A stretch of 64,000 nt of DNA from Daphnia pulex (lineage: Eukaryota > Arthropoda > Branchiopoda > Diplostraca > Daphniidae). A model generated the notes under the pieces. The model was not told where the DNA came from. It was given only the letters and a program-made list of their open reading frames with translations, and did no database searches. Below, piece after piece: positions 1 through 64,000 of the stretch. Within the stretch, counting starts at the first letter, position 1; each line of letters opens with the position of its first letter. The stretch spans positions 642,501 through 706,500 of the forward strand of contig NC_060028.1 in assembly GCF_021134715.1 (NCBI RefSeq), in the 5' to 3' direction. A program made the translations under genes and the position numbers.

Positions 1-71
1 TCCAATTCCTCATCGGCTGCGCTTTACCACCGCCTCTGAGCTGCTTGGCTACTCGAGACCTACAGCACTAA
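1..71 (+). CDS. FEM1-like protein, left-arm copy (3' end only)
   Basis: These 71 bases are the exact reverse complement of the last codons of the FEM1-like gene at 10845-12527 and end with the same TAA at 69-71. The rest of this copy lies left of the window. It reads rightward, toward the palindrome loop, while the right copy reads leftward. Whether the copy is complete cannot be judged here. Confidence 0.8.
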   Translation, partial: QFLIGCALPPPLSCLATRDLQH

Positions 72-626
72 AGTGGCATTCCATTCGACGATGATGCAGA
101 CGACGGTTCCGCCCACTCTACAAGCCATTCTTCATCAACATTAATCAGAACATTCCATATGGAAATTAAAATTTCAGTGTTTAGTTTTACTTTTGATTGA
201 TTTGACACTGTTCTGTCAGTTGCTTTCAATAAATTTCATTTAAAAAAAATACATTGTTTCGCTTATTCATTAGTTTGATTGTTTACCAAGTACCTCACCT
301 AAACGGTGAAAGTCAGAAAAATTTGAGAAATTTACAGCTAATATAGATACCCATTGCCGATTTGGAGTTCTATTTATTTAAATGTCTTTTGATTAGATGC
401 GCACTGCTGGAAGTGACAGAAAAATGAACCGGCTGCAGCGGGAGATTTGTTCACTTGATTGCTGTTTGTTCGACGAATTAGTCTAAAACAGTAGGCCTAT
501 ACCATCCTATTTTTCGAGCGCTATAACAAATCAGTTTTTTGTTTTGAACTGGCTTCCATCCATCGATATAAAATAAAACATTTTGGCGGAGGCATTCGTT
601 TATCAAAACAATGTGCTACTCAGTAT

Positions 627-982
627 AAATGTTCTGGGTTTGATGTTTTTTGACATCGGTTTGACGGATTGTGGAAAAACACTTAATGATCTTGGAGCCG
701 GCCTATTCCTTCCAACGGCGATCTTCCGGCCCTGTCTGGTGGACTAGCTACGACTGAAGGTAGGCTATGACGGTGAAGATGTATAACGTCGGCTGGGTCT
801 TTCTAAATGGCGGAAGCGGAAAAATGGAGGAATTTAAAACTGGCGGAAATTTTTTTTGGGTTTCGCATTTTTCGGTAGCCCCGGTAGGTTATTTCGCTGG
901 ATCGTGTTTCCAGTTTCCACGTCATCCGGCGGAAGAAAAAAAAAACTGTTCGAGCAAAGGGAATTAACACCCGAAATGCGAA
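627..982 (+). repeat. Dispersed ~355-bp segment, left-arm copy
   Basis: This segment occurs three times in the window: here, inverted at 9934-10289, and at 26583-26937 in the same orientation as the right-arm copy. Its edges are defined where the third copy stops matching (TTCGCATTTCGGG at one end, CCCAGAACATTT at the other). It contains a 66-codon open frame that survives in all three copies with changes, but I see no domain in it. It lies just downstream of FEM1-like sequence at each place, so it may simply be FEM1 downstream flank carried along by duplication. Confidence 0.7.
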
Positions 983-1389
983 ATCGACATAACATCAACA
1001 CTTTGCTTTACTTTAAATAAATTTAAACACAAAAGCGCAAAATAATTTTTTAAAGACCGGTAATTTTAAAATTTAAATTTTTTTAAAACAAGATAGCAAA
1101 ATTAAGTGAAAATCAAACCAAATCATGTTACCGTTCATGCTATATAATTGCCAATTTGCCATCAGCCATAATGCAATCTGCTGCTGATATCTGCTAGTCC
1201 GCATAATTGCAACATTTGTTTCACGCACATTATAACAGTCATCGGCAATTTATTTTTAAATCAATGTTTCAAATTTATTTGAGAATTCAATTCCGTTACG
1301 ATTTAATTCTTAGTGCCTTAAAAAATATTCTCATTGTCAATTTAAGTAATAGTTTTTCAATTAAAACGTAGAAAAATGAATATCATAAT

Positions 1390-1790
1390 TGATAACGGTG
1401 GTTTGATGGTCAGCAACACAGGCTGCCATACCAGGGGACTAAGGTTCGAATCTCGGACCAGGCACACATCGAATTTGTTAGCCATAAGCTACCGTAACCT
1501 AGTAACACAAGTGATTGATTCTATTGTTGAGCGCAATAGAGGGCATGCCTAACGGTGAGGCCATGGGACGATACCTGCTAGTACTGCTAGCACTCCGATG
1601 TTCCATGGCTGAAGCATATTATTTCAATATTATATATTAGTAGTACGCTAAAGATTTAGTTGGTTGATCAGCAAAGCTCCTTGGGTCGATCTTTGGGCTC
1701 GTCTAGGTTTCTAAGACCGCGTCCATCGGGCCAACGGATCTAATCGTTAGGACTTCACGTTCTTCGTGGTTGAAGTTTTTTTTTTTTTTA
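1390..1790 (+). repeat. tRNA-derived SINE-like element, left-arm copy
   Basis: A near-consensus RNA polymerase III A box (TGGTTTGATGG, 1399-1409) is followed 34 bases later by a B box (GGTTCGAATCT, 1443-1453), as in a tRNA gene. The sequence between them does not fold as a proper tRNA. About 300 bases of tail follow, ending in a short hairpin (ACTTCAC...GTTGAAGT) and a run of 14 T. This layout fits a tRNA-derived SINE. The family is not recognised and no target-site duplication was found. Confidence 0.55.
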
Positions 1791-2565
1791 ATATAATGTT
1801 ACAAATAATTATAAAACAATTAACAATCATTGATCATCAATGATACAACCGTAAAACGTAGTTCAACTCGGTTGAACTACTCAGCAAAGCGCTTCAACGC
1901 GCAAATCGCTTTTTATTTAGACTAATTCCGTCGACTATAGGCAATCACGGTTGTGCATTGGGTAAGAATAGAAACGCTTCGACAAATAAAACCTAACCAA
2001 CGTTGAAATCTATGCAGTCGTCAGTTAAAATTTGTGTTTTACAAAATGGGTGATAATAAATCGCTATACTCGGAATCTTTGCGGGTAAGCCTTAATCTAC
2101 GCTATGGCGACGCAAACGAGCAAAACCTTATACGCAGAGTAAAACCTTCAGTTTGCCGCAAGAAATTATTCATCGCCTGAATAAAATGGACTACGGAGTA
2201 ATAATAAAAGAATAAAATTTACTGAAATTATAACCAAGTCTGAATTGCATATTGCCAACTGGAAAAGTCTCGTTTGGGACCTACGCGATTACTACCTTAC
2301 GGGTAATGCCAGCAGTTGGCTTCAACCCCTTTCAGCTTTATTAATCGCCCCAGTAATGAAAAACACCAAACTAAAATTTTTTCTACGTCCCTTTTGCTGA
2401 CTTTAAACCCAGAAAAGGGCAGCGACGACCTTTTTTAAATCGATGTCACTCTGCCCTCTCTTACATCACTAAAGAAGGGGTGGAGAGATTTAAAAAACCA
2501 GTAAAAAGAACCCATAACATTCCAAGGACGAATCTAAATGAAAATCAATTAAGTATTAGCAGGTG

Positions 2566-3219
2566 TGAAAATCAAATTAAGAGGGAATGGCTGATACTGG
2601 CATTTGTGGTTTTAGTTTTAGTTTACCAAGTTTATTCCTTACATATTTTCTGGTAGAAGATGCCGATCATTTCCATGTTCTATATTGGTATAAATTCACT
2701 TTGGGTACCAATCAAAACCAGTAAACGGACGATAAATTCACCTGAAAGTAAATGAAAAGCAGAAAAAGAAATTTGTGAATGATGAAATTTTCAAAACCAC
2801 ACCCACAAGAAATAAAAAAAATTTCAAAACCCCATCCGCGTTCACGATTAATTGTTTGATTTAATTAAATGAATGGAAATATGGAATACTATTAAAAGTT
2901 TTAAACCCTGTGGGCGAATGTTGGCAACGTCTTATCTTTTGAAGATGGCACGATACGTGACTCAATCGGACGGTAATATTCCATATTTAATATAGTGGAA
3001 ATTTGGCAGACTGTCTTTGGACTTTGTTCACTCCACATCTTTCTTAAAGGTCAGTTTTCTGTTTGTGTCTGTTCCTAGTTCTGAGTATTTAATTTTGAAG
3101 TGCTAAAGTAGCTAACGTTTTACTTAACTATGTATATACTTATGGTAATTTTATAATTTCTAGCTATTCATAATCTTTAGATGTAAGTACATGTTTAAAT
3201 CTTGTTGTTTTACTTGCAG
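2566..3219. other. Left loop margin and probable 5' leader of homeobox copy 1
   Basis: No gene is recognised at 2566-3000. From about 3012 the sequence matches the upstream region of homeobox copy 2 at about 48655. The shared part includes a conserved donor-like site (CTTAAAG followed by GTCAGT, at 3043-3054), suggesting an untranslated first exon. No initiating ATG was found in this leader in either copy. Confidence 0.5.
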
Positions 3220-4037
3220 ATTATTATCCAGTTGTTTCCACTTTGAAATCTTCTTCTGGATCAGGACGTCAGCGCCACTTTTACGACGAGGTCCAACTGG
3301 AGCTACTGGAAGCAGAGTTCGCCAGGGATCCATTTCCCAATCGAGAAGGTCGTCGCCGCATTGCCCAGTTGATTGGCGTCTCTGAGAAATCGATTATGGT
3401 ATGTCATTTTCATCTAATTCAATTACCTGAAATTAATTTGTTTTCTTGATTGTATTAGTGGTGGTTTCAGAATCGCCGTCGACGAGCCCGCAAACTTGGA
3501 TCTTCAAGAACCGCAACTTCAACTCGCGAAACAAACCGCCAACATCGTCGATCACCGCCTTACGTTTCTCGTCAACGTCGACAAGGTATAAGTTTATATT
3601 GGATTGAAAAGAATTATGGGATTGATTTAACTTTCGTCTTTTGTTTTTAATTTGCAGATACTTACGACTCCGCTCAAGTCCTTCCAACTCCTGGATTCTA
3701 TTCTCATCCACCGGTAGTTCCAGCCCCCGTGGAACCAATCAACTACTCTACGTCCGGATCATCATCGTCGTCGCCACTTCAATCCGAATGGCTTGCTACC
3801 AGCTGTCCACAAGACGTCGTTAGTCCCCAGTCCAACTACAATAACTCGGATGGAACGCATCAGCAACCACAGCAGCAAGACTATTCCTCCTACTACTGGA
3901 ACAACTGGGATTATTCTCCTCCTTTCTATCCAACTACAATGACAAATTCGACTTTTTACTCCAACACTGTTCCTGATCCGTATTCTTCGTCTTACAGTTA
4001 CTATTCACCTGAAACAACAAATCAGTCGTGTACGTAA
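3220..4037 (+). CDS. PRD-like homeobox transcription factor, copy 1
   Basis: Three coding exons are visible: 3220-3398, 3459-3585 and 3658-4037. Phases agree across both introns (60 and 72 bp). They encode a homeodomain followed by a Ser/Tyr/Gln-rich tail. Homeodomain landmarks are R5, Q12, L16, F20, W48, F49, Q50, N51 and R53. Position 47, normally Ile or Val, is Trp. The first intron falls between homeodomain residues 46 and 47, a site characteristic of PRD-class genes, and there is no paired domain. The protein should be a nuclear DNA-binding regulator. The start codon is missing from this stretch and must lie in an upstream exon. A close paralog lies at 48860-49698; this copy ends in NQSCT where the other has NPYYYQYCM. 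The exact family is not recognised. Confidence 0.8.
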
Positions 4038-4531
4038 ATTTGTTAATTGACACCGATTGACACATGATTGACAATAGAATAAATCACGATAAATATCTTA
4101 AAAAGCTTTTACCTTTTTTTTAAAAAAAGTTGGTGAATCAGACGCTACCTATTTACATATTCGACGGCTAATAGATAGTGCCGTGCACAGAGCACGAATG
4201 AATGCCAAGGAGTTATCGGTTTTTCTATGTTTTTCATCAAATTTACTTAACAGATAAGGTATACTGTACCTTCCCGATCGATCAAAATACGCGAGCAATT
4301 TTTGTTACTATTTATTCCAAGAAAAGATTCGTTGCAATATTTAATCGAAAAGTTCATTTTTCAAGTGACCTCGGCAAAATAAAAAAAAAGTCTACCGTCT
4401 CGAGAATGGACCGACATCAAAATTAATACTAAGCGATGCAAATTTCCCGTTTTAAAAAATTTCAATTAAAATTAAGCCCTCCCCACTCGCCCCCCGTGAT
4501 AAACTAAAATTATTTAAACCGTTGAGAACAC
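4038..4531 (+). repeat. Copied 3' flank of homeobox copy 1, ending in a CUB-gene remnant
   Basis: This flank aligns with the flank of homeobox copy 2 (49699-50168). The match ends sharply at 4531, partner 50168. The last 18 bases (4514-4531) correspond to the final codons and stop of the CUB/LDLa gene that follows copy 2 (VFSTV then TAA on the minus strand). At 4514-4531 there is no CUB gene, so the fragment looks like a passenger of the duplication. Confidence 0.65.
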
Positions 4532-4813
4532 TTTGCCAACATCTTAATTTGGTATGCCATGTATTTCTAATACTGCACTTTAAACGACGTTCGAAATGTG
4601 CAAGGAAAATATGTAAGTGAACACAGCAGGAAAAAAACGAAGGACAAATGTCAAATGGAATCAGAAATCCATGTACAATACGAGAAATACCCAAAAGGCC
4701 CAACATTCCTAAGTCCTTACCATCTCGACGCTGTTTTCTTTTCAACAATTTCAAAGGTTTAACGCCAAAGTATTACAGCATGACATTGCGAACTAACATT
4801 GCGATTGCGTTTT

Positions 4814-7392
4814 TTACGCCACATAGCTATATTCAGCCGTTGAATTTTCGGTCCGCTTCAGGTACTCCTTTTCAATTAGTGTCTCGATGTTTTTTTTTAT
4901 CAAGATAATGTCAGGATCGAAACGGGTTTTGGCCAGACTCGACACCTCCCGAATTAAGTCTTTGTGGAGAAGAATCTTCCTATCTTTCATGATTCGAACA
5001 ATTGTAGCCTGGGGAAACACAATAAAAAGAAAAGTCAGATCTCTAATGCATTACGCTAAAATATTCATAAGTTTCTTACCTGAAGGTATAGATTCCTGTC
5101 TAAGTTTACGGAAGAATGCGTCGTCTCGGTTTCTTGGACAGTCTGCTCCTTCTTGGCAGTGTTGCTGATACGAAACTTGGTTCGTTTGTTGCTATAATCC
5201 AAATTGAGGGAAATGACAGTAGAAGCTTGGAAAACTTTGACAGTGTCACCAGTTACTGCCAAAAGTTTAGCGTTAACCAATGACTGAACGGTCTTTTGGA
5301 AATGATCCGGGTTAAGCTTCGTGGCTTCCATGAGTTCTCCACAAGTCAAGGAATCGGTCTTTTGAAACTCAAGAAACATTGCCATTTCGAAGGTCCCCAT
5401 GGTGATGAAGTAATACTTTTCTTTCAATTTCAGTTTCAGCTCTCCGCAACTCAAGTGATAAAGCCATGTAAGCTTCCGGCCGTCAAACTGTAGACGATAG
5501 AAATTTTCAAATTCCTGGACCGATTTTTCCAACTCTTGGGGTACGGCGAAATCGGTAGGGCAGACTTGTCTAGGCCACGCACCGGTTTTCAAGACGTTGA
5601 TTGAGAAATTGAGACCTAATTCAATCCGATCTTTGTTCAGCAGATTAAACTTGTTGTTCAGGTCTGATGAAACGGACATGTCCGTTAACATCTGATGAAG
5701 TTTGTTGGTAAACTCAAATCCGCATGCCAGTTTCAATCGGCTGATCATTTCCTGTTCAGCGTCCATACTTTGACTCTGTTGTTGAATTAGTCGAGTTCCC
5801 AACAGCAGTGAGTAAAATTTTTGAAACACGTCCTTGTCGTCGATGTACTTGAATACAGTAATGCACTGTGTTAACTTATCGTCAACTTCGGTGTCACAAA
5901 AGCCTTTTGTTGACTTTTTCAAGAGTGTGTCAGAGTATCTGGCTAGTTTTTCTGGATGAGACTTGGAATGTTGTCCAGTAATGATGAGGTTATGTTTGAC
6001 GACTGCAGTACAGGCATTATCTAGAGCGCTGCTAAATAGCTGATCATTACTGAAAACAGTGTTGGTGATCTCTTTGTACTTGGAGTGGAATCTATGCATG
6101 CCCTCTACGAACTGGTGAAATTTGTTGTCTCCTGACAGGTTAGCCACTGTTCGCAATCCTTCTTGTGTGATGTGTTCCTGGAAGTGCGAGACTAGAACAG
6201 TCAAACCTCCCGGAATCGACTAAACAAATTTTCGAAAACATTAAAATTTATGCTACAAGGCATTAAGATTAGCTCTCACCTTCAATAGCTCGTACGCATT
6301 TCCAAGATTTTTATATTGTTGTTGTTCCTGCATCTTCGGGCACTCGTTGTGGATAGCCGCCAAGTTATCTGCTATCATCTTTTTTTCGAATTCACTTCGA
6401 ACTTTACTGTAGGAACTTGGTTGCAAGAATTTCTGACTGCGTAAATCTTCTTCGTCCCGACGTTGCAAAGCTTTTTCCATGTACAAGGAAATTTTGCATT
6501 CCTGTAACAAGCGACTAGCTTCTTGCCTAAATTTGACAAACAACTATAATATGCAACTTTTTACCTTTAATCAATTTTTTTTTACCCGTAATATTCTCCA
6601 GTGGCTTCCAGAAATGGCCTTTCAAAAACGGTTTCATAAAGTACCATCTTGTTGTGTTCCTTGTTCTCTGTAACTGTAACCAATGACTGAATCACACCCT
6701 TAATTGTTGATGACTTTTCATTGTACAAAGATTGTCCAGTTCGGTCACAATGTATGCCTCCCAAAAGTAATCTCAGCAAGTTGGATTTCAATGGCTCAAT
6801 CATACACTTCTTCCACAAATCCAAACCTAGTAAGCAAGTTTTGATATAACGATTCAATACACCAAAATATTACAGATAGTGATTTATACCTAATGCACCA
6901 ATTTCTTTCATTAGTTTAGGTAATTTAAAATCACCCCCCTCTGAATGAAGCCTTAGGAGGTCTTCATCAGTTACTCTTGGTTGTTTTTTTATGTGTTCTG
7001 TGTTCAAGTGTCTGTATTTGAATAAAAAATGTATTTAGTACTTGTTTCATTTGAGAACAGAAATTAATAACTTACGTGAACAGATAGTCCAAATTGTACA
7101 TTCCTCGTCTATATTGCTTCCAAAGTTTGTAATACACAGTCAGAAGGTGTTCTTCACTGGTGCCGTTCACTTGGATGAGAAGAGAATTAACATGAGCTTC
7201 TAAAAACATTTTAATTTCTTGGTATAATCTCGAAGCAAAAGTTGGTTTGGCCTTGCACAGGGAAACCACATCACTGATTCCACTATTCCATGCAGTACGA
7301 GGAACAGTTCCCAGAGTAATAAGACCTTCAACTGTTTTTTTTAAAACATCCCAAGTTTCGCCAAAGTCTACACGTTTTTGTTGAAGAGACAT
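4814..7392 (-). CDS. CUL2: Cullin-2, scaffold of CRL2 ubiquitin ligases
   Basis: Six coding exons (7392-7076, 7011-6890, 6826-6586, 6526-6280, 6219-5080, 5008-4814) splice to exactly 2,262 bases, 753 residues, close to the 745 of human CUL2. The N-terminus (MSLQQKRVDFGETWDVL) follows CUL2 rather than other cullins. The cullin-homology region includes FKYIDDKDVFQKFY. The C-terminal winged helix has the neddylation motif IVRIMKDRK with the acceptor Lys at about residue 697 and ends in EYSYVA. CUL2 binds Elongin B/C with VHL-box receptors at its N-terminus and RBX1 at its C-terminus. No break was seen. The gene sits in the palindrome loop. Confidence 0.95.
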
Positions 7393-8350
7393 TTTGTGCA
7401 GTAAGTCCTAAACTACAGATAATATTGATATTGTCAAATATCAATGAAAAGACCTTATTTACTTTTAGTAGGCACAGACTAAGATTATAAAGACGACTAT
7501 CTCCTATACAGCCAGTGAGGATCATGCTCGTGGCTCCCGCTGCGGCGCTGCGATCGACTTGGAGGAGACTTTTCTGTGAATCTTTATCCCTACTGATTGG
7601 AGTCTTCACACACCTTAATTTTAAAAATTGACTTTTTGTGCTACATTTTTACTTTTTACTTTGTTATTTTGTTCGTGATTTCTTGATCCCGTAATGAAAA
7701 TGTAAAAAAGATTGGTTTATGTATTTGTGCCGTAATAAATTGGTTTTATAGACACCCTTTCTCGCTTATTTTGTGACGAATTATAATGAATCGTGAAACG
7801 CTGGATTCTTGTGTCGTTTGGAATTCAAGATAATTTAGGCGCGATGTGTGAATTATGATATTTATGTTGTACGAATCAAGTAACAAAACCCAGAAATATT
7901 ATGTTATTCATTAAATTAATCAATATGTTACAAATTTTATCATTAAATTGACTTTATTTATTTTGACTTTTTTTACATATCGCATATGTGATCAACTTTT
8001 ATCACAACATTGTATCGTAAAAATGAAATAATTTTAACGCGGAACAAATTTGGCAAGTCTCATAAAATGAGATACTGATAACGGATGCACTCAATATTAC
8101 TTTTAGTTGCTAAGTTGATCTATCTACCTTAAATTGAATTGTTTACATTCACCATTCAATAAAAAAAATATCAAAGACAAATATAAGAAAACAAAAGCAA
8201 AATTGTGAATTTTACTTTTCTGTGTGTTGTGGCCACAGCGAAGTGCCGATTGCGGTTGTTTTATAGGTTGATATCCAACCGCAGAAATATCCAATAAAAT
8301 TCAGAAAGGTTTCCTTGATGCAAAAAAAAAGTTGCGTGAATGCAGTGCAG
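7393..8350. other. CUL2 upstream region
   Basis: The first ~200 bases are probably CUL2 leader and promoter; no clear TATA box was seen. The rest, up to the arm boundary at 8351, is AT-rich with no recognisable gene or repeat. Confidence 0.5.
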
Positions 8351-9125
8351 CACCTGCTAATACTTAATTGATTTTCATTTAGATTCGTCCTTGGAATGTT
8401 ATGGGTTCTTTTTACTGGTTTTTTAAATCTCTCCACCCCTTCTTTAGTGATGTAAGAGAGGGCAGAGTGACATCGATTTAAAAAAGGTCGTCGCTGCCCT
8501 TTTCTGGGTTTAAAGTCAGCAAAAGGGACGTAGAAAAAATTTTAGTTTGGTGTTTTTCATTACTGGGGCGATTAATAAAGCTGAAAGGGGTTGAAGCCAA
8601 CTGCTGGCATTACCCGTAAGGTAGTAATCGCGTAGGTCCCAAACGAGACTTTTCCAGTTGGCAATATGCAATTCAGACTTGGTTATAATTTCAGTAAATT
8701 TTATTCTTTTATTATTACTCCGTAGTCCATTTTATTCAGGCGATGAATAATTTCTTGCGGCAAACTGAAGGTTTTACTCTGCGTATAAGGTTTTGCTCGT
8801 TTGCGTCGCCATAGCGTAGATTAAGGCTTACCCGCAAAGATTCCGAGTATAGCGATTTATTATCACCCATTTTGTAAAACACAAATTTTAACTGACGACT
8901 GCATAGATTTCAACGTTGGTTAGGTTTTATTTGTCGAAGCGTTTCTATTCTTACCCAATGCACAACCGTGATTGCCTATAGTCGACGGAATTAGTCTAAA
9001 TAAAAAGCGATTTGCGCGTTGAAGCGCTTTGCTGAGTAGTTCAACCGAGTTGAACTACGTTTTACGGTTGTATCATTGATGATCAATGATTGTTAATTGT
9101 TTTATAATTATTTGTAACATTATAT

Positions 9126-9526
9126 TAAAAAAAAAAAAAACTTCAACCACGAAGAACGTGAAGTCCTAACGATTAGATCCGTTGGCCCGATGGACGCGGT
9201 CTTAGAAACCTAGACGAGCCCAAAGATCGACCCAAGGAGCTTTGCTGATCAACCAACTAAATCTTTAGCGTACTACTAATATATAATATTGAAATAATAT
9301 GCTTCAGCCATGGAACATCGGAGTGCTAGCAGTACTAGCAGGTATCGTCCCATGGCCTCACCGTTAGGCATGCCCTCTATTGCGCTCAACAATAGAATCA
9401 ATCACTTGTGTTACTAGGTTACGGTAGCTTATGGCTAACAAATTCGATGTGTGCCTGGTCCGAGATTCGAACCTTAGTCCCCTGGTATGGCAGCCTGTGT
9501 TGCTGACCATCAAACCACCGTTATCA
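9126..9526 (-). repeat. tRNA-derived SINE-like element, right-arm copy
   Basis: This is the reverse-complement copy of the element at 1390-1790, carried by the palindrome rather than inserted independently. A box, B box, tail hairpin and homopolymer are unchanged. Confidence 0.55.
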
Positions 9527-9933
9527 ATTATGATATTCATTTTTCTACGTTTTAATTGAAAAACTATTACTTAAATTGACAATGAGAATATTTTTTAAGG
9601 CACTAAGAATTAAATCGTAACGGAATTGAATTCTCAAATAAATTTGAAACATTGATTTAAAAATAAATTGCCGATGACTGTTATAATGTGCGTGAAACAA
9701 ATGTTGCAATTATGCGGACTAGCAGATATCAGCAGCAGATTGCATTATGGCTGATGGCAAATTGGCAATTATATAGCATGAACGGTAACATGATTTGGTT
9801 TGATTTTCACTTAATTTTGCTATCTTGTTTTAAAAAAATTTAAATTTTAAAATTACCGGTCTTTAAAAAATTATTTTGCGCTTTTGTGTTTAAATTTATT
9901 TAAAGTAAAGCAAAGTGTTGATGTTATGTCGAT

Positions 9934-10289
9934 TTCGCATTTCGGGTGTTAATTCCCTTTGCTCGAACAGTTTTTTTTTTCTTCCGCCGGATGACGTGGA
10001 AACTGGAAACACGATCCAGCGAAATAACCTACCGGGGCTACCGAAAAATGCGAAACCCAAAAAAAATTTCCGCCAGTTTTAAATTCCTCCATTTTTCCGC
10101 TTCCGCCATTTAGAAAGACCCAGCCGACGTTATACATCTTCACCGTCATAGCCTACCTTCAGTCGTAGCTAGTCCACCAGACAGGGCCGGAAGATCGCCG
10201 TTGGAAGGAATAGGCCGGCTCCAAGATCATTAAGTGTTTTTCCACAATCCGTCAAACCGATGTCAAAAAACATCAAACCCAGAACATTT
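9934..10289 (-). repeat. Dispersed ~355-bp segment, right-arm copy
   Basis: This is the mirror of 627-982. The third copy at 26583-26937 is collinear with it. It lies about 550 bp downstream of the FEM1-like stop codon. Confidence 0.7.
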
Positions 10290-10844
10290 ATACTGAGTAG
10301 CACATTGTTTTGATAAACGAATGCCTCCGCCAAAATGTTTTATTTTATATCGATGGATGGAAGCCAGTTCAAAACAAAAAACTGATTTGTTATAGCGCTC
10401 GAAAAATAGGATGGTATAGGCCTACTGTTTTAGACTAATTCGTCGAACAAACAGCAATCAAGTGAACAAATCTCCCGCTGCAGCCGGTTCATTTTTCTGT
10501 CACTTCCAGCAGTGCGCATCTAATCAAAAGACATTTAAATAAATAGAACTCCAAATCGGCAATGGGTATCTATATTAGCTGTAAATTTCTCAAATTTTTC
10601 TGACTTTCACCGTTTAGGTGAGGTACTTGGTAAACAATCAAACTAATGAATAAGCGAAACAATGTATTTTTTTTAAATGAAATTTATTGAAAGCAACTGA
10701 CAGAACAGTGTCAAATCAATCAAAAGTAAAACTAAACACTGAAATTTTAATTTCCATATGGAATGTTCTGATTAATGTTGATGAAGAATGGCTTGTAGAG
10801 TGGGCGGAACCGTCGTCTGCATCATCGTCGAATGGAATGCCACT

Positions 10845-12527
10845 TTAGTGCTGTAGGTCTCGAGTAGCCAAGCAGCTCAGAGGCGGTGGTAAAGCGCAGC
10901 CGATGAGGAATTGGAGGTTTGGATCAGGATTGCCCTGACTGGCAAGTTGGTTTTGCCATTCCTGAAACAGCATCAAGGGTGTCGAGCCGCTCACGTCCGA
11001 TTGGTATATTTCGGCGCCGTATTCTATCAGCAGATTAGACTGAGCGAGATTGCCACGATTCATGGCCAGTAAGTGGAGGGGAGTCGCTCCGTTGAGGTCA
11101 GCTGCGTTAGGATCGGCTCCGAGTCTAAGGATCATCTGGATGATGGACAGCGTCCATTGTTCGTCCGGTTCACTAACCTCATTGTCTTCTTCACGATAAT
11201 CTCTGATTAGTTCAAACTTCACTACGTCAGTTTCGTCCTCAGACATGTCATCTCCGATTTCTTTATCGCCGCGTGACAGACATTCGTCGCTCTCGCTGTC
11301 CATTTGTTGGTGAATTGCAGCGAACGTATGATCAATACTCTTCAGATGGCAAAGTGTTTGTAAAAAATTGTGATTGGCGTTTCCCCATCTCTGATCTTTC
11401 AGTAAGAATTCATGAAAACTTCGCTTGAACTTTGTGCGATCCTCATCACTCCATTGCGGCATCAGCTCACTGGACCAAAAAATCAATTGCACTAAGACAC
11501 TTGCCAGACCGAGCAGAGTGCTCCGGTCAATATTGCGTAGTTGGCGATTCCCTTGCAGATAGGACATGTAGTGACTAGTGAAATTGAACATTGCCATGAA
11601 ACTGGCAAACGAAAACTCCTCTTGTCCCGGCCTTTCTTGTAGATTGATGATGCTCGTCTCAATAATGTCGAGGGCCCAGTTGATGATTTGACTCGTCTTG
11701 AATCCCTTCCAGTGTTCAAGTGCTTGTGATTGCTGTAGGACGTACATCAACATGTGTATGGCGCGGCCGCTCTGGCCTTGGCGGAAGGAACAAATAGATG
11801 CCCAATGGCACAAGAAGGCGAGATTGAAGATATGAGGACCAGGATGGACCTTGTCCAGGACTCGCTGGCTGACCAAAACTGCTTGGGTGAAGAGCTCGAG
11901 TCTAGACAGCTGCTCCAGTTGTTCTAACGTGACTGCAAACTCGTTTGGCATTACGTCCGCTTCACCATGGACCGTCGATTGGCGAAGATGCAGGGCTGCC
12001 CTCCAGTACATGAGGCCGTTTTGCGGGGCTGGATGCGTTTCGTAAAAGTAAAAATTGACTGCGCCCATCAGTTCCAGAATGTTGATCTTCTCCTGTCGGC
12101 CGTTGGGACTGGAGACGATGGACTCGATGATCATTTGGGTGGTTTGCTGACCGGCTCGCACTTCAATGGAAAGAAGATAGGTGGAAATGTCTAATTCTCC
12201 GCAAACGATAGCCGCGTACAGCGCTGGAACGTCCAGGTGTTCGACGCCACTGCACACGAATCGTCCAATTTTCCCGATGGGAACGTCCAGTTTGTCGACC
12301 AAGAATTTGACCATGTCCAAATTTCCTTGCTGGATGGCCACCAGTAGAGGGGTCTGCCCGTGTTCGTTGTACGATTTTGACAATTCGGTAGTCACTGCCT
12401 TTCCGTGGATGTTGAGAGTTCGAATCAAATCCTCCCTGGAGCCTCTGGTTACCGATCCAAAAAATGCCTCGCAGTCCGCATAAGTCATCATTCTCGGCAC
12501 CATATCATCATTCGCACGAGATTCCAT
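10845..12527 (-). CDS. FEM1-like ankyrin/TPR protein, putative CRL2 substrate receptor
   Basis: This is a single-exon frame of 560 residues. Ankyrin-like repeats lie at about 56-90 and 98-128. They are followed by the FEM1 hallmark ILELMGA (about 155) and a TPR-like helical region (about 170-400). An acidic linker comes next, then two ankyrin repeats (ADPNAADLNGATPLHLLA, about 470; GAEIYQSDVSGSTPLMLF, about 505). The C-terminus PLSCLATRDLQH matches the BC box of FEM1 proteins (human FEM1B SLKCLAARAV) and stops there. FEM1 proteins recruit substrates to CUL2-Elongin B/C-RBX1. Compared with human FEM1B (about 627 residues), the N-terminal ankyrin array is much shorter and the Cul2-box tail is absent. 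The first in-frame ATG was taken as start; a second Met follows at residue 9. Confidence 0.85.
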   Translation of the reverse strand: MESRANDDMVPRMMTYADCEAFFGSVTRGSREDLIRTLNIHGKAVTTELSKSYNEHGQTPLLVAIQQGNLDMVKFLVDKLDVPIGKIGRFVCSGVEHLDVPALYAAIVCGELDISTYLLSIEVRAGQQTTQMIIESIVSSPNGRQEKINILELMGAVNFYFYETHPAPQNGLMYWRAALHLRQSTVHGEADVMPNEFAVTLEQLEQLSRLELFTQAVLVSQRVLDKVHPGPHIFNLAFLCHWASICSFRQGQSGRAIHMLMYVLQQSQALEHWKGFKTSQIINWALDIIETSIINLQERPGQEEFSFASFMAMFNFTSHYMSYLQGNRQLRNIDRSTLLGLASVLVQLIFWSSELMPQWSDEDRTKFKRSFHEFLLKDQRWGNANHNFLQTLCHLKSIDHTFAAIHQQMDSESDECLSRGDKEIGDDMSEDETDVVKFELIRDYREEDNEVSEPDEQWTLSIIQMILRLGADPNAADLNGATPLHLLAMNRGNLAQSNLLIEYGAEIYQSDVSGSTPLMLFQEWQNQLASQGNPDPNLQFLIGCALPPPLSCLATRDLQH

Positions 12528-12996
12528 TTTTCTTGCAGATTTGAATCTCAGTAATTTTATCTAGAAGGCGTAGAAGCATACAGGTGGTGTACGATGGCAT
12601 CATATGCAGTGGCGATCCCTTTTATGTGAAAAGAAGGGCAAATCTTTGTTTGCAAGTCGACATTCTCCTACAATTCCAACTGTATCTCGAAATTGTGTCA
12701 ACCAATTAACTTGATTTTTTTTGTAATGATTGCGTTTGAATTATTCGAATGTTAATCAGTTGTTTTATTCAAGGCAAAGTTATACCATTTTATTTGATTA
12801 TCATTTCGATTCAACATTCGTCTAGTCTCTAGTCAATTCGCGCCGATCGTTATAGTGTGTAATATGGCCGCTTGGGGGTGAACTGTGCAACTATTACGAC
12901 ATTGTGAAAACTGGAATTTTGTATTTCGAAACGCCATGGCCACTAGCACCTACCGTATCAAATCAAATCAAATGCATTTCGAAATTGCTCGATAAG
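12528..12996. other. FEM1-like upstream region
   Basis: No gene or repeat is recognised. The first ~100 bases are probably FEM1-like leader. The stretch ends where cullin similarity begins. Confidence 0.4.
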
Positions 12997-13667
12997 CGAT
13001 AGCTATTGAAGGTGAGAGCTAATCTTAATGCCTTGTAGCATACATTTTAATTTTTTCGAAAATTTGTTTAGTCGATTCCGGGAAGTTTGACTGTTCTAGT
13101 CTCGCACTTCAAGGAACACATCAAACAAGAAGGATTGCGAACAGTGGCTAACCTGTCAGGAGACAACATGTCTGCCCAGTTTGTAGAGGCGGGCATGCTT
13201 AGGTTCCACTCCGAGTGCAAAGAGATCACCGATACTGTTTTCAGTAATGATCAGCTATTTAGCAGTGCTCTAGATGAGGCCTGTGCTGCAGTCGCCACCC
13301 ATCGCCCTAATTATGAACCCTAATTATTAAACAACCTTGTAAGTCTTCAGAACTACTTGCCAGCGTTTTTACATTTTTTTTAAATTTTAATTAATTAAAT
13401 CTAGGAAGATTCTTCGCCACATCGACTTAATTCAGGAGGTGTTGAGCCAGATCTAAACCCGATTCGCTCCTTCTATTAGCTTGATAAAAACGTGCATTGC
13501 GACACTGATTGAAAAGGAGTACCTGGAGCGGACCTCAAGTTTGATGTACGAATATAGCTATAATGTGGCGTAAAAAATGCAATCTCAATGTTAGTTCGCA
13601 ATATCATTCTGTAATACTTTGGCGTTTAAACTTTTAAAATTGTTGAAAGGAAAACAGTTTCAAGATG
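12997..13667 (+). pseudogene. CUL2 pseudogene, internally deleted
   Basis: The sequence matches the CUL2 gene on the opposite strand. It starts at the end of exon 4 (AGCTATTGAAG then GTGAGAGCT), runs through the following intron and the start of exon 5 (frame at 13087-13323), then jumps to the last exon (about 13395-13575) and its 3' flank. Roughly 1 kb of the exon 5 region and the intron after it is missing, and the last part is out of frame with changed residues. Because introns are retained, it arose by genomic duplication, not retroposition. It lies immediately upstream of the FEM1-like gene and reads away from it. Confidence 0.85.
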
Positions 13668-14502
13668 GTTTTTACATTTTTGTGTTCAATTTAAGAAAGT
13701 GGAAACAAATTTGTGTGTTTATTCACACGTTCATGTAAACCAGAACTAGTCTAATTGTCTAAATAAACTCTACAGTCTTTGATAATAGGGCAACACCGCT
13801 TGTTATGGCAGTTAACTTAACTTCGTCTGCACTCTGCTTGCAAGTTGCAACTGCAAAGTGCGAGGTATTCAGGTACGTACTCTTTTACAGTACCTGACAT
13901 TTTTCGTCTTAAAAATGGTCAGTAAATGTAATAGGCCAATAAATGTATATGTTTTCGTAGTGAATTTTCAGGTAACAAATTATACCAGTCAATTCCGTCG
14001 GATCATGTGGCCTGAAACTGCTGTAAATTTTCCCAAAATGTCGTATCTCGCTGCATGTGCCGGCTGTACGTTTCCTCAAATGCAGAAAAACTTCAGAACA
14101 ATAAAAGGGATTATGTTGATCAGGGCCATGATGTTGATCAACTTCTAACGGTTCCTTCAGTAGCAATGAAGATGGATTGTGGTCGAGTTTTGTTTACTGT
14201 GAATTGTGATTAATGACTTCATTAGTCATTAGTGGCCTATCGAATGATGGCATTAGTTATATTTCAGTTGAATTTTCTAAAAGTAGAAGGTGTTCCTTTT
14301 TCATTGATTGAGATGTCAGTTTCAGCGTTGTGAAATATTTTTAATAATTGGCAAGTAAGAACTAAATTTGTTTTTGTTTTAATAATTTTATAGTTGGATG
14401 ACAGTCCAATGGAAGCCAAGGGAAGATTCCCCTCCTGCCTTATCTGTGATCCAGTGAAATGAGGGCCGGTGGCAAGTCATCTTCCGAACTTTCCCAGTGC
14501 GG
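13668..14502. other. Intergenic, no recognised gene
   Basis: Open frames here are short and have no recognisable domain. A short phrase at about 14165-14195 resembles 16958-16988 (GATGGA.TGTGGTCGAGTT), so a small dispersed repeat may be present. Confidence 0.3.
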
Positions 14503-14821
14503 ATGGACGGTCCGCCGTTCGAGCCAATCGTCAAGATTTTAAACGGAGACAAGAAGCGAGTAAGTGTGATTTTATTTCATTTTTAGAATTTTCAATATTT
14601 CTTGACAGTTGAGGGCCAACAGCTGTATAATGATTCGTTGTAAAGGAATTAAGGAAATTTGGGCACATGATGATTTCAATCCAGTGGGTCGACGTCGACT
14701 GTTGTGTCCGTGGACACATGGCGCAGTGTTAACAGGACTTGCTATGATTGCTAAATGTAGTGAGGGGTTTTCAGTAATGACACCTTGGCAAAAAGCTGAG
14801 TTTAGTTTTAAAGTGACGTAA
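14503..14821 (+). CDS. Hypothetical two-exon small protein
   Basis: Exons 14503-14559 and 14609-14821 join in phase over a 49-bp intron with proper GT and AG ends, giving 89 residues from ATG to TAA. The first exon reads MDGPPFEPIVKILNGDKKR and is open upstream for some distance. I do not recognise the product, and the model rests only on splice signals and an open frame, so it may be the tail of a larger gene or spurious. Confidence 0.3.
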
Positions 14822-14999
14822 AATATTTTTCATTTTTATTATTCTATTACTATTGAAACATGAACGCATTTATTATTTATCAAAGAACCAGTTCCGTTTC
14901 CAACAATGTGTATTCGCAATGAATATACTTGCCGCTAAAAATAATTATGAATTAAAAGCAGGAATTGGTGGCCAATGCTGTTAGGTGTGTATCCCCCCA

Positions 15000-15987
15000 C
15001 TAAGCAAAAATATCTTCTTCCATTAACATGCCAACGAAACTGGAATAGGGACCAAAACCTGGACCGATCCATTCGTGGATTTTTCCTAGTTTTAAATACA
15101 AACATATTTGGTCGCCTTTGCTCAACTCAAGAGTGGATTCGAGCGCAAAAGTCACGTAGTTGTTTGCACCGTAGGCCTGTCCGATTTTGCCCCAGTCGGA
15201 CGATCTCCCGTTCCTGAACAGAAAATCGATTCGAACAGGAGAACCTTCGGAAAGCCCCAAATAAGCGAAAAAATATTTCCCCGTTCTAGGAGCCGTGAAT
15301 ATCCCCGTCGTAGGATTCATGGCATTTCCCACGTTGAGCCTCATCTGCTCGAAAGGAACGATTGTTTCGACATTGGCGTAGGTGGAAGTTCTTTGGGCGT
15401 AGAAGTAGACGGGGAAAGTTTTGACATCAACAAAGCCAATCCAGTTTTGGTAATCTGAAATTAAAAAAAAAAAAATTATCTATTGAATTGTTATAATTAT
15501 ATTTGTTGACGATTTTGGACGATAAGAAAGTAATTTTTAAAACCTGCGTCGCTGGGGTGTTTTTTAAAATCGCAGAAAACAGTTTCAATTGATTTCGCCC
15601 CTTGGACTAAATAAATCCCGTTGACACTTTGGCCCATAGTCTTGAGATCCCAACAGGATCTCGGTAGGGTGGATCCAACTTGTCTGAGACTTTGAGCTTT
15701 CAATTGATGAACTAGTTTTTCCAAATCTTGTTGTTTAATTATCTGAAAATTTATATCAAGCCAGGAATGAGTGAGATTGCGAAGAAAAATAATTCTTTAC
15801 GTAGATATTAATTTTTTCAATTTATGTAGTTGTATTTTTGATCAAATTAATTTTTTCTTCTATTACTCACGTAGTTGTTCCTGAGTTGTTCCAGTTGCTC
15901 CTCTAAATTTTGTTCAGCGGCCACTTGGTAAGTTGACCAACTGATCAAAACTAAGACGAAACTTAGGCGAATGGACATGCGAATCAT
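15000..15987 (-). CDS. Secreted C1q-domain protein
   Basis: Exons 15987-15871, 15742-15544 and 15454-15000 splice in phase to 256 residues. The N-terminus is a signal peptide (hydrophobic core SFVLVLISWSTYQVAA) followed by a short Gln/Glu/Leu-rich coiled-coil-like stretch. The middle has a fibrinogen/collagen-type module, LPRSCWDLKTMGQSVNGIYL, with paired cysteines ending in VFCDF. The last ~140 residues are a C1q jelly roll (GNAMNPTTGIFTAPRTGKYF; YVTFALESTLELSKGDQ; SSFVGMLMEED). Such proteins act extracellularly, often as multimeric lectin-like or immune-recognition molecules. I chose the upstream ATG at 15987, which is in frame with a second Met three codons later. Confidence 0.85.
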
Positions 15988-18259
15988 TCTGATCGTGCCG
16001 ATGTCAAACGAGTGATAGTCGTATCGAACTACCCACCCATTTAAATAGGGCTTTTTATAACTATAAGCAAGTTAACGGTTGGTTGCGAGATGCCGTTGAG
16101 TTCTTTTGGCAGGTGCTTCGCACTTGAAAAAACACAACTCGTTGATGATTAATCACCGTTCCACCGCTATAACGTATTCTTCACGCACTTTATTGGGGGT
16201 GACGTATTTGAACTGGGAAATTGTGTGTTCCCATATTGGAACGCGTGATCAAATAGGCCTTGTTTAGTTTCTGGTCGGACTGCGCATTCGACCATGAAGC
16301 GCTGCAACAGCTGGGTTGTACACGAGTTCGAAAATAGTTGCACGGTTAGTTTGCACATGAGTGTGAGCCTGTGTTTGTCCAGCTAGAATATTCGTTCAAA
16401 TGAAACCTTGATTATGTTATTGCAGCTTTACATGGATTATACTAGGAGACGCTAAATTGTACGTCAAGGATTAGTCTCATATGTTCGTGACTGGTACGAT
16501 TTCATTGATCTAATTTGAGATTTGCGTTGTATGCGATTTTCTACATTTTATTTCTTAGATGACTGTTTTTTACCCTCATTTGAACAACTCGCATTTCGCC
16601 AGCGACAATTTTAACCACAAGATGGCCCTGTCACCCAATTGTCGCCGTATCCAATGGAAGCAACACGACAGTCGATTACATTGCACCGAAAAAACGGTAA
16701 AAGTTTATCCACGAAAATCTTAGACGATCCACGATTAATTAATATTTATCAGTAATTTTTAATATGTAAGACATTTTTCTCATCTTTTTTTCTCGTGTTT
16801 GCAAGCCGAAAGACCTAATCGCCAATCGCTTGGCAATTTTGTTAATACGAAATTTTTCTAAAAGAACAAAGAAGGGAATGGGCGCAAAAAAATCCATGAT
16901 GGCCGACCATTTGCTTACCAGTCCTCCTTTTCTTAACAAATGTTTGTCAGTCGCCATGGAGATGGAGTGTGGTCGAGTTCTGCTGATTGAATTGTGTCGG
17001 ACTTTATATTCCTGTCATTTTCCATGAGTATAATTTTAGTGTTTCAATTACTTTGATTTATTTCGTGTTGACTCTCTTTTGTCGGTAGACGGTAATCACC
17101 TGCTTTCCTGTTGAAATTGACTAGATTATTAGAAGCCAGTTGAAGAGCAAAGCAGGGAAGAGTACATGCTCGTACGTCTTCTCAACTGTCCAACCGGTAA
17201 AATAAAGTACATTCAAGTTTTATCTGTTGTAAGGTTTACTTATTGTACGTTTGTGATCTTTCAATTTCAGTGTCATAAAATATTGGCAAACTTATCTCTG
17301 CGATCAATGAAACGGAAAGTATTTGATAAGTTTCATATTGATATTTTTGTACCCTAACTAAAAATTTAATAATGATAACTATTGTAATGGAGCCTTGCTT
17401 TCTACTTTTTGTTAACAGGTCTCACCAGTTCAGTTCACCAGATCTTGGTGACTGGGACGCATGAAATCCCTAACCAATTCCCCCCCCTCTTCTGACAACA
17501 GATGCCAACACGTTGGAGCACAACAGGTAGGAAAAAAGTTCAAATATTTCAAGTATTGCGATGGAATGAGACATGTGATAGTTTGAAGTCGTCTGGTTAC
17601 TGAGATAGGATTCAACTTATTAAAGTGTAAATATGGGGGTTGGGTGTGTGGTCTATAGAGTGAAATCTCAAGCCTCTTTGATTATAATATAAAGTTAGAT
17701 TTCTGATCACTATTCAATGTCCAGGTTTAAAAAATACTCTGTTTTAATCTTGTATTTTGATACCTGCCTGTTTGAATCTTCGGCGATAGGTGGGAGTCAA
17801 ATGGCAGGCGTATTGACTATTTTGGTGGCGATCCATCCCCTTCGTTTTTTTGTGGGAACGATTCCGTGTAGAACGAGGAAATCCTTCGAGCAATTCTTGA
17901 CCGAGAAACGATCGCTTCGTCAGCACACGATTTAAAATTGCAAGCATAGTATACTTCCATGTATCAGGCTAATATTTTATTCCAATTTTTCGACAGTTTT
18001 TGTGATTAAAGTTAAAGCATAAGCGATAAGGGAAATTCGGAGGGTGTGGGAGGGTGGATTTCAAAGGTTTACTTGGATTTAACTTTAGTAACGAGTCAAA
18101 AGTATAAGGACGAACCGAGTATTCCAAATATTTCAATCTCGTTGCTGGAAATAGATTTGCTACGACTTTGTTCGTCGTTCAATAACGTAACAATTCTTAA
18201 AAATTTCAGACGGGAGTGGAATACCTCTAATATTTGACTATTTCAGTTTCTTTTCCCGT
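15988..18259. other. Long intergenic stretch without recognised gene
   Basis: The first ~100 bases are probably the C1q gene promoter. Elsewhere I find only short open frames without domains. The phrase CCAACCGGTAAAATAAA at about 17200 resembles the 3' ends of the tyrosine-rich repeat-gene copies (around 19935), so a fragment of that family may lie here. Confidence 0.4.
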
Positions 18260-18996
<737 letters not shown>

Positions 18997-19102
18997 AATT
19001 ATAGGTAAATTATTCGTTTTTTTTAAACGGAGTTTTGTGTCGGTTCAACTTTTTTTAAATAGTAATATGCTAGTTACAATTCGATATTTATGTTCCCGTT
19101 AT

Positions 19103-19960
19103 ATTTTTTAATAGTTGGCTGTGGTGTCGTGCTGCTGTGGAGTGTTGTATCGTTGATGACTGAGTCGGCCACTGGTGTACCGACATCTCCTGAGGATGCT
19201 GGATGCGAAATCGCAGCGCCGTCGCCTAATCACAAGACAACATGGGTGACAACCAGTTAGGCAGTTACTACACCAAGGCATTGGACGACTATTCGACTAC
19301 TCTACAACCTACGCTGCTCCAACTTACTACCTCGAGGCTACCTAACGTTACTCCTCTCCAGTTACTACACCGAGGCTCCAGTTTATTACATCACCGAGGC
19401 ACACTAGTACACAGAGGATCCCAAGCACTACACAAACAAACCACCGGAGTACTACACAACTACGTATGCTGCCCAAGCTTACTACACCAAGGCTTCCAAG
19501 TATTCTCTGCTACCAGCTACTACACCGATGCCCCAAAATACTACCCTTCCCCTAGCTACATACTCGCAACTGATCCGGTCAAGTACTACCCATCACCTAC
19601 TTACTGCGCAGCGGCTGCTCCATCTTACTACGTTGATCCTAACTACTACACCATGATCTACGCTGCTCCAGGCTACTACACTGAAGCTCTGTTAATTACA
19701 CGGCACTCGACTATGAAACCACTGCTTCCGCTTCTCCGACCTACTACACCGAAGCATTACTCTTCCCCGAATTACTGCAATATTAAGGCACTTGCATATT
19801 ACACCACAACCTACGCTTCCTGCCTACTACGAGGAGGCCTTTAATGTGAGATTTAAAATGTCGTTTCATGTTCAGAAATTGTGACATCTTAATAATTATT
19901 GTCAATTGTAATCGATTGTTAATTTTAAATGAGCCAACCGGAAAAATAAAATTTTTAATG
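19103..19960 (+). pseudogene. Tyrosine-rich (YYT repeat) secreted-protein gene copy, decayed
   Basis: After an acceptor at about 19101, the frame encodes a hydrophobic leader like that of the copies at 33.9 and 34.5 kb (GVVLL.SVVSLM, then GVPTSPEDAGCEIAAPSP). It hits TAG at about 19258. Beyond it, codons for YYTEAP / YYTTTYAAP-type repeats occur in more than one frame, so several frameshifts separate them. A 200-codon open frame at 19242-19844 mixes repeat and out-of-frame sequence and is not a real protein. The 3' flank, including AATAAA, matches the copy ending near 35290. No start codon or first exon was seen. Confidence 0.7.
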
Positions 19961-20009
19961 CGAGAATTTTTAATCATCTCTTACAACTTCTTAACACCTT
20001 CTTTCCAAG

Positions 20010-20300
20010 GAGTCCGGGCATCAAGTAATTATTTTCACAAGCACTTGGGGTATTAAGTAAATAAGATCAATAATTATGGGTGTAAGTAATTTTTCTCTTA
20101 AGTAATTACGGAATTAAATAATAAAATTCATGAGTAATTATTTTCTGTCAGCTAAGTAATTATGGTAGTAAGTAATACTGGCAACAAGTAATTTAGCTAA
20201 CCAACACAAGTAATTCCCTTTTGCAAGTAAATAAATTCACAAGTAATTAAAGCCATAAGTAATTCAAGTCCCAAGTAATTATGTTCTTAAGCATTTTAAT
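20010..20300 (+). repeat. 16-bp minisatellite, AAGTAATTA core
   Basis: About fifteen units start with AAGTAATT and are mostly 16-17 bases apart, with variable second halves (for example AAGTAATTATGGTAGT, AAGTAATTCAAGTCCC). The same family lies inverted at 25830-26200. The next ~250 bases (to about 20560) also match 25600-25800 inverted, so the array is the outer part of an inverted repeat. Confidence 0.8.
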
Positions 20301-20309
20301 TAAAAAGTT

Positions 20310-20560
20310 AGTCATATTTAATTGTTTATATTCCGTACTAGAATGAATAATTAATTATGATATTTATTATTTTGTATTTAGAGAATTATAGTGATGCTGC
20401 ACAAAAAGGAAAAACCACATTTATTAATTGCGTACAAACTTTGTTGCATTTGCAGGTTTAAGAACGCACCTGGAAATTTCATCAACAGTTTCGCGTTGTC
20501 TGCTTGTCAGTTTGTTTTTTCCAAAAGTCAGAGAAGAGTTAATTGCTGGTGAATTGTGTT
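20310..20560 (+). repeat. Left inverted-repeat shoulder
   Basis: The sequence around 20440-20560 (GCAGGTTTAAGAACGC, CATCAACAGTTTCG, AGAGTTAATTGCTGGT) recurs as reverse complement at about 25605-25740. It joins the minisatellite on its outer side and a PAF-acetylhydrolase fragment on its inner side. Confidence 0.7.
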
Positions 20561-20603
20561 TTGTAAATGTAATCAACTTACTTTGTTGTTATTGATTATA
20601 AAG

Positions 20604-21283
20604 GGAAGTATGTTGTTGGCTGCACCAACTTAATGACTGGTGGACCCAGCAAGGAAGATGGTTGCTTTCTTCGAGTATACTATCCTAGTCAAATAAAAGA
20701 TGTATATGTAAGCGACCTTTTCTCAAATTGCTGCTGAACTTTTGTGGTTAATCTATTTACCTCTTTCCTCCAAAGGAACATTCTTCCCGTTGGGCAAGCT
20801 GGCTCCTCCACCCAAAATACGTAGAAGATTACACCATAGTACTAGGAATGATTCCTTTCTTTGGCAAGAAGCTGATATCCTGGGCCTTTGGTGTGTAGAG
20901 AAATGAAGTACCTGTTTTTAACAGAAGGTTAAAGTCAACTAATTGTGATGTATGTGAGCCAGGAAATTCATACATTCCTATAGCGTTAGATGCTGAGCTA
21001 TGCAATGAACAAAGATTTCCTGTAATTGTATTTTCTCATGGTCTTACTGCGTGCCGTACTGCCTACTCAACTTTCTGCTCAGACATATCATCCCATGGGT
21101 TTATAGTGGCAGCTATTGAACACAGGTACTTACTTTAAACAAATTTGTTTTAAATAATGACATTCTCCACTAAATCTTAAATTTTATAGGGATGGCTCCG
21201 CTTGCATGACTTATAGTCTCGAAACGGAACAAAATAGTAAAGGAGGTTTAGTCGAAAGCTGGATCCCTGGAAATGACTTGTGA
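20604..21283 (+). pseudogene. PAF-acetylhydrolase-like fragment
   Basis: Exon-like pieces in order encode the N-terminal third of a platelet-activating-factor acetylhydrolase (lipase family). They are YVVGCTNLMTGGPSKEDGCF (20604-20708), the SSRWASWLLHPKYVEDYT segment (from about 20777), FPVIVFSHGLTACRTAYSTF (about 21010-21085) and AIEHRDGSACMTYSLETEQN (across the intron at 21126). Translation ends at 21283 before the catalytic Ser (GHSFGG) and the Asp and His would appear. It lacks the active site and is most likely a truncated gene copy. Confidence 0.75.
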
Positions 21284-21589
21284 ATGCAATGACTTTTTAC
21301 CGCTTTTTACTTCTAATTCCCCTACAACTTTTATTTACTTGCTTGTAACACTCTTTCTCAACACCTCTCTTAATTATACCCCCTTCTCCCAAAAAAACGA
21401 ACATTTGAATAATGGAAATATTGATTGCGGATCGGATTAATAAAATCATTGGTGATTCATACATACTAGTTATTCGTCTACTCATTGTTTTTCTTCTATT
21501 CCACGGGAAAGTATTTCCTGTGATCATATTTAAAAACAAATAAAGTTGTACATGACATTTTCTGATATCATAACGAAATAACTCAAATA

Positions 21590-24178
21590 TTATACCTGAT
21601 CAATGGTTTCAATTTCAAAGAAAGCCTCTTCGGAAGATTGCAGAGTCTGATCAACGAATGGCGCCACTGGAGCAGCGTGAGAGACAGATACGTTGATTTG
21701 GCTTCCGGTTTTATCAGTGGCTGGCAACATATCAGCCGAAGGTTCAATAACCGATCTTTCGTTAACTTCTTTGCCGCTTGTATTCTCTTGATTAATATTA
21801 AGTGCCTGGAGTGTCTCCTTCAAGCTATCAAACATTTTTTTAGATAGCGAGGTGATGGATGGGAGACGGAGGTTTCTGAACGCCCAATGAGCCTTGCGTA
21901 GCAACTTGGCCGCTTGGGTCACTGTTGCAATCGCAAGGTGGAAAATGGAAGTTTTGGGTCCTTGTTTACTCTTGCTGTCTTTAGTCCGCTGTTCCAAATT
22001 CTTTTCTCTTCGGATTTCTCGTTCCAGTAACTGTGTGTAACAGTGGATTGGATTATAGGACTTAATATAGACTTAAATTTTCTTCCAGCTATAACTTATC
22101 ATACCGAGGTGAGCGCTACTTTATCGTTTTTGGTTACTGTCGACAAATTGTCGCTTATTTGAATGACGGACAACCGTCCGTCTTTGCTGCCAACTGCCAT
22201 GATTTTTCCGTGTTCCTGGGTGCTCAAACTTAAAAGCGGAGATTCGCTGACCTGGTTAATACATTTAAAATTTATGATTGTCAACATTTTAATCAAATTT
22301 TTTCTATTATGACCTGGGAGCATAACGTAGGAGTGATCCGCTGGGCGAGAATATCCCACAGGTAAAGAGCACCGTCTGTTGCAGCAGTGAATATGATGGA
22401 CGACCGTGTGTGACTCCACGCTCCGTCCAGTAACTGGACATTTTGATTCCTACAACGCAGCAGAGTATGAAACAAGTTATTATTTGAATCTGCTTGTCAA
22501 TAGACATAAGCGAACACACTTTAAAGTTAAAATGGGCGAATCGCGAATGTCCTCGGTCCTAACATTCGTGGTCCAATCCAAAACGGTCAAAAAGATTTTG
22601 GGCAGATGTAGGTGTCGATGTAGACCGTGAACTGGGCCCAAGTGTGCCTCGTATTGGCACATTATCCATTTATCCTCTCCGCTGTTGTTCGGGCTCTTCT
22701 GTTGCAATTCATCACAATACCTGCAAATTGGCAATTCATTTTTTATTTTTCGGTGAAATGAATTGAGAAATGAGCACCTTGACGTGTGCCAACTAGGAAT
22801 TTGTTTGGCACGGTTTGGCATAGAAGGATCGTACTCGAGACAAGTAGCAGATAAAGCGCTTTCCGATCGAGGGATTGAACTAGGTTCCAGTAAAAGTGCG
22901 TCTATTGGCGCATTTAATTTTCGCATGTCCCACCAAAGAACCTATTATTGTTAATCATATAATCAAGATGAAATAATCAAAATGATTTGTTATCGTGTTT
23001 TTACTTGGCCGTCGCCAGAGGCTGAGAAGAATTCTCAGGACTCCAGCCTTTGAATTGCTCCAAATAAGCGAAGTGGCACTTTCCGAATGACCGACACCAA
23101 TGGGGACGCATTCAACTGGACCTTGACTCTTACGAACGTCCCAAATTCCCACAGCGCCATAAATCGATCCACCAGCTAAAATGTGTTGGTCACGCGGATT
23201 GAACGAGACGGAACGTAGTTGACTCATGCTGCGTAAAATTATTTCTGGTTGCACAGCTCTTTCTATTCATGAAAGGAATTATTACTTGCAAAGTTATACT
23301 GCTGAATAAAGAGACATATCATTCTCATATCGGCAAATGTCAATACCAATATTTCAGATGCAAGAATCATTTTCTTTGTGGTCAAACAGATTTTTCCAAA
23401 AAGGATCTGAATAAGCAGCGGCCAATTTGGTTCCCACATCGGGACTCCAACTAAGACCAGTGACTGCGCGTTTTATCGGTGACGGATCCTTTAGCAGATG
23501 AAGGGTTCGCAGAGGATTTGGATCTGGCGTTTGCCTGTTGGAAATATAAAAATTCAGCAATCCAGAAATATAAAAACAAAAGTATTAAATTAATTGATGA
23601 TCCTACATATCGGGAGAATCAGTGAAATAATCCTCATAGATGTTAAATACATTATTTTGCTTGATGTAATGTTCCATTTGCTACAAGGGGGTAAACAAAA
23701 TCTGTTTGCACTTATTAGTATAAACATTATTCACATTTATATCAATTCAACATGTCCAAGTTGTAGAACAGTACGGGAATAAATAAGCTTCATCCTTCTC
23801 GATCTTTTTGCGGTAGCGAGCCGTTTGATCGGCTTCTTGCGGGTTGACATCGCGAGGCCATCCACCTTCCTTGTGGAAAACTCCGTGGGCCTCGGTCGTA
23901 GCGCAATCCGTATTGATCTAAATTTTCCAATACGTTTTGTATTAGCTAATGCTATTGACAAATTTAAATTCAATACTGACTTACATTAAGTGCTGAAACA
24001 TCACAAGCTTGGCATTGGACTCCGATTTCTTTACTCCTTAAACCTTAAACAAAGATGTCAATTGCGGATCCGGGAAAATGTCGACAAATTGTGGCGGGTT
24101 GAAAACAGCGTCGGAGAAGTTATATTTTCTCCTGCTCAGTACTTTAACATGTCGACGTACAACACAGGTAAGATCCAT
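21590..24178 (-). pseudogene. Axonemal dynein intermediate chain 2-like gene, probably decaying
   Basis: Minus-strand exons follow human DNAI2 in order: a YNFSD...VDIFPDPQL start (about 24178-24045), VFHKEGGWPRDVNPQEADQT and YRKKIEKDEAY (about 23920-23785), then WD repeats (RAVTGLSWSPDVGTKLAAAY at 23480; SVSFNPRDQHILAGG and GIWDVRK at 23220-23120; FLTVLDWT at 22580; FTAATDGALYLWDI at 22390), ending near 21590. This is an outer-arm dynein subunit of motile cilia. Two joins fail. The first exon meets the next across a tandem TTTAAGGTTTAAGG without a usable intron. At about 23025-23035 one extra base separates LIWSNSKAG from the expected FFSASGDGQ. These point to inactivation or to sequence errors. 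Confidence 0.7.
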
Positions 24179-24904
24179 CTTTGGAGGAACCGTCATATTG
24201 ATCGATCTTCGTCGATCGGTAGTTCGGGACTGACAATGTAACTGGCTCCACCTTTGCAATATGAACAATTCCTGCGGACAAACAAGTACATGTCCTTGTT
24301 AGTCGCACAGCGCAATTTCGCGTTATTCGAAAAATACAAAAAGGAAATACACTTTCTTGAGCGATTCGCGAAAAGTGCCATTTTCGTCTGCCACATGCAA
24401 GAAAAGTTTGAGGGAATGACGAATTAATCAGCACAACGCCCTTGTTGTCTATACTCAATGTCTACTACACTTTTATTGACCAACTTAGTTCTTTTTCTGA
24501 ATTTAATATCGATTGAAGAAACGAAATAGATTTTCGCCTAAGGTGACAACCGTGACATCAGAGTTGAATCGATCAATCGGTCTAGACTTTGGCTTTGTCA
24601 CAAAATCTTGGCTGATACCTGATATGTTCCAATTTGAAAATGTTGGATTTCTAAAACGGTTGGGAACTATAAATATTTGGTGTGTGCAGATTGTGAAATC
24701 GGTCCAATAGGGTGGCACTGTATAGACAGCCAAGAAAGCTATGTGGCTGATCAACGTGTAGAACACATGGAATAATGAATACAAAACCAGTTTATTTAAT
24801 TACATTCTTCACATTCATAAAATTTGAAATATAGGAATGCTCTCTTGAAATATAGAGAATCTAGCTTTCTCTCTTTTTTTTAGGGGTGGGGGGGGGGGAG
24901 AGGT

Positions 24905-25480
24905 GTTTCAAATACCTCATCAAATAATTGTACAAATCACGATTTTCATTTTTGACTAGTGCATACACTAAGTTAAGAATTTCCATTGTAGATAGGCTCC
25001 ATATCTGGTCCCATAAACAGTTGGAAATGTGATTGGGAAAGTCTGCATAACACACTGTAACTTTTCTCTTCTCCTAATTCAAGCAACAGTGTGATGGCAA
25101 TATCGTGAAAACCCTGTGCATGGAAGCATAATAATTATATGAGGATCATCTTCGTAATTTAATTTTGCTATAACCTGATAGTAATGGAGACCTTCATTTG
25201 CTATCAGAACTCTTATTATCAGCTCTGTGACTTTTACTTGGAGGTCTGCTTGAATATTTTCATTAATACCTAGGCGGATAACAACATTTTAAGAATAGAA
25301 AATATACATAAAAGAAATATTATAGCTACCTGGAGGGAAGCATTTTAAAATTTGTTTGACATCCAAAACCACCTGGTTGTAGTACTGATGATGCTGAATC
25401 TCTTCTGATGAAACTCCTGTTTCCTTTAACTGGTGTAACAATTTGGGTCTACCAACAATTTGATTCTTAACAAATAGACA
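24905..25480 (-). pseudogene. TBC1D20-like RabGAP fragment
   Basis: Three exons encode a run typical of TBC1D20 (a Rab1 GTPase-activating protein of the ER): YYNQVVLDVKQILKCFPPG, then LIIRVLIANEGLHYYQ, then GFHDIAITLLLELGEEKSY. In the last exon the frame hits a stop after MGPDMEPIYNGNS. The expected continuation (TMEILNLVYALVKNENRDLY) is in another frame after what looks like a four-base insertion, ATCT, at about 24990. The rest of the TBC domain, including later helices, is absent. It ends at a CCCCACCC-rich tract near 24890. Confidence 0.75.
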
Positions 25481-25599
25481 GAATAAACAAACATTTTGTT
25501 ATCAACATAAATGTTATCTTACGTCTACTTATAAAGAAAGAGAATATGTTACCCAAGACAAAATATTTTTCACAAACAACGCCTATTTTCACTTTTGAG

Positions 25600-25800
25600 A
25601 CTCAATTAACCAGCAATTAACTCTTGTCTGACTTTTGGAAAAAAACAAACTGACAAGTTACAAGCAGACAACTCGAAACTGTTGATGTAATTTCCAGGCG
25701 CGTTCTTAAACCTGCAAACGCGTAAAAGTTTGTACGCAACCTGAACCTACGCAATAACGCAATCAATAAATGACGTTTCACTTTAATTCTCTAAATACAA
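25600..25800 (-). repeat. Right inverted-repeat shoulder
   Basis: This is the reverse-complement partner of about 20380-20560. Its inner edge abuts the TBC1D20 fragment and its outer edge the inverted minisatellite. Confidence 0.7.
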
Positions 25801-25829
25801 AATAATAAAAGTGTTTACACCGTGTAAAT

Positions 25830-26200
25830 ACATAAGATAATAATTACTTAAGAAAATAGTTACTTGTGAGAATAATTACTTAAGAAAATAATTTCTTAAG
25901 AGAACAATTACTTAAGAATATAATTACTTAAGTCATTGCTAGTGACTTACGAACAATTGTACTAATAGAACCTATTATTTGTGAACATAATTTTAATAAC
26001 TGGTGACCATAATTACTAGCGAGTATTTGACTAAATACACGTTGCATGAATTACTTAAAGCCCGAATTATTAAAAATTTTAAATACAACAGTCCATAATT
26101 ACTTAAGAACAAAAATACTTGTGTCCTTAATTTCAATAAAACAAAATTTTGAAAGAGCTTGATACCATATTTACTAGTGAAAATAATTACTTGTATCCGG
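25830..26200 (-). repeat. 16-bp minisatellite, inverted array
   Basis: Repeated AATAATTACTTAAG-like units, about 16 bases apart at the inner end and increasingly degenerate outward, are the reverse complement of the AAGTAATTA units at 20010-20300. Confidence 0.8.
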
Positions 26201-26339
26201 ATCCCCTTTCCAAGTACCCGTAAAACATTGCGACGTTTTCTGAATTTGTTTTGAATCTCGTCTTTTTTACTTGTTGATTCAATCGATCTACTTAAGGATT
26301 TTTTAAAGCACAAACTTCATTTTGAACTCATCTTAGAAC

Positions 26340-26582
26340 TATATTGAAAACTAATTTCTAACATGTCAAATATTCCTGTTGGATAATTTAAGACACAATG
26401 TACAAACACATTAACAGAAATTGTTGTCCCACCTCACCACATTTTAAAGTCACATACCCATACATACACTTAGTTAACCCGCTGGCTGCCACACCATACA
26501 ATCCGTAGGTTGTACTCTCTACTCACAACGCGCCACGTCTGAAGGATCTATGATCAAGGTGGGACTTGCCATTGCTGACAAG
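26340..26582. repeat. Dispersed repeat A, copy 1
   Basis: The stretch from about 26425 (TTGTCCCACCTC) to GGACTTGCCATTGCTGACAAGT at 26582 recurs at about 35515-35732, and a short piece recurs at 28828-28865. Here it is joined directly to the 355-bp segment, while at 35732 the sequence continues differently, so the junction is a rearrangement point. Confidence 0.65.
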
Positions 26583-26937
26583 TTCGCATTTCGGGTGTTA
26601 ATTCCCTTTGCTCAAACAGTTTTTTTTTCTTCCGCCGGATGACGTGGAAACTGGAAACACGATCCAGCGAAATAACTTCCAGGGGCTACCGGGAAATGCG
26701 AAACCCAAAAAAGTTTTCCGGTTTTTAAATTCCTCCATTTGTCCGCTTCCGCCATTTAAAAAGACCCAGCCGACGTTATACATCTTCACCGTCACCTTCA
26801 GTCGTAGCTAGTCCATCCGAGAGGGCCGGAAGATCGTCGGAAGGAAGGAATAGGCTGGTCCAAGATCATTTTAAAGTGTTTTTTTTTCCACAATCCGTCA
26901 AACCGATATGTCAAAAAACATCAAACCCAGAACATTT
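26583..26937 (-). repeat. Dispersed ~355-bp segment, third copy
   Basis: This copy is collinear with 9934-10289 with scattered substitutions and small indels. A FEM1-like fragment follows at once, as though the ~550-bp spacer and FEM1 3' end had been deleted. Confidence 0.7.
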
Positions 26938-26944
26938 TTACAAT

Positions 26945-27125
26945 CAAGTCGTCACCAACCGAGCCCTTATTGATGTCCGGTAAATCATTCCCAGTGTCGC
27001 TGCTGCTCCTGTCAAATTCGCTATAATCCAAGTCGCTGATGCTGTCCAGCAACTCGTGAATCCCAGCAAACGTATGATCAATACTAGACAGATATCTTTG
27101 TCAGTCTCTGACAAAGTTGTTAATT
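26945..27125 (-). pseudogene. FEM1-like gene fragment
   Basis: On the minus strand the sequence reads SSIDHTFAGIHELLDS, matching SIDHTFAAIHQQMDS of the FEM1-like protein (about residues 394-408), followed by an acidic Ser/Asp-rich linker like that protein's. The upstream part (about 27080-27125) resembles NFLQTLCHL but is not open. Only about 50 codons remain. It lies between a copied FEM1 downstream segment and the RBX1-like gene. Confidence 0.65.
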
Positions 27126-27748
27126 ACTAAACAGCATCCTAATCTGAATGATGGGGTAAAATACTAATATCTATAATAAATTAATAATTATTATTATTAT
27201 AAACTTATCTCTTTTTATTCACTAAATAAGTATAAACTTATCTCTTTTTATTCACTAAATAAGCATAAATAATGTTTCTATTTTCTTAATTGATTTCAGC
27301 GTTGCATCGAGCTTGCAATATGGCAACGCTGTACTTGGAAGAGAAAACTCAAATCAGAAAACGAATAACGAACGTAAAAAGTGCTGCTCATTAAAAGTTG
27401 TTATTTGAAAGTTGTTAACCCTCATATTTATAACATAACAATAACACTTAAATTTCCGTGTGATTATCTAATACATTAAAAGGTAGTTGTATTCAAGGAT
27501 TTCTGGATTGCTTTTAAAACAGAAGGAAAGGCTAGTTAAAATTTTGGTTCAGGTATGGTGTTGGGGAAAGCACAGACTAAGAGGGGATCTTAGGTAATCT
27601 TAGTCTGTGGGGAAAGTGATCAATCACTTATGTGTTAATTGATAGTTTCTTGAACTAACTTGCTCTTAACTTAAGAGAAATCTAAGATTAATTTGATCCC
27701 TATAATTTGAAGACATACTAGTTAAACTAATCAATGGTTTTTCATTAG
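27126..27748. other. RBX1-like upstream region
   Basis: AT-rich sequence contains a 36-bp direct repeat (AAACTTATCTCTTTTTATTCACTAAATAAG-type, 27201-27265). The later part is probably promoter and leader of the RBX1-like gene. A short imperfect inverted repeat, AAGCACAGACTAAGA with TCTTAGTCTGTGG, lies at 27570-27612. Confidence 0.4.
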
Positions 27749-28314
27749 ATGGCTGATGATACTCCCGTAATGGATGTTGAAGAGAAAGAAGAAGAAAAGC
27801 CTTCATCGTCCAATGTGAAGGGTGAGGAGAAACGTATTGAAGTTAGGAAGGTAACATCTTTATCTGTGATGTTATTGATAACTTGACTGATAAATTGTTT
27901 GATAAACTTTTTAGTGGAGTGGAGTTGCCACGTGGAGTTGGGGTAAATTAAAATACTGTCACAAACTTGTTATGATTGCTGATTTCTACAGTCTCTCTAT
28001 TCTTAGATATTAAAGTCGAAAACTGTGCAATCTGTCGTAATCACATTATGGAACTCTGCATTGAATGTCAAGCCAATCAGGCTTCAGCTACTGGTGAACA
28101 ATGCATAGTTGCCTGGGGTGCCTGCAATGTAAGCGAATATTGATTTTTATTCCTTTCAGTTCTATAAGGATAAAAAGTATATTCAAAAAATTCTTTTGAT
28201 TTACAAATATTTCAGCATGCCTACCACTACCATTGTATTTCTCGCTGGCTGACGACTCGTCATGTATGCCCACTGGATAATACCGAATGGGAATTAACAA
28301 AATATGGACATTAA
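27749..28314 (+). CDS. RBX1-like: RBX1/ROC1 RING-box protein, divergent paralog
   Basis: Exons 27749-27850, 27915-27942, 28007-28128 and 28216-28314 splice in phase to 116 residues (human RBX1 has 108). An acidic N-terminus leads to the cullin-binding strand ([17 protein letters not shown]) and a complete RING-H2 domain: [33 protein letters not shown] and [17 protein letters not shown]. All zinc ligands and the E2-contacting Trp are present. RBX1 recruits the E2 enzyme to cullins, including CUL2 at 4814-7392. Residues that are almost invariant in animals differ here (WAWDI to WSWDI, CNHAFHFHC to CNHAYHYHC), so I expect it is a paralog beside a more conserved copy elsewhere. Confidence 0.92.
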
Positions 28315-29190
28315 GTGCCCCGTCCTTTTGTTTTTTGTGGAATTCTATTTTATCAGCGCATTTCATATTTAAAAACTTCAGTCGTTGTTTTTAACTCTTT
28401 CGGAATCTTAAAACTCGAAATTTGCTGAATTTTCGTGACTCAAAATTTCAAAAATAAATGTGCCCTGCCCTTCAACTATTTTGAAACTAGAAATTAATCG
28501 ACGTAATATTGTAATTATCGTGAAACTAGGTTGAATATTTTTCGAAAAGAGTGGTGCAGAAATGTTTTCGAACTTTGTTGTCTTAGATTTCGCATGAATG
28601 ATGTTTTTCTAGTTAAAGTCGGTGCGCGAGTTCATTTCTTATTCTTAATCTGTTTCTTCCCTTTCGCTTTCGGCTGTTGAAGAGGTTAAATCTCGTTTGT
28701 TGCCCCACCGCCCAAGAAATAGAGTAAATAGAGAAATTGTTGATAGAGAAATAGAGTAAAAAATAAGCCTTAACAATCATAATAACTCAATTTGCTATTA
28801 ATTAATTAAGTAATGTTGGAATTGCATCTATTGTCCCACCTCCAGCCACAACTCCTCCACTTTTTTACAAATTTACATACACCTATTCTAAAAATTAACT
28901 TCGATTTGAAATGTGAATCGACTTGAATGAATACTAATTAATTACTAATTACCATTACTAAAACCATTTCTAAAATGATTTTAGTAATGGTAACTGTGGA
29001 AACCCGATTGTGCGCATCGGCCTGTGCACAAGGTTAACTAGCGGGAGCGAAATAATAGCCCAACGAGCAACAATTTCATTCGCTGTCCGGACACGACCCA
29101 TTCGGTATTAGATTTCAACTTTGTGGTGAAAGTATACAAGTAAGAACGTGTTGTGGTTATCCTAATTAATTCTGTTTCCATTCTAGATTT
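28315..29190. other. Intergenic region after RBX1-like gene
   Basis: No gene is recognised. Part of dispersed repeat A lies at 28828-28865. An inverted pair around 28945-28995 (TTACCATTACTAAAACCATT and its near complement) could form a hairpin. Confidence 0.4.
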
Positions 29191-29670
29191 CTAGTTCCCC
29201 AAAGAAAAACACCAAATGCGAATAGTTCCGCAGGTAGAAATCGTCAAAGAAATAACAACGAATCGGCGGATAATAATGGAGATAAGAATCTGAAAGTCAA
29301 CGATGGGCTACTTTGCTTGTTTTCCGTCTTTTCCGACACACTTTTGTGGCCGGAATCGTCACCAGATATCCATCAGGTAAATTCTATTGAAACTATTTGT
29401 GACTTCCATTCGTTCAATTGTGTTCAGTTTTACAGGAGACCAAATCTTCATCAGAGTAGTTATAGTTCACCCCCCCAGTCAATGCGATTGGACAAATTGA
29501 CCTGCAACCGGGAACTTTTCGAAACTATTTCACGAAAATTGGTTGGTGCAAATGCTACTTATCGCATTTCCGACGTCCAGCGACAGACAATCTGCGTGTT
29601 GGCCCAGCTGAACGAAGCCGGTGAAGCCATCGTCATTGGTGCAAGTAACGGTGGTTCTATCCCCTACTAG
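29190..29670 (+). CDS. Unrecognised exons of a possible gene
   Basis: An open exon-like run (about 29190-29379) has an Asn-rich stretch then DGLLCLFSVFSDTLLWPES and ends at a GTAAAT donor. A second open run (about 29436-29670) contains LTCNRELFETISRKLVGANA and LAQLNEAGEAIVIGASNGG before TAG. I do not recognise the protein. Further exon-like pieces on the same strand lie at 30590-31765, and stops between and inside them suggest a decayed gene. Confidence 0.3.
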
Positions 29671-30590
29671 ATAAAGTTTGATTGACTGAGGTAATTCACG
29701 TGATTTTACCCCCTCGCCAAGTCGCCAACCTTTTCGTCATAATTATTAAAACTATTTTTTTTTATAGATAAGAAACCAAAGTGTTTGGGTGTTATTTATG
29801 GTTCGCCGTACAACGACGTGCAAGATTGCCCCACGTCTTACGATAGGTAATCGATCAGGCTTCCCCGGAACTGGTTATTTCAAGTTTATTTGTTTGTTTT
29901 TATTGTACAGCGCAGTTGTGGTAGCAGATGGTTGAGTATGAGTAAGAGTTACATTTTTTGACTTAAGTACATGTTTTGACTTAGTGCATGCATGATTACT
30001 TTGTACATACAGAGATGGGGAAAATATGGGATAGTGTGAGGATGAATAAACACGGGAACTTTCATGCACTAGGCGCCGTAAAACATTACAACGGGGTCGC
30101 ACATCCAGTTTTAACTGTCTCCGGAAGTCGATCATAGCACTAAAAGGGTTGTAGGTATTTAAGAATGTTTTTATGCTATTCATTTTGTCATGGTAGTATG
30201 CTGCTAGTAACTTACAACGTCAAGCTCCTAATGTCAAGCAGGTCGCAAGCAGGTTCGAACCCCACTAAGATTTGTTTGGGAAATTTGGTCGGTGTGTAAT
30301 AGGAGGATGGAAGAATGCTTGAAATCTACCCTTTCTAGTGTCCTACTAGTTTCCTTGCATTATTAGAGTTCAAAATATAATTAGGCTAAACAAGAAAGGG
30401 GAAACGTTTAGATAGGAACTCGCACAACTTTTCTCTTCATTCTCATTAATAGTGACGTAATAACTGGAATTAATTCTAATTTATTTTCGCTCCACTAACA
30501 ATGCATTGAACTTTTGGGGGACAAATCTACGTTTAAAGTATAGTAATCTTATGAATGGGACACCTAAGTGAATAACATTATTCTTTTTTC
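29671..30590. other. Unassigned stretch with a Pol III B-box-like motif
   Basis: No convincing gene is present. GGTTCGAACCCC at about 30252 matches a tRNA B box, but I find no matching stem or A box, so it is at best a SINE remnant. Confidence 0.3.
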
Positions 30591-31790
30591 AGGCAAGCAG
30601 GCAGAAGTTGTGATGGTGTGTTTTCTCGACTCATATACTGATGTGAAAAGGTAAACAAGTTTAACTATTAATTGCTCTTTCTTTGCTTGTCTAATTTTAT
30701 TGATTTATCTTTGACGTGTCGATGTGCCCACTTGTTGTCATAACATTTTATCCGCTTAAGTATAAGCTATCATTTGTAACTTTATTTTCAATTGATTAGG
30801 AAAATTTCAGCAAATTGAGAAAAATCGTGAGCAACGCTCCCTGTGCTAAAGGAGCGTGATGCCATTCGCCCAACTTTTGACCATTCTTAAGAAGCAGATG
30901 TTTTTGTGTTGACGGTTTGATTTGCCCGACATTGAGAAAATGCGAACACAATTAATTTGTAAGTTTTTGTTATTTTTTAATATTTTAGCCATGATATCCG
31001 TGATTTATTTTGATGATTTTTGAATTTGAATTTCTGTTTTATCTAACTGAAGCTGTTGCTGCGCCGACTAATAGATACATTGACGGCGAATGATAGCAAA
31101 CTGTCTGATCCTTTGCCGATTGGATTTGCACCAGCCCTTGGAAACATGGAGATGGATGTCTCTATCCAGTTCTGCATTGCACTTCAAAACAGGTGAGAGG
31201 CGGGAGATAAGAGTCGGATCCGGGTTCTGTGGGGCAGAGCCAAGACGAGTCTAGACGGTTCATGGGTAATCCGGACGGTATTAGGAACCAAGGAACACCG
31301 TCGCATTCGTGGACAGCTTTGGTTAATTGTTTAGCACCTTTACTGTCTGTTTTTCTATTTTAAACGGTAATGAATTGTTGTTAGGTTTAGTTTAGTTTTT
31401 TAGTTTTTGGTTATTTAATCAGTGGTTCAGGCTTTTCCTTGTTCCTTTGGCATTCGGAAAAGATGTTTTGAAGTATTCTTTCACTTGACGATTTATTAAT
31501 AAATTAATGTAGTACCTTTTTTCATTTCTTAGACAAGATGATCTTCTACCAGACACATTTCGTTGCCAACGTCGCCTATCAGTTTAAAAAAAGCGACGGA
31601 ACTATTGTACGAGGAGGTACGTGTATAAAGCGAATTCATTTGTTACCGTACCACGCATTTTGTGAAATAATTGAATTGAATTTGTTTATGCTTTTAGGTC
31701 TATTTTTGGAACTTTACGACTCTGAACGACTTGAACAGACTTACATTGGAGAGACGAGCAACTGAATTGCCAGCACTCTGCCTGACGGCA
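30591..31790 (+). pseudogene. Unrecognised exon remnants
   Basis: Three exon-like pieces have good splice ends. They are AEVVMVCFLDSYTDVKR (30605-30650), a run with SDPLPIGFAPALGNMEMDVS (about 31050-31191) and a run with FYQTHFVANVAYQFKKSDG (about 31535-31619, continued from 31698). Frames do not join cleanly. I do not recognise the family. It may belong with the exons at 29190-29670. Confidence 0.25.
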
Positions 31791-32730
31791 TCAATCAAGT
31801 TAAGTGGTCTCATTCATTTCTCGTAAAAATTTCACATGATGACGGATGCATAACAAATGCAACAAAGAAGATTTTTCTCGTTGCGAAATAGTGGCAGATA
31901 ACAATGTTACGATGACTGGTTTTTCCATATTTTAATTCTTACACTGGTTTTCCCCCCGGTTATTTTCTCTGAATCGTTAAAAAAATGTCGAGGTTAATTT
32001 TGTTAGTCACGTGATATTTAGAAATTCTTTCAAAGAAAATAGGGCATGAAAAAAAATTGTTAAAGTGGGTAATACTTTCTTAATTCCCCTAGTCCCCTGC
32101 AATTACGGTAGAGTATATGGACAAAGCCATCATCATTACGTAATGAAGAAACAAGAAATGTGCTGTTCTCACTACTCGGGTTTCCCACTCCTTATTTTTT
32201 TTAGCGAGTGGTGGTAAACTATTTCAGTTGGTAATAAACTAGAAGCAAGCAGTAGCATTTTACTCGTTCAGTTTTAGAATTTTAAATTGTTATAAATGTA
32301 AACTATCCTGAAATAGGACCATACGTTAGACATTAAGCATAGCTTGCAGGCGTATAAGGCATATTATTAACGCGCTGAAACCAGCACTCGTCTATGTATA
32401 GGCGCAAACATGAGGATCTCACGATAGTCATCCCTCTGCTACCGACACGAACAGTTGAGCCGATTGCATAACGTGGTTTATTCAATTTCAGGTTTAACGG
32501 AAAGCAACAGAATCTTACGTGATGAATATTAAGTGCAATCACAGGATTTTGATTTGTATTGTCTTGTTAATTCGTGTCGCAATCCTAATTCTTAAACCGT
32601 TTTTCCCCCTCGGGTTTATCCCGGTCAATATTTTCTCTTAATCGATATTTTATCTTAACCAAATCAAACACCCGCAAATAATTCGCCGTTTCCAGTGATC
32701 GGATTAATTATACTATTATCTAATATTACT
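31791..32730. other. Intergenic, no recognised gene
   Basis: Only short shadow frames are present. Confidence 0.3.
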
Positions 32731-32759
32731 ATTAGATATAAAACGTAGTATTATTTCCT

Positions 32760-32960
32760 ATTTCATATGAATTTGGTTCAAGGTCACAAGGAACATGTAA
32801 AAGTGTAGAGGTTGGGTGAGAAAAAAGTTTTACATCATTATCAAGTTGGTAGAATTCATTCGGTTCAAGGTTACAAGGAACATTTCGTAAAAGTGTAGAG
32901 GTTGGGTGAGAATCGTGCCGGGGATGTAGAGGTTGGGTAAGAAAGAAACGTGTGGCATCA
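32760..32960 (+). repeat. Promoter-proximal direct repeats
   Basis: The phrase AGTGTAGAGGTTGGGTGAGAA occurs twice about 95 bases apart, with upstream AAGGT.ACAAGGAACAT also repeated, and a shorter third match (TGTAGAGGTTGGGTAAGAA) lies at about 32926. A related phrase precedes the second promoter at 33571. These may be duplicated cis-regulatory elements of the tyrosine-rich genes. Confidence 0.6.
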
Positions 32961-33013
32961 TTATCAAGTAGGTAGACTTTCCGCAAGGCTTGAGAAAGGG
33001 TGAGAAAAAGTCG

Positions 33014-33048
33014 TATAAAAGGAGAGAGGAAAGGCCTCAGACATCAGT
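33014..33048 (+). promoter_or_regulatory. TATA/Inr core promoter 1
   Basis: TATAAAA at 33014-33020 is followed by the arthropod initiator TCAGT at 33044-33048. The probable start A (33046) is 32 bases after the first T of the TATA box, the normal spacing. It precedes the ATG at 33130. Confidence 0.8.
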
Positions 33049-33129
33049 CGAGTGAGCATCTCCGACACGCTAACAACTGCTATTGTTTGTCATCAACAAC
33101 ATTCTTCGTCGTTATACCAGCTCGCAACC

Positions 33130-33430
33130 ATGGGTAAATATAAATAATCTGTTTGTTTCTACTTACAGTCGTGAATCATTCTACATTTTGCCTATTTGTT
33201 AATATGCTAGTTAGTTTCGAATATTAATGTACAAATTTGTTTTCCTTATATTTAATTATGGCATCGTGCTGTTGCCGTGTGTTGTATCGGAAGGAAGGGC
33301 CAGGATTCAGTCGATGGCCGGCCGACGACAGCGCCTTCCGACCCGAATCTCTTCCAGCTGCTGCCAGCCCACCGGTGAATATTTCGATGTCGTTGGCGCT
33401 GGCCAGGAGTACGACGTTGGTGGATGAGAC
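33130..33430 (+). pseudogene. Tyrosine-rich repeat-gene copy, first exons only
   Basis: A first coding exon of just ATGG (33130-33133) is followed by a GTAAAT donor. In the other copies the next exon starts after TTTAG and gives M-V-S-Y-G-V-V-L-L plus more hydrophobic residues, a signal peptide. Here a related GIVLLPCVVSEG frame starts near 33258, but no proper acceptor AG precedes it and the tyrosine repeats are missing before TGA at about 33428. It has a good promoter but looks inactive or strongly altered. Confidence 0.5.
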
Positions 33431-33664
33431 GCCTCGCAACGATCGCTAATGTCCCAAAGGTAACATGTTGAATGTTAATTTTGCCATTTAATGTTAATTT
33501 GTCAGTCTGAATGTTACGTGAAACTGTAAAAAAGAGTGGCTAAGATGTTGGGTCTGAATTGTGCAGTGGTGTAGAGGTTGATGGGTGAGAAAGAAATGTC
33601 ATTATCAAGTCGGTAGAATTGCCGTAAGGCTTGAGTTGGAAGTTATGTTAGGGTGAGAAAGTCG

Positions 33665-33697
33665 TATAAAAGCAGAGTAAAAGCGATAGAAATCAGT
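33665..33697 (+). promoter_or_regulatory. TATA/Inr core promoter 2
   Basis: TATAAAA at 33665-33671 and TCAGT at 33693-33697 place the start A 30 bases from the TATA box. The surrounding sequence is homologous to promoter 1 (GTCGTATAAAAG.AGAG, ATCAGTCGAGTGA). Confidence 0.8.
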
Positions 33698-33871
33698 CGA
33701 GTGACTGTCTCCGACCCGTCAGAAGCTGGAACGCAATGTGTCATTAACTGAATTCTTCTTATACGCAATATCGGGTACATATTTGTTTGTTGAGCTTAGA
33801 ATCAGTTTAACTTTCTTGCTATGATGTGTCACTTGTTACTGTAATTTAATGTTCACACTATTTATTGTCTA

Positions 33872-34276
33872 GTTAGCTATGGCGTCGTGCTGCTTTTGGA
33901 TGTTGTATCGTTGGTGATTAGGGTGATTAGGTCGAACATTGGTGTACCAATGTCCCCTGGGTATGGCGGATGCCAAGTCGCAATGCCCCCGTTTTACTAC
34001 ATAACATCAGCAACAAAATACGCAACGACCATTTGGTGTAACGACGTCCCCAAGTACTACAGCGAAAGGCCGAGTCGCGTTTGCTGCCCCAGTTTACTAC
34101 ACCGAGGAACCCAAGTATTAATCTGCTCCAAACTACTACCAAACAGAGGCTCCTGTTTACTACACCACCAACGCTCCCGAGTATTACTGAGTAATTACGC
34201 TCCCCCTGACTACTGCACTGAAGCTCCAAAGTACTACACCATCAGTGCACATTGCACAACCATTTCGTGTCCATAG
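33872..34276 (+). pseudogene. Tyrosine-rich repeat-gene copy downstream of promoter 2
   Basis: Following the acceptor TCTAG at about 33871, the exon encodes SYGVVLLLDVVSLV, then GVPMSPGYGGCQVAMPPFYY and tyrosine-repeat pieces (PKYYSE, PDYCTEAPKYYT). Other repeat units lie in different frames. The upstream exon corresponding to ATGG in the first copy reads ATCGG here, so the start codon appears lost. Together these suggest a non-functional copy. Confidence 0.6.
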
Positions 34277-34370
34277 GTAAATATGCTTTTTACGTAGAGT
34301 TTGAATCATTATATATTTTTATAGTTGTCAATTAATCATTCATAACTGAAATGTTTATTTTTGTTGATCT

Positions 34371-34450
34371 TAGTTAATGTTTGCGTCGTGTTGCTGTTGG
34401 GGTTCTATCGTTGGTAGCGGGTCGACTATTGTATTCTTCCAATCCTCAAT
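34371..34450 (+). pseudogene. Tyrosine-rich repeat-gene leader-exon fragment
   Basis: After CTTAG at about 34372, the phrase GTTTGCGTCGTGTTGCTGTT matches the leader exon of the family, but the signal continues for only about 60 bases and no repeats follow. Confidence 0.5.
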
Positions 34451-34545
34451 CACAGGTAAATATTTGGTTGTTTCGATTCACATTTCTTATATAGTAATTT
34501 TCTACTTATAATTCAATATTAATGTTTTCGTTATTTATTGTTTAG

Positions 34546-35290
34546 TAAGCTATGGTGTCGTGCTGCTGTTGGTTGTTGTATCGTTGATGGGTGAACCGAA
34601 CACTGGTGTACCGATATCTCCAGAGGATGGTGGATGCGAAATCGCAACGCCGTCGCCTAACCAAGACAACATAGTCAACAACCAGTTACTTCACCAAAGC
34701 ATCGGAGGACTTCACCAAAACCTGTGCTGCTCCGCGTGTTGCTCCAGCTTGCTGTCTTGAGACAACGTTACTCCGCTTCCAGCTACTACACCTAGGCTCC
34801 AGCTTGCTTCACCACCGAGGCATCGGATTGTTACACACCTACCCACGCTGCTCCAGTCTCCTACATAGAGGATCCCAACACTACACATCCAGGGCACCGG
34901 AGTACTACACGACTACGTATGCTGCCCAAGCTGACTACACCAAGGCTCCCAAGTGATCTCTGCTAGCAGCTACTACACCGAGTCACTAAAATTCTACTCT
35001 GCCCCCAGCTACACACTCGCAACTGAGCCGGCCAACTATTACGCAGGCAGTACCTACAAACCACTGTTTACGCTTCTCCGACCTAACACACCGACCGAAG
35101 TATTACTCTGCCCCGAATTACTACATCAGTAAGGCACTTGAAAGTAAAACCACAACCTACAATGTGAGATCTAAAATTTGTGTTCGATGTTGATGTGATC
35201 AAATCTTAAAAGTTATTGTCAATTGAAACTGATTGTTGATTTTAAATGCAATAAATTGGTAATGCGGAAAATTGGAGCAAATAAAATTGG
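34546..35290 (+). pseudogene. Tyrosine-rich (YYT repeat) gene copy
   Basis: After the acceptor TTTAG at about 34545, the exon reads V-S-Y-G-V-V-L-L-L-V-V-V-S-L-M-G, a clean signal peptide, then GVPISPEDGGCEIATPSP. Tyrosine-repeat coding (YYTTTYAAQ.DYTKAP and similar) follows but shifts frame and meets stops by about 34760. The 3' end with AATAAA matches the copy at 19.1-19.96 kb. Intact relatives would be secreted, tyrosine-rich structural proteins (inference). I saw no full-length member in the window. Confidence 0.6.
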
Positions 35291-35504
35291 TAATGCGAGT
35301 AATCATCTTGTACAACATCTCAACACCTCCAACCATTTAAACATTGGGACGTTTTCTGTATATGCTTTTGGATATTACCTATTTTACTTGATTGGAATGA
35401 TTAGTTACAATCTTGGAGTTCTTTATCATTGGAAAAATTTCATTTTTTAGGTAATTTACGCAAAGCTTTTAATATTTCAGTACACAATAAACAAACAAAT
35501 TGAA

Positions 35505-35735
35505 AGAAATTTTTTATTGTCCCACCTCCACCCACAATTCCACCACGTTTTTAAATCACATACATAAATATATAGAGCATAAACTTATACACATACATAC
35601 AAATACAGAAATACACCTAAGTTAACCCGTTGGCTGTCACGCCATACACCCCGTAGGTTGTTTTCTACTACTCTACGCGCCATGTCTGAAGGATCCATGA
35701 CCAAGGTTGGACTTGCCATTGCTGACAAGTCCGTG
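35505..35735. repeat. Dispersed repeat A, copy 2
   Basis: The stretch TTGTCCCACCTCCACC through GGACTTGCCATTGCTGACAAGT matches 26420-26582 with small differences. The sequence beyond (35736-36100) differs from the first copy. It includes open codons on the minus strand with no recognisable domain. Confidence 0.6.
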
Positions 35736-36159
35736 CTGAAAAGGGGGAACTACTGGTGCATTGCCTAATAGGCGCCTTGCGGCAAATTTTGGGCTGGTGC
35801 GACTTTCCGACCCCGCGGCATGAAAACCACGAGGCCGAACAGCACACGCAGCCCGTGCTAAGGAGCTAGGGGAGAACAAAGGCGTGGCAGACAACGGGTT
35901 AACTAACACAAACACAAACATATTACCAACAACGATGATCCGCGCTGACATCTTGGAGATACCGGCGACGTTTTGGTGTCCATCTTCTCGACGTTTCCTC
36001 TGCATTACCTGAATAAAGAGAAAACAATTGTTATTTAGACAAGCCAATAAAAGTTACATAATAAAGAGAGAAACAGTAATCAGGTTTTTTAGCTCAAAGA
36101 TTTAAAAATGCAATTTTTTAACTTAAAATCAAGCTTACAATATTGAGAACTATACACAG

Positions 36160-36713
36160 AACAAAGCTCACTTGCTAGTTTGTCGAAAATTTTCCGGAAG
36201 TATACCGGAAGTAGCAATAGCTCCTCAACGGTTGAACTTTCGTCAAAATAAACCAGATATTCGTGATCCCCATGAAATTTGGGGTCGATCTGATATGTTT
36301 TAAACGAAATCCAGAATTTGGCCAAAATCGAGAATTTTCCTGAGACATAGAGCTGTATTTCACGACGGCGTGACAAAGACATATCATTATAAAAGATTAG
36401 TAGATGTACGATGAGGAATTTCAATTGACTAGGCGAAGTTAGACGAGAGATGGAAACGAAAATAAGAAACGAAATCCAGAATTTGGCCAAAATCGAGAAT
36501 TTTCCTGAACTATAGTTCAGGAAAATTTTCGAAACCGGAAGTACGAAATCGTACAAAAAAATACATGAACTTTACCACAAATTTCACGAGGATCACGAAT
36601 ATGTGGTTCTTTTGTACGTAGAATGAATATTTACTAAACTACTGACTGAAATGAGTAAAACCGGAAGTAGAAAAAATAAGCAAATATCGAAAATTTAACA
36701 AGTGAGCTTTGTT
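36160..36713. mobile_element. Short non-autonomous DNA element with ~15-bp terminal inverted repeats
   Basis: AACAAAGCTCACTTG at 36160-36174 is the exact reverse complement of CAAGTGAGCTTTGTT at 36699-36713. Inside are two direct copies of a ~38-bp phrase (ACGAAATCCAGAATTTGGCC..., about 36306 and 36470), repeated CCGGAAGTA phrases and a 30-bp perfect palindrome centred near 36510. There is no transposase and no clear target-site duplication. It resembles a MITE; the superfamily is unknown. Confidence 0.65.
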
Positions 36714-36959
36714 GGGGGAATAGTTGTCGTCAGTTATCACTAAAAGATTACCACAAAAAACTACCGATAAATGTTTAAGGAGATGTGCAAAGTATCTGAA
36801 ACTGACTGTTTTGACAGCTAAAAATTATCGAAAAGCCATCTAGCGTTAGAAAAAAGAAACGCCCAAGTAAAACTTCGTTTGCGCGCAAGAAGGGCTTGAT
36901 TTTGGAATTATTACACAGACAGAGTTCAACGCAAATAACTAGTAGATAATCTACAAAAA

Positions 36960-37480
36960 TAATTCGATTGTCGGGTACCTGGGTATATTCCAGTGGTGAA
37001 TGACTACAGGTGTGTCATAGCGGACGGAAGCGATCACTGAAGTGGTCCAGTAACTCGTCAGTGAAGTAAGGACAAATTGTGTAGCAGCATAAGGACGGAA
37101 GCCAGATGAGCGTGTGTCTCGAAGACAAGGATGGAGTAGAACGTTGGTGGAAGTCACTCTTCTCATAGATGGGGATCTTGCGAGCTCTGTACAAAAAAAT
37201 GTATCACATTAATGAAAATATAAAAATGAATAAAACATATCAATCTTTACCTTTTCTAAGAAGCACACTGACATGTTCATAATGAAAAAAACAGTAAAAA
37301 TGGCATTCACAGCAACCAACAGCATTACTCCTCGTGTTGAGATAAATTTCTGATGGTAAAGAAAGTGTCATGAACATTTTTTGCAGCAGTATAGTAGTAG
37401 GCTTTACCTATATCATTTGAGTGATGAATATAGTAAGGCATAATTTGATTCTCATCCAGCAGATCTGGTATGTTTACAAA
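36960..37480 (-). CDS. Unrecognised membrane-protein-like exons
   Basis: Three minus-strand pieces have plausible splice ends. They are DLLDENQIMPYYIHHSNDI (about 37465-37410), a hydrophobic segment TRGVMLLVAVNAIFTVFFIM (about 37350-37255) and a longer open exon from 37190 downward. The hydrophobic run would span a membrane. The last exon is open in two frames and I cannot choose between them. The family is not recognised; it may be a gene fragment. Confidence 0.3.
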
Positions 37481-37845
37481 CACATGGAAAGTATGTTATT
37501 CATTCCAGACTCTTCATGTCACTGAAATTCTAAGAAGCAATGGGAAAAAGAACTCTATGTTACTTACAAATTTACATGGATTTACCTATGACAAAAAAAA
37601 CTCTACCTATCCCTTGACTGAGTTTCCTTCTAAACAGAAGTAGAAACAGCCATAACAAAAGACAAGCTGCTGCAGGTTAAACCACCAAAATTGCAAGATT
37701 CCGAAAAGATCCTGTGGTTCATGAGCAAGAGTACCTATGTTATATGAAAATCTGAATTATGATGGTCTTAATGCTTCACTGTTCTGGTATGGTAGCAGTA
37801 AAGAGAAAATTACCTATCTCGGAACATTTGTATTCCACTATGTGT

Positions 37846-37855
37846 GGGCTTCAAA
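37846..37855. repeat. Candidate target-site duplication, left
   Basis: GGGCTTCAAA here is repeated exactly at 39461-39470 on the other side of the foldback element. A 10-base duplication would suit Mutator-like elements. Confidence 0.5.
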
Positions 37856-39460
37856 GGTCGTCGCTATTGCAACGTCAGGCTGACGTTGCTATAGTGTATT
37901 TTGGCTATTGCAACGTCAGGCCGCTAGGTGCGCTGCAGTCTGACGTTGCGCTATGCTGGAGGCTTGGAGCAACGTCAGGCCGCTAGGTGCGCTGCAGTCT
38001 GACGTTGCGCTATGCCAGCGCATAGCTATGCTGGAGGCTTGGAGCAACGTTAATGAACCATTTAATTTTAATGCTACAAAATATGTAGAGAATATAAATT
38101 TCAAATAATGCTAATAATATGTAATAGCTGCATAATATGTCAGAGAGAATCAATCTGACGTTCTCTATCCGTCTTTACCGTCTCTATCCTACTTGACTTC
38201 GTCGCTGCAGTCTGACGTTGCTCTATCCCAGCGCAACCGAGTCGCTTTCTTAATCTTAAGCTTGGAGCAACGTCAATAACTACTTAATGCTACAATTCAT
38301 GTATAATGTTTTATACTGCCATAATATGTTAAAACTCCTATGAATTTATAGAGAATCAATCTGACGTTGCGCTATATATTCCTACATTATACATATATTG
38401 CTGGAGCGTTTGCGTTGCTTACCCGAATCTCTGATCCTAATCTAATCCTACCGCCAAGCCTACCGCTGAGCCTCTCTTTATGACCATGCTGAACTTACGT
38501 CAGGCCGCTAGGCGCTGTAGTCTGACGTTGCGCTATCATATTGCATCCCATTCCATTCTTACAGCTTTATAATACTATAACAGGATCCCGCTTAAATACT
38601 GTATGAATGTTTTGCCAAATCCCGCCAGGAAGAAATTCCATCAGATGATATTCTCATTATTGTTCCGTTAGCTCACCGATTTGCACAACTTTTACTGGTT
38701 CTCTTTATTTTTCTTTTTGGACACTTTTAAAAATTAAAGCATTAGTTTCATATGTCCAATGATTTTGATCCAGCGCCTATGACGGGGGTAATAGCCTAGC
38801 AGTAGAGGGTAGCAAACGTCAGAATTAAAGGGCCTGACGTTGCTCCGGGAAATACTTTACTACACTAAGAGGCCCATTACGATAGCGCAACGTCAGACAA
38901 CAGCGCACCTGACCGTAGCATTAAAATATGAGTTGGCTGACGAAGTGAAGAATGATAGCGCAAATTCAGATTGATTCTCTATGAATTTATAGGAGTTTAT
39001 ACATACTGTGCAGGTCGGGATGCAGGTATACAACATTATACACGAATTTTAGAATTAAGTAGTTGGTTGACGTTGCTCCAAGCTTAAGAAAGGGACTCGG
39101 GTACGCTAAGATAGCGCAACGTCAGCCTGCAGCGACAAAGGGAAGTAAGAATAGAGCAACGTCAGATTGATTCTCTCTGTCATTTTATGCAGCTATTACA
39201 TATGATTTTTAGCATTAAGTGGTTGGTTGACATTGCTTCAAGCCTCCAACATTATTTTAGCTATAGAAAGGGACTCAGTGCGCTGGGATAGCGCAACGTC
39301 AGACTGCAGCGCACCTAGCGGCCTGACGTTGCTCCAAGCCTCCAGCATAGCTATGCGCTGGCATAGCGCAACGTCAGACTGCAGCGCACCTAGCGGCCTG
39401 ACGTTGCAATAGCCAAAATACACTATAGCAACGTCAGCCTGACGTTGCAATAGCTTTTTC
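37856..39460. mobile_element. Foldback DNA element with long repeat-built arms
   Basis: The left arm (about 37864-38560) and right arm (about 38790-39453) are imperfect reverse complements around a ~230-bp centre. The outer ~250 bases are nearly identical. Each arm is made of subunits that start and end with the mini-inverted repeat GCAACGTCAG ... CTGACGTTGC, many enclosing CCGCTAGGTGCGCTGCAG; the motif or a close variant occurs more than twenty times. No transposase is encoded. GGGCTTCAAA flanks both ends. The structure matches Foldback-type elements. The outermost 7-8 bases of the two ends do not match each other. Confidence 0.8.
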
Positions 39461-40458
39461 GGGCTTCAAACATGGGTTTTCGGCTTTTGTTATCCTGAAG
39501 ATCATGATGAACAATGAGTCAGTGACTGAGCGCTAAGCCAACTTGTTGGAATGACAGCATACATCTAGACTTGCAGAAATAAATTGGTATAATATACAAA
39601 ATAAGGAAACTAGGGCAAACTAAACTAAGATGCGAAGTTCAGCTTGATATTTGAAATCACAGAAAACTAAGTATAAATTACTAAATTAGCAACACTTTGT
39701 TTCGCGCAATTCATGTTAAATTGTTAATTACGTTAATTACGGTTGCAGTCTTCTGAGTAGGCCTACTCGGCAGCAGCCATTTTGTTAATTTTTAGTTTGT
39801 CTGCAAGATTGAAATTACTAGTCACTACAGCGTATTGAATCTATTTCCCTTTATCACTTTCAACTGATTTCACTGATTTGTGTAAGCTGCTTAGAACGAA
39901 TTTATAAAACAAAGCAAAAGAAAATTGAACACAACACAAACAGCAGCATCAGCTATGCCAGCAGCCAGCAGGAAACAAGACGCGTCGCGTCACGGCCTCT
40001 TTAAGGCGGGAAAACCAAATTTGAATTAGTAAACAGCAAGTCAGCAACCCAATCGAAAATATTTTCGAAAAAACTTTGAAGATTGAAAGTGAGCATTGAG
40101 CAATATAATAATACAATTAAACGATGAACATAGCAGAAAGGCAGTTATAAATTCATCCAGTTATCAGTTTGAAATGTTTTTTTATGTTTTTTTTTTTCTT
40201 AAATGAATTTTTCTATTTGCGGAATTGAAGGAGCTATTTGGGCCGAAACCTCCAATGGTCATCGCTGAATAAGCAAATTTTTATTGCTTCTGGCAATCCA
40301 ATAAGGGAATCATTTTATTAGCTATTTCTGGCGGAACCACAAAGAAAATTTAATAACAAGAATTGAATATTTAGAAAGTACTTAATTAATTTAATCAAAC
40401 TTCGTCATGGTACAGTCTGGGTACAGCTCTAGATAACACACCGGACGTCATTTATAAT
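39461..40458. other. Intergenic, no recognised gene
   Basis: GGGCTTCAAA at 39461-39470 is the right candidate target-site duplication of the foldback element. The rest is AT-rich without a domain-bearing frame. Confidence 0.4.
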
Positions 40459-41132
40459 TTAATAAGTATTGTAGGTATTGTAGCTGCCTGCACCGGTGCG
40501 GTGGTAAGGGAGGGCAGGGGCAACTGGGAGTTCATATTCGTGAACGGGAGCAACTGGGAGCTCGTAGACGTGGACGGGAGCGACGGGCAAGTGGTCGCCC
40601 TTTGGCCGGAATCCGTTTTCATCGGCGGTCCAGGTCAGAGTGAATTTCTCGCCTTCGGGGGAGACCCAGTAAGAGGATCCAGCGTTGGTGTTGCCATAAA
40701 CGTCGTCGTAAGTGGCTTTGCCATAAGAATCGTAGGCGACGCCTTGCATCTTCTTCTGCACCTGCGATTCCTCGCGGGTCGTGTAGTCCGATCCAGAGTA
40801 GCTGCAAATGAACAAAATTCATTTTTATTAGTACTTTCCTAATTAATTTAAAGAGAATAAGGACTTACCCCCATTTGCTGCTTCCGTCGAGATTGCGGAC
40901 GTCGTGTTGGCTGGTGATGGCAATTCCGCCATATCTGCTGTCCTTGTTGTAGCCGGAAGAACCATAGCTGGGAGACGTCATGTAACTGGAGTCCTTGTAG
41001 TTGGATGGGTAGCCGGAAGGAGCGGCGACAGCAACGGCCAAGAGAGCAGCGACGATAAACTGAATAAAAATGAAGTTTAACTTTTCTGTAAAAATAATTC
41101 AATTTATTGGGTGGATTAGTTACCAGCTTCAT
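40459..41132 (-). CDS. Cuticle protein of the CPR (R&R) family
   Basis: Exons 41132-41124 (MKL only), 41059-40869 and 40801-40459 splice in phase to 180 residues. The signal peptide MKLFIVAALLAVAVAAPSG is followed by a Tyr/Ser/Gly-rich region. A chitin-binding Rebers-Riddiford-type core comes next (YDDVYGNTNAGSSYWVSPEG, then FTLTWTADENGFRPKGDHLP), and the tail has PVAPVHVYELPVAPVHEYEL repeats. It is secreted by epidermis and built into the exoskeleton. The tiny first coding exon inside the signal peptide is typical of arthropod cuticle genes. A TATA box lies at 41195-41188. Confidence 0.92.
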
Positions 41133-41187
41133 GTTGCTTCGATTGTTTGTTCCTAAGAATGGTGCTGTGGAGGGACAATCGCTGGAC

Positions 41188-41195
41188 TTTTTATA
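41188..41195 (-). promoter_or_regulatory. TATA box of the cuticle-protein gene
   Basis: TATAAAAA on the minus strand lies 56 bases upstream of the ATG at 41132, consistent with a leader of about 25-30 bases. Confidence 0.75.
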
Positions 41196-41199
41196 CTGG

Positions 41200-42467
41200 C
41201 CGGTGCTCCCGTGTAATAGTCGAACTATCTAAATCGCTTAGTAAAAGGCCGTTAGTCTACGTCTGTCCCGGCTTTTCTTTTTTTAGTCATTACTATCACA
41301 CAGAATGGCAAGGACGGCCGCGCCCATTGCAAATTCAATCCCATTTAAATTTCGAAATTTTAGAGTAGATTTCTCAACTGTGATAGTACGCAAACCGGTG
41401 CAACTATTAATGCATGCAAAGTTTCGATTTTAAAGCTCAGATTATTGGCGTTGGCGATATTTTTTGGAGAGAATATTTTACTTAAATAGTAAGATCGATC
41501 CTTGAATCGTCCTTGTCGTCGAAATTCCTTGAATAGCACATTCGAGGCTTTATTGTAATCGAGCGGTTATATCATACACTGTTGCAAGAATAAAGCGTAA
41601 TTATTCACACAGCGTTATCTATCGTAGAACGTTCAAACAGAAGCAAAGGGTTGAACTGCATGTTTGATCTATCTCTATCTCCCATGTTCCTGCATGGGAA
41701 ATGAGGAAGGATAGGGGATGTCTACAAGTATAGTTTTACTTCGATTTATCAAAATTTGCATTACGGGAATAGACTTTCAAACTTGTACAAGTAAAGGCAT
41801 AACTTGTTATTAAAAATCTTTGTGTACGAAAAGCTTAGACTGAACGAAACAGTTTAGAAAAAGGCAATCGTAAAAATATTGAATAATAAAAATTCAATAT
41901 AACTAATGCGATTTCATTCAGCGGCGCACGCACATTCTAATCTTGACCCACACTCCAGTAAATCTCAGCACAACCAGAATAGTCAACTCACGTGATTTAT
42001 TCGGTTTCATTCTGTCTGTTTTCCTCAGCTAATCGTAATTAGGTGTAAAGACTCTTATTTTCATTATGGGAATCTAATCGATTAGTGTTTCTTTGTCTTC
42101 TAAATGACTGGAATTCAAAAGTAATTTAGCTCTGCTTCATGAAGCAGAGCTAAAATGAAACTATCTGGCAACAAATTCTAACGAAATATATAATAAATAA
42201 AATATCTAATACTGGCTATGTGTTTCAGCAATGTGCAACAATATAATCCAATCAATATGGATAATTAATGAAGCAACTTTTCGGAGTTCTTCGACACAAA
42301 AAGTTTAATTTAACGGAATTCAAGTTTTACGGAACTTTCAAGCCGACGACGTTCAACTTTCAAAACAAAAAGAAGCTTCCAAGTTATAAGAGAAAAAAAA
42401 AATCGGAAATAAAAGTGAACAGTCCGTAAAACCCATTAAAAAAGAAAGAAATATTGACCAGTTTGAG
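41200..42467. other. Intergenic, no recognised gene
   Basis: The part next to 41195 is cuticle-gene promoter. A short inverted repeat TTTAGCTCTGCTTCATGAAGCAGAGCTAAA lies at 42126-42155 and is a perfect 30-bp palindrome. No gene is recognised. Confidence 0.45.
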
Positions 42468-44853
42468 TTATCCAATCAATGATAAGGTGACTGCTTCATC
42501 CTCTGGAAACTGGGCTCTTTTCTCCGCATTCGGCACGTACCTACGGCCGTCGAATCTCTCAAAATGAACCCAAATTTTATCATGTTCGATGGGAACAGCC
42601 GCAGGAAGGAGCTCCAAGGTTTCTTTAAGATAACAAAACAAAAAAAGATATTTAGATGGTTATTTGATATTAAATCTTATTAGTGGTCCAGAAACGCATA
42701 ATTGGTTACCTTCAGGAACGTTTAATTGAAATTGGGGGTTAGATTCATCACTATCAAACATCAAGATATGATAGTGCGGCTGATCTTGGCTGGGAATGAC
42801 TTTCTTTGTTCGGGAACAAGCTTCATCTTCATCAACTTCCTCATGGTCCGAATCATCATCGCTTGTCACCTTGGATTTCCATTCATTCGATTTTTGGAAC
42901 TTCACATTCCAAGACACAATAACGCAAGGCTTCCTAAAGTTGAATCCTCCCCATTTTTTGTAATTGCAAATCACAACGAGACCAACTGAAAATTTTAACG
43001 AGGACGGCCGATGATGAACAGTTTTCTGAAAAAGACAAAACAATAATGAAAGGGAAAACTTTGCACATTAAACATGTAACCTCACCGCTGCAGCGATTTC
43101 AGCTTTTTGTTCGTTGAGCTTACTGATACATTTCCCTAGCATGTTCGATGGACTCAGAGAATAAAAGTAACCAATAAAAGGTTTATATTCTGGAGACTGA
43201 AAATAATTCTACAATTAAACAACAAGAATTAATCGTATGAATTTGTTTATACAGTACGGTGGATATCATACTTGAAGTAGTTGGATTGCATCGTCTAATT
43301 GGATGCCCAAACGGATACAGTGTTCTGCGTAGCACATGATTATGTTTGGGTTTTGGGGTGACATGGAACACTCCAATCGTACATAGAATGACAAAATGTC
43401 TCTCATCCTTTCCAGCCCATATATTCGATCATATAGGTGCCGCCTAAAATACGTTATAACTTCTAGCATTTCAAACAAAACAGAGTCGACTGACGCTGCT
43501 GGTTGTTCTCTGAGGGATGGATACAAACTTGACTGGTTTAAATACCCTCCACGAAAGACGTCAATATAAATGCTATCGTCGTCCTCTGATCTAAAGAAGG
43601 GAAACCAAAGAATCTTACAATGTTAAACTGTATAGCAATAGTTTATGCTGTTACCCGGCTGAATCCTTCCATCTAAGAAGAAGAAGAGGACGGTTCATAA
43701 TCATGAAATCCGGGAGATTATTTTCGTATTCTCTATTATTCTGTTTACAATAAACCGCCTCACAAAGAATGCCCATTTTCCAAGCCACTTCCTGATAGAT
43801 GGCACACAAAACTGCTGGACAACCTTCCTTTCTTTCAAACGCCTTCAAAGTATGGAGAACGAACGAAAAATATAAATAAATAACATTAGACCTTGATCAG
43901 CATTGCATTTTAGCCAAATTGATAAAGTTGCAAGGCATACCTGTTGAAAATTACTATAGAGTCTGCGATCAGTATAAAAATTTGGAAATTTTTTAAAACC
44001 CAATTCATTGAACATAACTTGGTTTATGGAATCCAAAATTTTAAGATTTTTCTTCTTTGGATCATCAGTGCTAGCACATGATACTTTTCCCACTTCCAAT
44101 TCCAGCAGTTGTTTCACTCTATCAGTTATTTTTTCAATGGAGCTTTCCAGGTTTTTCAAACAAGTTTGTCCTTTTCCATGTCCCAATGTTGACCACTGTG
44201 ATATAAGTGATACTCCCTCAAACAGAGACTTTCGAGATTCTGGTTGGGCCATAAAATCTCTCCACTTTTTGTCCAGTATAGAGATCCTCACTTTGACTAA
44301 TGCATCTCTGGCATAGTGAAGTGTGGTTTTATTTTCTCTTCTAAAGAAAATCAAATGTTGGTTATGTTTAAATTTCTACATGAATTAATTGATAGTCACA
44401 TTTTCTTGTCATCGATGATTTCTTCAAGTTCATTCTGCACATATTCAGGAATGGGATATGACTCCGCAATCAACTCATTGATCACAATGAGGGGAGATTG
44501 ACCCAATGGATAAGCTACAGAGGACATGTTTTGAACAGCTTTTTGGACTTCTTTTGCTTTCTTCAATCTCATAGTTGTCCACTCAAACCAAACATTTTCA
44601 TAGCTATTGGGAGTCTGCGAAAGAAAATTGCCCCACCTGTGCAACAGTTTTTAATTGTAAAAAGAAAGCAAAAACATTATTAGTTTAATCACCTTTGAAT
44701 GAACTTGAGCCTCCATAGCTCATCTGATTCTCGAATAATATTGTATAAAGGCCGACAGGAAACCATAAGACTTTGCAAGTCAGATATGGAAATAGTATCC
44801 AGTGAAAAGATGTAACATATTAAAACTTCGTTAGGCAAAGAAAGAAGACTCAT
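42468..44853 (-). CDS. FBXO21: F-box only protein 21
   Basis: About eight minus-strand exons between 44853 and 42468 give a protein of the FBXO21 layout. The F-box is at the N-terminus (MSLLSLPNEVLICYIFSLDT). The transglutaminase-like/SirB1-type region follows (HYARDALVKVRISILDKKW; FNELGFKKFPNFYTDRRLYS; GCPAVLCAIYQEVAWKMGIL). A YccV/HspQ-like hemimethylated-DNA-binding domain is at the C-terminus (KFSVGLVVICNYKKWGGFNF; FERFDGRRYVPNAEKRAQFP). FBXO21 is a substrate receptor of SCF (CUL1) ubiquitin ligases. I start at 44853, where the F-box begins; an in-frame Met at 44919 would add 22 residues. No break was noticed. Confidence 0.85.
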
Positions 44854-45774
44854 TTTTTTAAAATCTGAATCTATTTTTCGACCTGAAATACACAATGCCT
44901 GTTTAATGTGTACGTTCAAATTTCAAAGTACGAAACGGACGAACATTCGATCGGTTTAGAAATTTAACTACTGAGTGATAACTGATTTCAGTGATTTGGG
45001 TTTAGAAAAATCATCGCCAGGGGTGCCAAATCTTCAAAAAAAATACTAGATCAAAAAATGAATAAACAAATAAAAAAACCGCAAAAACAGGCAAAAACTA
45101 AAAAATTTTTCGCGAAATGGGGTGAAATAAAAAATATATTTAAAAAATAACCTATTTCATGATTGGGAATTTTGAAGTTTGGACTTTGGAACTAGGAAGG
45201 AAATGGAAGTTTGGAACAATTTGGTGGAAAGTTGGAGTAGGGCTAGAATAAATTGGAATCAATTTGAATTATTCAATTCAATTTTAATTGAGGTGACGAC
45301 GTCGTCACCCTATCTGTACAGATATAGGATAGGACTCCATAAATAAGACATTACAACATTGGTTTACTAGGGTTCTTATGAAGTTTTCAATGAGCATCAA
45401 AACAATGCTAGACGGCAGAATTTTATCACGTCCCCATTTGATGTGTTTCACTTAATTTCACTTATTGTCAGCATGTGGCACATCTTACGTGGCATCACAA
45501 AACTGTAAATTGATCATTGAATTTCGTCGCGTTTAGCTATTTGCCTGTAGGCAACTATCTATACGCCTTGACTGGACTAGCCAACAGACCAGAGTTTACA
45601 TATCGATTGTGAATGTATTGGATAAAAAGGTGAATTACTGAAATTCTTTGATCAATAAAATAATCTCATTCCATAATTTTCTATTCCAAAACGATGGCGA
45701 CTTACATCTTAGGATAAAAAAAGACATTTTCGAACTAATAATATAGGTTAAAATATTAACCAGTTACACAGTTA
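44854..45774. other. Intergenic, no recognised gene
   Basis: The FBXO21 leader is at the left. The remainder is AT-rich with no domain-bearing frame. Confidence 0.4.
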
Positions 45775-46500
45775 CTACACCGTGGAAACTGATGGTTCCG
45801 GAGCAGCGGGTGGTTTCGTCCTGAAGAAACGAGATGAAACCAACAGCTCCAATAGAAAGGCTAGGAGAGAAAAGCCGCCACCTAGGCCGAGGACAATGAA
45901 AGAACTGGTCATGTCGTAAAGAGTCAATTGGCTTTTCTTCGGTCGGTAGGCCTCCCTCGTTAAACACTTGTCGATCGGCTTCAAATACCGCTGGGTAATT
46001 TGAGAATAGAGTCCCGTTTCACGCATCGTTTGGAGCCTGTTAAAGTGTCGGATCGGTGAGAAATTTGTCTTAATTCCTTCAAAATGACGTAATGTACCCT
46101 CTATTAATTGTGGATAAATGAGGAAAGTGTTTAGCTACGCCGAAACTCCAAACTTGTGAATAATCCAATTCTTTTCCAAATGTCAATTTGCATTCGCCGC
46201 GATGTTCCGCCATGCTCTTGTACACCAGCAACTCCCCAAGTCTCTTGACCTGATGAAAGCCAATCAAAAAGATGTGAAACCCATTCTGTCAATTTCTTTT
46301 TGGTTTTTTCCCGTGACATAATAATAAAAGACGTAATGTTACAGAAATATCTTATTACAGCAGTTGGAGAGTTTTTTTGGTATTTCGACGGAGTCAGTTT
46401 CACACAAGTCTCTACCTGATGCAGTAGCTTTTCCAGACTAATCACGACACTTACGGTGCAACTTGGATGGCGACTTCCGCGGCCGTGAATAATTCAGCGC
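45775..46500 (-). pseudogene. Ionotropic receptor (IR), C-terminal fragment
   Basis: Exons about 46500-46485, 46455-46418, 46252-46090 and 46028-45775 join through short introns. They encode the second half of the ligand-binding S2 lobe (AAEVAIQVA; VISLEKLLHQ; GECKLTFGKELDYSQVWSFG; the RGLQTMRETGLYSQITQRYL run) and the last transmembrane helix (MTSSFIVLGLGGGFSLLAFL). This is the end of a variant ionotropic glutamate receptor of the chemosensory type. The amino-terminal domain, S1 and pore helices are not found in the next 700 bases upstream, so the gene appears truncated. What remains has no stop. Confidence 0.65.
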
Positions 46501-46884
46501 ATTATTTCTGGTAGTGGTTCAATAATCCTTGTCCTCCATAAGACCCAACAGTAGGAAATAACAGTGTCATTCCGCTTCAGCACTCGGCTGAAAACCACCA
46601 AACTTCTAGCTGTATACTGCGTAGGCGCTTTCGTACAAAATTAAGAACAAAACAAAATTAGATTTCGAGTGAAAAACATAACAGATGAAAACTGGTTTGT
46701 TGTTTTGTTTGATTCCTATCGCCATTTACAGCAGTTGTTAGTTCTATGACTCAGCAACCTCGTGACGTGGCGACATGTCAGTTTCATGTCATCCCTCATC
46801 AACACTTTGACTTAGGCCTACTAATGAGTGCGTGAAGTTAAAGGACAATCAGTTCGCGAATCAAACCGAACATCACGAAACGCG

Positions 46885-47191
46885 ATGGCGACCAGCGTGC
46901 CAAAAAAACAAATAACCCATCCATCCACCTTATACTTGGTAAACCTGTCAGATGTACGTATGTGTCTTTTTTTAATATTTATGCTATCGCGAACATCAGA
47001 CATCCGCGCCGAAACAGAAATGTCAGACATATCCTGGTGAATAAAGGGACTTATCTTATTTGCGTGATTTTTAAATTCAACTTGTTGAATAATAGTTGAA
47101 GTTCCATTTCTTTTGAATCAACAGAATTTACTGATGAACTTCATAAATACGGCGAATACTACGAGTTCGGTATTTGTGACAGACTGACGAG
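46885..47191 (+). CDS. Hypothetical gene start, two exons
   Basis: Exon 46885-46957 begins MATSVPKKQITHPSTLYLVN and joins in phase to 47125-47191 (FTDELHKYGEYYEFGICDRL), which ends at a GTAATT donor. No later exon was found. The product is not recognised. Confidence 0.3.
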
Positions 47192-48859
47192 GTAATTAAA
47201 CATTAGGCTAATGTTCTGATTCTCGTATTATATTGCTGTCGATTGTCGAAATTTTATTTATAATCTTGCTTTTAGAAATCTTCATCGTTACTTACATTTT
47301 TATCGTGATTTTGTGTCTTGTGTATTTTTGTTTACCCCACGTTAATTTGATACGAAATGTCTCTGGTTATGTTATCTGTATATGTGCAGCAGTCAACGCT
47401 TTAGATGCGCTGTCGAAACGCTATCGTTTCACGCAATCTTTCGTTTAGTTGCATTTTTTTTTAAATTCAGAACAACAACACATTATGTAACAAAGGCTTT
47501 GATTTTTTTAAATATAAAATAAAAGGTTTGAAACATTCCTTTGCCTCAAAATGCTCCTCGCAAATACAGTTATAATAATTACTTGTCGTTTAACAAACCA
47601 ATTTCAATGTTGGGCCATTTGATAAGTTCAACATCGAAATGCCTAGATATTTTGGATTAACTGATACCGGCAAAGAAAAGAAAAAACTGCGTAAGGTCAA
47701 ATACCTGAATCCTTTAATAAGCTGTTGATCCTGGACAGCAATAACGATTGAGTACTTCCGCCGGATCAGCTTCAGCGGATTAATAATGAATTTAAATCTC
47801 TCTACAAGAAGGAGATTCCGCTAGAGTAAGAAAGCAACTGGGAGAGAAATACAAATGTTCAAACAAGGCGGTGATTGACCAATATTCTTCATCGGAAATT
47901 CTTATTTCAATAAAAGGCAACTCGAGTATACTCTTACAGATCCAATAAAAAGCCGAAGACTGATATTAACGGCAATGCCTCAAATAATTGATCATTTTTG
48001 CAGATGGCTTTTAATACATGCGAAAAATAAAATTTAAGTAAATAAAACCCTCGACTAATGTGTTATTAGGTTAGTGATACAGTGATAAAGTAGGAATGGG
48101 ATATTGTTTAAAAAGAATTTGGAAAATTTTCGACCCAAAGTTAAATAGATTTAAAAAACTGGGCCAAATCGGTCATGAAATATTGCAATAAGTGTCGGAA
48201 AAGAAGAACTATTGCGCAAATTATCCATAAAATATAAACATGATCGACGATCGAACATTATATACTTCAAAAAATAATTTAGATGACATCCATTAAAAAC
48301 ACAAGGGAAGAGGAGCCGTTTGGCGATCGCAGCTCACATGGACAAGGTTTTGGCAGCAAATGTATGGGGGATTCCGACAAGATAATCCACGATGGATTAT
48401 CCCGATCAAGAAATCGATAATCTCGTCAAACATATCGCCACTCCGCACCATTACATAACCCAAGTCATAATCCCCTAATCCTCCGCCGCCACAGTTTGAA
48501 AGAAAAGGATAATCCTGCCACGCGCGGATGTGGCGGCAGGAAGTGTTTGCCAGGATTTTCTACTCGATCGACCAATAGAGAAGGAGGTCAAACTGTCTAA
48601 AAAAATGTTTCCTCAATAAAAAAGAAATCGAAAAGGTGGAAATTTCGCATTCTGACTTTGGACTTTGTTCACTCCACATCTTTCTCAAAGGTCAGTTTTC
48701 TGTTCGTGCCTGTTCCTAGTTCTGAGTTACGATTTAATTTTGAAGTGCTTAAGTAGTTACCATTAACTTAACTATGTATACTTATGGTAATTATACTTTT
48801 TCGAATCTTATTCTTGATACGTAATGACATGATTTAACTTAACTTTGTTTTACTTGCAG
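47192..48859. other. Upstream region of homeobox copy 2
   Basis: No gene is recognised to about 48650, apart from a cluster of TAATCC motifs (48383-48515, listed separately). From about 48655 the sequence matches the leader region of homeobox copy 1, including the donor-like site after CTCAAAG at about 48689. Confidence 0.45.
48383..48515. promoter_or_regulatory. Cluster of five TAATCC (Bicoid/Otx-type) motifs
   Basis: TAATCC occurs at 48383, 48468, 48476 and 48510, and its complement GGATTA at 48394. The first pair forms a palindrome (TAATCCACGATGGATTA). Such sites are bound by K50 homeodomains such as Otx and Goosecoid. They lie about 350 bases upstream of the homeobox copy 2 exons, and I do not see them upstream of copy 1. 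A regulatory role is inference. Confidence 0.35.
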
Positions 48860-49698
48860 ATTGTTATCCAGTTGTTTCCACTTCGAAATCTTCTTCCGGA
48901 TCAGGACGTCAGCGCCACTTTTACGACGAGGTCCAGCTGGAGCTACTGGAAGCAGAGTTCACCACAGATCCATTTCCCAATCGAGAAAGTCGTCGCCGCA
49001 TTGCCCAGTTGATTGGCGTCTCTGAGAAATCGATTATGGTATGGCATTTTCATTTTTACTTTTTAATTCAATTACCTGAAATTAATTTCTTTTCTTGATT
49101 GTATTAGTGGTGGTTTCAGAATCGCCGTCGACGAGCCCGCCAACTTGGATCATCACGAGCCGCAACTTCAACTCGAGAAACAAATCGCCAACATCGTCGA
49201 TCACCGCCTTACGTTTCTCGTCAACGTCAACAAGGTATAAGTTTCTATTGGATTAAAAAGAATTATGGGATTGATTTAACTTTCGTCTTTTGTTTTAAAT
49301 TTGCAGATACTTACGACTCCGCTCAAGTCCTTCCAACTCCTGGATTCTATTCTCATCAGCCGGCAGTTCCAGCCACCATGGAACCAATCAACTACTCGAC
49401 GTCCGCATCATCGACGTCGTCTCCACTTCAATCCGAATGGCTTGCTACCAGCTGTCCACAACACGTCGTTAGTCCCCAGTCCAACTACAATAACTCGGAT
49501 GGAACGCATCAGCAACCACAGCAGCAAGACTATTCCTCCTACTACTGGAACAACTGGGATTACTCTCCTCCTTTCTATCCAACTTCTTTGACAAATTCGA
49601 CTTTTTACTCCAACACTGTTCCTGATCCGTATTCTTCGTCTTACAGTTATTATTCACCTGAAACAACAAATCCGTATTATTATCAGTACTGCATGTAA
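48860..49698 (+). CDS. PRD-like homeobox transcription factor, copy 2
   Basis: Exons 48860-49038, 49108-49234 and 49307-49698 match copy 1 exon for exon, with identical phases and the first intron at homeodomain 46/47. The homeodomain again has Trp at position 47 and Gln50. The tail is rich in Tyr/Ser/Gln (DYSSYYWNNWDYSPPFYP) and ends NPYYYQYCM, three residues longer than the aligned end of copy 1. Substitutions are scattered (for example ARD to TTD at the start of the DPFPN loop). No stop or frameshift is seen. The start codon is not visible. It is next to, and head-to-tail-end with, the CUB/LDLa gene at 50151. Confidence 0.82.
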
Positions 49699-50150
49699 AT
49701 TTGATATTTGACGCATGATTGACAGACAGTCGAATAAATCACGATAAATATCTTAAAATCATTTTACCTTGTTTTAAAATGTTGGTGAATCACACGCTAC
49801 CTATTAAACGGCTAACAAATAGTAGCGTACACAGGACACAAATGAATGCCAAGGGGTGGTCGGTTTTGCCTTTGTTTTTCATCAAATTTACTAGACAGAT
49901 AATATATACTATACATTCCCGATCGAATTGATTTTTTTTTTCTATTTATTACCAGAAAAGACTCATTGCCATATTTAATCGAATAGTTCATTTTTCAAGT
50001 GGCCTCGGCAAAATAAACAAAAAGTCTACCGTCTCGAGAATGAACCGACATCAAAATAAATAGTAAGTGATTCAAATTTCCCGTTTTAAAAATATTCTAT
50101 TAAAATTAAGCCCTCCCCCACTCACTCCCCCCGGAAGAAACTAAAATTAT
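49699..50150 (+). repeat. 3' flank of homeobox copy 2 (shared with copy 1)
   Basis: This matches 4038-4513. A shortened, diverged version of its later part also lies downstream of the second CUB gene (about 54840-54997), which shows that the CUB tandem duplication carried some of it. Confidence 0.65.
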
Positions 50151-53100
50151 TTAAACTGTTGAGAACACCGCCAGAAATCCTGGGAATGTGACTTCATCGT
50201 CCGATGTAAATCTGACGAGTAATTCATTCGACGAGGAGGTGATGGTGAAAGGCATCGATTCATATCCGGATTTCTCGAGAAGCAGCCGTGAATTCACTGT
50301 AGACCCGTCGTACACCTACACAAATAATATGACGAGACAATCTTAAATTTTTCAAGTTTAAAATTTTTAGAAAGAAACGTAGCTCACGCACCAGGACAAA
50401 GTCGAACATTTCTTGAGTTTTAAAAAAGGCAAATAGAAGTTGAATTTTTGTTCCCGGTGAAGTGACGATATTCCAGCGGTAATCGTACGAATTTGGATAA
50501 GCCGCTGGATAGTTTGGACTTTCAATTTTCCCTGTTGTCCCCATAACTACCTCCTTGCCCATTGATATCTAAAATTTATCAGTGATTGACAAGGTATGAA
50601 TAGAATATTTAACGATAAATAGATTTTGAGATGTGTGATGTTTTCTTACGGAGGCAACATCCCAGTGGGCTGTATTCCCTGAAGTGTATGATGTCGGCCG
50701 CGTAAATTTGATCATCACTTTGTGGCTAATCGAATACAAGATTTCACTAGTCGGCTGGCTAGATGAAACTTTTCCGTCGTACAACACCTGCCCTGTCGAG
50801 TTCCAACCGCCGTATACCTTTTCGCGCAAAATTAAGAGATGATTAGTATAATGTAGTCTTCAAATTGATGAACACATTCAGAAAAGGATACTCACTGTCA
50901 TGATGAGTTGTTCTTGTCCATCACTAGTTGTGATATTCGTGCTGCGATTTCTTTTCAAAAAGATTCCTTTATCGCTTTGTTCGGCTTCCACAAACCAGAT
51001 ACATTCGGTTAAGTTGTTGATGTCAGAAAGACTAGTTGGCGATGAAACGACACCTATGTCATAGACGTAGCCTCCACATCCTACCATTGACAAAGTTAAC
51101 ACAATGATGGAATAACGAAAGAGTAAAAATTGAAACTTAAACAACTGTACCTGGAACGAACGGGTCCAGTTTCATGGACATCATGTCCATCTGAAAAACG
51201 AAGATATTTGATGAAATTGGACGATTATAAATTTGTTACAACGCTTACACTTGTATAATCTATGTCAATCATGAAGTTTCTATGGCAATGCGTAGCCGTG
51301 AACTCTATGTACAACTTGTTGGAAGATGATCGCATAGACAGAGGTTTTGTAGTTCCGTTATGAGACAAAAGAAGAGGACTCGTCAAGTAAGGTCCATCAT
51401 AAATCTGTAAAAATATACATTCTTAAGGATTGATTTCAAACGAAGGTATTTTAGTTGAACCATTTATCCCAAAAAGACATACCTTTAACGACTGGTTCCT
51501 AAGATTAACGTATCTTTTAAAACTGAGCCAAATTGTGTGGTTTTTCTTCACCGATATCGATACAACTTTTTTGAAGACGAGATGGACATTATCCCTATGG
51601 CACATAATCATTTGCGAATTTAAATGCCCGGAAGAGGTTGTCATTTGGCTACATCTCTCATGCTGATGACTGCGATAATCTACAATTTCAGAAAACTATT
51701 TTATTATCAGGATAAAATTAAAGTTTAGATTTAAAAAATAATACGAGTGTGTACGTATATTACCGCAAGAGTCATCCTCATCCGAACGGTCAATGCAATC
51801 GTACTCTCCGTCGCACACTAAGGCATAGGGGATGCACTGCCGACCACATCGGAATCCATTTCGACACTATCATTCATTCATTAAATTGAAATTGATTAAG
51901 TGGTAGTGTACAACATCATTAACTTTATAGATCGATATCAGATGTCAAAAAGATACCGACTTACCTCCGTATTACAATACAGTTCATCATCTCCAACATA
52001 TTCGCAATGTTGGATTCCATCGCAAATCCAACGAGACGGCTGGCATTCGTCATCACAGTAAAAATGATCACTTGGGCAATCATGTTGATTATTTTCAACA
52101 GCCGGATTGATTTGCGTGAATTCTATAAAAAACGCAAAATATAGTAGTGTTTAAAGTTGATTTAAATTACTATATTAAATTGTGATTTCGATAACCTCGG
52201 TCCACTGTGAAAATCTCCCATACAGTTGGTGATTTTGTCCAGGTGTCGTAGTACTCTGATGTAATTTGAATTTGGTAACTTCGGCATGGGTCCAACGGCA
52301 CAAATCGACGAGGATACATATCAATCTTAGAAAAAAACAGTGAGAATATGTTGGTTTCCTCTGCCTCCCCGTGATAAAAACTGCGGATCTGACGGAACAC
52401 GCTGGTATTTTCAGCGCTCTCCTCGCCTTCCTATTTTTAAATAAAAAAACTTTGTAAAATTACGTACATAAGCAAATGTTAAGATCAAATTCTACTGGAA
52501 ATATCTCTAGATGAAGCGCAGTCAGTTCTGGTGCACATTCAGAATTGTCCTTCCATTTTAAAGTCAAGGAAGTGGAATCTGCTTCAAAACTTAATAACGA
52601 TTCCATGCTTATTGTTGAGTTATCGTTCTACGAGAAAAAAAAGAAATTGAAATGTTATTTTAAACGTTGAAAATTCTCAATTATCTTTTATACTCAACTG
52701 CAGGTGGGACAACGATTTCGGCAAATAATGGTTTGCCTTTGAACGATTGATAATTTGGCACAACTTCGATTGTGTACATGTGACATTGAATGGGAACTTC
52801 TTTCAGTTCGAAGTGGCAAGTTTTCCCGCTGAATTTCGACGCAGGCGAGGAAAGGACGATGGAGAATGTGGCGTTGAATCTTTTCAAACATTTCTGGGGA
52901 ATGGCCAAGTAATTTTCACCCGTAGACGGCTGCTTCGGGCTAGAATCGTAAACTCGAATCCAAAATCCAGAACTGAATTTGATACAATCAACTGAAAGTG
53001 GGGTCCACTCGATTTGGAGTGAGTTGTTCTCGCCTAACGTAGCTTCAATTTTCCCAGAAGGATTTATGTAATTATTTTCTAAATTTAAAAAAAAAAAAAA

Positions 53101-53574
53101 CAACAATACTAATCACGATCTCTTTCATCATGTAAAATAAAACTACAAGAAAAATACCTGCATGATTGATGTCCAACAAGGTGGCCAAAGAACATTTGAC
53201 TGCTCCCCTCAAATAGAGTATTGCATTTTGGTTTTGTTTCAGATCAGCTTCAACTTTCGTAATTAAAATCAAAGAGCCAAGTGTTACTACATGAATATAC
53301 TAATTAAATAGAAAAATTAAGCTCGTTTACCGGATCGGACAGTCGAGTTCTTGGAAGAATCAAGCGAAGCAGACAGCGCCAGAATTTCAGTCAATTCTTC
53401 TTCTGTTTTCTTATTTGCGACGATAGAAATTAAACCTCGTACGACCGTCTCTAATTTTTCGAGGCGCTCCCGCAGATGCCGGCACTCCGCTGGGTTGCAT
53501 TCCGAATTCGCCCATACATTACTGGTGCAGCTGATCACAAGGATCCCTAAAATTATCTCAAAATACCATCCCAT
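50151..53574 (-). CDS. Secreted CUB/LDLa multidomain protein, tandem copy A
   Basis: The gene has about a dozen short exons. The N-terminus (53574-53317) is a signal peptide ([18 protein letters not shown]) followed by a short Leu/Glu-rich segment. Next come fibronectin-III-like modules (about 53060-52680 and 52620-52180), then two LDL-receptor class A repeats (WICDGIQHCEYVGDDELYC and LVCDGEYDCIDRSDEDD). Two to three CUB domains make up the rest: LYIEFTATHCHRNFMIDIDY, CGGYVYDIGV with TECIWFVEA, and [20 protein letters not shown] with [20 protein letters not shown]. It ends FLAVFSTV. No membrane anchor was seen. The role is extracellular binding of unknown ligands. I see no inactivating change. 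Confidence 0.82.
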
Positions 53575-54997
53575 GATTAATCACTTCCAACACTTTACTT
53601 GAGGAGGTATTTCAACACGTCAGTACGCCACCAGGAAAGCACTGCAACTTTTCAACCGATGACAAACTGTAGCGCACATTTTATATGCAACTGATTTTAT
53701 TACACGCGCAGCTACAGACAGCAGCAAAACTGTCATAGCTAATTCTTATCAGAAATGCGTAGGAATTGAATTACAGCCTGCAGCCTAGCTATTTTTCATA
53801 ATAAGCGGTTCAAGCTTAAATGATATCCCTCCCGTTTCATAGCTAAAATCTGCATTTGTTTATTTGTCTCGTCTGTCGATTGACTTGGTCAGGAACACGA
53901 TATTTACATTGGCTCATATTTCTAATAATAAACACGTACGAGATATTTTAACGCCTAGAAAAAATCAGAAAAAGAATTCGAAATCAAATTGAGTGTGCTC
54001 ATGTGTTTGCTATGAGAAAAAACAAAAACGTGAGCTTATTTTTACTATGGGTGATTCTGCTGGGACATGCAAGTCCTGGATAAACAGTAAAAACGACAAA
54101 AATAAAACTTTAATATATCATAATAAGGGGATGGTCTCTATCTAGAAATAAAACACGAGGTAGTGAAACAAACTAAATGAAACAAAAGTGGGTACCTCAG
54201 TTGATCATCTGTCTTCTAATGTTGGTCCTTGGCTGAGAAGACCGATAAAGACACAAGCTTGCTGCTGTGGCAGTTTTGCACTGCTGGTACCCGATGAGAA
54301 GGTTAACTTCAAACTACTTCAATCAGCAACAATCTGTGCTTCAGATTTTAACCAGTTTGTTGCTTCCAACTATTCTGTTACTTAAAATTTCTTGAATGTT
54401 CAGTGAATTTTACGAGGAAATGGTCGTAGAGCACGTGACCTAACGCTAAAATTCTTACAGCAAGTGACTAATTACATGTTATTAACCTTGAAATATCTAA
54501 AATGTGTATGCCCGTCGAACGTTATTCTTATTCTTGTCGTAGGCAGCTGTTAAGTTTCTATTTCTACTCCTAAAATCCTAATAGCAAACTAGTTTACTGG
54601 CACCAAATCTAGCACTAGCTGTTCTCCAAAATTCCATTTGCATCTAGTTCTGCTGTCGTCTGCTTTGCAAACTCCTTCACTGAAAGCAACGATAATGGCG
54701 CCCAAAAGTTCTATCGATTATTCGCTCGAATCGAATCGGTTGCATTTTAATTTTTAAGTCAATAAAATATTTTTTAAAAATGAAATTACAATCTGTAAGA
54801 AAGAAAAAAACATTTGGAATAATTAATCATCACACGGAATTTAATTCTTTCAAGCGGGGAAATAATGCAAAAAACTCTCAGGTACGAACCGATATCAAGA
54901 TGAATATCAAGCGCTAAAAATAACATATAAATGACCCCATTAACATTGAGCCTCCAACCCCCATATTAAAAAATAAAAACAAACCATTTAAACCGAT
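53575..54997. other. Spacer between the two CUB genes
   Basis: The first ~250 bases are CUB gene A promoter, homologous to that of copy B. A block at about 54180-54400 (GATAAAGACACAAGCTT and GTGGCAGTTTTGCACTGCTG) is well conserved at 59990-60200 in the other unit, and 54650-54760 matches about 60415-60530. I see no clear protein in these blocks. Confidence 0.55.
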
Positions 54998-57900
54998 TTA
55001 AACGGTCGAGAACAAAGCCAGAAACCCCGGAAAAGTTGTGTCATCGTCGTCCGATGTAAATCTGACGAGTAATTCATTCGATGAGGAGATGATGGTGAAA
55101 GGTGTTTTGGCCAATCCGGATTTCTCCAGAAGCAGCTGGGAATTTACTGCAGACCCGTCGTACACCTAATTAAACGGTGACATCCTCCTAATTGTTAAAT
55201 TTGTTTCATTATAGAAAATACAGGATAGCTCACGCACTGTGACAAAGTCGAATTTCTCTTGGGTTTTAAAGAAGGCAAATAAAAGTCGAATTTTCGTGCC
55301 CGGTGAAGTGACGATATTCCAGCGGTAATCGTACGAATTCGGATAAGCCGCTGGATAGTTGGGACTTTCAATTGTTCCTGACGATCCCACAATTATCTCC
55401 TTGCGCACCTTCATCTATATTTATATGACGTCAATGAAGTACAATTAAAATTAGTCTCAAATTGAAGTATTACATTTTTTATCAGATTTGTGCTGTTGTG
55501 CACATCTTTCTAGTCATTCTTACAGTAGCAACACTCCAGCGGGCTGTGCTGTTGGACACTTCCGTCGGCTGTGGAAACCTGATTATCATTTTACGACTGA
55601 TGGAATACAGGATTTCACTTGTCTGTGGGTTAGATGAAACGTCGTACAGCACTTGCCCTGTCGAGTTCCAACCGTCGTATACCTTTTATTAGCGTATGGT
55701 TTGTGCAAAAATGAGAGATGTGAAAATATAGCTTTTATAATTGATAAACAAAATTAGAAAAGAATGCTCACCGTCATGATGGGTTGATCTTGATCATCGT
55801 TACCAGCAGTGACGTTTGCAATGCGATTTCTTTTTAAAATAATTCCCGTTTCACCTTGTTCAGCTTCCACAAACCAGATACATTCGGTTATGCTGTCGTT
55901 AACCGAAAGATTATTTGGCGAGAAAACGACACCTTTCTCGTAGACGTAGCCTCCGCATCCTACCATTGAATAAGTCTGCATATATAAGTAAAAACAAAGA
56001 AAGTAATGAAAAGGAAACCCGCTTAAACCTGGAAAGAACGGCTCCAGCTTCATGGGCACCATATCCATCTAAACAGGGCAACAAAAGTTTGAAACATTGA
56101 GATGATATACATTTACTATCGCCATACTTACGCTCGTATAATCGATATCAATCACAAACATTGCTGGGCAATACATTTCTGGAAACTCTATGTACAAATT
56201 ATTAGAAGATGACCGCATAGACAAAGGTTTTGTTGATTCGTTATGAGACAATAGTAGAGGACTCGCCCAGTAAGGTCCGTCATAGATCTGTGCAAAAACT
56301 TTTCTTAATGATAGGCTTCCGACGTCGGTAAATGATAAATCTTTAGTTGTACATGTACAATCTATGTATGTATGTATGTAATGTACAGTCTAAAAATATC
56401 GTACCTTTAAAGTCTGGTTTCTTTCGTTTCTATAGCTATTAAAACTGAGCCAAATTGTGTGATTGGTTGGCACAGATACCAACACCACTTTTTTCGAGAC
56501 AAGCTGGACATTACGATTGCACATTATCATTTCCGAATTTAAATGTCCTGTATAGTTGGTCAGCTGGTTACAACTTTCTTGCTGATTTCTGAGATAATCT
56601 ACAGTTTCTCAAAACAGTTGTCTTAGAAAAAATTGCGGAGAATGGTACCTGTTGAAGTTTTTTAAAAATGATTATTATATAAAATAAAATATGTACCACA
56701 GTCATTTTCGTCGGAACCGTCAACACAATCGATAAATCTATCGCATACATAGGAAGAAGGGATGCACTGCCGGCCACATCGGAATTCACAATTCTGCATC
56801 ATTATCAAAGTGAACAGTGATTAGTAGAACAACAATATTTTATAAATCAAATTCTAAATGTGTTTTTTAAATAACAATCGGCTTACTTCATCACTGTGAC
56901 AATTCAATTCATCATCCACCGAATTACAGTCACGAGTTCCATCGCAAATCCAACCGAATGATCGGCATGAGCCGTCGCATTTAAATGCATCAATTTGGCA
57001 ATCATATGGATTGTGTGTCGGATTCATTTGGGTGAATACTTGAGTATATCGAAATATTTTAAAGAATGAGTTTAATGTGTATAAAGATCTACTAATATCG
57101 TCTGTACCAGGCTCTTCCGTGAAAGTCTCCCATACAGACGGTGCTCTGGTCCAGGTGTTGGAATACTCTGATTTTATTTCAATTTTGTATCTTCGACATG
57201 GGTCCAACGGCACCCATTCAACAGGACAATAAGTTTGATTTTCTGGAAGTGACAGCGAGAATACGTTGGTTTCCTCTGTCGGTTGTTTGAGACAATTTCG
57301 TGGAATCTGTAGCGACATGGTCGCATTACCAGCGTTTTCCATACCGTCCTAATATAAGAACCAAAGTAATAACATGTAGAAAAAGAAGAGAAGATTTTAA
57401 TTCAAGGTTACTGGAAATATCTTTAAATAGAGCGAAGTCAGCTGAGGTGTACACCCAGAATTATCTTTCCATTTTAGAGTAAATAAACTGGAATTGGATC
57501 CAACACTTATTAACGATTCCAAGCTTTTTGACGAGTTATCGTTCTGCAAGAAAAACAAACAAACAATTTAATTACTAATTTAGTTGCTGAAATATTAAAA
57601 TCATCTTGTTTACTTAACTGCAGGTGGGATAACGATTTCGGTAAATAATGCTTTGCCTTTGAGCGATTGATAATTTGGCACAACTTCGATTGTGTAAACC
57701 CGACACTGAATGAGAACATCATTCAGTTCGAAATGGCAAGTTTTCCCGCTGAATTTCGACGCAGACGAGGAAAGGACGATGGAGAATGTGGCGTTTGCCC
57801 GTTTTTTCAAACATTTCTGGGGAATGGCCAAGTAATTTTCGCCGGTGGACGGCTGCTTCTGGCTCGAATCGTATACCCGAATCCAAACGCCAGAACTGAA

Positions 57901-58504
57901 TTTGATGCAATCAACTGAAAGTGGAGTCCACGCGATTTGGAGCAAGTTGTTCTCGCCTAAAGTAGCTTCGATTTTCCCAGACGGATTTATTCCATCATTT
58001 TCTATAAAAAAAAAACAAACAAAAACAATTAGACGAACGCGATCTGTTGTGATATACAATAAAATGAGAACACTAGGAGGAAATACCCGATCGATTGATG
58101 TCTAGTTGGTTGGCCAAAGAACATCTGACTGCTCCTCTCAAATGGAGTATGGCATTTTGGTTTTGTTTCTGATCGACTTCAACTATTATTATAGTAAAAT
58201 TCAAAGCGCAAAGGGTTACTATATGAACACTTACTAAATAGGAAAATTAAGTACGTTTACCGAGTCGGACAGTCGAGTTCTTGAAAGAATCAAGCGAAGC
58301 AGACAGCGCTAGAATTTCAGTCAATTCTTCCTCTGTTTTCTTGTTTGCGACGATGGAAATTAAACCTCGTACGACCGTCTCTAATTTTTCGAGGCGCTCC
58401 CGCAAATGCCGGCACTCCGCTGGGTTGCATTCCGAATTCGCCCAAACATTACTGGTGCAGCTGATCACAAGGATCCCTAAAATCATCTCAAAATACCGTC
58501 CCAT
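54998..58504 (-). CDS. Secreted CUB/LDLa multidomain protein, tandem copy B
   Basis: This is a paralog of copy A with the same exon order. The signal peptide differs at a few residues ([18 protein letters not shown]). The fibronectin-III-like modules are at about 58000-57610 and 57350-57120. The LDLa repeats are [18 protein letters not shown] and [22 protein letters not shown] domains follow ([44 protein letters not shown]) to the stop at 54998. Compared with A, a three-residue gap lies after [11 protein letters not shown]. The frame looks intact. Two intact copies suggest recent but retained duplication. Confidence 0.82.
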
Positions 58505-59141
58505 GATTAATCACTTCAACAATTTGTCAAGTAACAATAAACTAAAGTAGGTACTATTCCATCTCGCCAGAAAGCAAATTAGAATGTTACACTGTCCTTG
58601 TCAAACTGACGACAATCTGTAGCCCACACTTTTGCATTGAAAGCTGATTTCCTAGTACTCGTGCAGCTACAGATAGCAGCATCTATCTACCAAGCTAATT
58701 CTTATCAGAAACGAGTAGGAATTGAATTACAGGAATTTGAGCTTGCCAAAAGGGTAAATGTAGCGATTCAAACGTAAATAATATCCCCGTCGCTATAGTA
58801 GCTTCCATTTCATGGCAAGCGTCTGCATTTTATTTACTTTTCTAATCTTTCGATCGACTTGGATGGAACAAGTTATCTTGGCTCATATTTCTTACTAGTG
58901 AAAACGCACGAGATATTTTATCGCCCAGCAAAAACCAAAAAGAATTTGTGAACAAAATGTGTTTGATATGAAAAATAACAAAAAATGAAACCCAATCATG
59001 CAATCAAAAACAAAAGCGCAATTCCGGTCAACAAACGCATGCGGATGTCTAGGGTTTGACAACGTACCCGTCACAAATAACTTCAAAACAAGGAGCTATT
59101 ACTCGAATGGATCAGAAATCTAATAATTTTTTCGTTTTTCA
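58505..59141. other. CUB gene B upstream region
   Basis: The sequence to about 58980 matches the CUB gene A upstream region (53575-54060). The rest is unique to this unit. Confidence 0.5.
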
Positions 59142-59223
59142 GACGTGGTGGCCGAGTGGTTAAGGCGACAGACTGCTAATCTGTTGTGCTCTGCACGCAT
59201 GAGTTCGAATCTCATCCACGTCG
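59142..59223 (+). tRNA. tRNA-Ser(GCU)
   Basis: The 82-base class II tRNA has acceptor stem GACGTGG/CCACGTC and discriminator G. A box lies in TGGCCGAGTGG, the anticodon stem is ACAGA/TCTGT with loop CTGCTAA (anticodon GCT at 59175-59177), a long variable arm follows, and the T arm is GAGTTCGAATCTC. There is no intron. A short T run follows about 20-30 bases downstream. It decodes AGC/AGU serine codons. Confidence 0.97.
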
Positions 59224-60659
59224 ATAATACAACATCATATTTTATCTTTTTGTATTTCTATCTTAATGCAATTGACCCCTCTCACTATTGTATAAAAAGG
59301 AAAAAATAGCGTAAGTATTGCACGTTACTTTATGTCAAAAGACCCGACCAAAACGACCGTGCCCCCCTTCGTCGACTGTGCCGAGCTATTGCTGAGTAGT
59401 AATAATCTGGTGGATGTCAAATGTATCGAAAAAAAGAAAAGGATATGACAGTCTATGTTACGCCAAATCAAACATAGCAAACTCGACGAGATAATTAGTC
59501 TGCCCTGCCAGAAAACGTAACAAAACATTTTTAACGATCACGATCAGATCTTAATTTCAGGTTGCCATAAAAGAAGTGAACGTTTTTAGACATTTTCAAA
59601 ATGTTTACGATTCAGCATATGCAAAATTTTAAGTATGATATGAGCAATTTCACATTTAACCTAATACTTAATTCTACAACAATCAAAATGGTCTTACCTT
59701 GAAGCTCTAATAGTGCTGGTTAAGTTTGGTGCCGGAAATAGTTTTCCATGGTGGGGATGAAGAGTGGTATTTTTCCCCAGCTACACATTTGCAAAAAAGA
59801 TCTGGTGGATCTGTTTATTTCTGCTGGATCTACCTAGCAGGGAGGAGAGCCTATGTCATTTTTCACAAGACTTGCAAGATTACTGAGCTGAAAAATAAAT
59901 ACCAAAAATAGGTAACTGTATCACTATACATCATTTAGAACAGTAAGGGGGGGGGAGAATAGTTGAACAAATGAAATTAAGCAAAAGTGTGTACCTCATT
60001 TGATCATGTCTTCTAAAGTTGTTGGTTGAGAAGAATAACGATAAAGACACAAGCTTTCTTCTGTGGCAGTCTTGCACTGCTAGTACCATATGAGGCAGTT
60101 AACTTCAAACTTCATGATCCATCAACCATCAACAAACTGTGCAACAGATTTCACACATTTTAACCAATTTGTTGCTTCTAACTATTCTTGAATGTTCGGT
60201 AAATTTTATGAAAGGCAGTGACCGCACGTGACCTGCTAAAATCTAAAATTCTCATCTAGCAAAAAAAAAAGAGGTGACTAATATTATGTTAATACCTTAA
60301 AATAATAACTAAAATATGTATCCACGTACGTTATTCTTATTCTTTTGACTTTTGGTAGGCAATCCTAAACTACGAATATAAGTATTTTTACTGTATCTCA
60401 TTTCAGTCAAGTTACGTCTGCTTTGTTATTGTTACCGTAACAGACGATGATGGCGCCAAAAAGTCCAATCGATAGTTTGCTCAAATCGATTACATAATTT
60501 TGCATTACAAAACTGACACAATAAAAATTCTGATAAATTTCTATTTTTATTTTTTCTCGAAATAAAATGACAGGTATGGCTAAAAAGTAACGAGTAAATT
60601 TGCCACTGATCAAAAGTGTTCCCATCAAACAACAAACTCCCCGGCTGCGGCTGCTAGGC
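59224..60659. other. Spacer after the tRNA, with conserved duplication blocks
   Basis: 59224-59960 has no counterpart between the CUB genes and no recognised gene. From about 59972 to 60530 blocks matching 54175-54760 resume. The 61-codon frame at 59726-59911 has no recognised domain. Confidence 0.45.
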
Positions 60660-61510
60660 TGCAAAAATGATTTAAGAAAACCTCAACTGATGATGCGGAA
60701 AAAATAGCATTAATAATGCGATCCGGGCGGCAGGAACGGGTTAGTACTCAAAATTTACAAAAGAAAGCAGTTTGTATTGCCCAACATAAACAAATTAACC
60801 AACCATTAAGGGTTATTCGATTCGAACTGCCAATTCTTTTCGATACCCATCGCTATCCAGCTGTTCAAATCTTTCTTCGCAATCTTTGTGCAGATTAACA
60901 AAACGATTTTCTGAAGAGGATTGTTCTCTTGCATCAACACATCGATTCCCTTTTTAGTGACATAGCAACACCCAATCATTTTCAAGCGCTAAAGATTACG
61001 AAAAGAGTGTAGGTCATTGGCCTTTTGCAGAATCGCATCAGTAAGAGTATAACAGGCCTCTAAATGAACAATAGCAAGCAACGGGGACCTTACTACTGAC
61101 CTTACTAACTGCAAGCGGGGAAAATTAACGGCGACTTTATGTTTTTGGCTGTACTAATCATCGCGTTTCACTGGAATAAAGGGGATGAAAATATGGTAGT
61201 AAATCGCTTACCTTTCAATGGTCTTCAAGACTGAATCGTAGAAAATGCCGGACTTCTTTGAATCATTTATCTAATGATAAATGTTTAGCAACAAGCTTGG
61301 AGAAAATGGTGTCCAGCATACCAACTATTAGTTTGTGAGGCAGTGCAAGTCTGGGGTCAGCTTCTAGTAAATGTAGTTCGAACGGTAAATGTAGTTCGAA
61401 CGCCATGTTGATAGATGTCTTCCTTTTTTTAGTGCGAATCACTGGCGAGTGGGAAAACCAAATGAAGGAATTTCTCGATTTCAGGATAGGCGAGGTCAGC
61501 GAAGAATAAT
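60660..61510 (-). pseudogene. LRR (FBXL-like) gene, decayed copy
   Basis: The minus strand matches the intact gene at 63301-64000 and its 3' flank. For example, the region 60955-61060 corresponds to DLHSFRNLEFLSIDRCTSVT with several substitutions, and flank 60675-60785 corresponds to 63175-63290. Similarity weakens past about 61120 and the reading frame is broken by small indels and stops. A 17-base tandem duplication (GTAAATGTAGTTCGAAC) lies at about 61370-61404. Confidence 0.7.
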
Positions 61511-63300
61511 GGCTGGACTAAGTTTTGAATGTTTCTTTACCAGTTGATCCAAACCCGGCTTTGAACATCGGATTCATCTTGACTTACATTGGCCAAATCT
61601 TGTGTGTTTGTTCGGTGTTTCTGAATTCTGAAGTAGACACATTATTCAATGTTTAAATAATACAAGAACAAATTAAGGAGATTACTAACCCCGTACTTTT
61701 TTGTGGTCAAAAAGATCAAACTGTGCCAGTGATCGAGGATTGATGAAATTAATCCGCAAAACGGTGACTGCGTGACTGAGATATTCCATTTGGGCAGAGG
61801 GATCGCTCGGACGATGAACAGCTTCCCAAGGTGTAAGCTTATACACAGATAAAAACTTAATTCTCTCTTCTTAACTTAAGAGTGGCCATCTGCCAGCAAG
61901 CTGTAAATCCCACATTCAGACTTCAGATGTTGTATGTTTTACCTATTGTTGTCACCCCAGAATAAAATTCTGAATATTGAGTTTAGGCTTTCCAAATCCA
62001 GAAACACCTTCGCTGATGAATGTGATGGATCCAAATAAGGCAGTGTTAATAACAATGACTCACTCCACATCCTATGAGTTATTAAAAGTAATGAATTTCT
62101 TCTGTGAATTGAAATTTTTATACCGTTACCAATATCTTTGTGACTGTAGGATGATGGGTACAGCAGTAGGCCTACAGGGGATATTTTGCGGGTGGAGTCT
62201 CACAGAAAGATTTGTTGGCACAAGCGATAGGCTGTAAAAATTAAAACAATTACTTCAATCTTACTAATACCTTAACCAGCAGCAACAATCTAATGAAATT
62301 GGTTTGTTTCAATTAACAAAACCAATTTCAGGGTCTCAACCAGTTCTTTAACATCTGTTACAAATTTATCAAGGGTCGACTTAAGCATGACTTTAGCCAC
62401 ACAGCATTGTACCATAAATCCTACAAATAATTCGTGTCTTTATCTTCATTAACATTGAAGTCCCTACGTCCCTACCAGAAATTGCTTTCACAAAAAGCAC
62501 ATTGTGGGCCAATGCGAGTGGACAAGAATGATTTAAATGGACAGGCAAGTTACCAAAGCAATTGATCTTAACGGATCTTTGATGGGACTGTAGTCAATAT
62601 ATTCATGATATCTTGATAAGAATAGCATAATCATTAATAGTAAAGAAAACTCCAGCTTCCGCTGAAAACAAATTTACCTTGGCCATTAAGCGCCTTTAAT
62701 CTTTTGAAACATGTTTCGACTTAGCAGCAGAGCCCAAACAATGGCGGAGGCGGAGGGTGGTGGCACTGGTGGCTGGTTGGTTGAGCAGAGTCTGGAGACA
62801 TCAATCCATCATAGTTCAAATGTTTGCTGCTAGATGTCAGTTTTTTCCCTTCTGGCGCATTATTTGAATTAATGAAAATGAAAAACTGATTTTTTCACGA
62901 AAGGAAATAACAGGTTATTTGAGTGGCCCCTGAATAAATCTTTTACATTGAATCTTATGAACACTCGAAAGGAAAAAAAGGCAAGACCGACCCAACAAAA
63001 TGCGATCAGGACGTGTTACGAATTGTGTCCCATTCATTCCCGGGAAATTATTTAAAACAAAATTTGGTCTAGATTACAGACTTGACCATTGTTTGTATTT
63101 GTAAAATGTAACGAGAATTAGATACTGATTGAAATGCTCCCATGAAACAAAGCTAATTTATTTAAGAATACCTCACAACATTCCTCAACTGATGATGCGG
63201 AAAAGTGAGCATTTCGATCCGGGCGAAAGGAATGGGTTAGGAGACGAAATGTACAAAGTAAAGGAAGGCTTTTTATTCCCAACATAAACAAATAATCCAA
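61511..63300. other. Intergenic between the two LRR copies
   Basis: No gene is recognised. Short open frames (for example 61977-62237) have no visible domain. The last ~150 bases are the 3' flank of the intact LRR gene. Confidence 0.35.
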
Positions 63301-64000
63301 CTAAGGGTCAGCACTTAATCTGAACTCCCAATTCATTTCGGTCGCCATCGCTTTCCAGTTGTTCACATCTTCGTCCGTAATATTTCCGCAGCGGGAGAAA
63401 CCGATTACCTCGAGGGGATTATTCTCTTGCATGAAGACATCGATTCCCTGTTTTGTGACGGAGGTACAGCGATCAATACTCAAGAACTCAAGATTACGAA
63501 AAGAGTGTAGGTCGTTAGCCTTTTGCAGAATCGCATCAGTAAGAGTATTACAGTAACCTAAGCTAACAGAAGAGAGTGACGGGGACGACAACAACTTCAA
63601 CAAATTTTCAGGAGAAACGAGCGAATGTTGGTCATTACTACCGCCGTCTAAACGTAACTTCCTGAGATGCATTAATACGGGGATTTTCGTGTTTACCTGT
63701 GCCCGTTCTAGATTTGCAACCCGGGGCAACTCACGGCTTCTACTAAGACTCAAAGTGTGCAGATTGGGACAAAATCGGATAATTGCCGAAATATCAATGT
63801 CCAGGACGCGTCCTTCTATTTGGAGTAACGTCAACGATTTACCAAAGGATTTCAGAAGTGGAAGAATGCCTCGGTCAAACGTGACGCTTTCATCGAATCT
63901 ATTCGAAAACCCATTGTCAAGATGGATACTTAAGACATAGAGCGTTTTGAGTGAAAGGATGCTTAAAAGATCAGCATTCTTAATTCCTCCAGGCAGTATT
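63301..64000 (-). CDS. Leucine-rich-repeat protein, FBXL-like, C-terminal part
   Basis: The frame is open from the window edge to the stop at 63301, so at least 232 residues are present and the N-terminus lies outside. Repeats follow the cysteine-containing LRR pattern of FBXL proteins: CPNLHTLSLSRSRELPRV, LSSVSLGYCNTLTDAIL, FRNLEFLSIDRCTSVTKQGI and PLEVIGFSRCGNITDEDVNN. Such proteins usually carry an N-terminal F-box and choose substrates for SCF ligases; the F-box would be off the window. A decayed copy lies 2.5 kb to the left. Confidence 0.75.
   Translation of the reverse strand, partial: ILPGGIKNADLLSILSLKTLYVLSIHLDNGFSNRFDESVTFDRGILPLLKSFGKSLTLLQIEGRVLDIDISAIIRFCPNLHTLSLSRSRELPRVANLERAQVNTKIPVLMHLRKLRLDGGSNDQHSLVSPENLLKLLSSPSLSSVSLGYCNTLTDAILQKANDLHSFRNLEFLSIDRCTSVTKQGIDVFMQENNPLEVIGFSRCGNITDEDVNNWKAMATEMNWEFRLSADP

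Follow-up and report, generated by a model that had tools for sequence, protein, structure and literature searches.

A perfect palindrome around a complete CUL2 gene in Daphnia pulex, possibly a young fold-back inverted duplication

The palindrome and the genes of its loop

The window, a 64-kb stretch of Daphnia pulex DNA with an N count of 0, opens on a palindrome. The visible part of its left arm (1-2565, + strand) is the exact reverse complement of the visible mirrored part of the right arm (8351-10915, - strand), as established by a pair-by-pair comparison and by BLASTN. Across the arms, all 2565 pairs of positions whose coordinates sum to 10916 are complementary, giving 0 mismatches and no gaps, and BLASTN of the window returns a single 2565-bp inverted match between the arms at 100% identity with 0 gaps. 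A sequence-only reading of the same DNA had described a near-perfect palindrome with this sum and had proposed aligning 1-2565 with the reverse complement of 8351-10915; the arms are indeed exact, and the number of differences is zero. A match of this length without a mismatch rules out a chance origin. Mismatches begin abruptly at position 2566, the first to fail, and inward from 2751 each full 250-pair bin holds 170-192 of them. The unique spacer left between the inverted copies, anticipated as a loop of about 5.8 kb, spans 2566-8350 (5,785 bp), and such a spacer is characteristic of fold-back inverted duplications. Because the window edge is also the left edge of the arm and cuts the match, 2565 bp is the visible arm length only; the outer ends lie outside the window, and the arms presumably run on beyond it. 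Each arm contains a 360-bp piece (623-982, + strand, mirrored at 9934-10293) of which a third copy, 89% alike, lies at 26583-26941.

The loop carries a complete CUL2 gene on the - strand (4814-7392), as the sequence-only reading had held. The gene model, made by hand, comprises six exons (7392-7076, 7011-6890, 6826-6586, 6526-6280, 6219-5080 and 5008-4814) encoding 753 aa, and all five introns are of the GT-AG type. Residues 1-753 align with residues 1-745 of a cullin-2 chain, the best PDB match (E 6.8e-208), at 695 bits, the highest-scoring CUL1 chain reaching 430 bits, and the large exon matches the Pfam Cullin family with an E of 2.2e-95. The encoded N terminus begins MSL, as does the CUL2 chain, and the N-terminal extension includes Leu3, the residue that in CUL2 enters the Elongin C pocket (PMC4878042). 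A CUL2 pattern had 22 matches in genome_contigs, a collection that does not consist of animal genomes, with no relative among them.

A homeobox gene occupies the loop on the + strand (~3220-4037, ends approximate; last open frame 3729-4037), identified by a Pfam Homeodomain match of E 1.7e-13 to a hand-joined peptide. BLASTN and TBLASTN place a copy of it, 87.6% similar, at 48636-50168. This gene was absent from the sequence-only reading, as were the CUL2 pseudogene fragment and the RBX1 gene described below.

A FEM1-like reading frame and its interrupted tail

A single-exon FEM1-like open reading frame of 560 aa (10845-12527, - strand) straddles the outer limit of what can be seen mirrored: 71 bp (10845-10915) lie within the mirrored arm and the other 1,612 bp (10916-12527) outside it. 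Of a second copy, all that can be seen is the mirrored tail at 1-71 (+ strand), consisting of 22 complete codons and the stop; TBLASTN matches the final 22 residues of the frame to 3-68 (+ strand) at 22/22. Between stops, no frame of the visible arm is open beyond 71 residues. The arms had been said to hold FEM1-like genes, two tail-to-tail copies of which would flank CUL2. A FEM1-type reading frame does exist, and one frame plus a mirrored 22-codon tail can be placed around the cullin gene; the second gene, of which just 71 bp are mirrored in the window, is an extrapolation, since the mirrored part comprises those codons and the stop only.

The identity of the frame is best seen in its residues 52-293, whose top PDB match is FEM1C (E 2.4e-14). 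When the whole frame is searched against the PDB, ankyrin proteins and designed repeats make up the best 60 of 332 matches, none of them named FEM1, and the middle region alone likewise returns no FEM1 match there. Ankyrin repeats are matched by Pfam, and a C-terminal ankyrin match at residues ~459-525 corresponds to the two-repeat feature of FEM1 proteins. At the N terminus, where FEM1 proteins carry ankyrin repeats and a TPR region, the ankyrin block is shorter than that of FEM1B, for which six repeats are described (PMC10943247). A structure model built with no alignment was unusable (mean pLDDT 42.0). FEM1-like relatives were not found in viral_contigs, which does not hold animal genomes.

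The C terminus of FEM1 proteins is a VHL box, composed of a BC box that binds Elongin C and a Cul2 box that binds CUL2 (PMC10943247, PMC4878042). The frame has a BC box, PLSCLATRDL (10854-10883, - strand; mirrored at 33-62, + strand), which follows the consensus given in PMC4878042. It stops two residues later, and an in-frame Cul2 box is missing. Past the stop, in the +1 frame, lies the Cul2-box-like stretch VPPTLQAIL (10784-10810, - strand; mirrored at 106-132, + strand), which fits the Cul2-box consensus of the same source (PMC4878042). In that frame, VPPTLQAILHQH-stop can be aligned with IPRTLEEFVGFH at the FEM1B C terminus. The frame interruption between the BC box and the Cul2-box-like stretch is common to both arms.

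The weight of this resemblance was gauged by shuffling the 84-bp stretch 62-145 base by base and reading the result in any of three frames (n=300,000). The loose Cul2-box consensus is common, arising in 32,935 of the 300,000 shuffles, and a strict pattern, written after inspecting FEM1 tails and thus partly post hoc, arose in 1 of 300,000. The strict pattern occurs twice in the six frames of the window; these occurrences must be the two arms, because the left arm has the pattern and the right arm is identical. When a 66-residue query bridging the frame change was run against the PDB, there was no match with an E of 10 or below. This speaks against the tail being readily identifiable, so the claim of a Cul2 box stands on consensus, position and shuffles.

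Because the frame ends after the BC box and the Cul2-box-like stretch is out of frame, the FEM1-like gene is probably damaged, or else the sequence is wrong at the interruption; both arms share it. As encoded, the predicted protein might bind Elongin BC and should not dock normally on CUL2, and for that reason the layout is not read here as a working receptor-scaffold unit. The proposal that the FEM1-like protein is a receptor using the cullin of the loop is not borne out on this point, the Cul2-box-like stretch being out of frame in both arms. Any pairing of the two is putative, whether the gene is damaged or the sequence in error.

Older copies nearby and the origin of the arms

Beyond the FEM1-like frame, and on the strand opposite to the loop CUL2, lies a CUL2 pseudogene fragment (13001-13669, + strand) consisting of intron 4, the first part of exon 5, exon 6 and 3' flank. 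It is 92% identical to the loop gene over 297 bp and 82% over 276 bp; it keeps intron 4, carries a stop codon and is without most of the gene. Fragment, loop gene and vertebrate CUL2 were compared in a hand alignment, differing columns only. Of the 15 such columns in the exon-5 part (one of them a gap), 7 show the vertebrate CUL2 state in the loop copy and 2 show it in the fragment. For the 22 columns of exon 6 the figures are 5 for the loop copy and 7 for the fragment. The loop CUL2 may not be under ordinary constraint in exon 6, since its changes from vertebrate CUL2 are about equal in number to those of the fragment. The exon-6 count also speaks against change in the fragment alone. The converse assignment, with the loop CUL2 as the degraded copy and 13001-13669 as the better one, is unsupported overall, the fragment having a stop and lacking most of the gene.

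A FEM1-like relic of 33 residues is found at 26996-27094 (- strand; 51.5% identical, TBLASTN E 0.001). At the nucleotide level, 47 of 62 bp are identical (E 8e-9, with 1.9 kb searched against 1.5 kb), and the relic adjoins the third copy of the 360-bp arm piece. These diverged copies (CUL2 at 82-92%, homeobox at 88%, the 360-bp piece at 89%) indicate repeated copying at this locus and that copies here do drift. To judge from the sequence, the locus has seen more than one round of copying, involving CUL2, FEM1-like and homeobox sequence, and the earlier products drifted whereas the palindrome arms did not.

The palindrome is best read, at about even odds (probability near 0.5), as a young inverted segmental duplication of the fold-back type, with a unique spacer, in a duplication-prone locus; a biological duplication, its fold-back origin and the youth of the arms are each something we infer. 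A broken or stalled end would have folded back some 5.8 kb away. The folded end would then have copied the neighbouring stretch in reverse, including the 3' end of the FEM1-like gene with its flank and perhaps more, and the CUL2-homeobox segment would have been left as the loop. Youth is supported by arms that differ at 0 of 2565 positions while the other long duplicates of the locus have diverged (82-92%, 88%, 89%). Zero differences place arm divergence below ~0.117% (95%). At Daphnia mutation rates of 2.3e-9 to ~8.9e-9 (PMC12926508, PMC7820357), the arms would be younger than ~65,000-254,000 generations, if nothing homogenised them.

A comparable geometry is described for human nonrecurrent inverted duplications (PMC3907307), in which inverted copies surround a spacer of normal copy number. 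Across 21 sequenced junctions the spacer measures 766-70,466 bp (median 3,428), and fold-back of a broken end is proposed; the 5,785 bp found here fall inside this range and are of similar size. The human cases compared differ in being megabase-sized and lying beside terminal deletions, whereas here the outer ends are outside the window. Inverted microhomology at the spacer end, another mark of fold-back inverted duplications, would here form part of the arm. Palindromes of the mammalian Y, Adineta vaga and Folsomia candida resemble the present one in their gene-bearing reverse copies on one molecule. As described, they differ in holding several genes, where the visible arms here hold the tail of one reading frame.

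An assembler that placed one sequence twice would also produce arms with zero differences. An assembly artefact, in which the second arm consists of reused reads or is the product of a false join at a graph repeat or heterozygous inversion, with one FEM1-like locus beside CUL2, is the weightiest alternative to a young duplication, although we hold it to be less probable. It would account for the complete identity of the arms and for the same frame interruption in both. The authors of one palindrome survey admit false positives from mis-assembly in their own list (PMC7953838), and a second survey is suspected of containing scaffolding errors (PMC5916493). The first survey left out D. pulex, for which annotation was lacking (PMC7953838). 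Two versions of the artefact fare poorly. A read turned back on itself is rejected, as it should give touching arms, not arms separated by a 5.8-kb gene-bearing loop. Two joined haplotypes are disfavoured: synonymous diversity of 0.012-0.017 in D. obtusa (PMC12926508), from which the expectation was computed, predicts ~31-44 differences in 2565 bp, and 0 were found. The lack of any N in the window also argues against an artefact. Should the second arm nevertheless prove to be one, the locus would be a warning about palindromes read from assemblies.

It is unlikely, in our estimate, that an older palindrome has instead been held identical by arm-to-arm gene conversion in the style of the mammalian Y. 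Such conversion would explain why the arms are perfect though other duplicates at the locus drifted, and in Daphnia conversion between homologues has proved measurable (PMC12926508, PMC7820357). Yet the identity of the arms fits youth just as well, and the palindromic blocks of Folsomia candida show a wide range of Ks, from which their authors concluded against concerted evolution (PMC5490193). The sequence-only reading had offered gene conversion, youth and artefact as the candidate causes, and we consider this the right set.

Were the young duplication real, it would be a new inverted duplication whose arms have yet to diverge, with a complete CUL2 in its spacer, in a group whose mutation and conversion rates have been directly measured. 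Among the literature matches listed, no title or abstract concerned this arrangement of CUL2 and FEM1-like sequence in a palindrome, which is no proof of its absence. A 32-base arm pattern found no match in viral_contigs or genome_contigs, neither being a collection of animal genomes.

RBX1 and its linkage with CUL2

RBX1 is the RING partner of CUL2. A complete RBX1 gene of four exons and 116 aa (27749-28311, + strand; hand-made model) lies ~20 kb from the loop CUL2. Its RING-H2 is of the RBX1 type, the PDB match to RBX1 having an E of 5.1e-52 vs 1.1e-24 for the best RBX2 chain, and Pfam zf-rbx1 is matched with an E of 1.7e-23. Elongin B and Elongin C were sought in the 64-kb window and neither was found, the best Elongin C match having an E of 0.76. 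Set against the CRL2-FEM1 ligase, which consists of CUL2, RBX1, Elongin BC and FEM1B or FEM1C (PMC10943247, PMC4878042), the locus offers complete CUL2 and RBX1 genes and a FEM1-like frame with ankyrin repeats, a FEM1C-like stretch and a BC box. It differs in that this frame seems to be without several N-terminal ankyrin repeats and without an in-frame Cul2 box.

That CUL2, RBX1 and a FEM1-like sequence are linked is a more interesting lead than the palindrome itself. This linkage could be taken for a selected cluster, kept together as a ubiquitin-ligase locus in which the palindrome raises receptor dosage, an explanation that appears very improbable. In its favour, the chance of one named gene lying that near another is ~0.03% in an assumed 129.4-Mb genome; this figure was calculated once the genes were known, for a single pair, with the genome size of D. 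obtusa (PMC12926508). The post hoc nature of that estimate, its single pair and its assumed genome size speak against such a cluster, as do the lack of Elongin B or C in the window and the out-of-frame Cul2-box-like stretch.

Slightly less remote, though still improbable, is the idea of an animal genome in which CUL2, RBX1 and a FEM1-type receptor are linked and the receptor is multiplying by inverted duplication, its BC box kept and its CUL2-binding box lost, so as to form a possible decoy. A receptor with only a BC box could tie up substrates and Elongin BC and might act as a dosage switch. The FEM1/CUL2 pathway sets sex in nematodes. Work on crab Fem-1c is the sole item joining FEM1, CUL2 and Daphnia among the literature matches listed. 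The window also carries tyrosine-rich proteins, a cuticle protein and a C1q-like protein, and its introns are short.

Known and possible cullin-ligase sequences outside the palindrome

A complete gene for RBX1, the RING partner of CUL2, lies on the forward strand at 27749-28311, 20 kb from the CUL2 gene of the palindrome loop. CUL2 itself recurs at 13001-13669 as a pseudogene fragment that retains one intron and is read from the forward strand, opposite in orientation to the loop gene. At exon 6, the loop gene appears as altered as this fragment. On the reverse strand, a YccV-like domain (42663-43067; Pfam E 2e-8) perhaps belongs to an FBXO21-like F-box gene. Such genes form another receptor family of cullin ligases.

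Relatives of the arms and loop

A FEM1-like relic, a diverged piece resembling the FEM1-like open frame, occupies 26996-27094 (reverse strand) and lies close to a 360-bp piece at 26583-26941 whose counterpart is present in the palindrome arms. The arm stretch at about 1393-1625 and its right-arm mirror carry a GGTTCGAATC motif resembling a tRNA B box; this stretch may be a tRNA-derived SINE. The homeobox gene region of the loop has a second copy at 48636-50168 (forward strand), 88% alike and unchanged in orientation relative to the loop.

Other repeats and a possible gene family

The two units of a 4-kb tandem duplication (50149-54028 and 54996-58984) are 73% alike, and one open frame within the duplication gives a weak LDL-receptor-A match, under the Pfam cut-off. 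A diverged inverted repeat (37863-38375 and 38955-39454), also 73% alike, contains short repeats. Several tyrosine-rich open frames on the forward strand (19230-19841, 33845-34276 and 34935-35129) look like a single repeated family.
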